A stretch of 64,000 bases of DNA from Bacteroidetes bacterium GWC2_46_850 (GTDB taxonomy: Bacteria > Bacteroidota > Bacteroidia > Bacteroidales > Dysgonomonadaceae): assembly GCA_001768325.1 (NCBI GenBank), contig MENQ01000024.1:1-64000 (forward strand). Reading direction: 5' to 3'. Made by a program: the position numbers and the translations under genes. Positions 1 through 64,000 of this stretch are shown one piece after another. Under the pieces are notes generated by a model, which saw only the letters and a program-made list of their open reading frames with translations, searched no databases and was not told where the DNA came from. The first letter of the stretch is position 1. Each line of letters starts with the position of its first letter.

Positions 1-60
1 AAGTTAAGCCCAATGGCGCCGATGGTACTGCATCACGTGGGAGAGTAGGTAGCCGCCGTC
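1..60 (+). rRNA. rrf: 5S rRNA, 3' part (cut by window start)
   Basis: The first 60 bases match the conserved 3' half of bacterial 5S rRNA, including the GCGCCGATGGTA segment and the GGGAGAGTAGGT segment before the closing helix. The 5' part lies before the window. A hairpin and T-run follow directly, as expected at the end of an rRNA operon. The exact 3' end is estimated. Confidence 0.93.
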
Positions 61-66
61 CTTTAC

Positions 67-99
67 AAAGCCCTCAGGAGTAATTCTGGGGGCTTTTTT
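67..99 (+). terminator. Rho-independent terminator of the rRNA operon
   Basis: An 11-bp stem (67-77 with 86-96, one G-U pair) with an 8-base loop runs into a T-run ending at 99. It sits directly after 5S rRNA. Confidence 0.9.
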
Positions 100-168
100 G
101 CGACGACAATAGGTATCGCATTACTTCTTTCCTGTACATCTGTCACAGCAGTAGAGAAAAAGAATGGT

Positions 169-1053
169 TTGCTATGGGAAATATCAGGAAAGGGATTGGA
201 TCAATCTTCCTATCTGTTTGGAACCGCTCACGGGGGACCTTTTATCGCAGCAACATACATACTGGACAGTATTCCCTGTTTTGAAGAAGCATTTTTATCT
301 GTAACCCGATTTGTAGGAGAAGATCACTTTTCTTCTTATCCGGATATTGTGCAGATGAATTCAACTTATGACGAATTACTCAGTAAAAAAGAGATTTCAG
401 TATTGGACTCTGTGTTGTTGAAATATTTGCATGCGACTTCAGATAATGTGAAAATAAAACCTTCATTCCTGACACGAGTAATCGGAGAAAAGATAAAATA
501 TCAGTTAGTACAGGAGAGGATGTCCGCAAAATTAATTAATAAAAAATATCTTGATCCGGCCGACTTCGATGAGTTTGTCTTTATCTCTGAAGAACCGATG
601 GATATCACTCTGCTAAAAAGAGCTGTAAAAAAGGGTTATGACATCATTGGACTGGATAATAGAATCAATTTCCAGTTTGATACCACGAATGATAGCCTGA
701 CTCTCAAACAACAAGCTGAGCAGATGATTTCAATTTTTGAGAATAATCAATTGAATGATTTAATACGAGCACGTTTGGAACTTCCCTTAATCGATTCCCT
801 AAAGGATGCCTACTATGAGCAGGATCTGGATCTAATAGAGCATATTTCCGTTAAACTATACACTGATTCTTTGAATTACGGAAATATAGAAAGAGAATTG
901 CTATTCGAACGAAACTTCAAATGGATGGAACATATTCCGTCCATTATACATGAACAACCATCGTTTATTGCCGTGGGAGTGCGACATTTGCCGGGAGAGA
1001 ATGGATTGATAGACCTGTTACGAAAAGAAGGTTTTATCGTGGAACCATTGTGA
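169..1053 (+). CDS. TraB/GumN family protein, probably 5'-truncated lipoprotein
   Basis: The protein has the GTxH motif near its N-terminus (YLFGTAHGG) and the family's C-terminal GVRHLPGENGLIDLL segment, both typical of TraB/GumN proteins (PF01963). These are erythromycin-esterase/Tiki-like putative metalloproteases of poorly known function. The only usable start in frame is TTG at 169. The frame stays open upstream to a stop at 46, and codons 100-135 spell ATTIGIALLLSC, a lipoprotein signal peptide core with a lipobox Cys. No ATG, GTG or TTG precedes it, because the 5S terminator ends at 99. The gene therefore seems to have lost its first codons at the rRNA junction, or the join is an assembly error. 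The gene is convergent with the PUL 1 regulator. Family call is good; start and functionality are doubtful. Confidence 0.7.
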   Translation: MLWEISGKGLDQSSYLFGTAHGGPFIAATYILDSIPCFEEAFLSVTRFVGEDHFSSYPDIVQMNSTYDELLSKKEISVLDSVLLKYLHATSDNVKIKPSFLTRVIGEKIKYQLVQERMSAKLINKKYLDPADFDEFVFISEEPMDITLLKRAVKKGYDIIGLDNRINFQFDTTNDSLTLKQQAEQMISIFENNQLNDLIRARLELPLIDSLKDAYYEQDLDLIEHISVKLYTDSLNYGNIERELLFERNFKWMEHIPSIIHEQPSFIAVGVRHLPGENGLIDLLRKEGFIVEPL

Positions 1054-1071
1054 AATAGATGTATTTCCCTT

Positions 1072-3585
1072 TTACACGAACTTCAGTGGATTGGGATACT
1101 CTCTTCCTATTGTCTTTTTATACTCGATCAGAAACGAGAGATATCTTATTTTGGCTTCTTCGTTTCTTTTCAGTTTCTGCAGAGCTTTGACCAGATAGGT
1201 TATGGCCGTGTCGCTGACCGGATCAAGATGAAATGCAGCATCTGCCAGTTCTACAGTCGTGAGATATGCTTCCTTTTCGTAACTCCATTCAATGGCATGA
1301 ATCAGCAACGGTTCAATGCTTTTTTCGGTATTTTCTTTCAGGATGTCGTATTCACGGTCGTTCTCGTTTTTCAAAAATTTTCCCCGGTTGACAATGGCTA
1401 TGAATTCTTTTAGTTCCTCCTCACTGTGACTTCGCGAAAGAATTGCCATGCATTTCGTATAGTCGCAATAAAGAGGATTTTCCTGTATAAGTTTGAATAC
1501 TCCTTTTTCGTATAATAACTCGATGCCATCAAGTTCTTCCAGTATTTTACGCAATCTGTTCAGCGTTACGTTTCGTGTGTTCTTGACTGTGTTAGCGGGT
1601 TTTTCGGGCCACAATGTTTCACTGAGATGTTGCGATGTGATGCCATCCTCTACAGCACTAAACTGTAGGAGCAGACAAAATGTCTCTTTTAGTTTTTTGC
1701 TGAACAGGTAAGTAATATCCCTGTTGCTGCGATTGCGAACCATAAAATCACCAAACAGATAAATCGCATTGGCCCGGAAAGTCGATTCCCTTTTCTGGCT
1801 TGTTTTAAAGGGTATTCCCATATCGGGGAAAAAGGTTTCTTTGCGGTTATATTTTAGGAAACGCACGAGAAAAATGGCGACAATCAGCAGGATGATTCCC
1901 GCGAGGATGAAAACGATGAGCATCTTGCCGGAACCCTCTTTCGTTGCGTAATTGACCAGTTCCTGACTGGTAATCGGTGGAAATGTGAGTGAGTATACAT
2001 GCACCTCGGAAGCGATGTCGTCGGAAAACTCATGTACTACCGCATAGAGAGCATGCAGATCATCGTCATAATAGAGGTTTGCATTGGTATTTATCTTATC
2101 GGAGAATATCGGAATGGAATCACCCAATATGGTAAAATCACCATTTTTCAACGAATACCGGTACAACCTGAGGTACGACTGGGTGAAATGCTCCGGATAG
2201 CATAAGGTATAAAATGAAGCATCGTCATGGATCACCATACCCCGCACGGGCACCATGTTTTCCTGATCCCACGGGATCTCCCATACCCTGGATATCTGTG
2301 ATGTCGGCAGATCCAATTGATAAAGGTCGTAATAGTAGGTTCTTCCCAATAATTGATCACCCGAACTGTTTCCCATCCCGCCGAAGAGATAAAGCTTGTC
2401 GCTATTTTCGGGATGACCCATTGCGGTGAAATACCGTGGCGTGATACCACCTTCATTTTGGGTAGAGCGTACATCCCATTGATGAGTCCCGATATCGTAA
2501 CGGTAAAAAATATTGCTGTAGCGCATATTGCCGAACCCGCCGAATATCAGGTATTGCTGTTTTGACGGATCGAAATAAGAGCCATGGTGATGAAGTTGAG
2601 TTGGTAACCGGTCATAGCTCTCAATACGCCATTCGTAGCTGTTAAGGTCAAGACTTGCGACTGTGGGGCCCTGGTAGGTGCTGTCGTAATATACCTCATA
2701 GCTATAGAGCTTATCATGTAAAGGATCAATAAAGTTGGTTCCCAATCTGAGGTCGACCGGGCAAGGTTCTTTGAAGACCACCGTCTCCTGATTTGCAGTT
2801 CTCAGGTTATAAATGATGATGGAATCTTTGTTGAAATGATACAATTCTTTTCGTCCTGCATGATAATTTGTTCCCGAAACCTGTCTTGACCGGGTCGATG
2901 TTTCCGGTTTCCAGTGATAGGCATCATTGATCAACCAGTAGGGGTTCACCACATTACCCATTACAGTCCCTTTGCTGTTATGTACCTGATTACCCTGATA
3001 CTCCATGAGCGGAAACCGGTAGCTTCGTGTGTTGCCCACGCTCAGGTTCCGGATCGCAAAAGGAGCTACATCGATGATATGATCACTTTTACCGAATACA
3101 AGGGTGGGTGTGAACGATTCAGAAAGAGGAACATTGGCTGCGCTGTAAGTGTTGTCACCGATGGTCAGTGTGATCATATCGTTTTCCAGATCGAATGAAA
3201 TAGCTATCTGCAACCATTCACGGGGTGGATATTGACTCTTTTTCAATGAAATGTGGATCAGATTGTTCTTGCCTTCCTCGTTGAATAGAAACAGATGGTT
3301 TTCCCCGTGTCCGTCATAGAAAAGATTAAAAACAGATCCATTTTCTGATGATTTAATTCTGAGGATGTTACCGATATCGGTTGTCATATATAACGATAAC
3401 CGAAAACTGATGCTAAAGTGATCTTCAAAGGTAACAGGACGTTCACTGAAAACATCATACGACGTTCTCTGTTCGATGGGATATCCGTTCCCAAGAAAAC
3501 GAAGCCCTTCCGCAGAAAGAGGTGAGGAGAAAAAGGCGCAAAGAAACAGGAGAATGTATATTGTTTTTTTTGTCAATGTAACCAT
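1072..3585 (-). CDS. Membrane-spanning Kelch-SARP one-component transcription regulator
   Basis: The protein has 837 residues. Residues 1-25 form a signal peptide. Residues about 45-195 look like a concanavalin A/LamG-type beta-sandwich, and 235-540 hold Kelch-type repeats (for example QQYLIFGGFGNMRYSNIFYR at 343). A single membrane span lies at 553-577 and is followed by RFLKYNRKE, which fits a cytoplasmic C-terminus. Residues 605-705 resemble an OmpR/SARP winged helix (YLFGDFMVRNR; LSETLWP; TLNRLRKILEEL), and 705-837 look like a helical BTAD/TPR-like segment. The arrangement suggests periplasmic glycan sensing coupled directly to DNA binding, with no kinase or receiver domain. It is divergent from the PUL 1 operon and is the natural candidate for its activator. 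Automated annotation could miscall it galactose oxidase because of the Kelch repeats. Domains are read by eye; the regulatory role is inferred. Confidence 0.8.
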   Translation of the reverse strand: MVTLTKKTIYILLFLCAFFSSPLSAEGLRFLGNGYPIEQRTSYDVFSERPVTFEDHFSISFRLSLYMTTDIGNILRIKSSENGSVFNLFYDGHGENHLFLFNEEGKNNLIHISLKKSQYPPREWLQIAISFDLENDMITLTIGDNTYSAANVPLSESFTPTLVFGKSDHIIDVAPFAIRNLSVGNTRSYRFPLMEYQGNQVHNSKGTVMGNVVNPYWLINDAYHWKPETSTRSRQVSGTNYHAGRKELYHFNKDSIIIYNLRTANQETVVFKEPCPVDLRLGTNFIDPLHDKLYSYEVYYDSTYQGPTVASLDLNSYEWRIESYDRLPTQLHHHGSYFDPSKQQYLIFGGFGNMRYSNIFYRYDIGTHQWDVRSTQNEGGITPRYFTAMGHPENSDKLYLFGGMGNSSGDQLLGRTYYYDLYQLDLPTSQISRVWEIPWDQENMVPVRGMVIHDDASFYTLCYPEHFTQSYLRLYRYSLKNGDFTILGDSIPIFSDKINTNANLYYDDDLHALYAVVHEFSDDIASEVHVYSLTFPPITSQELVNYATKEGSGKMLIVFILAGIILLIVAIFLVRFLKYNRKETFFPDMGIPFKTSQKRESTFRANAIYLFGDFMVRNRSNRDITYLFSKKLKETFCLLLQFSAVEDGITSQHLSETLWPEKPANTVKNTRNVTLNRLRKILEELDGIELLYEKGVFKLIQENPLYCDYTKCMAILSRSHSEEELKEFIAIVNRGKFLKNENDREYDILKENTEKSIEPLLIHAIEWSYEKEAYLTTVELADAAFHLDPVSDTAITYLVKALQKLKRNEEAKIRYLSFLIEYKKTIGREYPNPLKFV

Positions 3586-3609
3586 GAGAGCTATCGTCTA
3601 TTGCCATCA

Positions 3610-3641
3610 CAAAGATACCATAATCAGTGCCATATTGCAAA
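3610..3641 (-). promoter_or_regulatory. Bacteroidetes-type promoter of the Kelch-SARP gene
   Basis: Read on the minus strand, the -7 box is TATCTTTG (3617-3610) and the -33 box is TTTG (3641-3638), 20 bp apart. This matches the Bacteroides primary sigma consensus. Transcription would start about 18 nt before the ATG at 3585. Confidence 0.65.
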
Positions 3642-3716
3642 TAATCAATTTTGTTTATTGATTAATAGCTATTTGAGAAAAGGTTAAATATAACATTGAT
3701 TACTGTTAATTTGTGA

Positions 3717-3749
3717 AATGTAACCCCAATGTAACCCTTTGGATAACCC
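3717..3749 (+). promoter_or_regulatory. Three tandem TAACCC repeats, candidate operator of PUL 1
   Basis: TAACCC occurs at 3721-3726, 3732-3737 and 3744-3749, with periods of 11 and 12 bp. The first two copies are part of an identical 10-mer, AATGTAACCC (3717-3726 and 3728-3737). The repeats flank the -33 TTTG (3738-3741), and the last ends 9 bp before the -7 box. SARP regulators are known to bind heptamer-like direct repeats at 11-bp spacing overlapping the -35 region, so the layout fits the SARP-like domain of the divergent regulator. Binding is inferred. Confidence 0.6.
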
Positions 3750-3766
3750 GCCCGCTTTTATATTTG
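3738..3766 (+). promoter_or_regulatory. Bacteroidetes-type promoter of PUL 1
   Basis: TTTG (3738-3741) and TATATTTG (3759-3766) are 17 bp apart, slightly short of the usual 19-21 bp. Such a spacing would suit a promoter that needs an activator. The predicted leader before the ATG at 3881 is about 108 nt. The rest of the 295-bp divergent region holds only A/T-rich sequence. Confidence 0.6.
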
Positions 3767-3880
3767 ACACAAATACGATGCAGCAGGCTCATTGGCTCGT
3801 TGCCCAGACGAAAATGATATCATGACATATTTATTATATGGGGTGAAAAACAAATAAATACAAATTAATTAATAAATGGA

Positions 3881-5686
3881 ATGAAAAACTTGAGAAAATT
3901 GTTCTACACGTCTTTGATTGTGTTTGTATCAATCGGATTGCTTTCCTGTGAAAAGGAAGAATCTTCACAGAGCCTGCTCGGTGAAGTGGCCGGAATGGTA
4001 AAAGATGTTGATGGTAACCCCATCCCGGGAGTAAGTGTGACTCTTTCCGGAATCAATGAGGAGGACATGGTTGTGACCACCGGAGAGGATGGGAGGTATC
4101 ATATTAACAATGTAACCTTGAAAACACATGCCATCATGTTCTCTAAGGAAGGCTGGCAGACAGTTAGTGTAACCGTTACAGCCGATAAGTTTGGTGGAAA
4201 TAGCAGTGCGAATGCCGATATTGAAATGATCAAAGCTTCGGCAAAAATCATCGGAGTTGTGACCGATGCCAAGAATAATGGAGCCCCGCTTGCCGGAGTG
4301 ACCGTCTCTGCCGGACCGGCCGGAACAGTAATCACCGGAACCGACGGCAGGTACATCATCGCAAATCTGGTAGAAGATAAATACACACTCACTTTTACCA
4401 AACAAGACTATGTGACGATTGTAAAAGAGATTACAGCCACCGATTTTGTGGATGAAACGGTGACGATTGATCTCAGAATGGGCGGTGAAGAACTTCTCCG
4501 TGGCTTAACGGCCGATGATCTGCAACATGCCGAGAAATGGTACTATAATGAATACCGGGGTGGAAGAAACGCAGATGAATATCCACACTGGGACTGGGCT
4601 TGCAATTATATGTCTACCCTTGATTTCCGTGGTGCGTGGGAAGAACAGAATGAAGGTACTACGCTTCAGATCAGGAATAATGACAACGACCGTAAGAATC
4701 CGGCCGATTTGGATGTGTTTGATTCCTTCGTATTCGGTAGTAAGTTAATTACTGCAGAAAATAAGATTCTCTCTTTGAGGGCACGAACGCACAATGCTGA
4801 TGTATCTGCTCCTGCATATTTTGGTGTGCAGGTGGTGGACCTCTCCGAAAATCAACCCAAATCAGTAAAAATTGGGACAACACGTACGTATGGTTCCGGC
4901 AATTATGCCGACTTTGAATTCGACCTGAGTGCTTATGTGGGGAAAGAGGTTATTCTTGCCATTGGAATTTATCGTCAATCGACAGGTGATTATTGGAAAC
5001 AGCTTGTGTTGCGTGCCATCCGGTTTGCCGACAGAAAAGTGGAAAATTATGGCTGGCTGCCCGGTACCGAAGTGATAGACGGATGGAAACTGACCAAAGA
5101 GACAGTGCGTTCAACCATGCCACATACCAAAAAGTCGTTCACAGGGATCAGTCCCGTTACCGGAGATCGCGGCAATTATGTAAATGCCTACCGCGCCTGG
5201 AGAACTGTCGGACATGTGGGTGCCGAATGGTCGTTTGTGCCACTGAAAAAAGACCCTGAAGTATTCCCGTCGGAAGGCTACATCCTTAAAACAAGAAATA
5301 CCCCCGATGTTGATACGAAAGTGCCGGAAGCATACATCTATGCCAAGTTTTCAATTGCAACTGGAAGCAACCAGTTCACACTCAATACCCGTAACTTCGG
5401 CAGTAATTTTACCTATTTTAAAATCACCGCTATCGGAAATGACGGGACGGTAACCCATCTTTCGCCGGCATCCAATACCGCCCAGGAGGCCATGGCAGCC
5501 GCCAACGGAACCTGGAAATTCAAACATGGCAATGGCGGTGCAGATAATCCGGAAGGATATGCCTCATTCAAATATGATCTTACACAGTTTAACGGCACAG
5601 ATGTCACCCTGTCTATCGGTGTATATAATGGGGAAGCAAATACCGGCGAGAACAAGCTGGTTATACACAGTATTGAATTGAAATAA
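3881..5686 (+). CDS. Surface lipoprotein with two carboxypeptidase-regulatory-like domains
   Basis: The 601-residue protein starts with a lipoprotein signal (lipobox GLLSC, Cys23). Two beta-sandwich domains of the CarboxypepD_reg type follow at about 33-115 and 118-200, each with the pattern V.D..G.P..GV.V and a later TG.DGRY. The remaining 400 residues contain two related beta-rich stretches (about 215-385 and 395-601) rich in aromatic residues, which I do not recognise. They resemble discoidin-like or jelly-roll carbohydrate-binding modules. As the first gene of the operon, 11 nt before a GH76 gene, it probably binds glycan at the cell surface in the role of SusE/SusF proteins. Function is inferred from position and lipidation only. 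Confidence 0.7.
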   Translation: MKNLRKLFYTSLIVFVSIGLLSCEKEESSQSLLGEVAGMVKDVDGNPIPGVSVTLSGINEEDMVVTTGEDGRYHINNVTLKTHAIMFSKEGWQTVSVTVTADKFGGNSSANADIEMIKASAKIIGVVTDAKNNGAPLAGVTVSAGPAGTVITGTDGRYIIANLVEDKYTLTFTKQDYVTIVKEITATDFVDETVTIDLRMGGEELLRGLTADDLQHAEKWYYNEYRGGRNADEYPHWDWACNYMSTLDFRGAWEEQNEGTTLQIRNNDNDRKNPADLDVFDSFVFGSKLITAENKILSLRARTHNADVSAPAYFGVQVVDLSENQPKSVKIGTTRTYGSGNYADFEFDLSAYVGKEVILAIGIYRQSTGDYWKQLVLRAIRFADRKVENYGWLPGTEVIDGWKLTKETVRSTMPHTKKSFTGISPVTGDRGNYVNAYRAWRTVGHVGAEWSFVPLKKDPEVFPSEGYILKTRNTPDVDTKVPEAYIYAKFSIATGSNQFTLNTRNFGSNFTYFKITAIGNDGTVTHLSPASNTAQEAMAAANGTWKFKHGNGGADNPEGYASFKYDLTQFNGTDVTLSIGVYNGEANTGENKLVIHSIELK

Positions 5687-5697
5687 TCTTTAGCAGC

Positions 5698-7149
5698 ATG
5701 AATAGGATGAAAAATTTAATTATTGTACTTGTAAGTCTCCTGTGGCTCATGACCTGTGCCTGCGGAGAAAACGGACCGGATAAGGGTTTCCAGGAGCCCC
5801 CACCACAGGAAGAACGGCTGGCAGAGAGAAATCTGACACGTGCCATAGAACTTGCCGACAACACCATCAATGCGCATTTCACCGGAAGTGGGATGGCCAT
5901 GGCCAGATATTATAACCCTTATACCGGCGCAAGATCCGATGAAAAAGGGAGTGTATGGATGTATACCAGCGCCATTGAAGCGGTAAATGCAATCCTGCAC
6001 GCTCTTCAGGCCGAGAAAGTAGCGGACGATGCATCACTATACAACAAACATTATACCCGGTTTGTGGAAGTGTTGGATAATTTATATGACAATGCCGATT
6101 ATTATCTCGGTACATTCTCACTTACCTCGTATACACAAACCAAAGAATGGACCGTATACGGAGTGAACCGGGGGGCTTCGAAGGGAGGTGCCAAAGTAGA
6201 GGGCATAGAGAATGTGTATGACGACCAAATGTGGCTGGTACGGGAACTGATGGAATCATATAAACTGACAGGCAAGGAGACCTACCTGGAAAAAGCCGAA
6301 TACCTGACAGAATATGTACTGGATGGATGGGATTGCACGATTGATGCGAATGGTAATGAGGTAGGCGGTATCACATGGGGTCCCGGCTACGTGACCAAAC
6401 ATGCCTGTAGTAACGGTCCTATGGTCAGTCCCCTTGTATGGCTTCATGAACTGTATAAAGAGAAAAACGACGAAGTGATCCATCGTTTTATCGATGCGGG
6501 TGATATGAAAACAAGAAAAACCGTATCCCTGAAGAAAAGCGATTACTACCTCGCATTTGCCAAAAAGATTTATGAATGGCAAAAAGAAGCGTTGCTACGT
6601 GGAGACGGAGTCTATGATGACATGATGGGTGGGTGTACGCCTGGTGCACCCCAGTTGGAGACAATAGATGGCGTAACCTACCGGAAAGGAATCACCTGTC
6701 GCGATAAGGTAGGGCCGGCAATCAGCTACAACAGCGGTACCATGCTCTCCGGAGCTGCCGATCTATATCGGGCTACTGCGGATGAAAAATACCTCTCTGA
6801 CGGAAAGAAACTTTCTGATGCAAGTTTTGCCTTTTTTGCAAAGAAAGGAACCAACCTTCCCGACTATTATACCTACAACATCAGTGGTTTCAATAACTGG
6901 TTTAATGGTGTATTGATGCGAGGCTATGTAGATCTTTTTCCGGCAAATAAAAACGTTTCAACGTACATCGCCACATTTCAGCAGAATCTCGACTATGGGT
7001 ATGATCACTTTCTATACAAGGGTTTTCTCCCCACAAATCTGTTGGTGGGATGGAGCCAGAATAACAGCAACAACAGGATTGAAGGAATGTTTAGCTTTGC
7101 TTTCGCTGCTGAATATGCTGTGTTATCACGCTACGAGTTGACTAAATAA
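5698..7149 (+). CDS. GH76 family lipoprotein, putative endo-alpha-1,6-mannanase
   Basis: A lipoprotein signal (MTCAC, lipid Cys about 20-22) precedes an all-helical (alpha/alpha)6-type domain. The paired acidic motif NVYDDQMW (Asp175-Asp176) matches the catalytic Asp pair of GH76 alpha-1,6-mannanases. It is followed by the family's LT..YL..A..L.EYVLDGWDCT pattern, then WGPGYVTKHACSNGP and a later YNSGTMLSGAADLYRAT segment. At 483 residues it is close to the family's usual length. It would cut the alpha-1,6-mannan backbone at the cell surface and supply oligosaccharides to the SusCD pair encoded 20 nt downstream. The family call rests on motifs and is fairly secure; substrate is inferred from the GH92 gene in the same locus. 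Confidence 0.83.
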   Translation: MNRMKNLIIVLVSLLWLMTCACGENGPDKGFQEPPPQEERLAERNLTRAIELADNTINAHFTGSGMAMARYYNPYTGARSDEKGSVWMYTSAIEAVNAILHALQAEKVADDASLYNKHYTRFVEVLDNLYDNADYYLGTFSLTSYTQTKEWTVYGVNRGASKGGAKVEGIENVYDDQMWLVRELMESYKLTGKETYLEKAEYLTEYVLDGWDCTIDANGNEVGGITWGPGYVTKHACSNGPMVSPLVWLHELYKEKNDEVIHRFIDAGDMKTRKTVSLKKSDYYLAFAKKIYEWQKEALLRGDGVYDDMMGGCTPGAPQLETIDGVTYRKGITCRDKVGPAISYNSGTMLSGAADLYRATADEKYLSDGKKLSDASFAFFAKKGTNLPDYYTYNISGFNNWFNGVLMRGYVDLFPANKNVSTYIATFQQNLDYGYDHFLYKGFLPTNLLVGWSQNNSNNRIEGMFSFAFAAEYAVLSRYELTK

Positions 7150-7169
7150 CACAAATAACATACATTGGA

Positions 7170-10100
7170 ATGATGAAGACTTTTTTTATAAATGCGAAAT
7201 TATTTTCGCAAATGATCCTGTTTACACTTTTACTTATTCCTGCCACAGTGCTGGCACAGGGTGTAAATGTGACGGGAGTGGTGAGAGACAGCGGCAATGA
7301 ACCGTTACCCGGGGCGACCGTAGTCATCAAAAATAGTACCGTGGGAACAGTGACCGACATGGATGGGAAGTATACCATCGTGGTTCCTGCCAATGCAGTG
7401 CTTGAATTCAATTTTTTAGGGTTCACAACAAAAGAAGAACCTGTGAACGGACGCGCTGTCATTGATGTAACACTGGAATATGAGGAGCAGAGCCTCGATG
7501 AGGTGGTTGTGGTGGGATATGCCACACAAAAAAAGGTCACCCTGACGGGAGCCGTTTCGGGTGTGAAAGGTTCTGACATGATTCAGACAAGAAATGAAAA
7601 TCCGCAGAATATGCTCACAGGGCGAATTGCCGGCGTGAGGGTATGGCAGAAAAGTGCCGAACCGGGATCGTTCAACAACAGTTTCGATATTCGTGGTCTG
7701 GGAAGTCCGTTGGTGGTAATCGATGGAATACCCCGCAGTGCCGGCGAGTTTCAGCGACTCAATCCCAACGACATTGAAGACGTGTCGGTACTTAAAGATG
7801 CATCGGCAGCCATTTACGGCGTAAGAGCCGCCAATGGTGTGGTGCTTGTTACCACAAAGAAGGGATCGAAAGATGGGAAAACCGATGTGGCTTTCAATGC
7901 GTCCTATACTTTTCAGAAACCTTCGGGAATGCCGGTGCTTGCCGATCCTTTTGAGACAATGACGCTTTACAACGAGCGTGCAATGAACAACATCAATGGT
8001 GGTAACATCATTTTCCCCGAGAGTATGTTCGAAGCATACCGCAATGGGACACGCCGCACCACAGACTGGACTTCCTTGCTCTTCTCCGATTACTCTCCCC
8101 AGACCCAGCAGGATCTGAGCATTACCGGAGGAAGCGAGAAAACCCAATATTACATCGGAATGGGTTATCTCTTTCAGGAAGGTTTTTTCAAGTCGGGTGA
8201 TTTGAATTACAACAAGATAAACCTGCGCTCCAATATCACCACAGAGATCGTCGACGGACTGACCTTCGACCTGAACCTGAGTGGTATTGCCGATCAACGC
8301 AACAACCCCTATTCGGGTTCGGTGGATATCATCCGCAACTACTGGCGTCAGGGAGTACTCTTTCCTGCATACGCCGATCCGGAGAATACCATGCTCAACT
8401 ATGAAGGATTGGATCTGGAGGAAAACACAGTGGCAAAGATGACCTCCGATATCTCCGGTTACCGAAAATATGCCCAGAAGTATTTTATGTCGTCGGCAGG
8501 ACTTAACTATGATTTTGGAAAAATTTCCGATGTATTGAAAGGTCTTTCGGCTAAAGCACTGGTGAGCTATGATTACCGGATGGATGATAACAACATCAAC
8601 CGCAGAGAGTACTATCAGTATATGTACAATGATTTGACGGGCAACTATGATGCGAAACTGTATAATAACAGTTCTCCCAATCAGATCAGAAGAGAACTCT
8701 ACAGCAAGCAGCAGATATTGGGACAGTTCATCTTGAACTACAACAGGCAGTTTGAAGGATTACACAATGTAAGCGGTATCCTGGGCTGGGAAACCCAGAA
8801 ACGTACCGGTGATAACTTTTATGCACAACGTGATCTCGCCTTCGGCATGGAATACCTTTTGGCAGGTGTGGATGAAAATCAGTTAGGAGGCATGCAAAGC
8901 GGACTCAACGATATTTACGAACTGGCCAATTCGGCCCTGATAGGTAGGGCAAATTATACGTATGCCGACCGTTATATTGCGGAAGCACAATTCCGTTATG
9001 ACGGATCTTCCAAGTTCGCCAAAGGACATCAGTGGGGTTTCTTTCCATCTGCTTCTGTCGGATGGCGAGTATCAGAAGAACCTTTCTTTAAGGAGTGGGA
9101 GAGTGCATCTTTTGTAGACCAGCTTAAATTGCGGGCAAGTTATGGCGTACTGGGTGATGACGGAGAACTACAATATGACTGGGCTACCGGTTATACTTAT
9201 CCCGCCACTTCCGGAAATGCGGAAAAAGGATATTACAATCAATATGCTCCGGGTTATATTTTTGGAGATGAGTTTGTGTACGGTGTATCCACGCTCGCTC
9301 TTCCCAACAGGCTCATAACCTGGTTTACTGCCCGTACGCTCGACGTGGGTGTAGATTTTGAAGGTTGGAATGGTCTTTTTGGTTTTTCCTTCGACTTCTT
9401 TAACAGGGAAAGACATGGACGTTTTGCACGTCGGTCGGGTGATCTTCCCACCGTGGTGGGTGCAACGGCACCCAGAGAGAATCTCGATAGCGACCGCCAT
9501 TTTGGTATGGATCTGGAGCTCTCACACCGCCACAGGATTGGAGAGTTTTATTATCGGGTGAAGGCAATTGGCACCATTACCCGTCAACAGTACCTTACTG
9601 CTTCGGAAAAAGGCCCTTACGGTAACTCGTACGACAGGTGGCGTAACGACAACCTTACAAACCGTTATCAGGGTATGCAGTTTGGATACGAGTCGGCCGG
9701 ACGCTATGAAAGCTGGGAAGACATCTGGAGGTATCCCATCTATAAGGACAGGAACATCCTGCCGGGTGACTATAAATATGAGGACTGGAATGGTGACGGA
9801 GAGATAAATGGGTTGGATGTACACCCATTCGCGTTTGATCAGACTCCCTGGTTAAATTATAGTCTCACCTTCGACGGAAATTACAAAAATATGGATCTAA
9901 GCATCCTCCTGCAGGGATCGGCTTTGGGTTCCATGGAGTACCGGGAGCCGCTCTACTCAATCTGGGGAAGTAACGGGGGAGGCACATTGGTGCAATACCT
10001 CGACCGTTGGCATCCTACGGATGCGCTGGCAGACCCCTATGATCCGGAAACAGAGTGGATCGGAGGTTATTACGGGTTTACGGGTAACTATCCGTTTGGA

Positions 10101-10340
10101 AATTCAAGATTCAACCGCGTCAGTACCGCCTATCTCCGTCTGAAGAGTATTGAAGTGGGTTACACATTGCCGAAACTGGAATCGTTCTCATCGATGGATT
10201 TGCGGCTTTTTGCTAATGCATATAACTTGCTGACATTCACCGGTGTCAGGTTTGTGGACCCGGAGCATCCCGACGATGATTTGGGAAGGATGTATCCGCT
10301 GAACAAAACGTTTACCGTAGGACTTTCTCTTAAATTCTAA
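7170..10340 (+). CDS. susC: SusC/RagA family TonB-linked outer membrane transporter
   Basis: The 1056-residue protein has a signal peptide (LIPATVLAQG) and a CarboxypepD_reg-like domain (GVVRDSGNEPLPGATVVIKN, about 31-110). The TonB-box region SLDEVVVVGYATQKK is at about 108-122. A plug domain follows (ENPQNMLTGRIAGVRV, LVVIDGIPR, DIEDVSVLKDASAAIYGVRA), then a beta-barrel ending in the typical aromatic strand TFTVGLSLKF. It imports oligosaccharides across the outer membrane, powered by TonB, with the SusD protein encoded 20 nt downstream as lid. Two start codons, at 7170 and 7173, are possible. Family call is secure; the transported glycan, probably a mannooligosaccharide, is inferred. Confidence 0.96.
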   Translation: MMKTFFINAKLFSQMILFTLLLIPATVLAQGVNVTGVVRDSGNEPLPGATVVIKNSTVGTVTDMDGKYTIVVPANAVLEFNFLGFTTKEEPVNGRAVIDVTLEYEEQSLDEVVVVGYATQKKVTLTGAVSGVKGSDMIQTRNENPQNMLTGRIAGVRVWQKSAEPGSFNNSFDIRGLGSPLVVIDGIPRSAGEFQRLNPNDIEDVSVLKDASAAIYGVRAANGVVLVTTKKGSKDGKTDVAFNASYTFQKPSGMPVLADPFETMTLYNERAMNNINGGNIIFPESMFEAYRNGTRRTTDWTSLLFSDYSPQTQQDLSITGGSEKTQYYIGMGYLFQEGFFKSGDLNYNKINLRSNITTEIVDGLTFDLNLSGIADQRNNPYSGSVDIIRNYWRQGVLFPAYADPENTMLNYEGLDLEENTVAKMTSDISGYRKYAQKYFMSSAGLNYDFGKISDVLKGLSAKALVSYDYRMDDNNINRREYYQYMYNDLTGNYDAKLYNNSSPNQIRRELYSKQQILGQFILNYNRQFEGLHNVSGILGWETQKRTGDNFYAQRDLAFGMEYLLAGVDENQLGGMQSGLNDIYELANSALIGRANYTYADRYIAEAQFRYDGSSKFAKGHQWGFFPSASVGWRVSEEPFFKEWESASFVDQLKLRASYGVLGDDGELQYDWATGYTYPATSGNAEKGYYNQYAPGYIFGDEFVYGVSTLALPNRLITWFTARTLDVGVDFEGWNGLFGFSFDFFNRERHGRFARRSGDLPTVVGATAPRENLDSDRHFGMDLELSHRHRIGEFYYRVKAIGTITRQQYLTASEKGPYGNSYDRWRNDNLTNRYQGMQFGYESAGRYESWEDIWRYPIYKDRNILPGDYKYEDWNGDGEINGLDVHPFAFDQTPWLNYSLTFDGNYKNMDLSILLQGSALGSMEYREPLYSIWGSNGGGTLVQYLDRWHPTDALADPYDPETEWIGGYYGFTGNYPFGNSRFNRVSTAYLRLKSIEVGYTLPKLESFSSMDLRLFANAYNLLTFTGVRFVDPEHPDDDLGRMYPLNKTFTVGLSLKF

Positions 10341-10360
10341 TCTTTTGAGTATATATTAAA

Positions 10361-12427
10361 ATGAAGAAAATGAATAAAATAGTTCAACTTGTACTGGCTT
10401 TGTTCCTGTTGACCACTGCATGTGCAGATCTGGACATTCCGCCGAAAAATATTATCAGCGATGAAGATCTGCTGACCAATGAATCGGGCATGGAGATCTA
10501 CATGGCCCGGATGTACAGCAACATGCCGTTCGAAGATTTCAAATATATGGCCGAATGGGGCGTTGAATTCAACTCCTGGCTCGGAGCCATGGGGATTGAA
10601 GGCACGGGTGAAGCATTGAACCGCGATGGTATCTCCCGGGCATTTACTTCTGAGCGGACTCCCTATTGGGGTAAGGCATTTACCCTGCTCAGAGATGCCA
10701 ATTATCTGATAGAGACTTTGCCGCTTTACGAAGCTTCTTTTCCTGAGAAGATGTACAATCATTATCTGGGTGAGGCTTATTTTGTGAGAGCATTTGTTTT
10801 TGACGCCATGGCACGCCGGTTTGGTGGTGTGCCGCTGGTGACGAAGGTGATCCAATACCCGGCAGCACAGGATGCGCTGGAGGTGCCTCGTGCATCTGAG
10901 GAGGAGACCTGGGATCAGGTATTGGCCGACTTTAACCGGGCAGCCGAACTGTTGTCTGAAAAGAGTCCCAAAAGCGGCTATGCCAACAAATATGTGGCTC
11001 TGGCGTTCAAGTCGGAAGCCATGTTATACGCCGGAAGCGTAGCCAAATACAATGAGAAGGTATCAGGCAGGCTCACCGGATTTGGAGAGAAGACCGGCGT
11101 CAGAGTCATAGGTTTTGCCGAGGATGCATGGCAAGCTGCTTCTGAGAAATACTTCCGGGAAGCATACCTTGCAGCACAGGAGATCATCAAAGAGGGAGGC
11201 TATTCACTTTATAAAAAGAAATGGGCTGCTAATAATCCCGAAGCACAATACCAAAATATGGTGGATATGTTCAGTGATCCGGAAAGCCCCGAGAATATCT
11301 ACGTGAAAAAATATGCATACCCGACCCTCACGCACGGCTATGATGCCTACAGCGCACCGTTCATCTTCAAGGCTCCCCTGGCATCGGGTACCTGTGTCAC
11401 GCTAGACTTCCTGGAACTTTATGAAGGTTTTGACAGATATCCTGACGGCACAGTAAAAGTGACCACCGGAAATACGAATACAGCGGGCAAGTATCTGATG
11501 TACGACTCACCCCTCGACTTTTTCAAAAATGCCGAACCGCGACTGCGCGCTTATGTGATCTTTCCGGGCGACAGGTTCAAAGGAAAGGATATCGAGATAC
11601 GGGCAGGGGTATATACAGGTAGCGAACCCATCGACCCCCTATTCAACAATTATACCTACCAGAGTGCAGAAACAAGGTACCAAAATCTGGATGCTTACAA
11701 GCAACAACCCAAAACGCTTTATCTCAGTCCAAGAGAAGGCAGCGGTCAGGATACACTGATTTACAACGGCGCTAAAATGACTGCGGCTGGTGCAAACGGA
11801 CCTTTCTATGATAACGGGGAAGGATGTCTGACAGGCCTCTACGGAAGAAAGTGGCTCAATGATGATCCTTCCTTTGAGGCAGGTGAGGGGAAATCGGATC
11901 AGCATTTTGTGCTGATGCGTTATGCCGAGGTATTATTGAATGCTGCTGAAGCAGCTGTTGAACTATCCCTGGCAGGACAATCTTCACCCGATGGATCAGA
12001 TCTTTTGCAGGTTGCTACCGATAATGTCAACCTTATCCGGGAGAGAGCCGGTGCTTCATTGCTTTCTTCTCCGATCATAGCCAGTGACGAAGGACGTAAT
12101 ATCGTACGCAAGGAGAGACGCAAGGAGTTGGCTCTGGAACATAAAACCAAGTGGGATATCCGTCGTTGGCGCGTGCAACATTACGAAAACAGGGATGGTT
12201 TCTGGGGTGAAGAGAGAAACAAGGATGTCTTCAGCAACAACAACCGTTACAGATTTCGTGGACTTTACCCATTCTTTTCAACCGAGAGCGGGAAGTACTT
12301 CTTCGATGCCCGTTTTCAATGGGTGAGCCTGAAGACCTTTGAATACAACGTGGTAGATTATTACTTTTCCATTCCTGGCGGTGAGGTGACGAAGAGTCCT
12401 GTAATCGACCAACAACCAAACAGATAA
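10361..12427 (+). CDS. susD: SusD/RagB family nutrient-binding lipoprotein
   Basis: The lipobox TTAC (Cys at about residue 21) is followed by the SusD-family N-terminus (LDIPPKNIISDEDLLTNESG). The TPR-like core contains YLGEAYFVRAFVFDAMARRFGGVPLVTKV, split here at residue level as HYLGEAYFVRAF and MARRFGGVPLV. The C-terminal RagB motif includes HFVLMRYAEVLLNAAEAA and IVRKERRKELALEHKTKWD. At 688 residues it is longer than the usual 500-600, with the extra length in the middle segment 300-480. It forms the surface lid of the SusC transporter encoded just upstream and binds the incoming glycan. Family call is secure. Confidence 0.95.
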   Translation: MKKMNKIVQLVLALFLLTTACADLDIPPKNIISDEDLLTNESGMEIYMARMYSNMPFEDFKYMAEWGVEFNSWLGAMGIEGTGEALNRDGISRAFTSERTPYWGKAFTLLRDANYLIETLPLYEASFPEKMYNHYLGEAYFVRAFVFDAMARRFGGVPLVTKVIQYPAAQDALEVPRASEEETWDQVLADFNRAAELLSEKSPKSGYANKYVALAFKSEAMLYAGSVAKYNEKVSGRLTGFGEKTGVRVIGFAEDAWQAASEKYFREAYLAAQEIIKEGGYSLYKKKWAANNPEAQYQNMVDMFSDPESPENIYVKKYAYPTLTHGYDAYSAPFIFKAPLASGTCVTLDFLELYEGFDRYPDGTVKVTTGNTNTAGKYLMYDSPLDFFKNAEPRLRAYVIFPGDRFKGKDIEIRAGVYTGSEPIDPLFNNYTYQSAETRYQNLDAYKQQPKTLYLSPREGSGQDTLIYNGAKMTAAGANGPFYDNGEGCLTGLYGRKWLNDDPSFEAGEGKSDQHFVLMRYAEVLLNAAEAAVELSLAGQSSPDGSDLLQVATDNVNLIRERAGASLLSSPIIASDEGRNIVRKERRKELALEHKTKWDIRRWRVQHYENRDGFWGEERNKDVFSNNNRYRFRGLYPFFSTESGKYFFDARFQWVSLKTFEYNVVDYYFSIPGGEVTKSPVIDQQPNR

Positions 12428-12449
12428 TAACGTTAACATAGATAGTCGT

Positions 12450-13259
12450 ATGAACAAGATAGTATTTTTATTGGTTTCTCTCCTCTTGCTTGGTTCCTGT
12501 AGCATGTTTGAGCTGGATAACTACGAGGCTCCTTCGGAGACACTGGAGGGGGAAGTCGTGGACGCAGCGACCGGAGAACCGGTGCTCACAGACCAGGGTA
12601 GTGAAGGAATCAGGGTGCGCCTTACGGAGCTCAGCTGGGGTGATAATGCAACCCATAACCCCGATTTTTTCTGTATGCCCGACGGTACCTTCCGGAATAC
12701 CAAACTTTTTAAAGGGGAGTATAATGTGAGAATTGACGGCCCATTTATTCCGTTGTTGAGGGAAGATGATCGCGGGGTACCCATTGCCGACGAAACGCAG
12801 ACTATGCAGATCAAGGGTGTGACGAAGACCAGGTTTGAAGTACAGCCCTTTCTGAATGTGGAATGGGTGGAAGAGCCTGTTGTGATCAACGGCAAGATTC
12901 GGGCCAAGGTGAAAGTGACCCGAGGCGTATCTGAGGAAGAGTTCCGGCAGAAAATAGAACCCATGGGCGGATACAGCAGCACCTTCCTGAATGTAACCGA
13001 CATCCAGCTTTTTGTGAGCTATTCTTCTGCTGTGGGCTATCGTGCCCGGGATGAAAGATGGTCTAGATCGATCGAATATTCCGGCTCATCGTTCACGGAT
13101 TTGCTGGGTGAAACCATCACCATCGAGTCGAACGGAACCATTCCTCCAGGACGGGTCGTCTTCATTCGGGCGGCTTCACGGATAAATTACGATACCCCCC
13201 GGGGTAGCGGTACCCGGCGATGGAATTATAATGAACCGCTGGAGGTGATGATCCCGTGA
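12450..13259 (+). CDS. DUF3823-type surface lipoprotein
   Basis: The 269-residue lipoprotein (lipobox LLGSC, Cys17) begins LFELDNYEAP-like and continues with a beta-sandwich carrying GEVVDAATGEPVLTDQGSEG and CMPDGTFRNTKLFKGEYNV. I recognise these as features of the DUF3823 family (PF12866), which usually lies next to SusD genes. A second domain from about residue 130 resembles an Ig-like fold. It lies 22 nt after susD and is the last gene before a terminator-like hairpin, so it belongs to the binding/uptake block of PUL 1. A role as an accessory glycan-binding protein (SusE/F-like) is inferred; no enzyme motif is visible. Confidence 0.8.
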   Translation: MNKIVFLLVSLLLLGSCSMFELDNYEAPSETLEGEVVDAATGEPVLTDQGSEGIRVRLTELSWGDNATHNPDFFCMPDGTFRNTKLFKGEYNVRIDGPFIPLLREDDRGVPIADETQTMQIKGVTKTRFEVQPFLNVEWVEEPVVINGKIRAKVKVTRGVSEEEFRQKIEPMGGYSSTFLNVTDIQLFVSYSSAVGYRARDERWSRSIEYSGSSFTDLLGETITIESNGTIPPGRVVFIRAASRINYDTPRGSGTRRWNYNEPLEVMIP

Positions 13260-13274
13260 TAATTGATTATTTTT

Positions 13275-13322
13275 ATGCTTCAAAGCCTCTCCACAAAAGA
13301 GAGACTTTGAAGCATATTTTTT
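13275..13322 (+). terminator. Terminator or attenuator inside PUL 1
   Basis: An 11-bp perfect stem (13275-13285 with 13305-13315) extends inward by five further pairs after one mismatch. Six T residues follow at 13317-13322. It separates the uptake genes from the enzyme genes, whose next ATG is 18 nt further on. Confidence 0.8.
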
Positions 13323-13340
13323 GTAACTAAAACAGATCTT

Positions 13341-15515
13341 ATGAGAAAATTATGGATCGCATTTTTTACGTTATTGGGTATGCAGCTGTATGCCCAGGAG
13401 GCGAAAGAGGTGCGCACTACTTTCCAGACATCCCGTGAGTGGAGGCCCACCATCGATGTGAGAGCCGACGCGGTCATGGTCTACGGGGTGGGAGGAAACC
13501 CTTCCGACAAATCGGGGAAAGTCCCTTTTGAAGAAAGGATACGTTCATGGAGAGAGAAAGGATACACCGCTCATTACATGACCGGCATAGCCTGGGGTGA
13601 GTATCAGGATTATTTCACCGGGGAGTGGGACGGTAAGATGCACCTCGATGAAGGGCAGGTTGAGCTGAACGGCGATACAATCTGGCATGGGCATATGGTA
13701 CCCTATATTGTACCCACCGATAATTTCCTTACCTATCTGAAGGAACGACATGTAAAAAGGGCCATCGACGCCGGCATTGAAGCCATCTTTATGGAGGAGC
13801 CCGAGTTTTGGACCAGAGCAGGCTACAGTGAGGCTTTTAAACGGGAATGGGAAAAGTTTTATGGTTTTCCCTGGCGTGCACAGCATCTGTCGCCCGAAAA
13901 CAGCTATCTCTCCAACAAACTGAAATATCATCTCTATTATAAGGCACTCGATGAGGTCTTTTCCTATGCCAAGGAATATGGAAAAAGCAAGGGAATGGAG
14001 GTGAAGTGTTATGTTCCCACCCATTCACTGGTCAACTATTCCCAATGGAAAATCGTCAGTCCCGAAGCAAGCCTGGCTTCACTGCGTTCGGTCGATGGGT
14101 ATATCGCCCAGGTGTGGACCGGTACTTCCCGAGAACCGAACTATTTTAATGGAAAGATAAAAGAGCGGGTGTTCGAAACTGCTTTTCTGGAGTATGGCTC
14201 CATGGAATCGATGACGGCACCCACCGGACGAGAGATCTTCTTCCTGACTGATCCCATTGAGGACTGGCCGCGCGACTGGGTGGATTACAAGAAAAACTAT
14301 GAGGCTACATTTGCCGCCCAGCTACTCTATCCCCGCATCAATAAATATGAGATCATGCCCTGGCCGGAACGTATTTACGAGGGTTTGTACCGTACCAGTC
14401 GCGACAGTGATAAAAAAGAACGGATCCCCCGACACTATTCCACGCAGATGCAGGTGATGATCAACACACTTGGTGAGATGCCGCAGACCACCCAGCGAGT
14501 AGCGGGTTCTCACGGTATTGGTGTCATGATGTCCAATTCACTCATGTTCCAACGTTTTCCCGAACATGCGGGCTACGAAGATCCGCAACTGGCCAACTTT
14601 TACGGACAAACGCTTCCTTTACTCAAGAGAGGAGTACCTGTGGAGACGGTGCACATGGAAAACCTTTCCTACCGCGAAACACTGCAGAATATGCATCTGC
14701 TTATCCTTTCTTACTCCGGCATGAAGCCGATGGAAGCGGATGCGCACACACACCTGGCTGACTGGGTAAACAATGGAGGGGTACTTCTCTATTGCGGCAG
14801 GGACAGCGATCCTTTTCAGCAGGTGCCGGAATGGTGGAACAGCGGCACGAACAATTTTGTTACTGCTGCCGGTCATCTGTTTTCACAACTTGGATTAAGC
14901 GGTTCATTGAATGAAGGTGAATACAAGGTAGGTAAAGGTAAAGTCTATATCCTGCGAAACGACCCCAAAGAATTTGTTCTTAACGAAAATGGAGATCAAA
15001 AGTTTGTCGGTCTGTTGCAAAGGTTGTATCGTGAGTCAGCAGGTAAGAACCTTCTTCTTAAGAACTATTTCAGCCTGGAAAGAGGCCCTTACAGGATTAT
15101 ATCTGTACTCGACGAGTCGATGTCTTCCTCTCCCTATGTGGCAAAAGGCAATTTTATTGATCTCTTTGATCCCGAAATACCTGTGTTGCGAGAAAAGATT
15201 GTCCGTCCCGGCGAACAGGCTTTGCTTTTCGATATAAACTCCCTCAAAGAGAAGAAGCCCCGCGTGCTTGCCACAGCAGCACGTGTGAGTGATGAGAATA
15301 ACACGGCTCATAACTATAGCTTCACCGTGAAAAGTCCGGTAAATACCACCAATGTGATGCGCATTCTTTTGCCGGAGAAACCGCAAATCAGCGAGATAAG
15401 GAATAGTGACGGTGAAGAAATTGATTACGAGATGTCATGGGATCAGAAAAGCAAAACCGCTTTTCTCCGGTTTGAAAATAACCCCGCCGGCATATCGGTC
15501 ATGCTAAAATGGTAA
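13341..15515 (+). CDS. Secreted putative glycoside hydrolase with TIM-barrel-like domain, family unknown
   Basis: The 724-residue protein has a cleavable signal peptide (MQLYAQE, cut near residue 19). Residues about 35-400 alternate helices and strands like a TIM barrel and include MEEPEFW (151-157) at the end of a strand, a plausible site for a catalytic acid. Residues about 430-560 resemble the Rossmann-like trimerisation domain of GH42 beta-galactosidases (LLILSYSGMKPME; WVNNGGVLLYCGRDSDPF). The rest is beta-rich. I cannot assign it to a numbered GH family. It starts 18 nt after a terminator-like hairpin and 36 nt before the GH92 gene, so it probably acts on the same alpha-mannoside-containing glycan. 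The catalytic role is inferred. Confidence 0.6.
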   Translation: MRKLWIAFFTLLGMQLYAQEAKEVRTTFQTSREWRPTIDVRADAVMVYGVGGNPSDKSGKVPFEERIRSWREKGYTAHYMTGIAWGEYQDYFTGEWDGKMHLDEGQVELNGDTIWHGHMVPYIVPTDNFLTYLKERHVKRAIDAGIEAIFMEEPEFWTRAGYSEAFKREWEKFYGFPWRAQHLSPENSYLSNKLKYHLYYKALDEVFSYAKEYGKSKGMEVKCYVPTHSLVNYSQWKIVSPEASLASLRSVDGYIAQVWTGTSREPNYFNGKIKERVFETAFLEYGSMESMTAPTGREIFFLTDPIEDWPRDWVDYKKNYEATFAAQLLYPRINKYEIMPWPERIYEGLYRTSRDSDKKERIPRHYSTQMQVMINTLGEMPQTTQRVAGSHGIGVMMSNSLMFQRFPEHAGYEDPQLANFYGQTLPLLKRGVPVETVHMENLSYRETLQNMHLLILSYSGMKPMEADAHTHLADWVNNGGVLLYCGRDSDPFQQVPEWWNSGTNNFVTAAGHLFSQLGLSGSLNEGEYKVGKGKVYILRNDPKEFVLNENGDQKFVGLLQRLYRESAGKNLLLKNYFSLERGPYRIISVLDESMSSSPYVAKGNFIDLFDPEIPVLREKIVRPGEQALLFDINSLKEKKPRVLATAARVSDENNTAHNYSFTVKSPVNTTNVMRILLPEKPQISEIRNSDGEEIDYEMSWDQKSKTAFLRFENNPAGISVMLKW

Positions 15516-15550
15516 ACTTGCAGGAGAAAAAACAGATAAACTGAACAACA

Positions 15551-17842
15551 ATGAAGAAAATTAATTTGACGGGATTCTTTTATTTTTTTGGGATCATCAT
15601 TACACTGGGTGCCCGCCCTTTCGCACCGGTAGATTATGTCAGTACACTGGTCGGCACAGACTCCAAATATGAACTTTCCACCGGGAACACCTACCCGGCC
15701 ATCGCGTTGCCCTGGGGGATGAACTTCTGGTCACCCCAAACCGGTAAGATGGGAGATGGGTGGATGTACACCTACCATGCCGATAAGATCAGGGGGTTTA
15801 AACAGACCCATCAGCCCAGCCCCTGGATGAACGACTATGGCCAGTTCTCACTGATGCCCGTCACGGGAAAGCCTCATTTCGACGAAGAGGAGAGAGCAAG
15901 CTGGTTCTCGCACAAGGCTGAGGTGGCCAGGCCTCACTATTACAGGGTGTATCTGGCCGATCATGACGTGACTACCGAGATCACGCCGACAGAACGGGCT
16001 GCCATGTTCCGGTTTACCTTCCCGGAAAGTGACAGTTCTTTCGTCATCGTCGATGCATTCGACAAAGGTTCCCACATCCGGATTATTCCCGAAGAACAGA
16101 TGATCACGGGATACACAACCCGTAACAGTGGTGGCGTTCCCGATAACTTCAGGAACTATTTTGTGATCCGTTTCGATAAACCCTTCACCTGGTTTGGTGC
16201 CGTGAAAGAGGGTGTCATCGCCGAAGAGGAAACAGCTTATACAGGGAATCATGCCGGTGCGGTAATCGGTTTTCAAACAACCAACAACGAGCAGGTGCAT
16301 GCCCATGTGGCGTCCTCCTTTATCAGTGAAGCACAGGCGTTGCTGAACCTGCATGAACTGGGAGACGACTCTTTCGAGGGGATCATGATGAAGGGCGAAT
16401 CACGTTGGAATGAAGTACTGGGAAGAATCAGGGTAGAGGATGACAACATCGACAACATCCGTACCTTTTATTCGAACCTCTATCGCACGGTGCTCTTTCC
16501 GAGGAACCTGTCGGAGATCGATGCCGATGGCAATATTTATCACTACAGCCCGTATAACGGCAAGGTGCTTCCCGGTTACATGTTTACCGATACCGGTTTC
16601 TGGGATACGTTCAGAAGCCTCTTTCCCTTTCTCAATTTTGTTTACCCCTCCGAGAACGTGAAGATGCAGGAAGGATTGGTCAATGCCTATAAAGAGAGCG
16701 GCTTTCTTCCCGAATGGGCCAGTCCCGGCCACCGGAATATTATGGTGGGCAACAATTCTGCCTCGGTTGTGGCAGACGCCTACATAAAAGGGTTGAGAGG
16801 ATACGATACCGAAACACTCTGGGAAGCGCTCAAACATGGTGCAAACAGCGTGCATCCCACGGTACCTGCATCCGGCCGTACCGGCTATGCAGAATATAAC
16901 AAATATGGTTATATCCCCAACAATGTGGGAATTAGCCAAAACGTGGCCCGTACATTGGAGTATGCCTATAACGACTGGAGCATTTACAGCTTCGGAAAAG
17001 CCTTGGGCAAGCCTGAGTCGGAAATTGCCATCTACGGCGAACGGGCAATGAACTACAAAAACCTCTTCAACCCGGAGCATAAGCTGATGGCGGGGCGTGC
17101 CGACGACGGCTCCTTTTCAGCGGAATTTGATCCGGCGGCCTGGAGCCGCGATTTCACCGAGGGCAACAGCTGGCACTACTCGTGGTCCGTTTTTCATGAT
17201 CCACAGGGATTGATCGACCTGATGGGAGGCAAAAAATCTTTCACCGGCATGCTCGACTCGGTATTTCTTATTCCCGGTGCAGAGGGGCTGAAGAGCCGTT
17301 CCATGATTCACGAGATGCGGGAAATGCAGGTGATGGACATGGGCCAGTACGCACACGGAAACCAGCCTATTCAGCACATGGTTTACCTTTACAACTACGC
17401 CGGTGAGCCCTGGAAGGCACAATACTGGTCGCGCGAGATCATGGATAAACTCTATTCGGATACACCCGACGGTTACTGCGGTGATGAAGACAACGGGCAG
17501 ACATCGGCCTGGTATGTTTTCTCGGCTCTGGGCTTTTATCCTGTCTGCCCCGGGAGCAACGAGTACATCCTGGGATCCCCTCTTTTTCGTTCTGCAGAGA
17601 TCGCTCTGGAGAATGGAAAGTCGTTAAGGATTACCACCAAGGAAAATGGAGCGGACAACCGATATATCCGCGAAATGAAACGAAACGGCAAAAAATACAG
17701 CCGAAACTTCCTGCGCCACGATGATCTGATGAAAGGTGGTGAGGTGACATTCAGGATGAGCCCCCTGCCCAACAAAGAAAGAGGTACAAAAGAGACTGAT
17801 CTGCCCTATTCTTTCTCGCGAAAAGATAAACCAAATAATTAA
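15551..17842 (+). CDS. GH92 family alpha-mannosidase
   Basis: The sequence begins with a signal peptide and has the GH92 N-terminal pattern VSTLVGTDSKYELSTGNTYP with WGMNFWSPQTG and the IRGFKQTHQPSPWMNDYGQF segment. The catalytic (alpha/alpha)6 domain carries EGNSWHYSW, with Glu537 as the likely acid. It also has CGDEDNGQTSAWYVFSALGF with Asp645 and Asp647 as the likely base pair, by analogy with characterised Bacteroides GH92 enzymes. These are calcium-dependent exo-alpha-mannosidases, usually periplasmic. With 763 residues the length is typical. It would trim mannose from oligosaccharides taken up by the SusCD pair. Linkage specificity cannot be read safely from the sequence. Confidence 0.95.
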   Translation: MKKINLTGFFYFFGIIITLGARPFAPVDYVSTLVGTDSKYELSTGNTYPAIALPWGMNFWSPQTGKMGDGWMYTYHADKIRGFKQTHQPSPWMNDYGQFSLMPVTGKPHFDEEERASWFSHKAEVARPHYYRVYLADHDVTTEITPTERAAMFRFTFPESDSSFVIVDAFDKGSHIRIIPEEQMITGYTTRNSGGVPDNFRNYFVIRFDKPFTWFGAVKEGVIAEEETAYTGNHAGAVIGFQTTNNEQVHAHVASSFISEAQALLNLHELGDDSFEGIMMKGESRWNEVLGRIRVEDDNIDNIRTFYSNLYRTVLFPRNLSEIDADGNIYHYSPYNGKVLPGYMFTDTGFWDTFRSLFPFLNFVYPSENVKMQEGLVNAYKESGFLPEWASPGHRNIMVGNNSASVVADAYIKGLRGYDTETLWEALKHGANSVHPTVPASGRTGYAEYNKYGYIPNNVGISQNVARTLEYAYNDWSIYSFGKALGKPESEIAIYGERAMNYKNLFNPEHKLMAGRADDGSFSAEFDPAAWSRDFTEGNSWHYSWSVFHDPQGLIDLMGGKKSFTGMLDSVFLIPGAEGLKSRSMIHEMREMQVMDMGQYAHGNQPIQHMVYLYNYAGEPWKAQYWSREIMDKLYSDTPDGYCGDEDNGQTSAWYVFSALGFYPVCPGSNEYILGSPLFRSAEIALENGKSLRITTKENGADNRYIREMKRNGKKYSRNFLRHDDLMKGGEVTFRMSPLPNKERGTKETDLPYSFSRKDKPNN

Positions 17843-17894
17843 ATAAACAGGTAAGGATGATATTGCGAGTCTCATCCATAAGAAAATAGATTGC

Positions 17895-20399
17895 ATGAAA
17901 CATTTTATTCCTATTTTTATTGCTTTTTTAACAGGAGGCTTGTTCCTTCAGGGTTGTCAATCGCCGGGATCCGGTTTTGAAAAGGAAGCCGGATCCTCTT
18001 TTAGGGCACCCGCTTATCCGCTCGTCACGGTGGATCCCTATTTCAGTGCGTGGTCCATGGCCGATCAGCTCTTTGATGCTCCCGTGAAACACTGGACCGG
18101 CAGAAATCAATCGCTTGCCGGGGTACTGCGTGTAGACGGAGAAACTTATCGCTTTCTGGGAAAAGAGGACATTCCGCTGCAACCGGTGATTCCGACAGCC
18201 AGGTTCGATGCCTGGGAGGGGAAATATGTATACACTGCTCCCGCAGAAGGATGGGAGCAGCCCGGTTTCGACGATTCCTCCTGGAAAAACGGCAAGGGTG
18301 CCTTCGGTACACCCGGTAGCAGCGACACATCCACACCGTGGGAGACCGACGAGATATGGGTACGCCGCACCTTTTCAATGCCTGAGATAGCCGAAGGTGA
18401 AAAGCTGTTCCTGGGCTATTCGCACGACGATGATTTTCAACTCTATCTGAACGGTACCCGCATCATCGATACCGGCAACCGGGCAAAAAGCGATCTGGTT
18501 GTGGAGATCGACAAAGATTTGTTAAATACGGATGGGGAAAATGTTATCGCAGCCTGGTGTCTTGACAGGGGAGGACTGGCCTATGTGGATTTCGGTATAT
18601 TGAAAGAAAGCGACCAGCAGGACTTTTTCGAGCAAACAGCAGTACAGAATGAGGTAAAAATTACCGCCACACAAACAAAATATCATTTTACCTGCGGCCC
18701 TGTGGATCTGATGGTTGAGTTTGTGTCACCACTTATGATGGACGACCTGAACCTGCTTTCCCGCCCCGTCAATTATATCAACTACGAGGTAGTATCCAAC
18801 AACGGGAAACAACATGAGGTGGAAATTTATTTTGAAGCGACACCCGAATGGGCAGTGCACGAACTGAACCAGGAGGTGGAGCTGACTACCGGCAGGAGCG
18901 GAGATGTAACTTTTGCCCGCACCGGTACCACGGCACAACCTGTTCTGCAGCGTAAGGGTGACAATGTCCGGATCGACTGGGGATATTTTTACCTGGCTGC
19001 AGGTGACGGGGAGAACAGATCGGTGGCTATTGGTGATTATTCCGTCCTGAAGGAGGCGTTCAAGTCGGAGGGTAGCCTGCCGCAGGGTTCTGAACGCTTT
19101 ACGGCCCTGATGACCGAATCGATGCCGGTGCTGGCAACAACCGAAAAGCTGGGGCAGATAGCTGCCAGGCCGGTCAGGGGCTTTGTCATGCTCGGTTATG
19201 ATGATATTGAATCCATCCAGTATTTTGGTCAGAACCTGAAGGCATGGTGGACAAACGGGGGTGAAACAACCTTTGAAGAGGTACTGACCGATGCCGCCAC
19301 CAGTCATGACTCGGTGATGGAACGATGTGACCGCTGGGACCGGAAAGTATACAACGACCTGTTTCTGGCAGGTGGTGAGAAGTATGCCCGTATCTCTCAG
19401 CTGGCTTATCGGCAATCCATCGCGGCTCATAAACTGGTGAAAAGCAGTGAGGGTGAAACCCTGTTCTTGTCGAAAGAAAACTTCAGCAACGGCTCCATCG
19501 GTACCGTGGATATTACCTTTCCCTCCTCCCCGCTTTATCTGAAATATAATCCGGAACTGCTTAAGGGAATGATGAATCCCATCTTGTATTACTCGGCCAG
19601 CGGTAAATGGACAAAACCTTTTGCAGCGCATGATGTGGGTACCTATCCCTTGGCCAACGGACAGACATACGGCGGAGATATGCCGATTGAGGAGAGCGGC
19701 AACATGCTGATCCTTGCTACTGCCATTGCGCACATGGAAGGAAATGCAGCCTATGCCGCACAACACTGGCAGGTATTGTCCACCTGGGCAGACTATCTGC
19801 TCGATAACGGGCTTGATCCCGACACCCAGCTTTGCACCGATGACTTTGCCGGACACTTCGCACACAATGCGAATCTCTCCGTCAAGGCGATCATGGGTAT
19901 TGCCGGATATGGCCGACTGGCAAAGATGCTCGGCAAAGCCGAGGTGGCGGAGAAATATACCGTTGCTGCCAAAACAATGGCACAGGAGTGGATGAAGATG
20001 GCCGACGACGAGGATCATTATCGCCTCACATTTGACAAACCCGGTACCTGGAGCCAGAAATATAATATGGTGTGGGATGAATTGCTGGGATTGGATATTT
20101 TCCCCGACGAGATCGTTGAAAAGGAAATTGCCTATTACCTCACCAAACAAAACCAGTATGGCCTTCCGCTCGACAACAGGATGACCTATACGAAAGCAGA
20201 CTGGATCATATGGACGGCTACCATGGCCGACGATAACGATACATTTCACCGGTTTGTTGATCCGCTTTACGGGTACGTGACAGAGACAACAGACAGGGTG
20301 CCGCTATCCGACTGGTATGAAACCACCAACGCCAATCAGACAGGCTTCCAGGCCCGCTCGGTGGTGGGTGGATTTTTTATCAAAACATTGAAGAAGTAG
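17895..20399 (+). CDS. GtaA-like (DUF4964/DUF5127/DUF4965/DUF1793) lipoprotein
   Basis: The 834-residue lipoprotein (lipobox LQGC, Cys21) shows the order DUF4964 (YPLVTVDPYFSAWSMADQLF), DUF5127, DUF4965 and the helical DUF1793 C-terminus (YNMVWDELLGLDIFP). Fungal glutaminase A gave this group its name, but in Bacteroidetes it is usually found in glycan loci and its substrate is largely unknown. Residues about 112-230 are an apparent insertion: a jelly-roll carbohydrate-binding-like module (EGWEQPGFDDSSWKNGKGAF; GYSHDDDFQLYLNG). It is the last gene of PUL 1, 52 nt after GH92. Glutaminase activity should not be assumed; a glycosidase-like or amidase role on glycan side groups is possible. Confidence 0.8.
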   Translation: MKHFIPIFIAFLTGGLFLQGCQSPGSGFEKEAGSSFRAPAYPLVTVDPYFSAWSMADQLFDAPVKHWTGRNQSLAGVLRVDGETYRFLGKEDIPLQPVIPTARFDAWEGKYVYTAPAEGWEQPGFDDSSWKNGKGAFGTPGSSDTSTPWETDEIWVRRTFSMPEIAEGEKLFLGYSHDDDFQLYLNGTRIIDTGNRAKSDLVVEIDKDLLNTDGENVIAAWCLDRGGLAYVDFGILKESDQQDFFEQTAVQNEVKITATQTKYHFTCGPVDLMVEFVSPLMMDDLNLLSRPVNYINYEVVSNNGKQHEVEIYFEATPEWAVHELNQEVELTTGRSGDVTFARTGTTAQPVLQRKGDNVRIDWGYFYLAAGDGENRSVAIGDYSVLKEAFKSEGSLPQGSERFTALMTESMPVLATTEKLGQIAARPVRGFVMLGYDDIESIQYFGQNLKAWWTNGGETTFEEVLTDAATSHDSVMERCDRWDRKVYNDLFLAGGEKYARISQLAYRQSIAAHKLVKSSEGETLFLSKENFSNGSIGTVDITFPSSPLYLKYNPELLKGMMNPILYYSASGKWTKPFAAHDVGTYPLANGQTYGGDMPIEESGNMLILATAIAHMEGNAAYAAQHWQVLSTWADYLLDNGLDPDTQLCTDDFAGHFAHNANLSVKAIMGIAGYGRLAKMLGKAEVAEKYTVAAKTMAQEWMKMADDEDHYRLTFDKPGTWSQKYNMVWDELLGLDIFPDEIVEKEIAYYLTKQNQYGLPLDNRMTYTKADWIIWTATMADDNDTFHRFVDPLYGYVTETTDRVPLSDWYETTNANQTGFQARSVVGGFFIKTLKK

Positions 20400-20423
20400 A
20401 ATTACGCCCCTTTTTGCATTATA

Positions 20424-20468
20424 AATCCGGGTCTACCCACGCCAGACAGGCAGGAATAGACCCGGATT
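20424..20468. terminator. Bidirectional terminator-like inverted repeat
   Basis: A perfect 12-bp inverted repeat (20424-20435 with 20457-20468) with a 21-base loop lies between the ends of the convergent GtaA-like and M24 genes. The T-runs on either side are weak, so efficiency is uncertain. Confidence 0.65.
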
Positions 20469-20483
20469 CTTATTGGGATTTAC

Positions 20484-21656
20484 TCATGACAAAACACCCA
20501 ACGCCTCTTCATAAAGTGTGACCTTCTCCAGCCGGTCGTCGTGTACAATATAGGTATTTTCCACGCCCACAGCACCAATGCCGGGCAATACGAATTTGGG
20601 TTCGATGGCAATGGCCATACCGGGCTCCAGTACATCCTTTGAACGTGGGGTGAGCACGGGAGGTTCATTGATCTCCAGTCCCACGCCGTGGCCCACAAAT
20701 CTGGCCTGTTGCGCGGTTCCCATGAAATATGCTTCCAGCTTATTCTCTCTGACGATTTTCTCGGCCAGATGCCAGAGCTCCGCACAGGGAACACCTGCTT
20801 TTGTGGTGGCTTCCAGGGTGTGCACAATGTCGAGTGATACCTGATGTGCTTTATAGGCAATGTCAGGGGCATGTTCAATCACGAAAGTACGGGTCATGTC
20901 GTCCATATTGGGACGGTAGTTGCCCGCCATATCCACCATCAGGGTGGTACCGGGTGTGAGCGGTGTGCCATTGGCTCCCAGGGGAAGCAGTGGAGTAATA
21001 CCTCCCCCCCCCAACGCATAATCATAGGGGGAGGGAGCCTGCGCATTGTCACCCGCCAGCATGCTCCCCATAAAAATATCCATGTTCTCTCCAAAAGAGC
21101 GGAAGATGCCCGCCGACCCATGTAGGCGCATCTGCCGTTCAATTTCAATCTGCAGCGCCAGGTCGGTCATCCCTTTGCGGTAGAGGGAGGGGATCAATTC
21201 ATACACTTTTGTGTGAATGGCTGCGCTCTCGCGTATCTGGTTCAGTTCATACTCCGACTTGACCGATCTGAGGGTTCTGATTGCAGCAGAGATGTTTTTG
21301 ATTTCGGGCATCTCCAGCGCCGCCTGTAGACGGAGCGCTGCACTGAGTGTGACGGTATCACTTTCAAGCAGAACCTGTTTGGGAACCTGCAAGCCGGCTT
21401 CACGGAGCAGGCTGGGTATCTGCTCAGGCTTACGGATTCCGACGATGTTTTCCCCCGACAAACCCGTGGGACGTCTCACAAAAAGGAGCGGCTCTCCCTC
21501 CGCATATACCAGTATATAACCGTCGAAAATGAATCCGGTGAGCCAGTATTGATTCACCGATGAGGTGATGAGGCAGGCTTCGGCCTGCATAGCGATGAGG
21601 ACTTGCTGCAGTTTCAGCAGTCTTGCATTTTTTTCTGTCGTTGGCAGTGGGTTCAT
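20484..21656 (-). CDS. M24 family metallopeptidase (Xaa-Pro aminopeptidase-like)
   Basis: The 390-residue protein has a creatinase-like N-terminal domain (about 1-140; YWLTGFIFDGYILVY) and a pita-bread M24 domain. The metal ligands are visible: Asp pair in MVDMAGNYRPNMDDMTRTF, His in GHGVGLEINEPP and Glu in EPGMAIAIEPKF, with the final Glu in GVENTYIV. It is predicted to remove N-terminal residues, probably before proline, from peptides in the cytoplasm; no signal peptide is seen. It stands alone, convergent with PUL 1 and divergent from the response regulator gene. Prolidase or X-Pro aminopeptidase cannot be separated by eye. Confidence 0.88.
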   Translation of the reverse strand: MNPLPTTEKNARLLKLQQVLIAMQAEACLITSSVNQYWLTGFIFDGYILVYAEGEPLLFVRRPTGLSGENIVGIRKPEQIPSLLREAGLQVPKQVLLESDTVTLSAALRLQAALEMPEIKNISAAIRTLRSVKSEYELNQIRESAAIHTKVYELIPSLYRKGMTDLALQIEIERQMRLHGSAGIFRSFGENMDIFMGSMLAGDNAQAPSPYDYALGGGGITPLLPLGANGTPLTPGTTLMVDMAGNYRPNMDDMTRTFVIEHAPDIAYKAHQVSLDIVHTLEATTKAGVPCAELWHLAEKIVRENKLEAYFMGTAQQARFVGHGVGLEINEPPVLTPRSKDVLEPGMAIAIEPKFVLPGIGAVGVENTYIVHDDRLEKVTLYEEALGVLS

Positions 21657-21674
21657 GAAAAATGAAGTTTACAT

Positions 21675-21682
21675 CAAATATA
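21675..21682 (-). promoter_or_regulatory. -7 box for the M24 peptidase gene
   Basis: TATATTTG on the minus strand matches TAnnTTTG and lies about 19 nt before the start codon. No TTTG -33 box at the right distance is seen. Confidence 0.45.
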
Positions 21683-21839
21683 CTACATTCCTCCCGGCTT
21701 TGCTATGCTGATGGTGAGCGTATACCGCTAAAAAATCTTAATCGAAAAGAGAAAACGTTACCTTTTTGAAATGTGTGCAGGAAGAGAAGGTGCAATAAAA
21801 AAAATAAACTACCTTTACGCATAGCTATATAGACAGACG

Positions 21840-23195
21840 GTGAACGAAAGAATACTTATCATTGAAGATGACCGCTCTTACGGAGCCATGCTGGTGAAGT
21901 GGTTCGAGAGAAACGGATATACTGCCACGTTGTGCTCCGGTATGACGATGGCCTGGGACGCGTTGTCCAAATCGACATATCGACTTATCTTGTCTGATCT
22001 GCGCCTGCCCGACGGCGATGGCATCATGTTACTGAACGGGTTAAAAGAGAAAGGAACGGATACACCGGTGATTATCATGACCGGTTATGGTGATGTGCGG
22101 ACTGCCGTTTCTGCCATCAAACTGGGAGCTTTCGACTATCTGGAGAAACCAATCAATCCCTCGCTGCTCGACCAAAAAATAAAGGACGTTTTTGAGACGG
22201 CTAAAACGGACAAATCATCGAAGATCAAGGCGGCACATGCGCAAACCCAGCCAGCCAGTTCCGGAAGTATTGTATTTGGTCGCAGTCCTCTTTCCGTGCA
22301 GATGTACTCGCATATCAATCTGGTTGCACCCACACAGATGGCTGTGATGATCATGGGGGAAAGTGGCACGGGAAAAGAAAGTGTGGCCCGGATGATTCAT
22401 GAACGGAGCAATCGTGCTGCGGGACCTTTCATTGCTGTAGACTGCGGAAGCCTCTCCATGGAGCTGGCGCCCAGTGAACTGTTTGGACATAAGAAAGGAT
22501 CGTTTACCTCTGCCATCGAAAATAAAACTGGCTTTTTTGCAGAAGCCCGCGGTGGTACACTCTTTCTCGATGAAGTGGGAAACCTGCCCTATGGTGTACA
22601 GATGCAGATGCTCCGATCATTGCAGGAGAAAAAAATAAGGCCGGTGGGTACTTCCACCGATATCGATGTGGATGTACGCATCATCACTGCCACCAATGAG
22701 AATCTGGAAAAAGCCATTGCCGAAGGTCGATTCAGAGAAGATTTGTACCATCGTCTCAATGAATTTATGATTGAGGTACCTCCTTTGAGAGCCTGCGTAT
22801 CGGATGTGAAACTCTACGCCGATCATTTCAGGAAAGAGGCAAATAGCGAACTCGACAGGCAGGTGATTTCCATTTCGGCCGAGGCATGCATAAGACTTGA
22901 AAACTACAGCTGGCCGGGAAACCTGCGTGAATTGCGCAATGTAATCCGTCGCTCGGTACTTTTTTCGAACGGCGAGACCATCACCCTGGAGAGTCTGCCT
23001 GTTTTAACCGAAAAAAAGACAGACAGCGAAAAAAAGACGGAAATATCCCTGTTGCGGGAACCTGATCAGGAAAAAGAGATCATCATGGAAGCGCTGGAGC
23101 GTGTGAACGGAAACAAAACAAGAGCCGCCCTGTTGCTGCAGATCGACAGGAAAACGCTCTACAACAAGATTCATCTTTACGGCATCGGGTTATAA
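21840..23195 (+). CDS. NtrC-family response regulator (receiver, AAA+, Fis)
   Basis: A GTG start gives a 451-residue protein. Residues 1-120 form a receiver with Asp10/Asp11, phospho-acceptor Asp53 (LSDLRLPDGDG) and Lys103. Residues about 145-375 form a sigma-54 AAA+ domain with Walker A GESGTGKE (173-180), Walker B LFLDE (241-245) and arginine-finger region FREDLYHRL. Residues about 410-451 form a Fis-type helix-turn-helix. The sigma-54 contact loop, normally GAFTGA, reads GSFTSA (220-225). The gene ends 6 bp inside the end of the convergent hybrid kinase gene, and the two most likely form one phosphorelay. Similar kinase/NtrC-type pairs in Bacteroidetes include RteA/RteB of conjugative transposons, but no transposon genes are visible here. 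Confidence 0.93.
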   Translation: MNERILIIEDDRSYGAMLVKWFERNGYTATLCSGMTMAWDALSKSTYRLILSDLRLPDGDGIMLLNGLKEKGTDTPVIIMTGYGDVRTAVSAIKLGAFDYLEKPINPSLLDQKIKDVFETAKTDKSSKIKAAHAQTQPASSGSIVFGRSPLSVQMYSHINLVAPTQMAVMIMGESGTGKESVARMIHERSNRAAGPFIAVDCGSLSMELAPSELFGHKKGSFTSAIENKTGFFAEARGGTLFLDEVGNLPYGVQMQMLRSLQEKKIRPVGTSTDIDVDVRIITATNENLEKAIAEGRFREDLYHRLNEFMIEVPPLRACVSDVKLYADHFRKEANSELDRQVISISAEACIRLENYSWPGNLRELRNVIRRSVLFSNGETITLESLPVLTEKKTDSEKKTEISLLREPDQEKEIIMEALERVNGNKTRAALLLQIDRKTLYNKIHLYGIGL

Positions 23196-25613
23196 GAAAT
23201 CTTTCCGGATGGTGCCTGTAAATAATTCGAGCTTATCAATTGTCGCCAGGAGCTCTTCTTTCCAGTCGGGCCAGACCTCTTCGCTTGCTCCACGCAGGCT
23301 ATCCATCTTGCGCAATGCAACGCAAAGATGGCCGGCGTCCAGTTGACCGTAAAAGGGGTGTATCCGATGACACAATTGCTGTGCTTCCAGAAAACTGTTA
23401 TGCCTGATCAACTCCTTTAATTCCTGCAGATCATTGTGTGAGGATTGTACAAAACCGGAGAGAATATCTTTTATGGCCAGGCTATCCCCGTTGAACATGG
23501 CTGATAGCTGCGGGAACCGATCGGAAAGATGTGCATCATCTATTTTATGCTCCTTTATACCGGTTAGAATTTGCAGGAGCTGTCCCATCTTCACAGGCTT
23601 GGCTATTAAACCCGCAAATCCCGCTTCCAATGCCTGCTCAAGGGTGTATTCATCCAAGGCAGTCATCAGCCACACAGGGATAACATCATCTTTTGCACGG
23701 ATCTCGTGCAGGATGTCAAGTCCCGTAGTTTCTCCCATCTGCATATCGGTGAACACCATATCGAACGATGAAATAACCCGGATAAACCCTTTTACGTCCC
23801 GCGCGCTGTTGCATAGTTTTACCTTAAAACCATTCCCGATGAGATATTCCCGAAGCATATTTCCCAAGGAGGTGTCATCCTCAAAGAGCAGGATTTTCCT
23901 GATTTTTCTGTTGTCGGCGACCACTTCCGAGATTTGATCCATGTTGGTGAGATGGTCTATTGGAGCAATCGGTAACCGGATGGTGACCGTGGTACCGATC
24001 TCTTTTTCGGAAATGAGCGATATCTTACCCTGAAGTGAATCGACAAGGCCCTTTGTCACATACAAACCAAATCCGTTGCCCTCAGTCTTTAACCGGTTCT
24101 TGATGCGGGAAAATGGTTTAAATATTTGTGCAATATCCTCCTTCTCAATGCCGATTCCCGTATCTGATACCGTGAATATAAGCTGTTCATCCTGTTGCAG
24201 TTTAACCATGATGGTTCCCTGCAATGTATATTTTACCGCGTTTGATATCACGTTGATGAGTATCTGTTTGAGTACCGTATAGTCCGTCTCCACGTAAAAG
24301 GGGGTCTTCACATGATTTTCAAACTTCAGGATGAGTCTTTTTTCATCGGTGAAAGGGCGAAACATGCCGATGACGTCTTCCACCAATTCAATTAAATGGA
24401 AACGGCTGAAATGAAGGACACTCTTGTTACTCTCCATGCGGGAAAACTCAAGCAGGTTTGTGAGCATGCTCAGAATATGCAATCCTGCGTTCCGGGCAGA
24501 ACGTAGTTGCCTTCTTGTAACACCGGGCAATTCCTCCGAATCCCACATCTCCATATAGCCCATCATAGAACTGAGAGGAGTCTTGATATCGTGAGACACC
24601 GAAAGTAATAACTTGTGACGGCTGCTGATCAGTTCTTCGGTGAGCTGTTTTTCCCTTGCCAGATCATCACGCGCCTTTTGTCCTTTATTCAGGTCGTCTA
24701 TGATAAGGAAGATGATGATCAGGATTAAAATGATGGAGATGGCTCCTACCGAAAGTGCAAAAGTGATGATTCTTCGACTTAACATTTCGCTGTTGTCGGT
24801 ACCCAGACGGGTTGTTTCAATGGCTTCGTTGTAAAATCGGGTAATGAGCTGAGATATCCTCAATGAGATGCTCTGTTCCGCAAAGATCAACTCCCTCACT
24901 TCCCTCCCGATACCTTCAATTTGAGAAATGTACGTTTTGGAGGCCTCCTCCGTTACCTGTTTTAGATCGGCATACAGCGTGGTATCTACCCGCGACACGG
25001 AGTGGGACTCCTGTTCTGTGCGGGCAATGGTTACTGTGGAATCGGGCATTTTTTTTGGATCGAAAAGATCTCTGAGACGTCCCCAGAAATCCTTTTTCGG
25101 GGCAGCAACCAGGGTGGTGTCTTTATTCATGGTGATGACAACGGAATCCTGAACGATTTCGTTGTAGGTTTCAATCTTCTTGTCTATTTCCACCACTGGA
25201 TTTTGTGATCTTAACTGATGGGTCAGTCTGCGTACAATCCTGTTTTTCTCCTGCAACAAGGAGTCTATGTCCCCCAAAAGAACATCCTCTCCTTCTTCAA
25301 GTGATATGCTTTTGATATAACTGATTTGTCTGAAAATGTTGTTGCTGATGGAGTCATACTGCTGTTGATATGTCCTTGATGGATAGACCAGATACCGGTT
25401 CAGTACATCCTGTGCTTCCTGAACCGATATAATCAGTTCATTGCTGTATGAAAGTACTTCGTAGGCATTGTCCATCACCAGTTTCTGTTCATCAATTCTC
25501 TTTTTTAATGTGAGCGAATAAACAAAAAGACCGATGAAATAGAGAAGGATCACCAGCAGGATTAATCCTATTTTTATGCTGATTTTATATTCCGGAGTGT
25601 GTGACGCTCGCAT
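23190..25613 (-). CDS. Hybrid histidine kinase with receiver and Hpt domain
   Basis: I chose the ATG at 25613; an in-frame TTG at 25634 overlaps a promoter box. The protein has about 807 residues. A membrane span lies near 12-33 and a second near 280-305, enclosing a mainly helical periplasmic sensor. HisKA (SVSHDIKTPLSSMMGY, His about 341) and HATPase (NVISNAVKYT; DTGIGIEKEDIAQIF; GFGLYVTKGL) domains follow. A receiver (LLFEDDTSLG; VFTDMQMGETTG) comes next. The C-terminus looks like an Hpt domain (LCHRIHPFYGQL). The chain His-Asp-His implies transfer to the receiver of the convergent NtrC-type regulator. The signal sensed is unknown. Confidence 0.92.
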   Translation of the reverse strand: MRASHTPEYKISIKIGLILLVILLYFIGLFVYSLTLKKRIDEQKLVMDNAYEVLSYSNELIISVQEAQDVLNRYLVYPSRTYQQQYDSISNNIFRQISYIKSISLEEGEDVLLGDIDSLLQEKNRIVRRLTHQLRSQNPVVEIDKKIETYNEIVQDSVVITMNKDTTLVAAPKKDFWGRLRDLFDPKKMPDSTVTIARTEQESHSVSRVDTTLYADLKQVTEEASKTYISQIEGIGREVRELIFAEQSISLRISQLITRFYNEAIETTRLGTDNSEMLSRRIITFALSVGAISIILILIIIFLIIDDLNKGQKARDDLAREKQLTEELISSRHKLLLSVSHDIKTPLSSMMGYMEMWDSEELPGVTRRQLRSARNAGLHILSMLTNLLEFSRMESNKSVLHFSRFHLIELVEDVIGMFRPFTDEKRLILKFENHVKTPFYVETDYTVLKQILINVISNAVKYTLQGTIMVKLQQDEQLIFTVSDTGIGIEKEDIAQIFKPFSRIKNRLKTEGNGFGLYVTKGLVDSLQGKISLISEKEIGTTVTIRLPIAPIDHLTNMDQISEVVADNRKIRKILLFEDDTSLGNMLREYLIGNGFKVKLCNSARDVKGFIRVISSFDMVFTDMQMGETTGLDILHEIRAKDDVIPVWLMTALDEYTLEQALEAGFAGLIAKPVKMGQLLQILTGIKEHKIDDAHLSDRFPQLSAMFNGDSLAIKDILSGFVQSSHNDLQELKELIRHNSFLEAQQLCHRIHPFYGQLDAGHLCVALRKMDSLRGASEEVWPDWKEELLATIDKLELFTGTIRKDFL

Positions 25614-25631
25614 GAGGTTTTTTTTTACACC

Positions 25632-25639
25632 CAAATATA
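25632..25639 (-). promoter_or_regulatory. -7 box for the hybrid kinase gene
   Basis: TATATTTG on the minus strand fits TAnnTTTG, 18 nt before the ATG at 25613. Its position argues against the upstream TTG start. No clear -33 box. Confidence 0.45.
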
Positions 25640-25692
25640 CGGGATATATTTTATAAACAACCCTATCCGGTCGGACGAAAACTTTTTTCTCA

Positions 25693-25741
25693 TTGTGGAA
25701 ATGTCCCCAAGATGTGTGGAACGATTCTACACTTTCTACAC
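25693..25741. promoter_or_regulatory. Cluster of GTGGAA/TTCTACAC motifs in a divergent intergenic region
   Basis: In the 310-bp region between the kinase and the secreted-protein gene, TTGTGGAA (25693-25700) and GTGTGGAA (25714-25721) are followed by TTCTACAC twice (25725-25732 and 25734-25741). The second and third form an 8-bp inverted repeat with one mismatch and a 3-bp spacer; the last two are direct repeats 9 bp apart. This is a plausible binding site for the nearby response regulator. No other structure is evident in the region. Confidence 0.4.
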
Positions 25742-25945
25742 CAATTCACAGCCATCTCGTGATACCAATAATGTGGATTAATTTGTTAATGGTTTGATAT
25801 ACAGATGCAATTTGTTTGGCACCCTCATTCATAGATCCTTTTGGCATGAAATCTGTTGAATAGATTACAGACGATGATTCGTTGAATTGTCAATAAAAAA
25901 GTTGAATTTAAAAAATCAATGACAAATCATTTAAAGTTTATCATT

Positions 25946-26584
25946 ATGAAAAAAGTTATTTTATCAATCGCCTTTATGGCCGCCGTAACCGCGATGACAG
26001 GAGTAGAACAGATAAATGCAGCAAATAAAGAATTTGCAGTCAATATGGTAATGGATGACGATAATGGCTATGTTGAGGTACAGTTAGATTCTCTGAATCC
26101 GGCAGTACAGGCATCAGTTACTGCATTAACTACTGAATATGATGTCAAATCATTGAAGTTTAATGCTGAAAAACAGCTTACCAAAGTGATGCTGATCAAG
26201 AAAGACGATCAATCCACGAAGAAAGTTTATTTTGATGCGGAAGGTAACGAGGTACCCGCATCGCAACATAAAGCCGAGGCAGCTGAAAAAAGCATACAGG
26301 GAGAAACGCCTTCAGCTGAAATCTTCGCCGTACAGCAACAGGATGATGGCTATGCCAACATAAAGTTTGAAGAACTGAACGAAAAAGTGCAAAATGCTGT
26401 CCGTGCACTTATCGACAAATATGACCTCAATTCATTGCAGTACAATGCAGACAAAAAAATAACCAAAGTCACAGCTACGAATAAAGAAGACCAGTCGGTG
26501 AAGACCGTATATTTCGATGATGAAGGGAAAGAAGTAAATCCCGATGCGGCTTCCCAGAATACAGAGGCTCCCGAGTTATTATAG
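25946..26584 (+). CDS. Small secreted protein with two tandem repeats
   Basis: The ATG at 25946 gives a standard signal peptide (MKKVILSIAFMAAVTAM, cut near residue 26); an ATG at 25919 would add nine residues with no signal character. The mature part consists of two homologous units of about 70 residues (37-106 and 132-200). Each has the plan DDGY, then VQ(N)AV or VQASV, then DLNSL or DVKSL, then ITKV or LTKV, ending VYFD.EG.EV. The units are acidic and lysine-rich, with a beta-helix-beta look that recalls PepSY-like periplasmic domains, but I cannot name the family. It is divergent from the hybrid kinase, so it may be its target or a partner of its sensor; this is inference. Confidence 0.75.
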   Translation: MKKVILSIAFMAAVTAMTGVEQINAANKEFAVNMVMDDDNGYVEVQLDSLNPAVQASVTALTTEYDVKSLKFNAEKQLTKVMLIKKDDQSTKKVYFDAEGNEVPASQHKAEAAEKSIQGETPSAEIFAVQQQDDGYANIKFEELNEKVQNAVRALIDKYDLNSLQYNADKKITKVTATNKEDQSVKTVYFDDEGKEVNPDAASQNTEAPELL

Positions 26585-26658
26585 GAACAAACTACTCTTT
26601 CGCACCTCTATATATTTCCTGGTTAACACTACATCAATTATAACTCAGGAGTTACATT

Positions 26659-26688
26659 GCCCTCTCCACATGTGATATGTGGGAGGGC
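26659..26688. terminator. Hairpin between convergent genes
   Basis: A 12-bp stem with one bulged T (26659-26671 with 26677-26688) and a 5-base loop lies between the secreted-protein gene and aroE. No T-run follows on either strand, so it is a weak or bidirectional terminator at best. Confidence 0.4.
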
Positions 26689-26736
26689 GATCTCTGTTAT
26701 ATGGGGTAGTCCTTCGTGTGTAGCGTGCATCACGGA

Positions 26737-27489
26737 TCAGGGATTCCATATTTTCCAGGCCGCACGTGCCTGTAGCTCCAGCATTTCCCTGCCGTTTTTT
26801 ATCAGTGCACCTTTTTCTTTCCCTTTTTTGAGAAACAGGGTTTCTTCGGGGTTATATACCAGGTCGTACAGCAGATGATTGGGTGTAAGAAATTGATATG
26901 GTATGTCGGGACAAACATCGCTGTGCGGGAAGGTGCCTACCGGTGATGCGTTCACAATGAGTTGATGAGACGATAATATTTCCTGTGACAGCATTGCATA
27001 GGTGAGCCTGTTTTCTCCGGGTGTGCGGGAGACATAAAGCCAATCGATATTCAGATCGTCTAACGCCTGTACTACCGCCTTCGATGCCCCTCCAGTGCCC
27101 AGGATCAGGGCTTTCCGGTGGATGGCGGGGTTCAGCATGGGAGTGAGAGAATCACGAAAGCCGACATAATCGGTATTGTAACCGGTCAGCCTGTAAGCGT
27201 ACATGTCGCCCGGTTTCCTGTCGACCCGGATTACATTGACGGCGCCAATTTTTTCTGCTTCCGGAGATATTTCCTGCAAAAAGGGAATGATTTTTTCCTT
27301 GTAGGGTATGGTCACATTGATGCCCCTCAGGTGCTGATGAAAGAGAACCACCCGGCGTATTTCATGAATGTCTTCAATCTCAAAATTCAAATACTCCGCA
27401 TCAATCTGTTCCCGCTCGAATTTTTCAGTGAAGAACTTCGCCGAAAAAGAGTGTTTCAAAGGAAATCCGATCAGTCCGTAGGTATCCAT
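26737..27489 (-). CDS. aroE: Shikimate dehydrogenase
   Basis: The enzyme reduces 3-dehydroshikimate to shikimate with NADPH in aromatic amino acid synthesis. Visible motifs are GFPLKHSFSAKFF with the substrate-binding serines, NVTIPYKE with the catalytic lysine, NTDYVGF with the catalytic Asp and the nucleotide-binding GTGGASKAV. The ATG at 27489 is preferred; a GTG at 27498 is also in frame. With 250 residues it is slightly short but typical of Bacteroidetes AroE. It is the last gene of a minus-strand cluster after ubiE, separated by 74 nt. Confidence 0.94.
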   Translation of the reverse strand: MDTYGLIGFPLKHSFSAKFFTEKFEREQIDAEYLNFEIEDIHEIRRVVLFHQHLRGINVTIPYKEKIIPFLQEISPEAEKIGAVNVIRVDRKPGDMYAYRLTGYNTDYVGFRDSLTPMLNPAIHRKALILGTGGASKAVVQALDDLNIDWLYVSRTPGENRLTYAMLSQEILSSHQLIVNASPVGTFPHSDVCPDIPYQFLTPNHLLYDLVYNPEETLFLKKGKEKGALIKNGREMLELQARAAWKIWNP

Positions 27490-27563
27490 CTTATTCACAT
27501 CGTTAAATCACCACATCACCGAATCGATACATCACCACATCGGCTTATTGGCACACTGGTACA

Positions 27564-28310
27564 TTAGTCTATCGGCTTCTCGGCAATATACAGCGTAGCA
27601 ATCCCCAGGGTATATCTTCTTAGTCTGATGTTTGTAAATCCATTTTTTTTCAGGATCAACATCATATCCCTTCCCTGGGGAAAGACGGCAATTGATTCCG
27701 GAAGATACCGGTAGGCGCGCTGCTCGGTGTTGAACAGGCCGGAGAGGAATGGCATCACATACCTGGTATATGTAGTAAAAAGCTCCTTCACCGGTGTTTT
27801 TTCGGGTGATGTCAACTCAATGAAAAGGAAAACGCCACCCGGTTTCAGCACACGCAGAACCTCCTGAAAGCTTACGTCGATATTTTCAAAATTGCGTACA
27901 CCGAAGGCAGCGGTGGCTGCATCAAAGCTGTTCTCGGGGAAGGAGAGGGCAGAACAGTCCTGGTTGTCGAATGAAATGATGTCTCCGAGTCCTTCAGCCG
28001 CCACCTTCTTTTTGCCGACCTCCATCATACCGTCGGAAATGTCTATGGCAGTAATCTTTTCCGGATGCAGAATGTGGCATGCCAGCATGGCGAGGTCACC
28101 TGTCCCGGTGGCAATGTCGAGGATGTGACGGGGATGGTACCTCTTCAGTTCCTTCAGCGCATCCCGCCGCCAGTAACGATCTATACCCAGCGAGAGGGTT
28201 CTGTTCAGCCTGTCGTAATTGGAGGCAATCTCATCGAACATCCGGGATACCTGTTCTTTTTTGGGCTGATGGTTGTTGTAGGGATTTACCTTTTCAACTT
28301 TGTAGCTCAT
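27564..28310 (-). CDS. ubiE: Demethylmenaquinone methyltransferase
   Basis: This class I SAM methyltransferase of 248 residues has motif [15 protein letters not shown], the post-I acidic residue in [11 protein letters not shown], and the family segments [15 protein letters not shown] and [15 protein letters not shown]. It performs the last step of menaquinone synthesis, C-methylation of demethylmenaquinone (also called MenG). It lies apart from the men operon at 43664-49893. Its start codon overlaps the purC stop by 4 nt, so translation is probably coupled. No ubiquinone genes are seen and the context favours menaquinone. Confidence 0.95.
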
Positions 28311-29248
28311 TGGTTCAAATAATCAGTTACATGCTTCTCGATGCGCATTTCCAGATCGGCGGCATCGGCCTTTACAAATTTCTCCCCTGTAATCTTTTCA
28401 TACAGTTCGATGTATCTGTCGGAGACACTATTGCAATATGCATCGGTCATCTCGGGTACCTGTTGTCCTTCATGTCCCTGGAATCCATTTTCCATCAGCC
28501 ATTTGCGAACAAATTCCTTCGACAGCTGCTTTTGTTCCTCTCCCTTTTCAAAGCGTGCCAGGTATCCGTCGCTGTAAAAATACCGGGATGAGTCGGGGGT
28601 GTGAATTTCGTCAATCAGGTAGATCTTTCCATCTTTCTTTCCGAACTCATATTTGGTATCCACCAGGATGAGACCCTTCTCGGCTGCCATCTCGGTACCA
28701 CGTTTAAACAGCGCATAGGTATACTGTTCCAGCTGTTCATATTCTTCCCTGCTTACCAGGCCCTGGGCAATGATTTCCTCTTTGGAGATGTTTTCATCGT
28801 GTCCCTCCTCGGCCTTGGTGGTGGGAGTGATCAGGGGTGTTTCGAACTTCTGATTTTCTCGCAGTCCTTCCGGCAGCGGCAGCCCGCACAACACGCGTGC
28901 TCCCTGCTTGTATTCGCGCCAGGCACTGCCGGTGATGTAGCCCCGGATAACCATTTCCACTTTGTAGGGCTCACAACGTACACCCACGGTGACCATCGGG
29001 TCGGGCGACGCTTCCTTCCAGTTGGGAACAATGTCGGCAGTGGCATCCAGAAATTTGGCTGCGATCTGGTTGAGTACCTGTCCTTTGTAGGGAATTCCTT
29101 TCGGTAGTACAACATCGAATGCCGATATTCTGTCTGTGGCGATCATGACCAGCCGGTCATCGCCTATGCTGTATACATCACGCACTTTTCCGTGGTAAAC
29201 GCCGTTCTGTCTCGGAAAGTGATAATCTGTTCTTGTTAATGCATTCAT
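28307..29248 (-). CDS. purC: Phosphoribosylaminoimidazole-succinocarboxamide (SAICAR) synthase
   Basis: The 313-residue enzyme joins CAIR and aspartate in purine synthesis. It shows the family's [20 protein letters not shown] and [17 protein letters not shown] at the N-terminus, [15 protein letters not shown] in the middle and [20 protein letters not shown] with HTPDSSRYF. The length is that of the longer, yeast/Bacteroidetes-type SAICAR synthase. It sits between phoH (6 nt upstream) and ubiE (4-nt overlap) on the minus strand. Confidence 0.96.
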
Positions 29249-29254
29249 ATTTTT

Positions 29255-30211
29255 TTATTTATGATATTTAACTTCGTTGTTATTCTCCCCTTCATACGCT
29301 TCCACAATCCGTTGCACCAGCTTGTGGCGTACAATGTCCTTCTTGCTGAATTCCACCGTGGCAATGCCTTTTATTGGGTGCAGCACCTTCATGGCGTGTA
29401 TGAGTCCCGAGGGCTGTGAATAGGGTAAATCGATCTGCGTAATATCTCCGGTGATGATCATTTTTCCGTTTATCCCCAACCTTGTGAGAAACATCTTTAT
29501 CTGGGGCTTGGTGGTATTCTGTGCTTCATCGAGGATGATCACCGCATCGTTGAGGGTACGTCCCCGCATAAATGCCAACGGTGCAATCTGAATAATTTTG
29601 TTCTCGATGTATTCCTTCAGCTTCAAAGGGGGGATCATATCCTCCAGCGCATCATAGAGCGGTTGCAGATAGGGGTCGATCTTCTCCTTCATGTCACCCG
29701 GCAGAAAACCCAGCTTTTCGCCTGCTTCCACGGCGGGGCGACTGAGGATGATCTTACGTACCTGCTTCGTCTTCAAGGCACGCACGGCAAGGGCGATGGC
29801 CGTATAGGTTTTTCCCGATCCGGCAGGTCCGATGGCGAAGACCATGTCGTTTGCATCGAACGCCTCTGTCAGTTTCTTTTGGTTGGCCGTACGGGCCAGG
29901 ATGGGTTTCCCATTTAGTCCGTGAATAATCAGATTGTCCACGTTGATCACGGCAGGAACCTTTCCTTTCACAATATCAAGGATATCTCCTTCCTTCAGCA
30001 CGTTCATCTCGATGCTGAACTTCTCCAGTTCGTGTACTTTTTCTTCAAATGTGGACAGCTCATCCTCTTCACCAATTACCTTGATCACATTACCCCGTGC
30101 CACGATGCGTAGCTTTGGGAACAGTGTCTTCAGTAACTGGATGTTGCTGTTGTTAATCCCGAAAAAAACTACCGGATCCACATTCTCCAATATGATTACC
30201 CGTTCAATCAT
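29255..30211 (-). CDS. phoH: PhoH-like ATPase
   Basis: The 318-residue protein has a KH-like N-terminal region (about 1-95; RIVARGNVIKVIGEEDE) and a PhoH ATPase domain. The ATPase motifs are Walker A GPAGSGKTYTA (about 133-143), the SRPAVEAGEKLGFLPGD segment and Walker B VIILDEAQN. It is a cytoplasmic nucleotide-binding protein; the related YbeZ is linked to RNA and ribosome maturation with YbeY. The gene follows the purF-like gene by 9 nt and precedes purC by 6 nt, so it is cotranscribed with purine genes. Confidence 0.94.
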   Translation of the reverse strand: MIERVIILENVDPVVFFGINNSNIQLLKTLFPKLRIVARGNVIKVIGEEDELSTFEEKVHELEKFSIEMNVLKEGDILDIVKGKVPAVINVDNLIIHGLNGKPILARTANQKKLTEAFDANDMVFAIGPAGSGKTYTAIALAVRALKTKQVRKIILSRPAVEAGEKLGFLPGDMKEKIDPYLQPLYDALEDMIPPLKLKEYIENKIIQIAPLAFMRGRTLNDAVIILDEAQNTTKPQIKMFLTRLGINGKMIITGDITQIDLPYSQPSGLIHAMKVLHPIKGIATVEFSKKDIVRHKLVQRIVEAYEGENNNEVKYHK

Positions 30212-30220
30212 CTTCTATTA

Positions 30221-32134
30221 TTAGAAATTCAGCGAATACTGATGAGGAAGACCTTCCTGTCCTTCAACGTAATTGATGAAGGCGTTGTTCACCAACCTGT
30301 TTCCGCCAGGGGTGGGGTAGTTACCCGAGAAATACCAGTCGCCTTGGTTATTCGGACATGCTTTGTGCAGATCTTCAATACGCTGAAAGACTATCTGAAC
30401 CTCTGCCTTGATATCGGCCGAGGTGAGCATTTGTGCAATCTTGGCCGAGATCTCTTCATCGGTAAAGGGAGCGTAGATATCTTTCACGTAATTGACAATC
30501 TCTTCCTTCTTCTTCCGGCTTTGCTCGACAGATTTTTCATATGTCTCGTCGATGATGTGCTGCATGCCCCGCTCCTTTAAGAGTGCAATGGCGGCACGGA
30601 ACGCGATGAACTCACTCATGCGCGACATATCGATACCGTAACAATCGGGGTATCGTATTTGTGGCGAGGAGGAGACGATGACAATCTTTTTGGGATCGAG
30701 ACGGTCCAGTATCTTGATGATGCTCTGCTTGAGGGTAGTGCCGCGTACAATGCTGTCGTCGATGATGACCAGGTTGTCTTTTCCCCTGCGCAGGGATCCG
30801 TATGTGACATCATAGACGTGTGCGGCAAGGTCGTTGCGGGTATTGCCTTGAGCAATAAAGGTGCGTAGTTTGATGTCTTTGATGGCCACCTTCTCCGAGC
30901 GAACACGTTTGGAGAGAATCTCATCGATCTCTTCCTTACTCAGTGTGCTCCCCTTCTCCAGTATCGTGGTTGCCTTCTTGTGGTTGAAATAATCTTCAAG
31001 TCCCTGCTGCATGCCGAAGTATGCGACTTCAGCAGTATTTGGGATAAAAGAAAACACCGTGTTTTCCAGGTCATCGCCGATGGATTCAATGATTTTGGGC
31101 ACCAGTAATTCTCCCAGTTTCTTTCGTTCCCGGTATATGTCGTAGTCGGAGCCCCGTGAGAAGTAAATCCGTTCAAAAGAACAAGGTGTTATCTTTTCCT
31201 TTTTCTCCTGAATCTGGTGCAGTGAGATGGTACCGTTTTTCTTTACCACCAAAGCTTCACCTGGCTGTAATTCATGAACTTCTTCCTTTTTCAGGTTGAA
31301 GGCTGTCTGGATGACGGGACGCTCTGATGCCACCACCGCCACTTCATCATCGTGGTAATAAAAAGCGCTCCGGATGCCCCAGGGGTCGCGCAGTGCAAAA
31401 GCATCGCCGCAGCCCACAAGGCCGCAAAGTGCATAACCTCCGTCCCATATTCTGGATGCCCTGTTCAGCAGGAAAGGGATATCGAGCTTTTCTTCAATCA
31501 GGTGGCTCACCTGTTGACCGTTTATATTGCCTTTTTCCAGGTGATCGTACTGGTACTGCACCTCCCTGTCGAGATAATGTCCAATAGACTCCAGCATCAC
31601 AAACGTGTCGGCATAGTCACGTGGATGCTGACCCTCTTCAATGAGCTGCTGAAACATCTCATCCACATTGGTCATGTTGAAGTTACCCGCCAGGGCAAGA
31701 CTGCGTGAAGCCCAGTTGTTGCGGCGCAAAAGCGGATGCACGTAGGTCAGTCCGCTCTTCCCGGTAGTGCTGTAACGCAGGTGACCGATAAAGAGCTCTG
31801 CAGCGTAAGGTACCGACTTCTTCACGAACTCGATGTCCTGCAGTTGCTTCGGCGTGAATTCCTGAAAGGATGTGTGCACCTTGGAGAATATTTCTGATAT
31901 GGCACCCGACCCCAGTGCCCGTTCCCGGAAAATAAATTCATTGCCGGGAGATGCCTCCAGTTTTACAGCTCCCAGGCCGGCCCCTTCCTGGCCGCGGTTG
32001 TGCTGTTTTTCCATGAGCAAATATAGCTTGTCAAGCCCATACTGCCAGGTTCCGTATTTGTTGTAATAATAGTCGAGGGGTTTGAGAAGGCGGATCACAG
32101 CGATGCCGCATTCGTGTTTGATGATGTCCGTCAT
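30221..32134 (-). CDS. Large PurF-like amidophosphoribosyltransferase
   Basis: The 637-residue protein combines an N-terminal class II glutamine amidotransferase domain with a phosphoribosyltransferase domain carrying the PRPP-binding loop VIIDDSIVRGTTLKQ. Cys9 in KHECGIAVI would be the nucleophile after removal of a short propeptide; RGQEGAGLG and HLRYSTTGKSG are also visible. It is about 150 residues longer than classic PurF, with extensions in the amidotransferase half and at the C-terminus. Such long forms are known in Bacteroidetes, often beside a normal PurF. No second purF is in the window. It may make phosphoribosylamine for purine synthesis or act as a specialised paralogue. Confidence 0.85.
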   Translation of the reverse strand: MTDIIKHECGIAVIRLLKPLDYYYNKYGTWQYGLDKLYLLMEKQHNRGQEGAGLGAVKLEASPGNEFIFRERALGSGAISEIFSKVHTSFQEFTPKQLQDIEFVKKSVPYAAELFIGHLRYSTTGKSGLTYVHPLLRRNNWASRSLALAGNFNMTNVDEMFQQLIEEGQHPRDYADTFVMLESIGHYLDREVQYQYDHLEKGNINGQQVSHLIEEKLDIPFLLNRASRIWDGGYALCGLVGCGDAFALRDPWGIRSAFYYHDDEVAVVASERPVIQTAFNLKKEEVHELQPGEALVVKKNGTISLHQIQEKKEKITPCSFERIYFSRGSDYDIYRERKKLGELLVPKIIESIGDDLENTVFSFIPNTAEVAYFGMQQGLEDYFNHKKATTILEKGSTLSKEEIDEILSKRVRSEKVAIKDIKLRTFIAQGNTRNDLAAHVYDVTYGSLRRGKDNLVIIDDSIVRGTTLKQSIIKILDRLDPKKIVIVSSSPQIRYPDCYGIDMSRMSEFIAFRAAIALLKERGMQHIIDETYEKSVEQSRKKKEEIVNYVKDIYAPFTDEEISAKIAQMLTSADIKAEVQIVFQRIEDLHKACPNNQGDWYFSGNYPTPGGNRLVNNAFINYVEGQEGLPHQYSLNF

Positions 32135-32160
32135 TGATGAACCTTTCTGTAATTAAGGCA

Positions 32161-32168
32161 CAAATTTA
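32161..32168 (-). promoter_or_regulatory. -7 box for the purF-like/phoH/purC/ubiE cluster
   Basis: TAAATTTG on the minus strand fits TAnnTTTG, 26 nt before the start codon at 32134. No -33 box is clear. Confidence 0.45.
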
Positions 32169-32226
32169 CATTTATTTGTGGAGATTCGTTTGTTTTTATA
32201 CCGATATCTTCTCTTAAAAAATGTGT

Positions 32227-32234
32227 TATCTTTG
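32227..32234 (+). promoter_or_regulatory. -7 box for dgt
   Basis: TATCTTTG matches TAnnTTTG exactly, 20 nt before the ATG at 32255. A TTTG at 32189-32192 is too far upstream to be the -33 box. Confidence 0.5.
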
Positions 32235-32254
32235 TTCCATGAAGAAAAATTAGC

Positions 32255-33583
32255 ATGAATTGGGTACAGTTATTGTCAGCAAAACGATTTGGCATGGAAC
32301 ATTACACCCGTGCCACGAAACATGATCGGACAGAGTATCAGCGCGATTACGACAGGTTGATCTTCTCATCACCTTTTCGGCGTTTACAAAATAAGACACA
32401 GGTTTTTCCGCTTCCGGGCAGTATATTTGTGCATAACAGGTTAACACACAGCCTGGAGGTCTCCAGCGTAGGACGTTCGATGGGCGAAAATGTGGGTCGT
32501 GCGTTGCGCCTGAGACATGCCGGTTCGGAAGCTCATTTCGAAGAGATCGGTGCGATAGTTTCGGCAGCCTGCCTCGCACACGACCTGGGCAATCCCCCTT
32601 TTGGCCATTCGGGGGAAAAGGCCATTTCCACATTCTTCTCCGAGGGAACGGGGATGTATCTCCAGCAAGCCATTGAAGAAGAGGGTGGCCGATGGTCCGA
32701 TTTTACCTCCTTCGAAGGCAATGCCAATGCCATCCGGCTGCTGATGCATCAGTTTCGGGGAAGGCGGAAAGGCGGATTTGCCATGACCTACGCCACGCTG
32801 GCCTCTATCGTGAAATATCCCTATTCATCGGCGTTGAGCGGCGGCAAAAATAAATTTGGTTTTTTTGCTTCGGAAGAAACCGACTATCGGCGCATTGCCG
32901 ACGATCTGGGTATTGTCCGGCTACAGGATGATCCACTGAAGTATGTGCGCTATCCACTGGTTTACTTGGTGGAGGCTGCCGATGACATCTGTTATCAGGT
33001 GATGGATATCGAAGATGCCCACAAACTGCATCTTATTACCACTGAAAAAGCCATGGAGCTGCTACTTGGTTTTTTTGATCCGGAACCTCGTCGGCGTCGT
33101 GAGCAAACATTGACCATGGTCACCGATGTGAATGAACAGATCGCTTATTTGCGCTCCGGCGTGATCGGTTTGCTGGTGGACGAATGCTCGAAAGTGTTTC
33201 TGACTCACGAGGAATCGATTCTCTCAGGATCATTTACAGGCTCACTTATTGATCGCTTATCACCTGTGTCTTCGAATGCCTATCTTGCTTGTTCCCTGTT
33301 TGCCCGGCAGCATATTTACCGCTCCCGGGATGTATTGGACGTGGAGCTGGCAGGTTACAGGATTATTGGTTTTTTGCTGGAAGTCTTCACCAAAGCAATA
33401 CAAAATCCGGAACATGCCTACTCGGGATTGCTGCTGAACAGGATTCCCGAACAGTATGAAACAGATTCCCCCGGAATGTATGGTAAAATTCAATCGGTGA
33501 TCGACTACGTTTCGGGAATGACCGATGTCTATGCACTCGACTTATACCGTAAAATAACGGGAATGGGGTTGCCCATAGTCTGA
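32255..33583 (+). CDS. dgt: Deoxyguanosinetriphosphate triphosphohydrolase (dGTPase)
   Basis: The 442-residue HD-domain enzyme splits dGTP to deoxyguanosine and triphosphate. The N-terminal FRRLQNKTQVF motif (41-51) is typical of dNTPases. The metal-binding HD residues are visible as His65 (RLTHSLEVSSVGR), His109-Asp110 and His118 (AHDLGNPPFGHSGE). A later VEAADDICYQVMDIED segment supplies the remaining Asp. The length fits the Dgt group of Bacteroidetes. It is divergent from the purF-like gene and is monocistronic. Substrate range beyond dGTP cannot be told from sequence. Confidence 0.94.
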   Translation: MNWVQLLSAKRFGMEHYTRATKHDRTEYQRDYDRLIFSSPFRRLQNKTQVFPLPGSIFVHNRLTHSLEVSSVGRSMGENVGRALRLRHAGSEAHFEEIGAIVSAACLAHDLGNPPFGHSGEKAISTFFSEGTGMYLQQAIEEEGGRWSDFTSFEGNANAIRLLMHQFRGRRKGGFAMTYATLASIVKYPYSSALSGGKNKFGFFASEETDYRRIADDLGIVRLQDDPLKYVRYPLVYLVEAADDICYQVMDIEDAHKLHLITTEKAMELLLGFFDPEPRRRREQTLTMVTDVNEQIAYLRSGVIGLLVDECSKVFLTHEESILSGSFTGSLIDRLSPVSSNAYLACSLFARQHIYRSRDVLDVELAGYRIIGFLLEVFTKAIQNPEHAYSGLLLNRIPEQYETDSPGMYGKIQSVIDYVSGMTDVYALDLYRKITGMGLPIV

Positions 33584-33635
33584 GTTGCTTACAATTTGAT
33601 TAAAATAAATCTTTTTTATTTTTTTATTGAAATTA

Positions 33636-33667
33636 TTTGGTGAGATTTAATTTCTTTTTTATATTTG
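33636..33667 (+). promoter_or_regulatory. Strong Bacteroidetes-type promoter in the dgt-GYF intergenic region
   Basis: TTTG (33636-33639) and TATATTTG (33660-33667) are 20 bp apart, a full consensus match. The next ATG of a gene is more than 230 nt away, so it may drive a small RNA or a long leader. The rest of this 318-bp region holds an A/T-rich stretch at 33601-33635 and the hairpin described next. Confidence 0.65.
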
Positions 33668-33673
33668 TCTCGT

Positions 33674-33745
33674 GGTTTTTTCATAATAGTATTAGATTTA
33701 AGGTTAACATGTTTGGCAGAGTGTCGAGAGACATTCTGCCAATTT
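33674..33745 (+). ncRNA. Candidate small RNA or structured leader
   Basis: Starting about 7 nt after a full-consensus promoter, this stretch ends in a 13-bp stem (33713-33725 with 33730-33742, one G-U pair) closed by a GAGA tetraloop and followed by TTT. The U-tail is short. It could be a roughly 70-nt RNA or the 5' leader of the GYF-CD225 gene. No known RNA family is recognised. Confidence 0.35.
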
Positions 33746-33872
33746 CATCATAACCATCCCTGTCAGTTCTGTTTAACGCACGACAACCGGCCCTGCTGCA
33801 GATGAAAAAGAGATCTTCAGGATCCAGTTAAAATTAAATATAAATATATTCAACAAACCATAAACTTTTGTG

Positions 33873-33880
33873 TACATTTG
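33873..33880 (+). promoter_or_regulatory. -7 box for the GYF-CD225 gene
   Basis: TACATTTG fits TAnnTTTG, 21 nt before the ATG at 33902. No -33 TTTG at proper spacing. Confidence 0.4.
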
Positions 33881-33901
33881 TAAAACATCAAATTATATTC
33901 T

Positions 33902-34456
33902 ATGAATCGCTATTTTTACATTGACACGGAAGGAAAGCAAAAAGGAACTTTTTCCCCTGAGGAACTCCTACAAGAGCATGTGAAGAGGGATACACTTGTC
34001 TGGACGCAAGGCATGGAACAATGGAGACGTGCCGATGAGGTGGAAGAATTAAAGTTTCTGTTTAACAACAGTTCCGGTTTCAACCGGACGGCATACCCTG
34101 ATCAGGCCGGACCATATCCACCACAGACCGCTCAATATGCTGCAGACAGTTACCGGCCCATGCCCAGAACATGGCTGGTGGAATCTATTCTGGTAACCAT
34201 ACTTCCTTTTATTCTTTGCAGCAGTTTTTTGAGCTTGCTCGGCATCATCGGGATTGTCTACGCCGCCCAGGTTGAATCGTTTTACAACAGAGGCGACTAT
34301 GCTGCTGCTGCCGAGTCATCGCGTTCCGCAGGGAAATGGACCAAAATAGCCATGTGGATTGCCATCGGCTGGTTGCTGCTCATCGTGATTGCCATCATTC
34401 TTTTCATTATCTTCGTGGGTTCCCTGGCTGGTCTGGAAGAATTAATCACAACATAA
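33902..34456 (+). CDS. GYF_2 and CD225/dispanin domain membrane protein
   Basis: Residues 1-58 match a GYF_2-type domain (YFYIDTEGKQKGTFSPEEL; DTLVWTQGMEQWRRADEV). A proline/tyrosine-rich linker leads to a CD225/dispanin-like part of two membrane spans, about 97-123 and 148-175. The conserved loop between them reads GIIGIVYAAQVESFYNRGDY then AAESSRSAGKW. CD225 proteins include the eukaryotic IFITMs; bacterial members are membrane proteins of unknown role. It is 10 nt before a second CD225 gene and upstream of a DUF2752 gene, forming a small operon. Domain calls are good; function is unknown. Confidence 0.85.
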   Translation: MNRYFYIDTEGKQKGTFSPEELLQEHVKRDTLVWTQGMEQWRRADEVEELKFLFNNSSGFNRTAYPDQAGPYPPQTAQYAADSYRPMPRTWLVESILVTILPFILCSSFLSLLGIIGIVYAAQVESFYNRGDYAAAAESSRSAGKWTKIAMWIAIGWLLLIVIAIILFIIFVGSLAGLEELITT

Positions 34457-34466
34457 TTGTTCGAAC

Positions 34467-34826
34467 ATGGAAGATCAATACTATACTCCTCCTCCGGTGC
34501 CGGAACAAAAAGCGGTACGAATGGATGAGATTCCGCCGTTAAAACCAAATAACTGGTTGTGGCAATCCATCGTGGTGACATTGCTTTGTTGTATTCCTCT
34601 TGGAATAGTCGGTATTGTATATGCAGCGAAAGTAGATGTGTTGTATTTCAACGGCAGATACCAGGAGGCGGAAGCTGCAGCCCGTTCGGCCAGGACATGG
34701 ACTCTTGTGGGTTTCCTTATCGGTGTTGTGGCTCTTATCGGCTGGATCAGCTTTCTCAGCACCGGTAGCATGTCCGGTTATATGGATAAGATCATCGAAA
34801 ACTCCGCCAGTGGGTATAATTTTTGA
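34467..34826 (+). CDS. CD225/dispanin family membrane protein
   Basis: The 119-residue protein has a short proline-rich cytoplasmic N-terminus and then the CD225 core. The first span contains the Cys-Cys-Ile-Pro-Leu-Gly motif, the loop reads GIVGIVYAAKVDVLYFNGRY then AAARSARTW, and a second span follows. The core is closely similar to the C-terminal half of the protein encoded 10 nt upstream, so the pair looks like a duplication with one copy carrying an added GYF domain. Function is unknown. Confidence 0.85.
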   Translation: MEDQYYTPPPVPEQKAVRMDEIPPLKPNNWLWQSIVVTLLCCIPLGIVGIVYAAKVDVLYFNGRYQEAEAAARSARTWTLVGFLIGVVALIGWISFLSTGSMSGYMDKIIENSASGYNF

Positions 34827-34856
34827 TATTTACCGCTGCTGGCCGTGAATAAAAGG

Positions 34857-35228
34857 ATGAAAACCATATCGGGTGTCGTCGTGGGTTTGTTACTTGTGGC
34901 GGCGCTTTTTTTGTTTTACCGTTTTGATCCTGAGACACAACCACTTTTTCCCAAGTGTCCCTTTTTGCTGGTCACCGGATATCAGTGTCCCGGCTGTGGT
35001 TCGCAAAGAGCATTACACAGCCTGCTCCATGCCGACATAGTGGGTGCACTCAAACAAAATGCCTTTATGGTGGTGGCAATTCCTTATATATTCCTGGGTA
35101 TTTATCTCCAGTATCTCGGTGGCAGACGGCGAAATCCGGAGCTCGAAAGAATCTTTTACGGAAGATGGTCTGCGATTATTCTTCTGGTCGTTATTTTTGC
35201 TTACTGGGTTTTGAGAAATCTGCTGTAA
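34857..35228 (+). CDS. DUF2752 family membrane protein
   Basis: The protein has about 123 residues from the ATG at 34857; a GTG at 34845 is the alternative. It has three likely membrane spans and the DUF2752 hallmark CPGCGSQRALHSLLHAD, with two cysteines in a CxxC arrangement, preceded by a further Cys in FPKCPF. The family is small, membrane-bound and uncharacterised. It closes the CD225 cassette, starting 18-30 nt after the previous gene, and is convergent with uvrA. The recurring link of DUF2752 with CD225 genes suggests one membrane process, not yet known. Confidence 0.85.
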   Translation: MKTISGVVVGLLLVAALFLFYRFDPETQPLFPKCPFLLVTGYQCPGCGSQRALHSLLHADIVGALKQNAFMVVAIPYIFLGIYLQYLGGRRRNPELERIFYGRWSAIILLVVIFAYWVLRNLL

Positions 35229-35243
35229 CCCCGGACTTTGTTC

Positions 35244-38039
35244 TCACTGCAATTTCTCTTTCAGAAAACGACCGGTGTAGGACTGTTCGCATTGTGCAAC
35301 CTGTTCGGGAGTGCCTTCGCATACCACATAGCCGCCTGCCTTACCGCCTTCCGGACCGATGTCGATGATGTGGTCGGCACATTTGATCACTTCCATATTA
35401 TGCTCAATGATGATAACCGTGTGTCCGCGTTCAATGAGGGCATCGAATGCTTTGAGCAGGGTTTTGATGTCATGGAAGTGTAGTCCCGTGGTCGGTTCAT
35501 CGAATATGAAAATAGTAGGTTGTGATTTCTCCTCTCCCAGATAGTAGGCCAGTTTCACGCGCTGGTTCTCACCCCCTGACAGGGTAGAGGAGGCTTGTCC
35601 CAGCTTGACGTAACCCAATCCAACATCCTGCAGGGGTTGAATCTTTTTGACAATTTTCTTCTCTGTCGTTCCCTTTTGTGTGGAAAAGAATTCAATGGCC
35701 TGGTCCACGGTCATCTCCAGGATGTCGTAAATGGAAACTCCCTTGTATTCAATCTCCAGTACTTCCGGTGAAAAGCGTTTACCGTGACACGATTCGCATT
35801 CCAGCTGAATGTCGGCCATGAACTGCATCTCCACGGTGATGGTACCTTCCCCCTTGCACTCTTCACAACGACCCCCTTCCACGTTGAAGGAAAAATAGGC
35901 AGGAGTAAAATCCATCTGCTTTGCCAGCGGCTGCGATGCAAAAAGCTTTCTAATCTCGTCGAATGCTTTCAGATAAGTGACGGGGTTGGAGCGTGACGAC
36001 TTGCCAATGGGATTCTGATCCACATATTCCACTCCTTTTATCAGCTTGATGTCGCCCCCGATGCTGTTAAACTCGGTGCGCTCCAGGGCCGTACCCTTGT
36101 AGTGATGTTGCAAGGCATTGTAAAACACATCGTTTACCAGCGATGATTTGCCCGAGCCACTGACGCCGGTGACCACCGTCATCACATGTAGGGGAAACTT
36201 CACATCGATGTTTTTGAGGTTATTCTGTCGGGCACCTTTTACCTCGATGTAGTTGTTCCATTTGCGACGTTTTGCGGGCACCTCTATCTGCTCCTCACCG
36301 GTGAGGTATTTCACAGTATAGCTCTGGCTATTCATCTCCAGCTCGGCCACCTTTCCCTGATACATCAATTCTCCGCCCAGGCGTCCCGCCTTTGGACCGA
36401 TATCGATGATGTAATCTGCCGCACGGATAATCTCCTCGTCGTGTTCCACCACCACCACCGTATTTCCAAGACTTTGCAATTCCCGCAACACGCCGATCAG
36501 CAGATCTGTATCCCGGGAATGAAGTCCGATGCTGGGCTCATCGAGGATGTACAAGGAACCCACCAGGCTGCTACCAAGGGAGGAAACCAGGTTGATGCGC
36601 TGACTCTCACCACCGGAAAGGGTATTTGAAAGGCGGTTGAGTGTAAGATAACCAAGTCCCACGTCGGTGAGAAACTGCAGTCGATTGTTAATCTCAGTGA
36701 GTAACCGTTCCGCCACCGCGGCATCGGTCTTGTCGAGCCGGAGATCGAGGAAAAACTGTTTCAGCTCCGTCACTGGCATCAGTACGAGTTCAGCAACCGA
36801 TTTTCCGGCGACCTTTACGTAGAGTGCTTCGGGCTTAAGTCGTGCACCCTTGCAGACGTAGCATTCTGTTTTGCCGCGATAACGTGCCAGCATCACCCGA
36901 TACTGTATCTTATAGAGATTCTTTTCGAGCATCCCAAAGAAGTCGTTGATGCCGTATATTTCCAAATCATGCTTCCCGTTCCATAGGATATCCTTTTCCT
37001 GGTCGGTCAGGTCGTAGTAGGCGCGGTGTATGGGAAAATCGGCTTTGTAGGCATTCTGCACAAACTCCCGCCGCCATTCACTCATCTTTTCTCCCTTCCA
37101 GCATTGTACGCATTCTTCCTGCACGGAGAGGCTCTTGTCGGGAATCACCAGGTTCTCGTCGATGCCGACGATCTTCCCGAATCCCTCACATTTGGGACAT
37201 GCTCCTGCGGGGCTGTTGAAGTTAAACATCATCTCCGAAGGTTCCTCAAAGATGATGCCGTCGGCTTCAAATCGGTTGGAGAAGATAAATGTTTCCATGC
37301 CTTCTTCACCCCAGAAGCGGATGATGCATTCGCCGTTTCCTTCCAGGAAGGCAGTCTCCACCGAATCAGACAGCCGGTTTATGGTGGCCTTGTCGGAAGA
37401 ACAGGAGAGGCGGTCTATCACCAGCAGTACCTCCGCTGCAGAAGGTAAGCTTTTCTGTGCCAGCAGTTCATCAATACGATAAAACTGTTCTCCCACATCC
37501 ACGCGGGTAAATCCCTCCTTCAGCAGCATCTCAAGTTGTTCACGCAAGGTACGGTTATTCCGTAACTGAACGGATGAGAGTACGGCCAGACGGGTGCCTT
37601 CGCGGTATTCCTGCATTTTTTCCACCACATCATGCACATAGTGTCTTTTTACCTCCTTGCCGGTGACGGGAGAGAGGGTCTTGCCAATGCGCGCATAGAG
37701 GAGCCGCATGTATTCATATATCTCGGTGGAGGTACCTACTGTGGATCGCGGATTGCGCGAGGTTGTTTTCTGCTCGATGGCAATTGCGGGTGGAATGCCC
37801 CGTATATAGTCGCATTCCGGCTTGTTCATTCGTCCCAGAAACTGGCGGGCATAGGCTGAAAGGCTCTCCACGTAACGGCGCTGGCCCTCCGCATAGAGTG
37901 TATCGAAGGCCAGGGATGACTTGCCTGACCCGGAGAGGCCGGTAATAACTGTGAAACTGTTTCGGGGGATGTCTACATCGATATTTTTGAGATTATTGAC
38001 GCGCGCACCTTTTATTTCGATCTTCTTTTGATTGCTCAT
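35244..38039 (-). CDS. uvrA: Excinuclease ABC subunit A
   Basis: The 931-residue protein finds DNA damage in nucleotide excision repair together with UvrB. Two ABC ATPase modules are complete: Walker [14 protein letters not shown] near residue 34 and [13 protein letters not shown] near 633, and signature motifs LSGGESQRI and LSGGENQRV. Zinc-binding cysteines are present in [18 protein letters not shown], and CEECKGEGT with CESCHGKRF. The length is standard for Bacteroidetes. It is convergent with the DUF2752 gene (15-nt gap) and divergent from the antiporter gene. No damage to any motif is visible. Confidence 0.97.
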
Positions 38040-38058
38040 ATCACGAATATATAACCCA

Positions 38059-38086
38059 CAAAGATAATTACTTTCGCGGCGCCAAA
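38059..38086 (-). promoter_or_regulatory. Promoter of uvrA
   Basis: On the minus strand TATCTTTG (38066-38059) is preceded by TTTG (38086-38083) with 16-bp spacing, a little short. It lies about 20 nt before the uvrA ATG. Confidence 0.5.
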
Positions 38087-38122
38087 AAAGAAGCCGATGT
38101 CAAATAAGTCAAATTATTTGTT

Positions 38123-38130
38123 TATTTTTG
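38123..38130 (+). promoter_or_regulatory. -7 box for the antiporter gene
   Basis: TATTTTTG fits TAnnTTTG, 59 nt before the ATG at 38190. It lies downstream of another in-frame ATG (38097), which supports 38190 as the true start. Confidence 0.4.
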
Positions 38131-38189
38131 TCGAGGAGAGCAGCAACCACACTGCAGGAATCATCATAACGGAATCAATAAAGTTGCCC

Positions 38190-40259
38190 ATGACAGATAT
38201 TATCACTGAATTACAACATGAGTTTACATTGCCGTTTACCAATCCGGTATTGATATTCACTATTCTCTTGTTGATTGTACTTTTGGCTCCGATACTGTTG
38301 AAGCGCTTTAATGTGCCCAGTATCATCGGATTGATTGTGGCAGGAGTGATTATCGGACCTTATGGCCTGAACTGGATTGATCACGCCAATGATGGTGTGG
38401 AAATGTTTTCAACCATCGGCTTGCTTTACATCATGTTCATAGTCGGGCTGGAGCTCGATCTGGGTGAATTTGTGCAACACCGGAACAAGAGCCTCACCTT
38501 TGGATTTTACACGTTTATCATTCCGCTGCTGATTGGCTATCCGGTATGCTATTATCTGCTGGGCTATGATGTTAATGCAAGTTTTCTTACTGCAAGCATG
38601 TTCTCCACACATACGCTGGTGGCTTATCCCATTGTCAGCCGTTTGGGTATTGCCCGCAATCAGGCGGTAGCCATCACGGTAGGCGGCACCATTCTTACCG
38701 ATACAGCGGTACTGATTATCCTGGCGCTGGTACTTTCAAACAGCGACGGCGGACTCCATCTGGGGTTTCTACTCAGGCTGGTGATCTCGCTGATCTTTTT
38801 CTCAGTAATCATATTCCTGATCACACCACGTATCGCCAGATGGTTTTTTCAAAAGGCGGAGTCTGAAAAATACTCCAACTTTATCTTTGTATTGTTCGTT
38901 GTATTCTCAGCCGGTTTCCTGGTGGAGCTGGGAGGCATCGAACCCATTATCGGCGCCTTTGCTGCAGGTTTGGCGCTTAATAGGCTCATTCCGCATTCTT
39001 CGGCACTGATGAACCGCATTGAGTTTTTTGGAAATGCCCTGTTTATACCTATCTTCCTGATATCGGTCGGCTTACTGGTGGATGTGTCGGTTGTGCTCGA
39101 CGGACCGCGCACCATGATTGTGGCTGTGGTACTAACCATTGTGGCAATAACTGGAAAATGGCTGGCAGCGCTTGCAACCCAAAAGACATTCCACTATTCG
39201 GCTACCCAGAGAACGCTTATCTTCGGGTTGAGCAGCTCACATGCGGCAGCCACGCTGGCCATCATCCTCGTGGGATACAGAGCCGGTATTCTGGATGAAT
39301 ATATTCTGAACGGAACCATTATCCTGATCCTGCTCACCTGCATCGTGGCATCCGTTTTTACGCAGCGTGCCGGACGGAGAATTGCCATCAGTGAAGAAAA
39401 TGCACCCTTGTCGCCCTCTTCAATGGGTCATTTTGCAGAAGAGAAGATTTTGGTGCCCATAGCCAATCCCACCAATATCGGTTACCATGTTCAGCTTGCC
39501 CTGTTGCTGAAGGACAAAAAATCAGCCAATCCCATTTCGTTGCTTGGTGTCGTACCCAACAACAAGGAGGCAGAAAAGAATATCGTCAACTTCAGAAAGA
39601 AGTTGCAGGAGTTTGTCGCTACTGCACAGGCGGCTGAAGTGAATGTGGATATCCTCACAACCATCGATCCCAATCCGGCAGACGGGATCACAAGGATAGC
39701 CCGTGAGACCATGACCGATTTGGTCATTCTTGGTTGGCCAGGTAAAGCCGGCTTGTGGGATAAGTTGATGGGAGAAAAAATTGAACAGATCATCCGGTAT
39801 GTGGACAAAAACCTATGGGTGTGTCATGTCGAGCAGCGGCTGATCAACCACAAGCGAATCGTGGTTATCTCGCCTCCCCAGGCCGAGAAAGAAGAAGGCT
39901 TTGTCATGTGGGTCAGTAAAATATCCAAACTCTCGGCTGAACTCTCGATTCCGGTATTGCATATGGGGCATCCGGATACGCAGCAACTTATTGCTGATCA
40001 GAAAAAAACAGGAACCTTCCTTTTTAAACCTTTTCAGGAATGGGATAATCCCCTCTCCTGTGGTGATCAGATCAGGAAAGATGATTTGATTATACTGATC
40101 TCTGCCCACAGTGGTTATATTTCCCATATCCCTGTGTTGGAAAGTCTGCCCGGCCGTTTGGAGAACCGCTTTCCGCATTACAGCCGCATCGTGATCTATC
40201 CGAAGCAACCTCCTGCTGAACAGTTGCTCGAAGCCGACGACTATATATTTATTCCCTGA
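38190..40259 (+). CDS. CPA2-type cation:proton antiporter with C-terminal Usp-like region
   Basis: The ATG at 38190 (MTDIITELQHEF) places the first membrane span at a normal distance; the longer frame from 38097 adds 31 residues upstream of the predicted transcription start. About twelve membrane spans fill residues 20-400, with KefB/NapA-type motifs (VPSIIGLIVAGVIIGPYGL; GLLYIMFIVGLELDL; GIEPIIGAFAAGLALNRLIP). The last 250 residues are cytoplasmic, alpha/beta and similar to tandem universal stress protein domains (EEKILVPIANPTN). It probably exchanges Na+ or K+ for H+ in pH or ion homeostasis. The ion is not determined. Confidence 0.88.
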   Translation: MTDIITELQHEFTLPFTNPVLIFTILLLIVLLAPILLKRFNVPSIIGLIVAGVIIGPYGLNWIDHANDGVEMFSTIGLLYIMFIVGLELDLGEFVQHRNKSLTFGFYTFIIPLLIGYPVCYYLLGYDVNASFLTASMFSTHTLVAYPIVSRLGIARNQAVAITVGGTILTDTAVLIILALVLSNSDGGLHLGFLLRLVISLIFFSVIIFLITPRIARWFFQKAESEKYSNFIFVLFVVFSAGFLVELGGIEPIIGAFAAGLALNRLIPHSSALMNRIEFFGNALFIPIFLISVGLLVDVSVVLDGPRTMIVAVVLTIVAITGKWLAALATQKTFHYSATQRTLIFGLSSSHAAATLAIILVGYRAGILDEYILNGTIILILLTCIVASVFTQRAGRRIAISEENAPLSPSSMGHFAEEKILVPIANPTNIGYHVQLALLLKDKKSANPISLLGVVPNNKEAEKNIVNFRKKLQEFVATAQAAEVNVDILTTIDPNPADGITRIARETMTDLVILGWPGKAGLWDKLMGEKIEQIIRYVDKNLWVCHVEQRLINHKRIVVISPPQAEKEEGFVMWVSKISKLSAELSIPVLHMGHPDTQQLIADQKKTGTFLFKPFQEWDNPLSCGDQIRKDDLIILISAHSGYISHIPVLESLPGRLENRFPHYSRIVIYPKQPPAEQLLEADDYIFIP

Positions 40260-40280
40260 AAAAATCATTTCCCATTCAAT

Positions 40281-41801
40281 ATGATAAAAAGTATCCAATC
40301 CATTTTTGTTGTTTTACTCATTCTTTTCTTTGCAGCCTGCGGCACCCCGAAAACGGCACTGACGAGAAAAGCCAATCTAATGCCCAAGCGGGAGTTCCGG
40401 GGTGCCTGGATACAGACTGTGGGACAATCACGTTACCAGCAGATGAATAGCGCAGCCATGAAGCATTATCTTTCTGAGATGGTAAGGAAGCTGGATGAAA
40501 CCGGTATCAATGCGGTCATCTTCCAGATACGTCCCGAAGCGGATGCTTTTTACAAATCGGAACTGGAGCCGTGGAGCCGTTACCTTACCGGAGTACAGGG
40601 CAAAGCCCCCGATGATCCTTCCTTCGACCCGCTCGCCTTCCTGATTGAAGAGTGTCACCGACGGGGAATGGAACTACATGCCTGGCTGAATCCGTACCGC
40701 GTAAAGACAAATATCACCAACCGGCTGGCTGCGGGACATATCTGTGAACGTTATCCCGAACGGTTCGTGCAGTATGGAAATCAGCTCTTCTTTGATCCGG
40801 GACTGCCCGAAAACAGGAATTTTATCTGTGAGGTTGTGCGGGATATTGTTTCCCGGTATGATGTGGATGCGATTCACATGGATGATTACTTTTATCCGTA
40901 TCCCATTGGCGGTACCCCCTTTCCCGATGACAAAAGCTTCGGTATGTATGCTGCTTCACAGGGATTTTCTCCATCACAGCGAGGCGACTGGCGACGCAAC
41001 AATGTGAATCTGCTTATTCAGCAGATTAAATATACCATTGCCGGCACCAAACCTTCGGTGCGTTTTGGTATCAGTCCCTTTGGTATTTACAGGAACAAAC
41101 GAAATGATCCGGATGGAAGTGATACGAATGGCCTGCAGAATTATGACGATCTCTATGCAGACATTAAGCTGTGGGTAGAAAAGGGCTGGATCGATTACAA
41201 CCTGCCACAGCTTTACTGGGAGATCGGTCATGCTGCAGCTGATTACACCACGTTGCTGCAGTGGTGGAACGCCAATAATTTTCAGCAGCATCTCTACATT
41301 GGTCAGGATCTGAAACGGAGTATCGATAGAAATGAACTTCAGATCAAAATCCGGCAGTCCCGTGAAATGGCATTTGTGCACGGCAACTGTTACTGGTACG
41401 GTTATCAGATACTGGATGATTTTGAGGGTGTGGCTGGTGTGCTGAAAACAGATGTCCATTCGGCCAAAGCATTGCTGCCCGCTTATACCCATATGCACGA
41501 TGGCCGGCCTGGCGCTGTAAAGAAACTTGCAGAGGTATTTACCGAAGACATGCATTTCCTCACGTGGGAACACAACAAAAAACCCCTGCAACCTGAAACG
41601 GCACAAAAGTTCGTGGTATACCGATTTCATTACACAGAAAAGGTCGACTTGAACCGGGCAGAAAACATTGTGCAAGTGACGCCCGATAATTTTTTTGTGC
41701 TGCCCTACGAAGGAGGAGACAAAAGATATACTTATGTGGTGACCGCCCTCGATGCATTCAGCAATGAATCGAAAGAGAAGAAGATAAAGGTGAAGCTGTA
41801 A
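40281..41801 (+). CDS. GHL10 family putative glycoside hydrolase lipoprotein
   Basis: A lipoprotein signal (FFAACG, Cys20) precedes a TIM-barrel domain of the GHL10/YngK type (PF02638): REFRGAWIQTVGQSRYQ, VIFQIRPEADAFYKS, GMELHAWLNPYRVKTN, AIHMDDYFYPYP and RFGISPFGIYRNKR. The last 90 residues look like an Fn3-like domain. Members are suspected to act on peptidoglycan or related glycans; a few are glucosaminidase-like, but most are uncharacterised. It follows the antiporter by 21 nt and may share its transcript. Family call is sure, substrate is not. Confidence 0.85.
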   Translation: MIKSIQSIFVVLLILFFAACGTPKTALTRKANLMPKREFRGAWIQTVGQSRYQQMNSAAMKHYLSEMVRKLDETGINAVIFQIRPEADAFYKSELEPWSRYLTGVQGKAPDDPSFDPLAFLIEECHRRGMELHAWLNPYRVKTNITNRLAAGHICERYPERFVQYGNQLFFDPGLPENRNFICEVVRDIVSRYDVDAIHMDDYFYPYPIGGTPFPDDKSFGMYAASQGFSPSQRGDWRRNNVNLLIQQIKYTIAGTKPSVRFGISPFGIYRNKRNDPDGSDTNGLQNYDDLYADIKLWVEKGWIDYNLPQLYWEIGHAAADYTTLLQWWNANNFQQHLYIGQDLKRSIDRNELQIKIRQSREMAFVHGNCYWYGYQILDDFEGVAGVLKTDVHSAKALLPAYTHMHDGRPGAVKKLAEVFTEDMHFLTWEHNKKPLQPETAQKFVVYRFHYTEKVDLNRAENIVQVTPDNFFVLPYEGGDKRYTYVVTALDAFSNESKEKKIKVKL

Positions 41802-41814
41802 CGTTTAAAAACAC

Positions 41815-41822
41815 TATCTTTG
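41815..41822 (+). promoter_or_regulatory. -7 box for the THUMP methyltransferase gene
   Basis: TATCTTTG matches TAnnTTTG and lies 23 nt before the ATG at 41845. No -33 TTTG is seen. Confidence 0.45.
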
Positions 41823-41844
41823 TACCCTTATTTAGTTGAAAAGG

Positions 41845-43632
41845 ATGAACGAAGACGAGCGCTTTGGTGATGTGAATGAACCGGAGGAAGACCGGCAGGA
41901 GTTAACTTCCGAGGAAGGAACGACCCGATATAATGAAGAGTTTCCCCTGATTGCCAAAACCATGGCTGAGTTGGAGGATGTGCTGGCCGAGGAGTTGATT
42001 GGTCTGGGTGCCAACAATGTGGAGATCGGTACCCGCATGGTGTCGTTTACCGGTGATAAGGCGTTGATGTATAAGGCCAACCTGCATTGTCGTACAGCCT
42101 TACGCATACTCAAACCCATCTACAATTTCAAGGCAGAAACCGCCAATGAGGTTTATGAAGCAATCAAGGAGCTCAACTGGGATGATTATCTTACGTTGGA
42201 CACCACCTTTTCAATCGATGCGGTGGTCTTTTCCCATATCTTTACCCACTCGAAGTTTGTTGCCTACAAAGTGAAAGACGCCATTGCCGACTGGTTTTCA
42301 GAGCGATATGGCAAACGTCCGTCGGTGAGCCTTACAAATCCCGATGTGGTGCTCAACATCCATGTTTCGCATAATAAGTGTACCCTCTCACTGGACAGCT
42401 CCGGCGAGTCACTCCACAAACGGGGTTATCGGGTAGGACAAACCGAGGCGCCGCTCAGCGAAGTACTGGCGGCGGGAATGATCCTGAAATCGGGCTGGAA
42501 AGGAGACACTACTTTTATCGATCCCATGTGTGGTTCCGGTACGATCCTGATAGAGGCTGCCATGATTGCCATGGGTATACCCCCGGGCATTCACCGTCCA
42601 CAATTTGCCTTTGAGAAATGGAATGATTTCGATGAAGAGCTTTTTAGCAGCATCTACAACGACGACTCCGGTACACGCGAACTGAAGCACCGCATCATCG
42701 GTTCCGATATCTCACCACAGGCAATCGCCATTGCCGAGAAGAATATCAAAAATGCCGGATTAAAGAAACAGATCGAACTGAGCGTAAAACCTTTTCAGCA
42801 ATATACAGAGGCTCCCGATTCAGAAGGGGTGCTAATTACCAATCCTCCCTATGGAGAGCGTTTGAAAGTGGAAGAGTTGGAGGGACTCTACGCGATGATC
42901 GGCGAGCGGCTCAAGCACGTTTTTTTAGGTTTCAATGCTTACATCCTGAGTTACCGGAAAGAGTCATTCGATGCCATCGGCCTGAAGCACAACCGCCGTT
43001 TCTTTCTCTATAACGGAGCACTCGAGTGTGAGATGCGAGAATATGAGATTTTTTCGGGTAAACGCAGAGAACGCCCGAAAGAGGAAGCTGGTCGCGAACC
43101 GCGCAGGGGACATGACTATCAGGCTGAGCGAAACTCAAAAGAGGGGTACCGTCGTTCAAAGCGTGCGGAGAGAGACGAGGAGAGAGAACCCGATTTTGGC
43201 CGGCAAGCCAGACAAGAAAGGTCGGGAAACAGGCAGGAGAGGTCGGAAAGAGGCGAAAGATCCTTTAAGACAGAACGGCGCCCATATGAAAAAAGAGGAG
43301 AGTCGGGCGAACGATATGACGCAAGCAGTCGCAACACAGGAGAAAGGCCCTTCAATAAAGAACGCTTCCCGCGTGAACGGAACAGCGAAAGAGGGGCGAA
43401 GCCGGGAGGTTTCAGACCCGATAAAGAGCGCGAACAAAAGGGACGCTCATTTGATGCCAGAAGCAAAGATCGTGGAGGCTTCTCCCGGGAAGATGACAAA
43501 CCGCGTGAACGGTCGTATGGTTTCGGGAAAAAGGATCGCAGTCCTGCTTTTGGAAAAGATGACAAACCACGTGACTTCAAAAAAATGGAGAGAAAGGAAC
43601 CCCGATTGCGTCGTCCCCGAAAGGGAGAATAA
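41845..43632 (+). CDS. THUMP-domain RNA methyltransferase (RlmL-like) with charged C-terminal tail
   Basis: An ATG at 41845 is chosen over a TTG nine bases earlier. After about 30 acidic residues comes a THUMP RNA-binding region (about 30-185) and a SAM methyltransferase domain with motif I FIDPMCGSGTILIEAAM and catalytic motif VLITNPPYGERL. This matches the N-terminal, m2G-forming half of RlmKL, which acts on 23S rRNA G2445 in E. coli. The last 190 residues (from about 43057) are a repetitive tail of Arg, Glu, Lys, Gly and Ser, with units such as RPKEEAGREPRRG and SGNRQERSERGERS. It resembles RG-rich RNA-binding tails and is probably disordered. The enzyme call is strong; rRNA target is inferred. 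Confidence 0.9.
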   Translation: MNEDERFGDVNEPEEDRQELTSEEGTTRYNEEFPLIAKTMAELEDVLAEELIGLGANNVEIGTRMVSFTGDKALMYKANLHCRTALRILKPIYNFKAETANEVYEAIKELNWDDYLTLDTTFSIDAVVFSHIFTHSKFVAYKVKDAIADWFSERYGKRPSVSLTNPDVVLNIHVSHNKCTLSLDSSGESLHKRGYRVGQTEAPLSEVLAAGMILKSGWKGDTTFIDPMCGSGTILIEAAMIAMGIPPGIHRPQFAFEKWNDFDEELFSSIYNDDSGTRELKHRIIGSDISPQAIAIAEKNIKNAGLKKQIELSVKPFQQYTEAPDSEGVLITNPPYGERLKVEELEGLYAMIGERLKHVFLGFNAYILSYRKESFDAIGLKHNRRFFLYNGALECEMREYEIFSGKRRERPKEEAGREPRRGHDYQAERNSKEGYRRSKRAERDEEREPDFGRQARQERSGNRQERSERGERSFKTERRPYEKRGESGERYDASSRNTGERPFNKERFPRERNSERGAKPGGFRPDKEREQKGRSFDARSKDRGGFSREDDKPRERSYGFGKKDRSPAFGKDDKPRDFKKMERKEPRLRRPRKGE

Positions 43633-43663
43633 ACGTTTTTTTCTTTATTTGTTGACGTAGTGA

Positions 43664-44758
43664 TTACATTGAATCTGGCAATGAAACTTTTTTTATTGCC
43701 ATTTTTTTTGTGACCGCACGGTTGGTCTTGCCGCTCCCGGTTTGCGGGACAGTCTCCACAACAAGAATATGGAGAGGTCGCTGATAGCGTGGCAGGAGTT
43801 TTTCAATCTCCCTTTTGAGTGCATCGGGATTGTTTGTGGGTTCAATCATCAGCACGATAGCCTCCCCCAGACGCGGATGCGGTACCGCCGTGATCGCAAA
43901 ATTTCCTTTTATACTGGGTCGTAAAATTTTTTCCACCTCTTCTGCCTGCACCTTGATACCGCCCGTGTTGATCACGTTGTCTTTTCTTCCCATAATACGG
44001 AAGGCACCGTCGGGGCTGATTTCAGCGATGTCATTGGTGACCACCATGTCATCGGCTACATGTGGTGCATGGATGACCAGTGTCTGCTCTTCGGACAGTT
44101 TGAGACTGACTCCTTTGAGTGGGGTATAATAGCCGGATGCATCCTCCCCGTTGATCTTTCTCAGCGCAATATGCGATACCGTTTCAGTCATGCCGTAGGT
44201 GGAGTAGATCGCGTTTGGCAGTTCTTTCAGTGCCTCTTCCAGTTGCGGGTCGACGGCTCCCCCGCCAATGATCACCCTTTTTACTTGGGACAGCCGCTGT
44301 TTCTCTTCGGGCGATTGAAGTGCGTTGAATACCTGCAATGGCACCATTGCCGCGAAATCAAACGTGGTTGTTGTCTCAGCCAGTGGATGGCCGGATGGTA
44401 TCACCGGCCATAGATCAAGTTCTCCCACGATGGCGCGCACCATCATCATCTTTCCGGCTATATAATCGAGTGGCAGGCAGAGAAGCGCCTTTTCATTCTC
44501 TCTTAGCTGAAAGAAATCGCATGTCATCCGGGCGCTTTGGGCCATCTTCTCCTTGCGTACGGTAATCTGTTTGGGCAGGCCGGTAGAGCCCGATGTCTGC
44601 AGGCTGATGGTTTCTCCCGGAGAATACCACTCACGCAGGAAAAGGAGAAGCTGTTGATGGAAGGGTGACTGTACGAAGAAATCGACATGCTGCCCTGAGA
44701 GAATCCCCTCCGCACTGAATATCTTCCCTTCGATGCGTATCTTATTTGTCGTCATCAT
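43664..44758 (-). CDS. menE: O-succinylbenzoate-CoA ligase
   Basis: The protein is a 364-residue ANL-superfamily adenylating enzyme with the P-loop-like QTSGSTGLPKQITVRKE, the YSTYGMTETVSHIA motif, the hinge region IMGRKDNVINTGG and the C-terminal catalytic Lys in TGSGKTNRA. It activates o-succinylbenzoate with CoA for naphthoate ring closure. It is shorter than the roughly 450-residue enterobacterial MenE, mainly at the N-terminus, as is usual in Bacteroidetes. It is the last gene of the men operon and its start overlaps the end of menC by 17 nt. Confidence 0.93.
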   Translation of the reverse strand: MMTTNKIRIEGKIFSAEGILSGQHVDFFVQSPFHQQLLLFLREWYSPGETISLQTSGSTGLPKQITVRKEKMAQSARMTCDFFQLRENEKALLCLPLDYIAGKMMMVRAIVGELDLWPVIPSGHPLAETTTTFDFAAMVPLQVFNALQSPEEKQRLSQVKRVIIGGGAVDPQLEEALKELPNAIYSTYGMTETVSHIALRKINGEDASGYYTPLKGVSLKLSEEQTLVIHAPHVADDMVVTNDIAEISPDGAFRIMGRKDNVINTGGIKVQAEEVEKILRPSIKGNFAITAVPHPRLGEAIVLMIEPTNNPDALKREIEKLLPRYQRPLHILVVETVPQTGSGKTNRAVTKKMAIKKVSLPDSM

Positions 44759-45806
44759 GAAATTCTTTCAAACCGGGAAAAACTCCTGTCGGATCCAACC
44801 ACAGCCGGTCGTCCCTGATCTCAAGAGGAAGTGAAATGTTGTTCATGTAGAGGGAGCCGGTTCCGAGCCCCTGAGGAAGCGGGTTGTTGAGCGTGGCACA
44901 CCACTGCGCAATGCAGTTCAGGCCGATATTCGACTCCAGTGCGGAGGTGACCCACCAGCCTGTTCCCAGCCCGTTGGCCAGTGGAATCCATTCGTTGCAT
45001 CCGCTGAGCCCCCCATGGAGGGTAGGCTTCAGGATGATATACTGTGGACGGACGGTTTCCAGCATTTTTTTCTTTTCAGTGGGATGGTGGATGCCGATCA
45101 GCTCCTCATCCAGGGCAATGGGAATGGGGGAGGAGCCGCACAACAACGCCATCTTTTCCCATTGTCCGGCACGAATGGGTTGTTCGATGGAGTGTATATC
45201 CAGTTCAGCCAGCCGGTGAAGCTTTTCGATAACCTCCCCACTGCTGAAAGCACCGTTGGCATCCACGCGCAGTTCTACCTCCATGGCGGAATAGTGGCTG
45301 CGGATAAATTGCAACAGGGCCAGTTCCTTTTCAAAGTCAATCGCCCCGATCTTCAGTTTGATACAGTGAAAGCCCTTTTCCATTGCCGACTCAATTCGCT
45401 GCAACATCTCCCGGAACGCTCCCATCCAGATTAAGCCGTTGATGGTGATTCCTGTTTCACCCCGACTAAAAGGAGTGTTCCAAAGTTGCCATGAACGCTG
45501 CTGATAGTGACGCATGGCTGTCTCCAATCCGAAAAGGATGGAGGGATGATCACGGAGCAGTTCGGTGTTGACCCGCTGTTCCTCCTCCGTAACCCGGCAG
45601 AAGGCCGCCAGCCGGTCGGCATACCCCGCATCAAAGTCTGAGCTGAGATCGTACAGCGGTGCACACTCCCCAATGCCGAAGTGTGCATCATCCGCTTCAT
45701 CACGGAACAGCACATACCATATTTGATGTTCCCGGTAGATACCGCGCGAGGTGCCTGCCGGCTGTTTAAACCGAAGCTTGTAGGGTATGATCTCTACTTT
45801 AAACAT
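44742..45806 (-). CDS. menC: O-succinylbenzoate synthase
   Basis: This 354-residue enolase-superfamily enzyme dehydrates SHCHC to o-succinylbenzoate. The catalytic and metal residues are visible in HCIKLKIGAIDFEKEL (catalytic Lys), ELRVDANGAF (Asp), HSIEQPIRAGQ (Glu) and PIALDEELIG (Asp, Glu), with a second Lys in YIILKPTLHGG. It lies 69 nt after menB and overlaps menE, within the minus-strand menaquinone operon. Confidence 0.94.
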   Translation of the reverse strand: MFKVEIIPYKLRFKQPAGTSRGIYREHQIWYVLFRDEADDAHFGIGECAPLYDLSSDFDAGYADRLAAFCRVTEEEQRVNTELLRDHPSILFGLETAMRHYQQRSWQLWNTPFSRGETGITINGLIWMGAFREMLQRIESAMEKGFHCIKLKIGAIDFEKELALLQFIRSHYSAMEVELRVDANGAFSSGEVIEKLHRLAELDIHSIEQPIRAGQWEKMALLCGSSPIPIALDEELIGIHHPTEKKKMLETVRPQYIILKPTLHGGLSGCNEWIPLANGLGTGWWVTSALESNIGLNCIAQWCATLNNPLPQGLGTGSLYMNNISLPLEIRDDRLWLDPTGVFPGLKEFHDDDK

Positions 45807-45875
45807 GAATTTCTATTCAGTTTTCTGTGGTTGTATATGACCGGAGAAACAGTTTCGTAAGTTCAACTTATTGGT

Positions 45876-46697
45876 TTAGGGTAGTTTGGGAAACTTCCTG
45901 AAATCCGGTTTTCGTTTTTCCAAGAATGCCTGCTTCCCTTCCTGTGCCTCCTCGGTCAGGTAGTAGAGCATGGTGGCATCGCCGGCCAGCTCCTGAATGC
46001 CGGCCTGTCCGTCCAGCTCGGCATTGAGCCCCGCCTTGATCATGCGCAGCGCCAGGGGACTGTGTTGCATCATGGTCTCTGCCCACTCCACTACCTCATC
46101 CTCGAGGCGGTCGAAGGGTACCACTTTGTTTACCAGTCCCATTTCCAGTGCCTCCTGTGCGTTGTACTGGCGGCAGAGAAACCATATTTCGCGTGCCTTC
46201 TTTTGTCCCACAATGCGTGCCAGATAGGAAGAGCCGAAGCCGGCATCGAAACTGCCCACGCGGGGTCCGGTTTGTCCGAAGATGGCATTCTCGGAGGCAA
46301 TGGTCAAGTCGCACACCACGTGCAGCACATGTCCGCCGCCGATGGCATAACCATTTACCATGGCGATCACCGGCTTGGGGATGGAGCGGATCTGCTTCTG
46401 TACGTCCAGCACGTTGAGACGCGGTACGCCGTCCTTGCCGATATATCCTCCCTTTCCTTTCACGTTCTGGTCGCCTCCCGAGCAGAAGGCCTTGTCTCCT
46501 GCGCCGGTGAGTACCACCACACTTACTTCCTCCATCTCACGGCAGATGCGCAGGGCATCGCTCATTTCTCCGGTGGTGGTGGGCGTAAAGGCGTTGCGGT
46601 AACGGGGACGGTTGATGGTGATGCGGGCGATGCCGTTGTGGTAGTCGAAGAGAATATCTTCATATTCCTTTATGGTGGTCCATTTTCTTTCACTCAT
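45876..46697 (-). CDS. menB: 1,4-dihydroxy-2-naphthoyl-CoA synthase
   Basis: A 273-residue crotonase-family enzyme closes the second ring of the naphthoquinone. Motifs include [14 protein letters not shown], the oxyanion-hole segment [16 protein letters not shown], and [20 protein letters not shown], with [20 protein letters not shown]. The C-terminal [10 protein letters not shown] motif is typical of MenB. The start overlaps the menD stop by 4 nt, so coupling is likely. Length and motifs are standard. Confidence 0.96.
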
Positions 46698-48403
46698 AAT
46701 CTTTTTGTTTCTTGTTGACGATAATAGGATTTTATTTCCTGGCTGTTCTTCACGATGGTTGTGAAGACTTCCAGTATAACAGCGTTGTTACTTTCAGGGT
46801 TCAACAACAGGGGTAGCTGCTTCTGCAACTCCTCCTCGTTGTGTGCAGAGAGGTAGGTTACTCCCTGCTGCTCTGCCCATGCTTTTGCGGAGGTAATGTG
46901 GGTTGCTGTAATATAACCGGCGAGCGACTCCGATTGGTTGAGCCCCGGCAGTGTATCAAAGATAGCTCCCCCGCCGTTGTTGTTGAGCAGGATACGCAGA
47001 TTTGGCGATAGGTGTCGGTTCCAGAGGCCATTCATATCATAAAAAAAGCTGAGGTCGCCTGTCAGCAGGAAGGTAAGTCGTTTTGTTGCTGCGGCATAAC
47101 CCACTGCCGTGGAGAGCGATCCCTCAATGCCGTTGGTGCCCCTGTTGCAGAAGCGATAAACCGAATCTGTAATGCCGAACAACTGCGACAGGTATACACT
47201 CTGACTATTGGCCAGCTGAAGCGAACTGTTTTGGGGCAGATTGTCCAGCAGCACACCCACCGCATACAGGTCGGAGTAATCCGGGTGAGGGGTTGTGGTC
47301 AGCTCACAGGCACTTTTCCATCGTTCAGCAAATGTTGCAGTTTCGTGATCTGCGCTTGTAGAATCGTTGTGTGGCAGAGCCAACATGTCATCTGAATGGT
47401 CTTCCGCCAGGTAACGCAGAAATGTTTCCGGATCACTTTGTACAATATCGGTCACCTGCTGAAACGTGTCGACCACCTCTCCCGCCGGAGAGACCTGCCA
47501 CAGCTCACTGGCAGAAGCGCTGCGGATAAATTGTTTCAGTCGCTTTGAAACGACGTGTCCGCCCAGGGTAATCACCAGGTCGGGAGTCAACGTCTGCAGT
47601 TCTTTCGCGGAAGCTGTACGAAATACCACATCAAAACGGGAATAATCTCCCTCTGGAATGTTGGCAAGATGATCGCCCAGCACAACCGTCTTGGGGTCGG
47701 CTGCCAGTTTCTTTAATAGGTCAGCCAGCCCGTTTTCCGGTGGCAGCTGTCCGACAATGATCATTCGTCGGGAGAATGAATGGAAACGCTTGCAGTATGC
47801 AGCCTTATCCGGCAGAATAGTGAGCGGTTTGGTACGACGAATTACCCGGACGGCAGGGAGTGAGGCAGTGCCGAATCCAAACAGCGGCTCAGACAGCGGA
47901 ATGTTGATGTGTGCAGGGCCCTTCTCCTGATTGTCGAGGCTAAGAATGGCTTCATTGATCAGCCGGTTGCAATACCACTCCTCTTCGGGGTTATTTATCT
48001 CCGGCAATTGTACCGACTGGCGTACTAGCTTCCCAAAAAGGCCGCTCTGCGGGATGGTTTGTCCGTCCATCTGTCCCGTCCACGCGGGAGGACGGTCGGC
48101 GGTAATCAACAGCAGCGGTAGTTGCTGATAAAAAGCCTCGGCCACAGCAGGACCCAGGTTGAGTGCGGCCGTGCCGGAGGTGCAGCACACCGCCACGGGT
48201 CGGTTGAGGGACTGAATGACCCCGAGGGCAAAGAAGCCTGCACTCCGCTCGTCGACCACACTGTAGCAGGTAAAATCGCTGTCGCCGGCAAAGGAGTGGA
48301 TCAGCGGAGCATTGCGTGACCCGGGGGAGAGTACAATGTGTGTGATGCCATGTGCCTTGAGCAATGCCACCAGTTGTAAAACGTTTTTCTTGTCTGAATA
48401 CAT
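46694..48403 (-). CDS. menD: SEPHCHC synthase (2-succinyl-5-enolpyruvyl-6-hydroxy-3-cyclohexene-1-carboxylate synthase)
   Basis: The ThDP-dependent enzyme of 569 residues adds a 2-oxoglutarate-derived unit to isochorismate. The N-terminal part has [17 protein letters not shown] and the conserved Glu in [27 protein letters not shown] and ADRPPAW follow, and the C-terminal ThDP motif is [14 protein letters not shown] with [16 protein letters not shown]. An ATG at 48403 is preferred to a TTG at 48409. The gene lies 9 nt after menF and overlaps menB by 4 nt. Confidence 0.95.
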
Positions 48404-48412
48404 CCTCAAATC

Positions 48413-49486
48413 TTAATTGACAATACTTGCCATGGTCTCCAGCTTCTTCTCCGTTTCCTTCCACTCATCCCTGCAGTTGGACGAGGAGATTAAGCCGCTA
48501 CCGGCAAACAAAGTAAGCGAACTTTTTCCAATTTCCATGCACCGGAGGTTTACATAGATATTGGTTTCGCCCCTTGGTTCCAGCATGCCGAGGAATCCGG
48601 TATAATAGCGACGGTCATATCCTTCGTGATCCCCGATAAACTGAAAAGCTTCCTCTTTGGGCAGGCCGGAGACGGCCGGGGTGGGATGGAGTGCTTTCAG
48701 CAGCGTCCCGATGGATGAGTTGTCGGTCAGGGAGAAGTTGAAATCTGTGCGTAGATGGGCAAGGTTTCCAGCTTTGGACGTATAGGGTCCGTTTATCTCG
48801 GGCCTAATCTGAAAGGAGGAGAGCTGATGCAGCAGGTATGAAGTGACCAGATGTTGCTCACGCAGGTTCTTGTCGTCCCACGATACGGTTCCCGAGTGGG
48901 GATAGCGTGTTCCAGCAAGGGCCATGGTCTGCCATCTGTTTCCGGTGCCGGCCAGCAATATCTCCGGTGTGCTGCCCAGCCATGTACCGCTTTGGGGTGT
49001 GTGGAACAGGAATACACAGGAGTGTGAATACTTTTCTACAGCCTTATAAAAGGCACGTCCCGGTGAGAACCCCTCCTTCCTATCAATGGTTTTGCTCCTT
49101 GAAAGTACCAGCTTCTTTATTGTACCGTCTGTCAGTGGCTTGTGAAACCGCTGAAAAAGCTGAGCATAATCACTTTTATCGATATTTTTTTGTTTTACAC
49201 CTTTCTCCTTTTCCGGCCGGTTTTTTTCGGTGGATATATCCACTTCAGCGAGATTCCGACAATCGGGACGGATTACGATGACCGGTGTTTCGTCGGATAT
49301 CCGGAAAGGGGCAATCACGAAACCCTGCTGACCGTTTAACGCTTTCAGGTCGTCGGTGAGGATGGGCGCTCCCGATGTCTGCATCACAAACCGCGGCGAT
49401 GTTTCATCTGGCAGCCTTAAAATTGCAAAGCATGCACCTTGTTCAATCAGTGCATCCAGTATCTGATGCTCGCGTAGGTATCTCAT
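48413..49486 (-). CDS. menF: Isochorismate synthase
   Basis: The 357-residue chorismate-binding enzyme converts chorismate to isochorismate, the first step of menaquinone synthesis. It has the family's TWLGSTPEILL, MALAGTRYPHSGTVSWDDKN, EQHLVTSYLLHQL, ALHPTPAVSGLPKEEA and the C-terminal GSGLISSSNCRDEWKETEKK. Its start overlaps the end of the thioesterase gene by 4 nt. The position in the men operon favours menaquinone over a siderophore role. Confidence 0.94.
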   Translation of the reverse strand: MRYLREHQILDALIEQGACFAILRLPDETSPRFVMQTSGAPILTDDLKALNGQQGFVIAPFRISDETPVIVIRPDCRNLAEVDISTEKNRPEKEKGVKQKNIDKSDYAQLFQRFHKPLTDGTIKKLVLSRSKTIDRKEGFSPGRAFYKAVEKYSHSCVFLFHTPQSGTWLGSTPEILLAGTGNRWQTMALAGTRYPHSGTVSWDDKNLREQHLVTSYLLHQLSSFQIRPEINGPYTSKAGNLAHLRTDFNFSLTDNSSIGTLLKALHPTPAVSGLPKEEAFQFIGDHEGYDRRYYTGFLGMLEPRGETNIYVNLRCMEIGKSSLTLFAGSGLISSSNCRDEWKETEKKLETMASIVN

Positions 49487-49893
49487 CGTTTTTTCAGAAT
49501 GCTGTTTACCACCCGTACGGAAGAAACCAACTTATCGGATGCGGTAAAGATGTCAATATTCCACACATGGATGGTGCGACCTTTGTGTATGATCGTGCCC
49601 ACGGCCCGCACCTTGTCGCCTTCCCTTGCTGAAGAGACATGATTGCAACTTACCTGTATGCCTGCAGGCACCTCGTCAGTTTCACAGAGGAGAAGTGATC
49701 CCTGTCCGGCTACCGATTCTGCAAGGGCCAGCGTGGCTCCTCCGTGCAGGATGCCAAACGGCTGACAAACATGCTTCCCGACCGGCATCACGGCTTCGGT
49801 TCGCTCCGGGGAGAGAAGCGTAAACTCAATTCCCAGTGTTTCCATCAGCGTGGAAGGATCGCCGATCCTGATTCCATCATTATTTTCATTCAT
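49483..49893 (-). CDS. menI: Hotdog thioesterase, likely 1,4-dihydroxy-2-naphthoyl-CoA hydrolase
   Basis: From the ATG at 49893 the protein has 136 residues; a TTG at 49917 would overlap a promoter box. It is a PaaI/YbgC-like hotdog fold with FGILHGGATLALAESVAG, where His and Glu are the likely active-site residues, and a central GIQVSCNHVSSAREGDKV segment. As the first gene of the men operon it most likely removes CoA from the naphthoate before prenylation. The specific substrate is inferred from context. Confidence 0.85.
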   Translation of the reverse strand: MNENNDGIRIGDPSTLMETLGIEFTLLSPERTEAVMPVGKHVCQPFGILHGGATLALAESVAGQGSLLLCETDEVPAGIQVSCNHVSSAREGDKVRAVGTIIHKGRTIHVWNIDIFTASDKLVSSVRVVNSILKKR

Positions 49894-49914
49894 GCTTGGT
49901 GATCTTCTTTCCTG

Positions 49915-49922
49915 CAAAAATA
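49915..49922 (-). promoter_or_regulatory. -7 box for the men operon
   Basis: TATTTTTG on the minus strand fits TAnnTTTG, 22 nt before the ATG at 49893. It abuts the inverted repeat at 49921-49959, which would then cover the -10 to -45 region of this promoter. No separate -33 box is seen. Confidence 0.45.
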
Positions 49923-49959
49923 ATGAATCTTATTAGCATGCCACTAATAAGATTCATTA
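49916..49959 (-). terminator. Terminator of PUL 2, possibly also an operator of the men promoter
   Basis: A perfect 16-bp inverted repeat (49921-49936 with 49944-49959), with a 7-base loop, lies 22 bp after the stop of the GH43 gene. On the minus strand it is followed by five T residues, giving a rho-independent terminator. Because of its length and perfect symmetry it could also be a protein binding site. Confidence 0.75.
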
Positions 49960-49981
49960 AAAATAATTCCCGAAGCGGTTT

Positions 49982-51712
49982 CTATTTCACCCGGACGGCT
50001 TTTGATCGAGCAGATATTCCGTTTTCGTTGAATGCTTCTATGGTGAAGTAATATTCCTGATCGGTTGTCAGTGCTTTTAAAAACAGTTGATCCTCGTCGT
50101 AAACCAACCAGGAACTGTAAAGCTTATCCGGAGAGATTCCCCAGCGAATATTGTAACCCTGCACGTTTTCCTGTTTGTCCCAGGAGATCATTGCATCGCG
50201 GCGGTCATCTTCTCTTTTTACCTGAAAACCGGTGACAGGCATCGGCTTCTTTCCTTCGCCGATGCCGAACACGCGGATATCGGAAATGGCAAGATGGGGA
50301 GTCGGTACCTCGATGTTCCGGTATCGCAGATATCGAACGCTTACCGGTCGCGGCAACTCCACGTAGTCGTTGGGATTGTCCAGGTAGCTGTTGCTTTTGT
50401 CTATGACAACTTCCCAGTCCCGACCGTTTACCGATCCCTCCACCACATACCGGTGCCTTAACCCGGGAATTCTCCCATAAAGATTTGACTTGTGATCGAA
50501 ATAATTGATCTGCACGGCATGTACCATGCCTGGCTTTTCCAGGTCTATGACTGCCCATTGGGCGGATCCGTTGTCTGCGGCAAGCCAGTAGGTTTTTACC
50601 TGTTCATCGGTGAGTTTTCCGGCAGTGTGGTCGCCTGCCGAGGAAGAGACGGTGACCGGTTTTTTGTACGACAACAGCATCCATCCCGTGAACTCACCCG
50701 CTTTATCGGGTTCCGACGGAGCGTAATGCGGATAATCACCGAAACTGGTGTCACTCCACATCAGGTCATCTTCGTCGAAGAAGAGCGGGAACATGCAAAG
50801 CCGTCTTTCCCAGTTGACGTTGGCAGAGAGTGCCATGGAGGCGAAGTGCCAGTACCGTTCCTGCGGCCCCTTCACCGTACTTCCATGTCCCGCTCCGTTC
50901 ATGAATCCTCCCGGTTTAAAACTGACCGGATTGTGGGGAGCATACTCAAAGGGACCCAGCGGGTGATCACTTACATAAACTCCATCGGCATATACATTGA
51001 ATTCGGTGCCGGGAGCGCCATATTGCAGATAATATTTGTGGTTGTGCTTTGTCATCCAGGGCCCTTCGATATATCCCGGAATGGTGTCGCTGTTGTTTTC
51101 CCCGAACCGCTCCCATCCATGTTTATCCATGTCCTTATTGAAGAGGGTATCTACCTCTCCGTAACGGATGAACCGATGATCTTTATTCAACCTTTGTCCG
51201 CGAATGGGGTAAAGGTTTGAAGAACCCCAATACAGATAGGCAGCCTCGTCGTCATCGATAAAGAGTGCCGGATCCTGCAGATTGTGCAGGATGGCGGGAA
51301 CAGCTTTCCAGTCGCCCCGTTTGGGATTGTCGCTGTACAACACGCTCATTGCCCCGGAGGGATCGCCCATGACATATAACACCGAATCTTTGTAATTGTG
51401 GGCGGCAGGTGCATTGCTCCCCTGTGGATACCAACTGACGGGATCGATGAAGTTCCAGTGCTGTAGATCGGTTGAATGCCAATAGCCCATGGAGCGGGTG
51501 ACAAACATGTAATATTCACCCCGGAACTCCACGACGGCAGGATCGGCTCCTGACCGATAGGAGATATCCTTGTCGGAATTATAGATCATATACGTGTAAT
51601 CGACATTGATCGGGTTGCAATAGGTGCGCATCCTCCAATTTTGTGAATTGGCTTCGAATATGCACAGTAAAGCAATCATGGCAACGGACAAAGTGAGCAC
51701 GATATTTTTCAT
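49982..51712 (-). CDS. GH43 family glycoside hydrolase with F5/8 C-like and Fn3-like domains
   Basis: The 576-residue secreted protein has a signal peptide (about 1-23) and a five-bladed propeller of the GH43 type. The general base is likely Asp57 (RSGADPAVVEF), the pKa modulator Asp147 (LQDPALFIDDDEA) and the acid Glu216 (GYIEGPWMTKH). Residues about 340-480 form a discoidin/F5-8C-like module (QWAVIDLEKPGMVHAVQINY), and the last 90 residues are Fn3-like. GH43 enzymes act on arabinose, xylose or galactose linkages. It is the last gene of PUL 2, 11 nt after the sulfatase. Linkage specificity is unknown. Confidence 0.88.
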   Translation of the reverse strand: MKNIVLTLSVAMIALLCIFEANSQNWRMRTYCNPINVDYTYMIYNSDKDISYRSGADPAVVEFRGEYYMFVTRSMGYWHSTDLQHWNFIDPVSWYPQGSNAPAAHNYKDSVLYVMGDPSGAMSVLYSDNPKRGDWKAVPAILHNLQDPALFIDDDEAAYLYWGSSNLYPIRGQRLNKDHRFIRYGEVDTLFNKDMDKHGWERFGENNSDTIPGYIEGPWMTKHNHKYYLQYGAPGTEFNVYADGVYVSDHPLGPFEYAPHNPVSFKPGGFMNGAGHGSTVKGPQERYWHFASMALSANVNWERRLCMFPLFFDEDDLMWSDTSFGDYPHYAPSEPDKAGEFTGWMLLSYKKPVTVSSSAGDHTAGKLTDEQVKTYWLAADNGSAQWAVIDLEKPGMVHAVQINYFDHKSNLYGRIPGLRHRYVVEGSVNGRDWEVVIDKSNSYLDNPNDYVELPRPVSVRYLRYRNIEVPTPHLAISDIRVFGIGEGKKPMPVTGFQVKREDDRRDAMISWDKQENVQGYNIRWGISPDKLYSSWLVYDEDQLFLKALTTDQEYYFTIEAFNENGISARSKAVRVK

Positions 51713-51723
51713 TGTTCGGTAGT

Positions 51724-53271
51724 TTATGGCCGAAATTCGGCCGGTACATCATATTTCTCCTGTAATCGGGTCAATTCCCTTTTGAGATTAGCGGTGATCT
51801 TTTCGGTTCCTTTTTTCCCGTAGATGTTATGAATCTCATGCGGGTCATGCTGCAAATCGAACAGTTCCCAGTTCTTTTCTTTGTAATAATGCATCAGTTT
51901 ATACCGTGCTGTTTTTACACCGTAATGCGCCCGCACACTATGAAATCCGGGGAACTCATAGTAGTGGTAGTAGAGCGATTCGCGCCATTTTTCCGGCTTT
52001 CTGCCTGTTTTCACGAGCGCTTTAAATGATTCTCCCTGCATATCGTCAGGAATCCTCAACCCGCAAAAGTCAAGGATGGTGGGAGCGAAGTCGATATTCT
52101 GCGTCAGTGCCTCAATCTTTGTATTTGGATTGATGTGACCTTTATATTGCATCAGAAGTGGCATCTGAAAGGACTCTTCATACATGAACCGTTTGTCGAA
52201 CCAGCCATGTTCACCCAGGTAGAACCCCTGGTCGCTGCTGTAGATGATGATCGTGTGCTCATCCAGTCCTGTCTCCTCCAGGTAGTCGAGCAACTGCCCC
52301 ACGCTCTCATCCACCGCCCTGATGGTGGCCAGGTAGTCCTGCAGGTACCGCTGGTATTTCCATTCGGCGATCTCCTTCTCCTTCATCGGCTTAGCGTAGA
52401 ACGCATTGTTGCGCTCACGGTAGGCAGCGAAGAAACGCTGCTGCTCCGCGTGGGTCATGGTGCCCAGGAAAGCCTGCGGCCAGGGATCATAGAGCAGGCT
52501 ATCGCTATTGACGCCGGTTACCATCTTCAGGTCATGCCCCTCGTACATGTCTCGATAGATGGTCATCTCCTGTTGTTTCGCCGCCATCCGCCCCTCATAA
52601 TCATCGAAATAAGTATCCGGCATCGGGAAGGTGGTATCCTCAAAGAGATTGTAGTGTCGTTCCGCCGGCACCCAGTTGCGGTGGGGTGCCTTGTGGTTCA
52701 TCATCAGGAAGAAGGGCTGATCATCCTCCCTTGTCTGGAGCCATTGCTTGGTGAAGGTGGTGATCAGGTCGGTGACATAACCGGCATAATGCACCGTATC
52801 GTTCTCCGTGATAAAGGCAGGGTTGTAATAGTCACCCTGGTCATTCAGGATCATCCAGTGGTCGAAGCCGGTCGGCTTTGAGATGAGGTGCCACTTGCCG
52901 ATCAACGCTGTCTCATAGCCTTTCTCCTGCAGGATCTTCGGGAGTGTCTGCTGTGTACCGTCGAACGCTTTGTTCCAGTTGGCCAGAAAACCGTTCTTAT
53001 GGCTGTGCTTGCCCGTGAGGATGCTAGCCCTGCTCGGCCCGGAGATTGAGTTGGCGCAGTAGTTGTTCCAAAAGACCGCTCCGTTGCCGGCGATCCGGTC
53101 GATGTTGGGTGTAGGAGCCAGCGCCGACACGGGATGGCCGTAGGCGCTGATGGCCTGTCTGGCATGGTCATCGCTCAGGATGAAGATGATGTTGGGGCGT
53201 GACGCTGTCTGTTGTGCCCATGCCATAAATGCCGACAAAACCAGCGTTCCGGTGGTGATGGCTATTTTCAT
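51724..53271 (-). CDS. S1 family sulfatase (serine-type)
   Basis: The secreted 515-residue protein (signal peptide to about residue 19) has the alkaline phosphatase-like metal motif IIFILSDDHARQA (Asp34, Asp35). The maturation motif is SGPSRASILTG: Ser77 replaces the more common Cys and would be oxidised to formylglycine by an anaerobic maturase. Further metal-site residues are seen in IIIYSSDQGFYLGEHGWFDK, and the C-terminus has the typical WELFDLQHDPHE. It removes sulfate from a glycan. It overlaps the GH3 gene by 4 nt and precedes GH43 by 11 nt. The maturase is not in the window; the glycan is unknown. Confidence 0.92.
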   Translation of the reverse strand: MKIAITTGTLVLSAFMAWAQQTASRPNIIFILSDDHARQAISAYGHPVSALAPTPNIDRIAGNGAVFWNNYCANSISGPSRASILTGKHSHKNGFLANWNKAFDGTQQTLPKILQEKGYETALIGKWHLISKPTGFDHWMILNDQGDYYNPAFITENDTVHYAGYVTDLITTFTKQWLQTREDDQPFFLMMNHKAPHRNWVPAERHYNLFEDTTFPMPDTYFDDYEGRMAAKQQEMTIYRDMYEGHDLKMVTGVNSDSLLYDPWPQAFLGTMTHAEQQRFFAAYRERNNAFYAKPMKEKEIAEWKYQRYLQDYLATIRAVDESVGQLLDYLEETGLDEHTIIIYSSDQGFYLGEHGWFDKRFMYEESFQMPLLMQYKGHINPNTKIEALTQNIDFAPTILDFCGLRIPDDMQGESFKALVKTGRKPEKWRESLYYHYYEFPGFHSVRAHYGVKTARYKLMHYYKEKNWELFDLQHDPHEIHNIYGKKGTEKITANLKRELTRLQEKYDVPAEFRP

Positions 53272-55568
53272 TGTTGTTCCACTCTGAAATCAGTTTCATT
53301 GGTATTGTCCGCTGAATTTTGGGCAACCCACAGCTTGAAGTTTCCGGGCTCTGTTTTTTTCTTCATGTCGATACCGTAGAAAGCGAGATCCTCAGACAGG
53401 ATCTCAAATGAAACCTGTTTGCTCTCACCCGCTTTCAGGTTTATCTTTTGAAAACCTTTCAGCTCTTTTATCGGGCGTGTGACGCTGCCCACCAGATCAC
53501 GGATGTATAACTGTGCCACCATGTCACCATCCATGTTGCCGCGGTTTTGCAGCATGGCAGTGACGATAATCTTGTCATTTGTCGCTTTCATGGATGACTT
53601 GTCGAGTTTTACATCACTAATGTCGTAGGTGGTGTAGCTCAATCCGTAACCGAACGGATAAAGCGGGGTGATGGACGCATCAAGATAGCTCGATTTATAA
53701 TCGATTTTTTCATTCGAAAGATCCACGGGTCTGCCGGTATACTTTTGGTTGTAGTAGATGGGGATTTGTCCCACATTTCTTGGGAACGACATCACCAGCC
53801 TTGCCGAAGGATTGTAGTCACCCGCGATCACATCGGCAATGCCATGACCGCCTTGTGTCCCGGGAAACCATGCTTGGAGGATCGCGTCCAGGTTCTCATC
53901 TTCCCAGGAGAGATCGAGCGGCCTCCCGCTCAGCGTGATCAGGACAATGGGTTTCCCTGTCTCCTTTAATGCTTTCAGCAGTTCGCGCTGTGATTCAGGC
54001 AGACGGATGTCGGTTCGTACGGCGGCTTCACCCGACCAATTGAAATCTTCCCCCATTGCGGCGATGATCAGATCGGCCCTGCGTGTAGCTGAAACTGCTT
54101 CTGCAATCTTACCCTGCGTGGTTTCCGTAATCGTGGATCCTGCTGCATACAGAAGCTTTACATCACTTCCTTCGTACTTCTCTGTAAGCCCCTTCAGAAT
54201 GGGTACACTCTTGTTCCGGTTACCCAAGCCGGCCCATTCGCCGTTGAGGTTGATGGAGTCGTTCATCAGCGGGCCGATCAGCGCAATTGTTTTTCCGCTT
54301 TCTTTTGTGATGGGGAGAATTTGATTGTCGTTTTTCAGCAGCACCACCGAAGCGGCGACAGCCTTGCGTGCCGTCTCCATGAATTCAGGCGTCATTGTGT
54401 TCTGTCTTGCCCGTTCTTCATTGAGATAGCGGTAGGGGTCATCGAAAAGGCCCAGCAGGAACTTCATCTCCAGGATACGTCTTGCCGCATTGTCGATTGT
54501 TTTTTCCGACACCCTGCCTTCTTCAACCGATTTGACGAGATATTTGATGTATGTGGCACCGGTCATATCCATATCGACTCCGGCATTGATAGCCAGTTCT
54601 GCGGCATGCTGCTCATCCCTGGCCACACTGTGTGGTACCAGTTCATTGATGCCGGTATAGTCACTCACGACAAATCCTTTAAAACCCCACTCTTCACGCA
54701 GAATGTCTGTCAGCAGCCACCTGTCTGCGGTTGCCGGTATCCCGTTGATCTCATTGAAGGAGGCCATAAAGGTCCCCACACCAGCCTCCAGTGCAGCCCT
54801 GTAAGGAGGCAGATAGACATTGCGGAGGGTGTGCTCCGACAGTTCGGCAGGGTTGTAATCTCTTCCCGATTCAGCAGCTCCGTAAGCCGCGAGATGCTTT
54901 CCGGTGGCAAGCAGTGTGGTTGGTTCGTCAAGCCTGCTTCCATCCCCGCTGCCCTGAAAGCCTGTTACCCTTGCCTGAGCCACTTTGCTGCCCAGATAGG
55001 GATCTTCACCGGCACCCTCCATCACACGCCCCCAGCGGGCGTCTCTGCTTATATCCACCATCGGGGCGAAAGTCCAGTTAATCCCGTCGGATGCAGCTTC
55101 AAGCGCAGCAATTTCTGCCGTTCGCTGCATCAATGCCAAATCCCACGAACAGGCTTCGCCTAGTGGAATTGGGAAAATAGTTTTGTAACCGTGGATCACA
55201 TCTTGTCCGAAGAGAATGGGAATTCCCAAACGGGTGGAGTCGACTGCTATCTGCTGCATGCGACGGATTCCCTCCACGGAGGTGGCATTGAAAATACTAC
55301 CGATCAATCCTTTTTCCAGATAGGGCTGGAAATCATCGGACATCACAGGGCCGGTGATCGACCAGTTGGCGGAGAACTGGGTCATCTGACCGATTTTCTC
55401 TTCGAGGGTCATCAGTTTCAGTACCGAATCCACCCGCTGCGCTATGTGCTTGTCGCCGCTGTAGCTCTGCCACTTGCCGGGTTTTTGGGTGTCTCTTGAA
55501 GGTTGTCCGCAGGATATCAGCAGGAACGCTGTTAGCAGATATGCGATTGGAATTAAAATTGTCTTCAT
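53268..55568 (-). CDS. bglX: GH3 family beta-glucosidase (BglX-like)
   Basis: The 766-residue lipoprotein (lipobox LLISC, Cys20) has the GH3 N-terminal barrel with KHLAAYGA (Lys224-His225) and the nucleophile Asp303 in GFVVSDYTG. A C-terminal alpha/beta sandwich domain follows, then an Fn3-like domain (about 660-750). It matches periplasmic beta-glucosidases that remove glucose from the non-reducing end. Its place directly after two GH144-like genes suggests it splits sophoro-oligosaccharides (beta-1,2), as known for a Bacteroides GH3 next to a GH144. It overlaps the sulfatase gene by 4 nt. Purine-rich AAGATA repeats lie just before its start. Confidence 0.92.
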   Translation of the reverse strand: MKTILIPIAYLLTAFLLISCGQPSRDTQKPGKWQSYSGDKHIAQRVDSVLKLMTLEEKIGQMTQFSANWSITGPVMSDDFQPYLEKGLIGSIFNATSVEGIRRMQQIAVDSTRLGIPILFGQDVIHGYKTIFPIPLGEACSWDLALMQRTAEIAALEAASDGINWTFAPMVDISRDARWGRVMEGAGEDPYLGSKVAQARVTGFQGSGDGSRLDEPTTLLATGKHLAAYGAAESGRDYNPAELSEHTLRNVYLPPYRAALEAGVGTFMASFNEINGIPATADRWLLTDILREEWGFKGFVVSDYTGINELVPHSVARDEQHAAELAINAGVDMDMTGATYIKYLVKSVEEGRVSEKTIDNAARRILEMKFLLGLFDDPYRYLNEERARQNTMTPEFMETARKAVAASVVLLKNDNQILPITKESGKTIALIGPLMNDSINLNGEWAGLGNRNKSVPILKGLTEKYEGSDVKLLYAAGSTITETTQGKIAEAVSATRRADLIIAAMGEDFNWSGEAAVRTDIRLPESQRELLKALKETGKPIVLITLSGRPLDLSWEDENLDAILQAWFPGTQGGHGIADVIAGDYNPSARLVMSFPRNVGQIPIYYNQKYTGRPVDLSNEKIDYKSSYLDASITPLYPFGYGLSYTTYDISDVKLDKSSMKATNDKIIVTAMLQNRGNMDGDMVAQLYIRDLVGSVTRPIKELKGFQKINLKAGESKQVSFEILSEDLAFYGIDMKKKTEPGNFKLWVAQNSADNTNETDFRVEQQ

Positions 55569-55598
55569 ATCTTTTATCTTTTATCTTGTCTTGTATCT

Positions 55599-56975
55599 CT
55601 ATTCAACCGTGAATCCCAGTCTTTTCAATCCTTCCTGAATCTCCGGGGCTCCCATAAATAGTTTCCATAGCAATCCGGTCCGGTAATTCTCGATCATCGG
55701 AGTGATGGTAAGCTGGTCGATGGCTAGATAACGCTGTGGGTACCAGTCGTCTTGCTGGCTGAATGCATCGTAGAATCCATACTTACCCCATATCTTGTCG
55801 CCAAGATCGAAATAGAAATGATTGAGTGCTTTCATCGATTCAGCCGGTGTATAGGGGAAGCTGGACAATGCAGCTGTGGGCGTGATCACACCCAGGTCGT
55901 TCTTTTTGGGCGTGTGGGCCGAATAACCGTTCACCGAGTAGCTTGCCGTCAATCCCCAGCAATTGTCGCCATACCCTTCAAATCCTTTTGGGTTCTCCAG
56001 GCAATATTCATAATTGATCAGTGTCTGGTTTCTATTCAGTTGCCAGTAGTCGGCATATTGGTCCTTCAACCCTTTCGGGTTCAGCCCGATGTAAGAGTAG
56101 TGCGCCCAGAAGAGGGGACCGCCGTATTCCTCTGCCCCATTGTGTTTTAAAATCAGCGGGTAGCCATAGGCATCATTCTTGCTTGTAATTGCTCCTCCGC
56201 GGGCCCATCCGTTGTGATAAGCCGATGCAGGTATTGGGTGGGTGGGAGAGGAGGCTGCCAGAATATAGGTGATCAGACATTCATTGTAACCTTCCAGTGG
56301 AAAATTCATTTCCCACTGGTAGTCCGGACTCCAGTGCCAGTAGAGCACATCCTGCCCGTTCAGATACCAGTCCCATTCCATCTCTCTCCAGAGTGTATCG
56401 ATCTTGTGGGCCAGCTCTTTTTCTCTTTCATTGCCGTTTTTGACATATTCCCGCACGATGAGCAGTCCCTGCATCAGGAAAGCACTCTCTACCAGGTCGC
56501 CACCGTTATCTTTTGTGCCGAACGGTTTGGTCTTTCCCGTTGGTCCGTGAATCCAGTGTGACCATACACCATGATAACGATCGGCTGAAGCCAGATAATC
56601 AGTAATCTGATGCAGTCGGGTTACACCCTCTTCCCGGGAAATAAAACCCCGCTCCATGGCGACAATAAGCCCGGCAATACCGAAGCCACTGCCTCCGGTG
56701 GTGATTACATCTGCATCGTCCTGTGGATAAACTCCATCCATGTGTATGCGTTCCGGTGCCAGTCCCGAGGTGGTTTCCGCACCCTCCCACATATAGTTGA
56801 AATGTGTTTTCTGTATGAAATCGAGGAGTTCATCATCCGATGCAAATGAGGCCGGACGCCCTTCATCGACGTTGCTTGGTTCTGCTTTTTTGGAGCTGTT
56901 GTTACAAGAAAAGAGAATAAGAGAGCATAGAAGTATCGTAATGAAAAACCAAGATTTATTTTTTATCGTAAGCAT
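55599..56975 (-). CDS. GH144-like (glycoamylase-domain) lipoprotein, putative endo-beta-1,2-glucanase
   Basis: The 458-residue lipoprotein (lipobox LFSC, Cys24) is an (alpha/alpha)6 enzyme of the glycoamylase-like family PF10091. Its landmarks are HFNYMWEGAETTSGLAPERI, ITTGGSGFGIAGLIVAMERG, VWSHWIHGPTGKTKPF, DNGGDLVESAFLMQG and YWHWSPDYQWEMNFPLEGYN. Characterised members of this type in Bacteroidetes form GH144, endo-beta-1,2-glucanases that release sophorose. It is a paralogue of the next gene upstream, lacking that protein's Ig-like domain. Older annotation names such as glucoamylase are misleading. Family call is good; substrate is inferred. Confidence 0.88.
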   Translation of the reverse strand: MLTIKNKSWFFITILLCSLILFSCNNSSKKAEPSNVDEGRPASFASDDELLDFIQKTHFNYMWEGAETTSGLAPERIHMDGVYPQDDADVITTGGSGFGIAGLIVAMERGFISREEGVTRLHQITDYLASADRYHGVWSHWIHGPTGKTKPFGTKDNGGDLVESAFLMQGLLIVREYVKNGNEREKELAHKIDTLWREMEWDWYLNGQDVLYWHWSPDYQWEMNFPLEGYNECLITYILAASSPTHPIPASAYHNGWARGGAITSKNDAYGYPLILKHNGAEEYGGPLFWAHYSYIGLNPKGLKDQYADYWQLNRNQTLINYEYCLENPKGFEGYGDNCWGLTASYSVNGYSAHTPKKNDLGVITPTAALSSFPYTPAESMKALNHFYFDLGDKIWGKYGFYDAFSQQDDWYPQRYLAIDQLTITPMIENYRTGLLWKLFMGAPEIQEGLKRLGFTVE

Positions 56976-57040
56976 ATTTTATTCTGTTTAAAAAAATAGT
57001 CAATTGAAATAAATTTGTTGTTGCTGTGTCTGCTTTTACG

Positions 57041-58681
57041 TTAGTATGAAAATCCAAGTTTGGTTAATCCCGTTTTAATCTCCGGGATGTCCATGAAGAT
57101 ATTCCAAAGAAGCCCGCTCCGGTGATTTTCGATCATGACAATGATGGGACCTTGGTCTATTGCCAGAAAATCGTTTGCGTACCATCCCACGCTCAAATTA
57201 AATGCATCAATAAATCCCTGCTGCTTCCACAATTTATCCCCCAGTTTGTAGTAAAAGAAATGTAGTGCCGCCATGGATTCCTCTGGCGTATAGGGCATTG
57301 AAGACAAAGCCGCAGTGGGAGCTATCACTCCTTTGTCGTTGGTGGGTGAGTGAGCGCTGTAGCCACTGTTCCCGTCGCTTGCCGTAAGTCCCCAGCAAAC
57401 TGCGCTATAGCCCCGGTTTTGTGCAGGATTCAGTTTGCAATACGCATGATTTATTTTGGCATGATGTACATTCTGTTGCCAGTAATCGGCGTACTGATCC
57501 TTCAGATTCCACGGATTTAAACCGAGAAATGAATAATGGGCAAAAAAGAGGGGACCACCGTAGGAAGGGCCCAGGGGAAGTTTAAAATCGTAATACACTC
57601 CATTGTTCCTCATGTTGCCCTTATCTGCCCAGCCATTGTCATATACCGGTTTGCCGATAGGGAAGGTCGGAGATGACGCTGCCAGCACATAGGTAATCAG
57701 GCTTTCGTTCCATCCCCTGATCTTATGATTCATGTCCCAGCCGTAATCAGGGCTCCAGTGCCAGTAAAGCACCTCTTCATTGTTACGTCGGAACCAGGAC
57801 CATTCGACGGCTTCCCACAGTTCGGTGATTAATTCCCTTAATTCCTTTTCATCAGGATTCTCTCCCCTGAAATAGTGCCTTGCAGTCAACAGTCCCTGAA
57901 ATAAAAAAGAGGTTTCTACAAGATCAGCCCCGTTATCTTTTTCACTAAAAGGTTGTGTCCGGCCGGTTGTGCCATTGATCCAATGGGCAAATGCGCCGTG
58001 ATATGGGGTGGCATTATTTTTCAAAAAACGGGTAATCTTCAACAGGCGTGATACGGCAGCCCCCCGGTCAATAAATTGTCGTTCGATGGCCACGATCATC
58101 GCCATAATGCCAAATCCGGTACCACCGGTAGTTACAATATCACCCGATGAACTTCGTTCTCGCGCCATACCGCTTACCGGATGTCCAAAATCCCAGAAAT
58201 AGCGGAATGTCTGCCTTTGAACCAGGGTTAGTAATTCTTCGTCGGCGATGTGGGGAAATTTGTCTGAGTGATCCAGTCCCGTGGAGATGTAATAAACCTT
58301 ACCCGTTTGGATCCGGTTCCCGGTAGTTGATTTTAGTCCGGTATTGATAATCAGTTGATAATCGGTGTAAATGTCTAATTTTTCACTTGACTGCAGGACA
58401 ATGGTTTTGCCCTGGATGACGTAAGTCAGTGTAATCGGCCCGGCTGATAATCTTTGCAGCGTGATGTTTTTTTGCAGGGTACTTTGATCAATTTCTTCGG
58501 AGAAAGTCAACGTGACGTGTAGATTGGGATCTACTTCTGTATAGGATGCATTCTGACTGATTCCGTTGATTTCAATTCCATTTAGTTGAAACGTTCCGAA
58601 TACTTCATTGTTCTCCTTACTCCCGCAAGACCAGAATACTACGAAGATAATACACAATAATAAACATCTTGTCCGATTCAC
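57041..58681 (-). CDS. GH144-like lipoprotein with N-terminal Ig-like domain
   Basis: The 546-residue lipoprotein (lipobox FWSC, Cys19) begins with a Big_5-type Ig-like domain (about 28-130; TLTFSEEIDQSTLQKNITLQ). The catalytic domain follows with the same landmarks as its neighbour: FRYFWDFGHPVSGMARERS, TTGGTGFGIMAMIVAIERQ, AFAHWINGTTGRTQPF, DNGADLVETSFLFQG and YWHWSPDYGWDMNH. It probably cuts long beta-1,2-glucan at the cell surface, while the shorter paralogue may act on other chain lengths. It is the first gene after a terminator-like hairpin and lies 65 nt before its paralogue. Confidence 0.88.
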   Translation of the reverse strand: MNRTRCLLLCIIFVVFWSCGSKENNEVFGTFQLNGIEINGISQNASYTEVDPNLHVTLTFSEEIDQSTLQKNITLQRLSAGPITLTYVIQGKTIVLQSSEKLDIYTDYQLIINTGLKSTTGNRIQTGKVYYISTGLDHSDKFPHIADEELLTLVQRQTFRYFWDFGHPVSGMARERSSSGDIVTTGGTGFGIMAMIVAIERQFIDRGAAVSRLLKITRFLKNNATPYHGAFAHWINGTTGRTQPFSEKDNGADLVETSFLFQGLLTARHYFRGENPDEKELRELITELWEAVEWSWFRRNNEEVLYWHWSPDYGWDMNHKIRGWNESLITYVLAASSPTFPIGKPVYDNGWADKGNMRNNGVYYDFKLPLGPSYGGPLFFAHYSFLGLNPWNLKDQYADYWQQNVHHAKINHAYCKLNPAQNRGYSAVCWGLTASDGNSGYSAHSPTNDKGVIAPTAALSSMPYTPEESMAALHFFYYKLGDKLWKQQGFIDAFNLSVGWYANDFLAIDQGPIIVMIENHRSGLLWNIFMDIPEIKTGLTKLGFSY

Positions 58682-58773
58682 CTGTTTTGATTTTTGCTTA
58701 TGTTAAAATTGTAATAAATGCTTCTATCTGAAAACATCATGCTTTTTCCAAATTTGAGAATGGATAGAGTGGA

Positions 58774-58808
58774 ATAAAAATAGGAGAGGGAGGGGTTGAC
58801 TCCCTCTC
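58774..58808 (-). terminator. Terminator or attenuator inside PUL 2
   Basis: An 8-bp stem (58784-58791 with 58801-58808), rich in G and C, has a 9-base loop. On the minus strand it runs into CTATTTTTATT (T-run at 58774-58781 region). It lies 20 nt after the LamG gene and 93 nt before the GH144-like gene. Confidence 0.75.
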
Positions 58809-58827
58809 ATCAGCTCTTATTGGAGGA

Positions 58828-59631
58828 CTATTCTGTATCGTGAATTACAATGTTCTTGATTTCCGCCGCTGTCAACGCTTTGTTATATATACGCAGATCA
58901 TCAATGAGGCTGTTGTCCGATAGATGTCCCCATTCATTAAAGCGGGGAGCGCCTGAGCCAATCGACATGATATCACATCCACTCCAGCTTATCTGGGACA
59001 AATTGTTTGTGGCGACCTCTTCCGCATTGATATACAATACTGCTTTTCCTTTAGTTAATGTCAGCGTGATATATTTCCATCCTGCCGTGGCTGGATCCAG
59101 ATCGGCTTTCTCAACACCGTCGAGCCATCCATCGGCGGTGCCGTTCCCTACGTTTGCTTTGATGCGTTGCTTACCTCCGGCTTTTTCACGGAAAATCCTG
59201 AAACCTGCTGTACGGTTATTTTGAGCATCTGGGCTTGCACCCTCTGTTACGGGTCCAATCACGATAAGTCCCGCCCGGTCAGGAACAGCATTTACTTTGT
59301 ACCAGAATCCTACAGTCAGGTCAGAACCTAATTGTGCGTTCATATCAGCCAGTCTGAAAGTAAGGTAACTGTTCTGGGCACCGGCGTAAGCTTTGTTTAT
59401 TTTTCCCTCGGATAAAGTTGGGGTACCCACCATGGTGGCTGATTTTCCACTTACTGCATCTTTATAATCGGTGTCGAATGACATGTGAAAAACCTGACCA
59501 TCTTCGCTGATGGGTGGTTTGGGGGGTTCTTCAGGAAAATCGAACGGTGGATTCTGTCCCAGATCCTGAAAGCATGATGACAGTGTGAACAGCAATAATG
59601 CTGCGACCAATATATATACCTGTTTTCTCAT
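58828..59631 (-). CDS. LamG-like surface lipoprotein
   Basis: The 267-residue lipoprotein (lipobox LSSC, Cys20) has a short proline-rich spacer (PEEPPKPPISEDG) and one concanavalin A-like/LamG beta-sandwich (about 45-265). Typical strands are VFHMSFDTDYKDAVSGK, LTVGFWYKVNAVPDRAGLIV, WKYITLTLTKGKAVLYING-like (here YINAEEV) and LIDDLRIYNKALTAAEI. It lies 22 nt after susD in the place of SusE/F genes, so it probably binds glycan at the cell surface. No catalytic motif is seen. Confidence 0.85.
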   Translation of the reverse strand: MRKQVYILVAALLLFTLSSCFQDLGQNPPFDFPEEPPKPPISEDGQVFHMSFDTDYKDAVSGKSATMVGTPTLSEGKINKAYAGAQNSYLTFRLADMNAQLGSDLTVGFWYKVNAVPDRAGLIVIGPVTEGASPDAQNNRTAGFRIFREKAGGKQRIKANVGNGTADGWLDGVEKADLDPATAGWKYITLTLTKGKAVLYINAEEVATNNLSQISWSGCDIMSIGSGAPRFNEWGHLSDNSLIDDLRIYNKALTAAEIKNIVIHDTE

Positions 59632-59653
59632 TTTAGTTGTTCTTTAAAGGATG

Positions 59654-61192
59654 TCAATAATTTGGATTCTGGATCAACACACCGTTAGATTTGTCGATTT
59701 CAGCCTGAGGCAATGGCAACAAAGCGTGCTTGTCCTGATATCCTGTTTTTCCGGCTGCATGCAGTACCGTTCTCGCGTTACCCCAGCGTACAAGATCATA
59801 AAAACGATCCCATTCCATGGCAAGTTCTACTCTCCTTTCATGACGTATTGCACTGCGCAAGGCAACCTGATCAGTCGTGGTCACTGCCGGTAAAACACCC
59901 GCATTGTTGCCGCGTGCGCGTGTGCGTACCTGTTCCAGATAATTCAGGGCCTGTGCTGCGTTGCCAAGTTCGTTTGCCGCTTCTGCCGCCATCAGATACA
60001 TTTCGGATACCCGAAGGATGCGAATATTCATCCAAAACCCATGCTTGCTGAACTGTGTTCGTTTCGCCGGATCGGTATAAACTTTTTTGTTATAATACCG
60101 GTTCATCACTTCCTGTGCCACCGGTTTCTCCCCATAAGGGGCATTCGCCGGGATAGACTGGGGATCTTCACCCGGTTTGAGAAAATATAACAACGTTTCA
60201 TCCTTACGGGGATCGCCTTGTTCAAAAGCATTGGCCAGTAAGGGTGTCGGACAATTCCATCCCCATCCCAGGTCCCAGTCTCCTGCTCCCCTTACACCCT
60301 GTACCTCTGCATACTGGCTGCCAATATCCGTGCTGGAAGGCAAGGCAGCTGTCGCTGTACACTGCAATTCGAAAATCGATTCGCTGCTATTTTCTCCGCT
60401 CTCCCTGAATATTTGATGAAAAGGGGTATTCAGGTTGTAAATACCGGAGTTGATTACATCGGTGGATGCTGTGAGCATGTTGTCCCAATCGTTGCGCTGC
60501 ATGTATGTCTTTGCATGCAATGCACGTGCTGCACCCCAGGTGACTCTTCCGAGGTATCTGGTTTCCCATTGTCTGGGTAGTAACGATTCAGCTGCCGTGA
60601 GGTCTGCATCAATCAGTGTATATATTTCAGTAGTGGTCGACTTGGGAATATTGGTTTCTGCGGCATCCGTAATCTTGAAATCGATCAGCGGTACTTCTCC
60701 AAAAGCCCTTACCAGGTTAAAATATAAAAATGCACGGAAGAAATGAGCCTCACCCATACAGAGTGAATCAATTCTTTGCAGGGTTACACCATTCTCCTTC
60801 GCTTCGTTGATATCAGACAAAACCGTGTTTGCTGTATGAATCAAAGCATAGTTGCTGGTATAATAGCTTGCCAGGTTACCGTCAGATGCGTTGTAATTGA
60901 AATTGTCATACATTGAAGCGACATCGGATCCGTCAGAGACAGTACTCCCTTTTTCTACATCTTCACTTCGGATGCTATGAACCGCAAAAGCAGGAATGCC
61001 GCCAGTGACACCCCATCCTTTCATTCTTGCATACAAAGAGAACACATCGGTCTGAAAGGAACCTCCCGGGTTATCACCTTCTGTCCACTTACCCTGCGGT
61101 TCCTGATCCAACAGGTCACTGCAGCTGGTTTGTGTTAAGGTTAATATACCCGCTATCGAGACTATCAACAAATTAAATATTTTATTTTTCAT
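59654..61192 (-). CDS. susD: SusD/RagB family nutrient-binding lipoprotein
   Basis: The 512-residue lipoprotein (TQTSCSDLLDQEPQGKWTEG, lipid Cys about 24) follows the SusD plan. It has an N-terminal helical segment, CMGEAHFFRAFLYFNLVRAF with GEVPLIDFKI, a middle glycan-binding region, and the C-terminal RagB motif with LRVSEMYLMAAEAANELGNA and AIRHERRVELAMEWDRFYD. It forms the lid of the SusC transporter encoded 24 nt upstream in PUL 2 and would bind the target glucan. The length is typical. Family call is secure. Confidence 0.96.
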   Translation of the reverse strand: MKNKIFNLLIVSIAGILTLTQTSCSDLLDQEPQGKWTEGDNPGGSFQTDVFSLYARMKGWGVTGGIPAFAVHSIRSEDVEKGSTVSDGSDVASMYDNFNYNASDGNLASYYTSNYALIHTANTVLSDINEAKENGVTLQRIDSLCMGEAHFFRAFLYFNLVRAFGEVPLIDFKITDAAETNIPKSTTTEIYTLIDADLTAAESLLPRQWETRYLGRVTWGAARALHAKTYMQRNDWDNMLTASTDVINSGIYNLNTPFHQIFRESGENSSESIFELQCTATAALPSSTDIGSQYAEVQGVRGAGDWDLGWGWNCPTPLLANAFEQGDPRKDETLLYFLKPGEDPQSIPANAPYGEKPVAQEVMNRYYNKKVYTDPAKRTQFSKHGFWMNIRILRVSEMYLMAAEAANELGNAAQALNYLEQVRTRARGNNAGVLPAVTTTDQVALRSAIRHERRVELAMEWDRFYDLVRWGNARTVLHAAGKTGYQDKHALLPLPQAEIDKSNGVLIQNPNY

Positions 61193-61216
61193 AATGATCA
61201 GCTGTTATTTTCTTGA

Positions 61217-64000
61217 TTAAAAAGTAATGTTCAATCCGACTGTGTATACTGCCGGCATCGGATACGTACCCCCATCAACACCCGATCTGATAGCACTACC
61301 TCCTATTTCTGGTGTATAACCGGAATTCTTGCTCCATGTCTTCAGATTTTCGATGTTGGCATATAATCGCAACGACTTCATATAATACTTTTGCAGAAAT
61401 GAGGGACTGAAGGTATATCCCAACTGAATATTCCGAATGCGAAAGAAGCTTCCGTCTTCAATAAAGTAACTGGAATAGGCACGATTGACAGCCCGGCTTG
61501 GTTCTAGTATGGGTTCCCAATTGGAGGTACCTTCCCCATTCCATCTCTTCATACGTTTTGTCAGATAGTTGAACTGCGCGAAGGAGGACACATCCCAATC
61601 CCGGTAGATTTCATTGCCGTAAACCCCCATCATATCCATCGAAAAGTCAAGCCCCTTATAATCCAGGGAGACATTGAATCCGTAGGTGAAATCGGGATGA
61701 GGCTGACCGATCATGGTACGATCGTCCTGATTAATTACATTATCCCCATTTATGTCTTTAAATTTCAAATCGCCCGGATTGACACTATATACTGTATTGG
61801 GAACCGACTGTTTAATATCTTCATTATTCTGATAAACGCCTTCCACCATGTATCCGTAGAAATATCCGATTGGACGACCCGCAACAGTCCTTGCCACACC
61901 GTCATAAATGGCATCTCCGTCGTCGCGTCCCAGTGTAATCACCTTATTGTTAATTGTGGTCAGGTTGGCTCCCAGGGAATAATTAAACTCTGAACTGCCT
62001 ATCCTGTCGTTCCAGGAAGCGGATAATTCCAAGCCATTGTTTTCAATATCTCCCAGATTCTCCAGTGAGTTAAAAGCTCCCCCGCGGGAATCCAGCAATA
62101 CGATGATGTCTTTGGTTCTCTTGTGATAGTAAACCGGCTCCAGACGAAGACGCTGGTTCAGAAAGTTCATTTCGAAACCAGCCTCCCAGGAATAGGTTCT
62201 TTCCCAATTCAGATCCTGCACGTTGTATATTTTTGTATATCCTGGGATAATATCTTCATTCGGGCCGAAAACGGCACTTCCCACGGAGGTTAGTTCCGGA
62301 TAGGTGGGATAGTAATTGTTGATGTTAATTCCGGTGTTCTCAGTACCCAAAACACCCCATGATCCCTTCAGTTTCAGATAGTCGACTACATTCTGTTCAG
62401 CCATAAAATCTTCTTCCGATATGACCCAGCCTCCTCCGAATGTATAAAAATTATTCCAGGTGTTGTCTACTCCCCGGAATACCGAAGATCCATCTCTGCG
62501 GAAAGAGGCGTTCAGCAGGTAGCGATCATTGTAACTATACAACCCCCTCAGGAGGTAAGACATGGTGAATCTCCTCCATTGATAAATGGCATTGTTATCA
62601 TACTGATTGCGGGCCCCATCGTTGCTTAACGAAGTTAACCACCATTTGTCGTGGTTGTCAGGAACATTAAAATATATTTTATTCAATAATTCACTTCGCT
62701 CTCCATTGAGCAGAGAAAATTCGCGATAGTTGGTCGTTAATCCACCCATCGCCGTAATTGAATGTTTATCGAATCTGTTTTGATAGGTCAGGATGTAATC
62801 GCTCTGAGCCGTATACTCGGTCGATTTCAACTGCGTCATAATCTGTCTGTTTTGCATATTCTCTTTACCCGGTATCTCGGGATTATAGAAATATATAACC
62901 GGCGAGAATGAACGAGCTTCATTGATTGCATAATCCAGAAACAGGGTGGTCTTAAACGTAAAATTCTTCAGAAAATTTACTTCTCCATATATATTACCTG
63001 CCGCCCGATGGTTCACCCCCAGGTTATGATTGCCGCGAATGTCGGTTTCTACGAGTGGATTCCAAAGTTGTGCTCTTTGAAAATCAGGCATTGTGTGCAA
63101 TAATCTTTCGCTGTTGTTTGTGAGGGGATCCGTATAATCAGCATAAGTTGGCGCAATTGGAGCTGCTCGTACCACAGATGCCACATTTTTTGCATCGGGC
63201 AGTTTGTTTTTACTTCCGTTTACCGCAAATCCAAACTTCAGAAAATCCGTTACATTATAATCACTGCTCAGATTGACTGTTATTTTTGAAAATTTCTCCG
63301 TTTTAATGGATCCTTCCTCCGACGTATAACCCAGTCCCATATAAAATTTGCTCTTTTCTGTGGAACCGGTTATGCTCGCATTGCCGTTGAAAATATAGGC
63401 AGTGCGAAAATATTCATCCTGCCAGTTCGTATCCGCACCCCAATCGGTATAATCAAAAGGCAGAGCTCCCTGATTGATTCGCTGTTCGTCATATAATTCC
63501 CTGAACTGAGCCGCATTTGTCACATCAATCAGATCATGAATCTGTTTTAATCCATAGGATGTATTCAGGTTCACAATTGTTTGTCCCGCTTTGGCTTTTT
63601 TTGTCGTAATAATAATCACACCATTTGCTCCCCGCATACCGAAAATGGCAAGGGAAGAAGGGTCTTTCAAAATTTCCATCGATTGGATATCCGCAGGATT
63701 GATATAACTGATGTTATCAGAAAATAGTCCATCCACAATGTAGAGCGGTTTATATCCATTTACCGAGTTGGTTCCCCGGATCCTGATTTCTGGATCTTGT
63801 CCTGCCCGTCCGCTGTTTACAATTTGCACGCCGGACACTTTTCCCTGCAGGGAGGCTAGCGGGTTTGCAGAGGGCCTGTTGGCAATTTCATCAGCACTGA
63901 TGGTAACAATGGAGCCGGTTAGGTCCCTCTTTCGGGCTGTTCCGTATCCAATCACCACAACCTCCTCCAGTGCCTGCACATCTTCGGTCATGATGACATT
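61217..64000 (-). CDS. susC: SusC/RagA family TonB-linked outer membrane transporter, N-terminus beyond window
   Basis: The gene reads through the window end, so the signal peptide and carboxypeptidase-regulatory-like domain are missing here. The visible part begins just before the TonB-box region (ALEEVVVIGYGTARKRDLTG). The plug domain is clear (NPLASLQGKVSGVQIVNSG, LYIVDGLFSDN, DIQSMEILKDPSSLAIFGMR, GANGVIIITTKKAK), and the barrel ends VYTVGLNITF. It imports the oligosaccharides released by the GH144-like enzymes, together with the SusD protein encoded 24 nt downstream. The regulator of PUL 2 is not in the window and probably lies beyond the end. Confidence 0.96.
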   Translation of the reverse strand, partial: NVIMTEDVQALEEVVVIGYGTARKRDLTGSIVTISADEIANRPSANPLASLQGKVSGVQIVNSGRAGQDPEIRIRGTNSVNGYKPLYIVDGLFSDNISYINPADIQSMEILKDPSSLAIFGMRGANGVIIITTKKAKAGQTIVNLNTSYGLKQIHDLIDVTNAAQFRELYDEQRINQGALPFDYTDWGADTNWQDEYFRTAYIFNGNASITGSTEKSKFYMGLGYTSEEGSIKTEKFSKITVNLSSDYNVTDFLKFGFAVNGSKNKLPDAKNVASVVRAAPIAPTYADYTDPLTNNSERLLHTMPDFQRAQLWNPLVETDIRGNHNLGVNHRAAGNIYGEVNFLKNFTFKTTLFLDYAINEARSFSPVIYFYNPEIPGKENMQNRQIMTQLKSTEYTAQSDYILTYQNRFDKHSITAMGGLTTNYREFSLLNGERSELLNKIYFNVPDNHDKWWLTSLSNDGARNQYDNNAIYQWRRFTMSYLLRGLYSYNDRYLLNASFRRDGSSVFRGVDNTWNNFYTFGGGWVISEEDFMAEQNVVDYLKLKGSWGVLGTENTGININNYYPTYPELTSVGSAVFGPNEDIIPGYTKIYNVQDLNWERTYSWEAGFEMNFLNQRLRLEPVYYHKRTKDIIVLLDSRGGAFNSLENLGDIENNGLELSASWNDRIGSSEFNYSLGANLTTINNKVITLGRDDGDAIYDGVARTVAGRPIGYFYGYMVEGVYQNNEDIKQSVPNTVYSVNPGDLKFKDINGDNVINQDDRTMIGQPHPDFTYGFNVSLDYKGLDFSMDMMGVYGNEIYRDWDVSSFAQFNYLTKRMKRWNGEGTSNWEPILEPSRAVNRAYSSYFIEDGSFFRIRNIQLGYTFSPSFLQKYYMKSLRLYANIENLKTWSKNSGYTPEIGGSAIRSGVDGGTYPMPAVYTVGLNITF

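Follow-up and report, generated by a model that had tools for sequence, protein, structure and literature searches.

SARP-type activation is usually seen as an actinobacterial device for antibiotic control, and ToxR and CadC carry on one chain an OmpR-type winged helix at the N-terminus, one span and a periplasmic sensor. In Bacteroides, control of PULs is credited to SusR-like proteins, HTCS and ECF/anti-sigma pairs; SusR, which controls a PUL, is described as membrane-bound, its sensor lying in the periplasm and its DNA-binding domain in the cytoplasm, and the HTCS_Man systems of B. thetaiotaomicron are assigned to alpha-mannan (PMC3878776). Bacteroidota show an enrichment of membrane transcription regulators according to a survey whose text names neither SARP nor BTAD (PMC10269533). 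SARP sites are built from direct repeats at distances of 11 or 22 bp, of which the last lies 8 bp from the -10 element, and AfsR binds side by side over the -35 region and engages sigma region 4 (PMC10936776); in the PimR site, 4-bp spacers separate three heptamers (PMC5930380). In Bacteroides, the primary sigma factor has the -7 consensus TAnnTTTG, with TTTG near -33 (PMC7366714).

Here we describe a regulator gene and a divergent PUL in a window of 64,000 nucleotides (the whole stretch of DNA that was analysed; Table 1). With a probability of roughly 0.78 for the whole chain of steps, we propose that the gene encodes an inner-membrane one-component activator of this alpha-mannoside PUL which senses a periplasmic mannoside.

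Table 1. Features of the regulator gene, the divergent promoter and the PUL in the window
Feature	Position	Strand	Basis
Transmembrane one-component regulator gene, 837 aa	1072..3585	-	ORF, purifying selection, homologues
Signal peptide, residues ~1-25	3511..3585	-	sequence; AF2 helix 2-19
Beta-sandwich, residues ~26-200, possibly LamG/ConA-like	2986..3510	-	AF2; weak Laminin_G matches in few members
Kelch beta-propeller, residues ~219-540	1966..2931	-	Pfam; fold match
Transmembrane helix, residues 552-578	1852..1932	-	AF2 and span prediction
Disordered linker, residues 577-601, pLDDT < 50	1783..1857	-	AF2
OmpR/SARP-type winged helix, residues ~604-704	1474..1776	-	AF2, fold matches, profile
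Helical BTAD-like domain, residues ~705-837	1075..1473	-	AF2, fold matches
Possible own -7 box TATCTTTG of the regulator gene	3610..3617	-	consensus only
Predicted operator: TAACCC at 3721, 3732 and 3744, spacings 11 and 12 bp	3721..3749	+	conserved sequence
Predicted -7 box TATATTTG of the divergent PUL promoter, 9 bp past the last TAACCC	3759..3766	+	matches TAnnTTTG
First PUL gene: lipoprotein-like, carboxypeptidase-regulatory-like domains	3881..5686	+	domain scan; lipoprotein from sequence
GH76 (alpha-mannanase family)	5698..7149	+	domain scan
SusC-like (Plug, CarbopepD_reg_2)	7170..10340	+	domain scan
SusD	10361..12427	+	domain scan
DUF3823 protein	12450..13259	+	domain scan
724-aa PUL protein, no Pfam match	13341..15515	+	domain scan; homologues in 6 other orthologue-clade loci
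GH92 (alpha-mannosidase family)	15551..17842	+	domain scan
GtaA-hairpin/DUF5127/DUF4964 protein	17895..20399	+	domain scan

Predicted architecture and topology of the regulator

Orthologue comparisons show purifying selection on the regulator gene. The signal peptide, Kelch region, single span, winged helix and helical BTAD-like end that a preliminary description had read from the 837-residue chain were all confirmed, and AF2 together with fold matches predicts a winged helix at residues 605-705, where that description had placed one. The AF2 models are monomers from shallow alignments (14 sequences). Kelch repeats in a propeller fold are present both by Pfam and in the predicted fold. For the N-terminal domain, thrombospondin-1 was the best match among PDB sequences (E 0.19), and Laminin_G gave weak matches in a few family members and none in the window protein. 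A hybrid two-component system is out, with no HisKA/HATPase or receiver domain matched in Pfam up to E 10.

By prediction, a DNA-binding domain and a membrane span share one chain, and the topology of the regulator runs from a periplasmic sensor through the membrane to a cytosolic DNA-binding domain. We infer from the models that the chain is held in the inner membrane with its sensor in the periplasm, and not outside the cell as initially suggested. Nor does the domain order appear unprecedented among PUL regulators, as had been claimed, since SusR is described with the same order (PMC3878776).

The C-part was modelled with a pLDDT of 90.3, and its top fold matches are AfsR and EmbR, with 14-17% identity in the fold alignments. 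In the predicted structure, the winged helix (ODB) and the BTAD that follows it form a single unit. Profile A2 matched a response regulator at E 1.6e-5, and the matched protein is composed of Response_reg and Trans_reg_C. Family models matched weakly: Pfam Trans_reg_C in 8 of 26 members (best 0.0025) and BTAD in 4 of 26 (best 0.0041), neither of them in the window protein, with DUF4919 outscoring both in 5 of the 26 (best 0.00024), and the NCBIfam models for AfsR in 3 of 25 members (best 0.11) and for BagI/FevR in 2 of 25 (best 0.0015). Against PDB sequences, the C-domain profile found a designed TPR as its best match (0.14) and the OmpR-type SaeR at 0.75. Because the whole window protein yields Kelch and a weak BatA match in Pfam and nothing in an NCBIfam scan, the DNA-binding claim rests on fold and profile. 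The C-part is, as a prediction, a SARP fold, and the SARP/BTAD assignment first made from sequence gains support from this fold and from a candidate operator of SARP style in the divergent promoter. We label it a SARP-fold output and not a SARP, because the unit is C-terminal and belongs to a membrane protein of Bacteroidota.

If the propeller were an enzyme, i.e., a NanM-like periplasmic mutarotase or epimerase, this would agree with the matches of NanM/YjhT models to 9 of 25 members (best 1.3e-4), of a permuted mutarotase model to 2 of 25 (best 2e-7) and of Pfam NANM to 7 of 25 (best 0.0032), with no NCBIfam model matching the window protein. Such matches are, however, expected for Kelch propellers generally; the closest fold matches of the window protein are eukaryotic Kelch binding domains, and its propeller is joined through the span to a DNA-binding fold. 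We regard an enzymatic function as extremely improbable and treat the propeller as a sensor.

The divergent PUL and the tail-to-tail neighbour

The 724-aa protein recurs in L035, L036, L038, L039, L040, and L093 and represents an unannotated component of alpha-mannoside PULs. Beyond the 3' end of the regulator gene, a TraB/PrgY/GumN family gene (169-1053) lies tail-to-tail with it, with 18 bp between the two. Members of this family have metalloprotease relatives.

Such a neighbour, together with the long disordered linker directly after the span, would suit a switch in which membrane proteolysis upon ligand binding frees the cytosolic part as a soluble activator, the protein and the operator being the same. 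However, none of the other 67 family loci contains a homologue (E 1e-5) of this neighbour, so that it is probably not part of the switch, linker and span show the highest dN in three of four orthologue comparisons, and CadC and similar membrane regulators work without release. Release is thus distinctly unlikely in our judgement, and we favour a chain that acts from the membrane.

A candidate operator at the divergent promoter

The divergent intergenic stretch between the regulator and the first PUL gene measures 295 bp and contains what characterizes a SARP site in sequence, namely direct repeats about one helical turn apart near a predicted -7 box. The heptamer TAACCCG ends 8 bp before TATATTTG. 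The repeats were first spotted by eye in the promoters of relatives, some of which are among the loci later scored, and before the AfsR and EmbR fold matches were known; the SARP idea itself was already part of the preliminary description. A second match to the operator pattern, at 57065-57092 of the window and with two mismatches, is probably due to chance, because 4 of 100 shuffles reach two matches and the window's two include the true site.

Pairing of site and regulator across genomes

Of 29 genomes, 8 contain the pattern TAAYC-N6-TAAYC-N7-TAACC (spacing 11/12), each of them a single time and beside the regulator. These are seven genomes of the window's genus that carry the orthologue and G043; in G044, the ninth genome with the orthologue, the spacing variant is 11/11. 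The pattern is absent from 20 genomes of the genus that were listed as having no homologue (completeness 59-99%), a control set that omits 59 further no-match genomes and five genomes of the genus whose family members are other than the orthologue, and the reversed pattern matched once over all 29 genomes. The 11/11 pattern was rejected as unspecific (none in the window, 4 of 29 genomes, seven reversed-control matches), and the 12/12 pattern, tried for other clades, was weakly specific: it occurs at 17 places in 13 of 33 genomes, seven beside a regulator and ten away from any, with seven reversed-control matches.

With a scorer that combines three TAAYC units at 11-12 bp with a -7 box, 28 of the 68 family loci reached at least 18 in their flanks, compared with 14 of 970 pairs of control segments taken from these loci. 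When the 28 loci used or aligned during motif derivation were set aside, 9 of the 40 unused loci reached this score compared with 10 of 547 controls; the Fisher p of 7e-7 is optimistic, because this split was made after the first scoring and not blind, repeats had already been seen in some of the 40, and the loci are related. In a map of spacings from 7 to 16 bp (score at least 19), 11/12 was commonest with 14 loci, followed by 11/11 and 12/11 with eight each and 12/12 with seven. The side spacings 16/12 (8 loci) and 10/12 (7 loci) were discarded, each falling on a locus with an 11-12 site at that place, and spacings 8/9 and 14/15 reach score 18 in 2 and 4 of the 68 loci, respectively.

Near the regulator, 40 of the 68 family loci score below 18, and these may read other sequences. 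So many loci lacking the site would also be expected if the TAACCC repeats served another factor, with the regulator acting elsewhere or binding no DNA. Against this reading stands the contrast between the homologue-free genomes of the same genus and those with the orthologue, where the pattern always adjoins the regulator, as does the recurrence of sites beside distant family members. We hold it to be very unlikely; judged from sequence conservation, the site and the regulator very probably belong together.

Genes downstream of the candidate operator

Scanning the 68 loci from end to end, we detected 26 sites with a score of at least 19, 25 of them within about 700 bp of the regulator gene; among these 25, the L100 site points the opposite way and two sites overlap in L092. 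The 26 sites precede genes for a PUL-type lipoprotein (9), GH92 (4, in three loci), GH125 (2), SusC (2), a fucosidase (L045; by eye, L046 has a similar gene) and other proteins (4), and three have no gene of at least 150 aa within 700 bp.

In the tree, calculated with a quick method, the window protein falls into a group of 19 (SH-aLRT 99) that covers Dysgonomonadaceae, Prolixibacteraceae, Marinilabiliaceae, Chitinophagaceae, Chryseotaleaceae, and Fulvivirgaceae. The members from Maribellus and Chryseosolibacter are 51-52% identical to the window protein and those from Dysgonomonas 42-43%, which suggests horizontal exchange. A site is present in 15 loci of this group and precedes alpha-mannoside PUL genes in 14 of the 15. 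L035, L036, and L038 have no score-19 site in 22 kb, and L043, which has none either, is a 4-kb contig. Homologues of the GH76, GH92 or 724-aa protein of the window are found in 17 of the 18 loci that score above 700 bits to the window protein, the exception being L090, and in L040 and L093 GH125, another alpha-mannosidase family, is encoded beside the regulator. The conserved site is tied to the regulator and to alpha-mannoside genes, and a mannoside is the probable ligand.

The location of the site goes with that of the target gene. Both G043 (L092) and Dysgonomonas sp. 25 (L039) have it beyond the regulator, before GH92, and in the Bacteroides locus L045 it lies about 8 kb from the regulator. 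In L033 (Proteiniphilum UBA5267), the operator is kept directly before GH92, and lipoprotein, GH76, SusC, SusD and 724-aa genes were not found in the locus, a layout that reflects either natural rearrangement or an assembly effect. In an alignment of the divergent promoters of clade C (L097, L103, L104, L105, L107, L110), no clear common site was seen.

A regulator that sits on the TAACCC repeats and represses the PUL until its ligand arrives, or one whose ligand is not a mannoside, would be compatible with relatives that precede the fucosidase-type genes of L045 and L046 and other genes. Against repression stands the position of the repeats, which are separated by 9 bp from the -7 box downstream and do not cover it, in keeping with SARP-activated promoters, and against another ligand stand the 14 of 15 orthologue-clade sites before alpha-mannoside PUL genes. 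We consider these variants unlikely and infer activation rather than repression.

Distribution and neighbourhoods of the regulator family

Whole-protein homologues were found in 22 of 101 genomes, and searches with the C-part found members in 17 of 294 genomes of the order and in 7 of 296 from the phylum, the window's own genome being included in all three counts. A membrane span lies just before the C-domain in 67 of 69 members; L136, one of the two without a span, is a distant match with the C-domain at the N-terminus. Three short members (L108 8696-10213, 505 aa; L109 5059-6594, 511 aa; L126 8682-10121, 479 aa) have a hydrophobic N-terminus, a smaller outer domain, a span and the same C-part, and a propeller would not fit into them, so the sensor appears exchangeable.

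Linkage to susCD genes, which the preliminary description had put forward as a check, was surveyed in the 49 loci with 8 kb on both sides (near-duplicates L088/L089 and L037/L042 kept in): the regulator has a SusC or SusD at a distance of at most 4 kb in 23 of them and of at most 8 kb in 34, and in the remaining 15 neither lies within 8 kb. A SusC call required a long SusC unless the end of the locus cut it. By rough arithmetic, chance proximity at 8 kb amounts to about a fifth to a quarter in the window's own genome, which has at least 46 SusD genes in 3.75 Mb. No SusD match was obtained in G445, G484, G536, and G587, all of which contain members (L131, L132, L133, L134, and L135 in these four genomes). 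These genomes and the 15 loci show that the family is not tied to PULs everywhere. A three-repeat site is located just after the regulator in L131, L132, and L133, and in SusD-free genomes the switch may serve other genes.

Several members deserve mention in their own right. A second one in the window's own genome (C7:192530-194989 of G000; L098 8671-11235) lies directly before susC-susD and has its own 12/12 site of three TAATC units between regulator and susC. G300 has six members (L110-L115) and 14 SusD matches, and five of the six loci are without SusC/SusD within 6 kb. In an uncultured Bacteroides (L046 9914-12589), the regulator is split over two reading frames, as a pseudogene or through an assembly error, and the adjoining site is kept. 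Members also occur on Persicobacter replicons (L029, L030, L031), and the one in L031, annotated only as hypothetical protein, lies directly after susC and susD.

Proposed mechanism

In our model, the Kelch propeller, perhaps together with the N-terminal beta-sandwich, would bind in the periplasm a mannoside freed by the PUL enzymes, and ligand binding would rearrange the single-span chains. Next to one another, their cytosolic SARP-fold domains would then occupy the three TAACCC repeats at 3721-3749. By analogy with AfsR, they could stand in for the -33 element and bring RNA polymerase to TATATTTG, whereupon transcription from 3881 onwards would start. The analysis supports the preliminary interpretation of a direct switch for the divergent mannoside PUL, with the sensor now placed in the periplasm.

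Comparison with known systems

Beyond the window, we put at slightly better than even the view that such proteins form a further, phylum-wide class of PUL regulators beside SusR-like proteins, HTCS and ECF/anti-sigma pairs, i.e., membrane-tethered SARPs. Three tethered protomers would occupy TAACC repeats spaced by one helical turn and serve as sigma adaptors in place of the -33 element that a Bacteroidota promoter of this kind lacks, under an exchangeable periplasmic sensor (Kelch in most, shorter in few). If true, this would put SARP-type activation far outside actinobacteria, as a general wiring of a periplasmic sugar signal to DNA without phosphotransfer. Regulons would become predictable from sequence, given the recognisable fold, the candidate operator and its nearly fixed distance to the -7 box, and it would become testable how a membrane-held transcription factor finds and activates a promoter.

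Among the matches listed in PMC, with subscription literature outside the scope, we found no description of a Kelch-SARP or membrane SARP regulator in Bacteroidota, which is not proof of absence. Apparently undescribed are the joining of Kelch with a SARP fold, the placement of a SARP unit at the C-terminus after a span, and the operator. By description rather than by sequence, SusR has the same gross layout of periplasmic sensor, membrane and cytosolic DNA-binding domain, so the regulator is a variant and no new principle; the DNA-binding domain of SusR is of a different kind, and the combination of Kelch and SARP fold sets the window regulator apart. Like HTCS, it is a single-chain PUL regulator with a periplasmic sensor, but it has no kinase or receiver domain and would couple signal and DNA directly, without phosphotransfer. 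With ToxR and CadC it shares an OmpR-type winged helix, one span and a periplasmic sensor per chain, whereas the order is reversed, the winged helix being C-terminal and accompanied by a BTAD. As in the SARP domains of AfsR and EmbR from Streptomyces and Mycobacterium, winged helix and BTAD follow each other as one fold unit. Unlike AfsR and EmbR, the regulator carries this unit at the C-terminus of a Bacteroidota membrane protein with a periplasmic sensor and has no nucleotide-binding or FHA part, and it thereby departs from the definition of a SARP as a cytosolic actinobacterial protein with an N-terminal unit. Its candidate operator resembles SARP sites, on sequence grounds, in having direct repeats about one helical turn apart adjoining the -10/-7 box, and differs from the published ones in its 11/12 spacing and its TAACC repeat.
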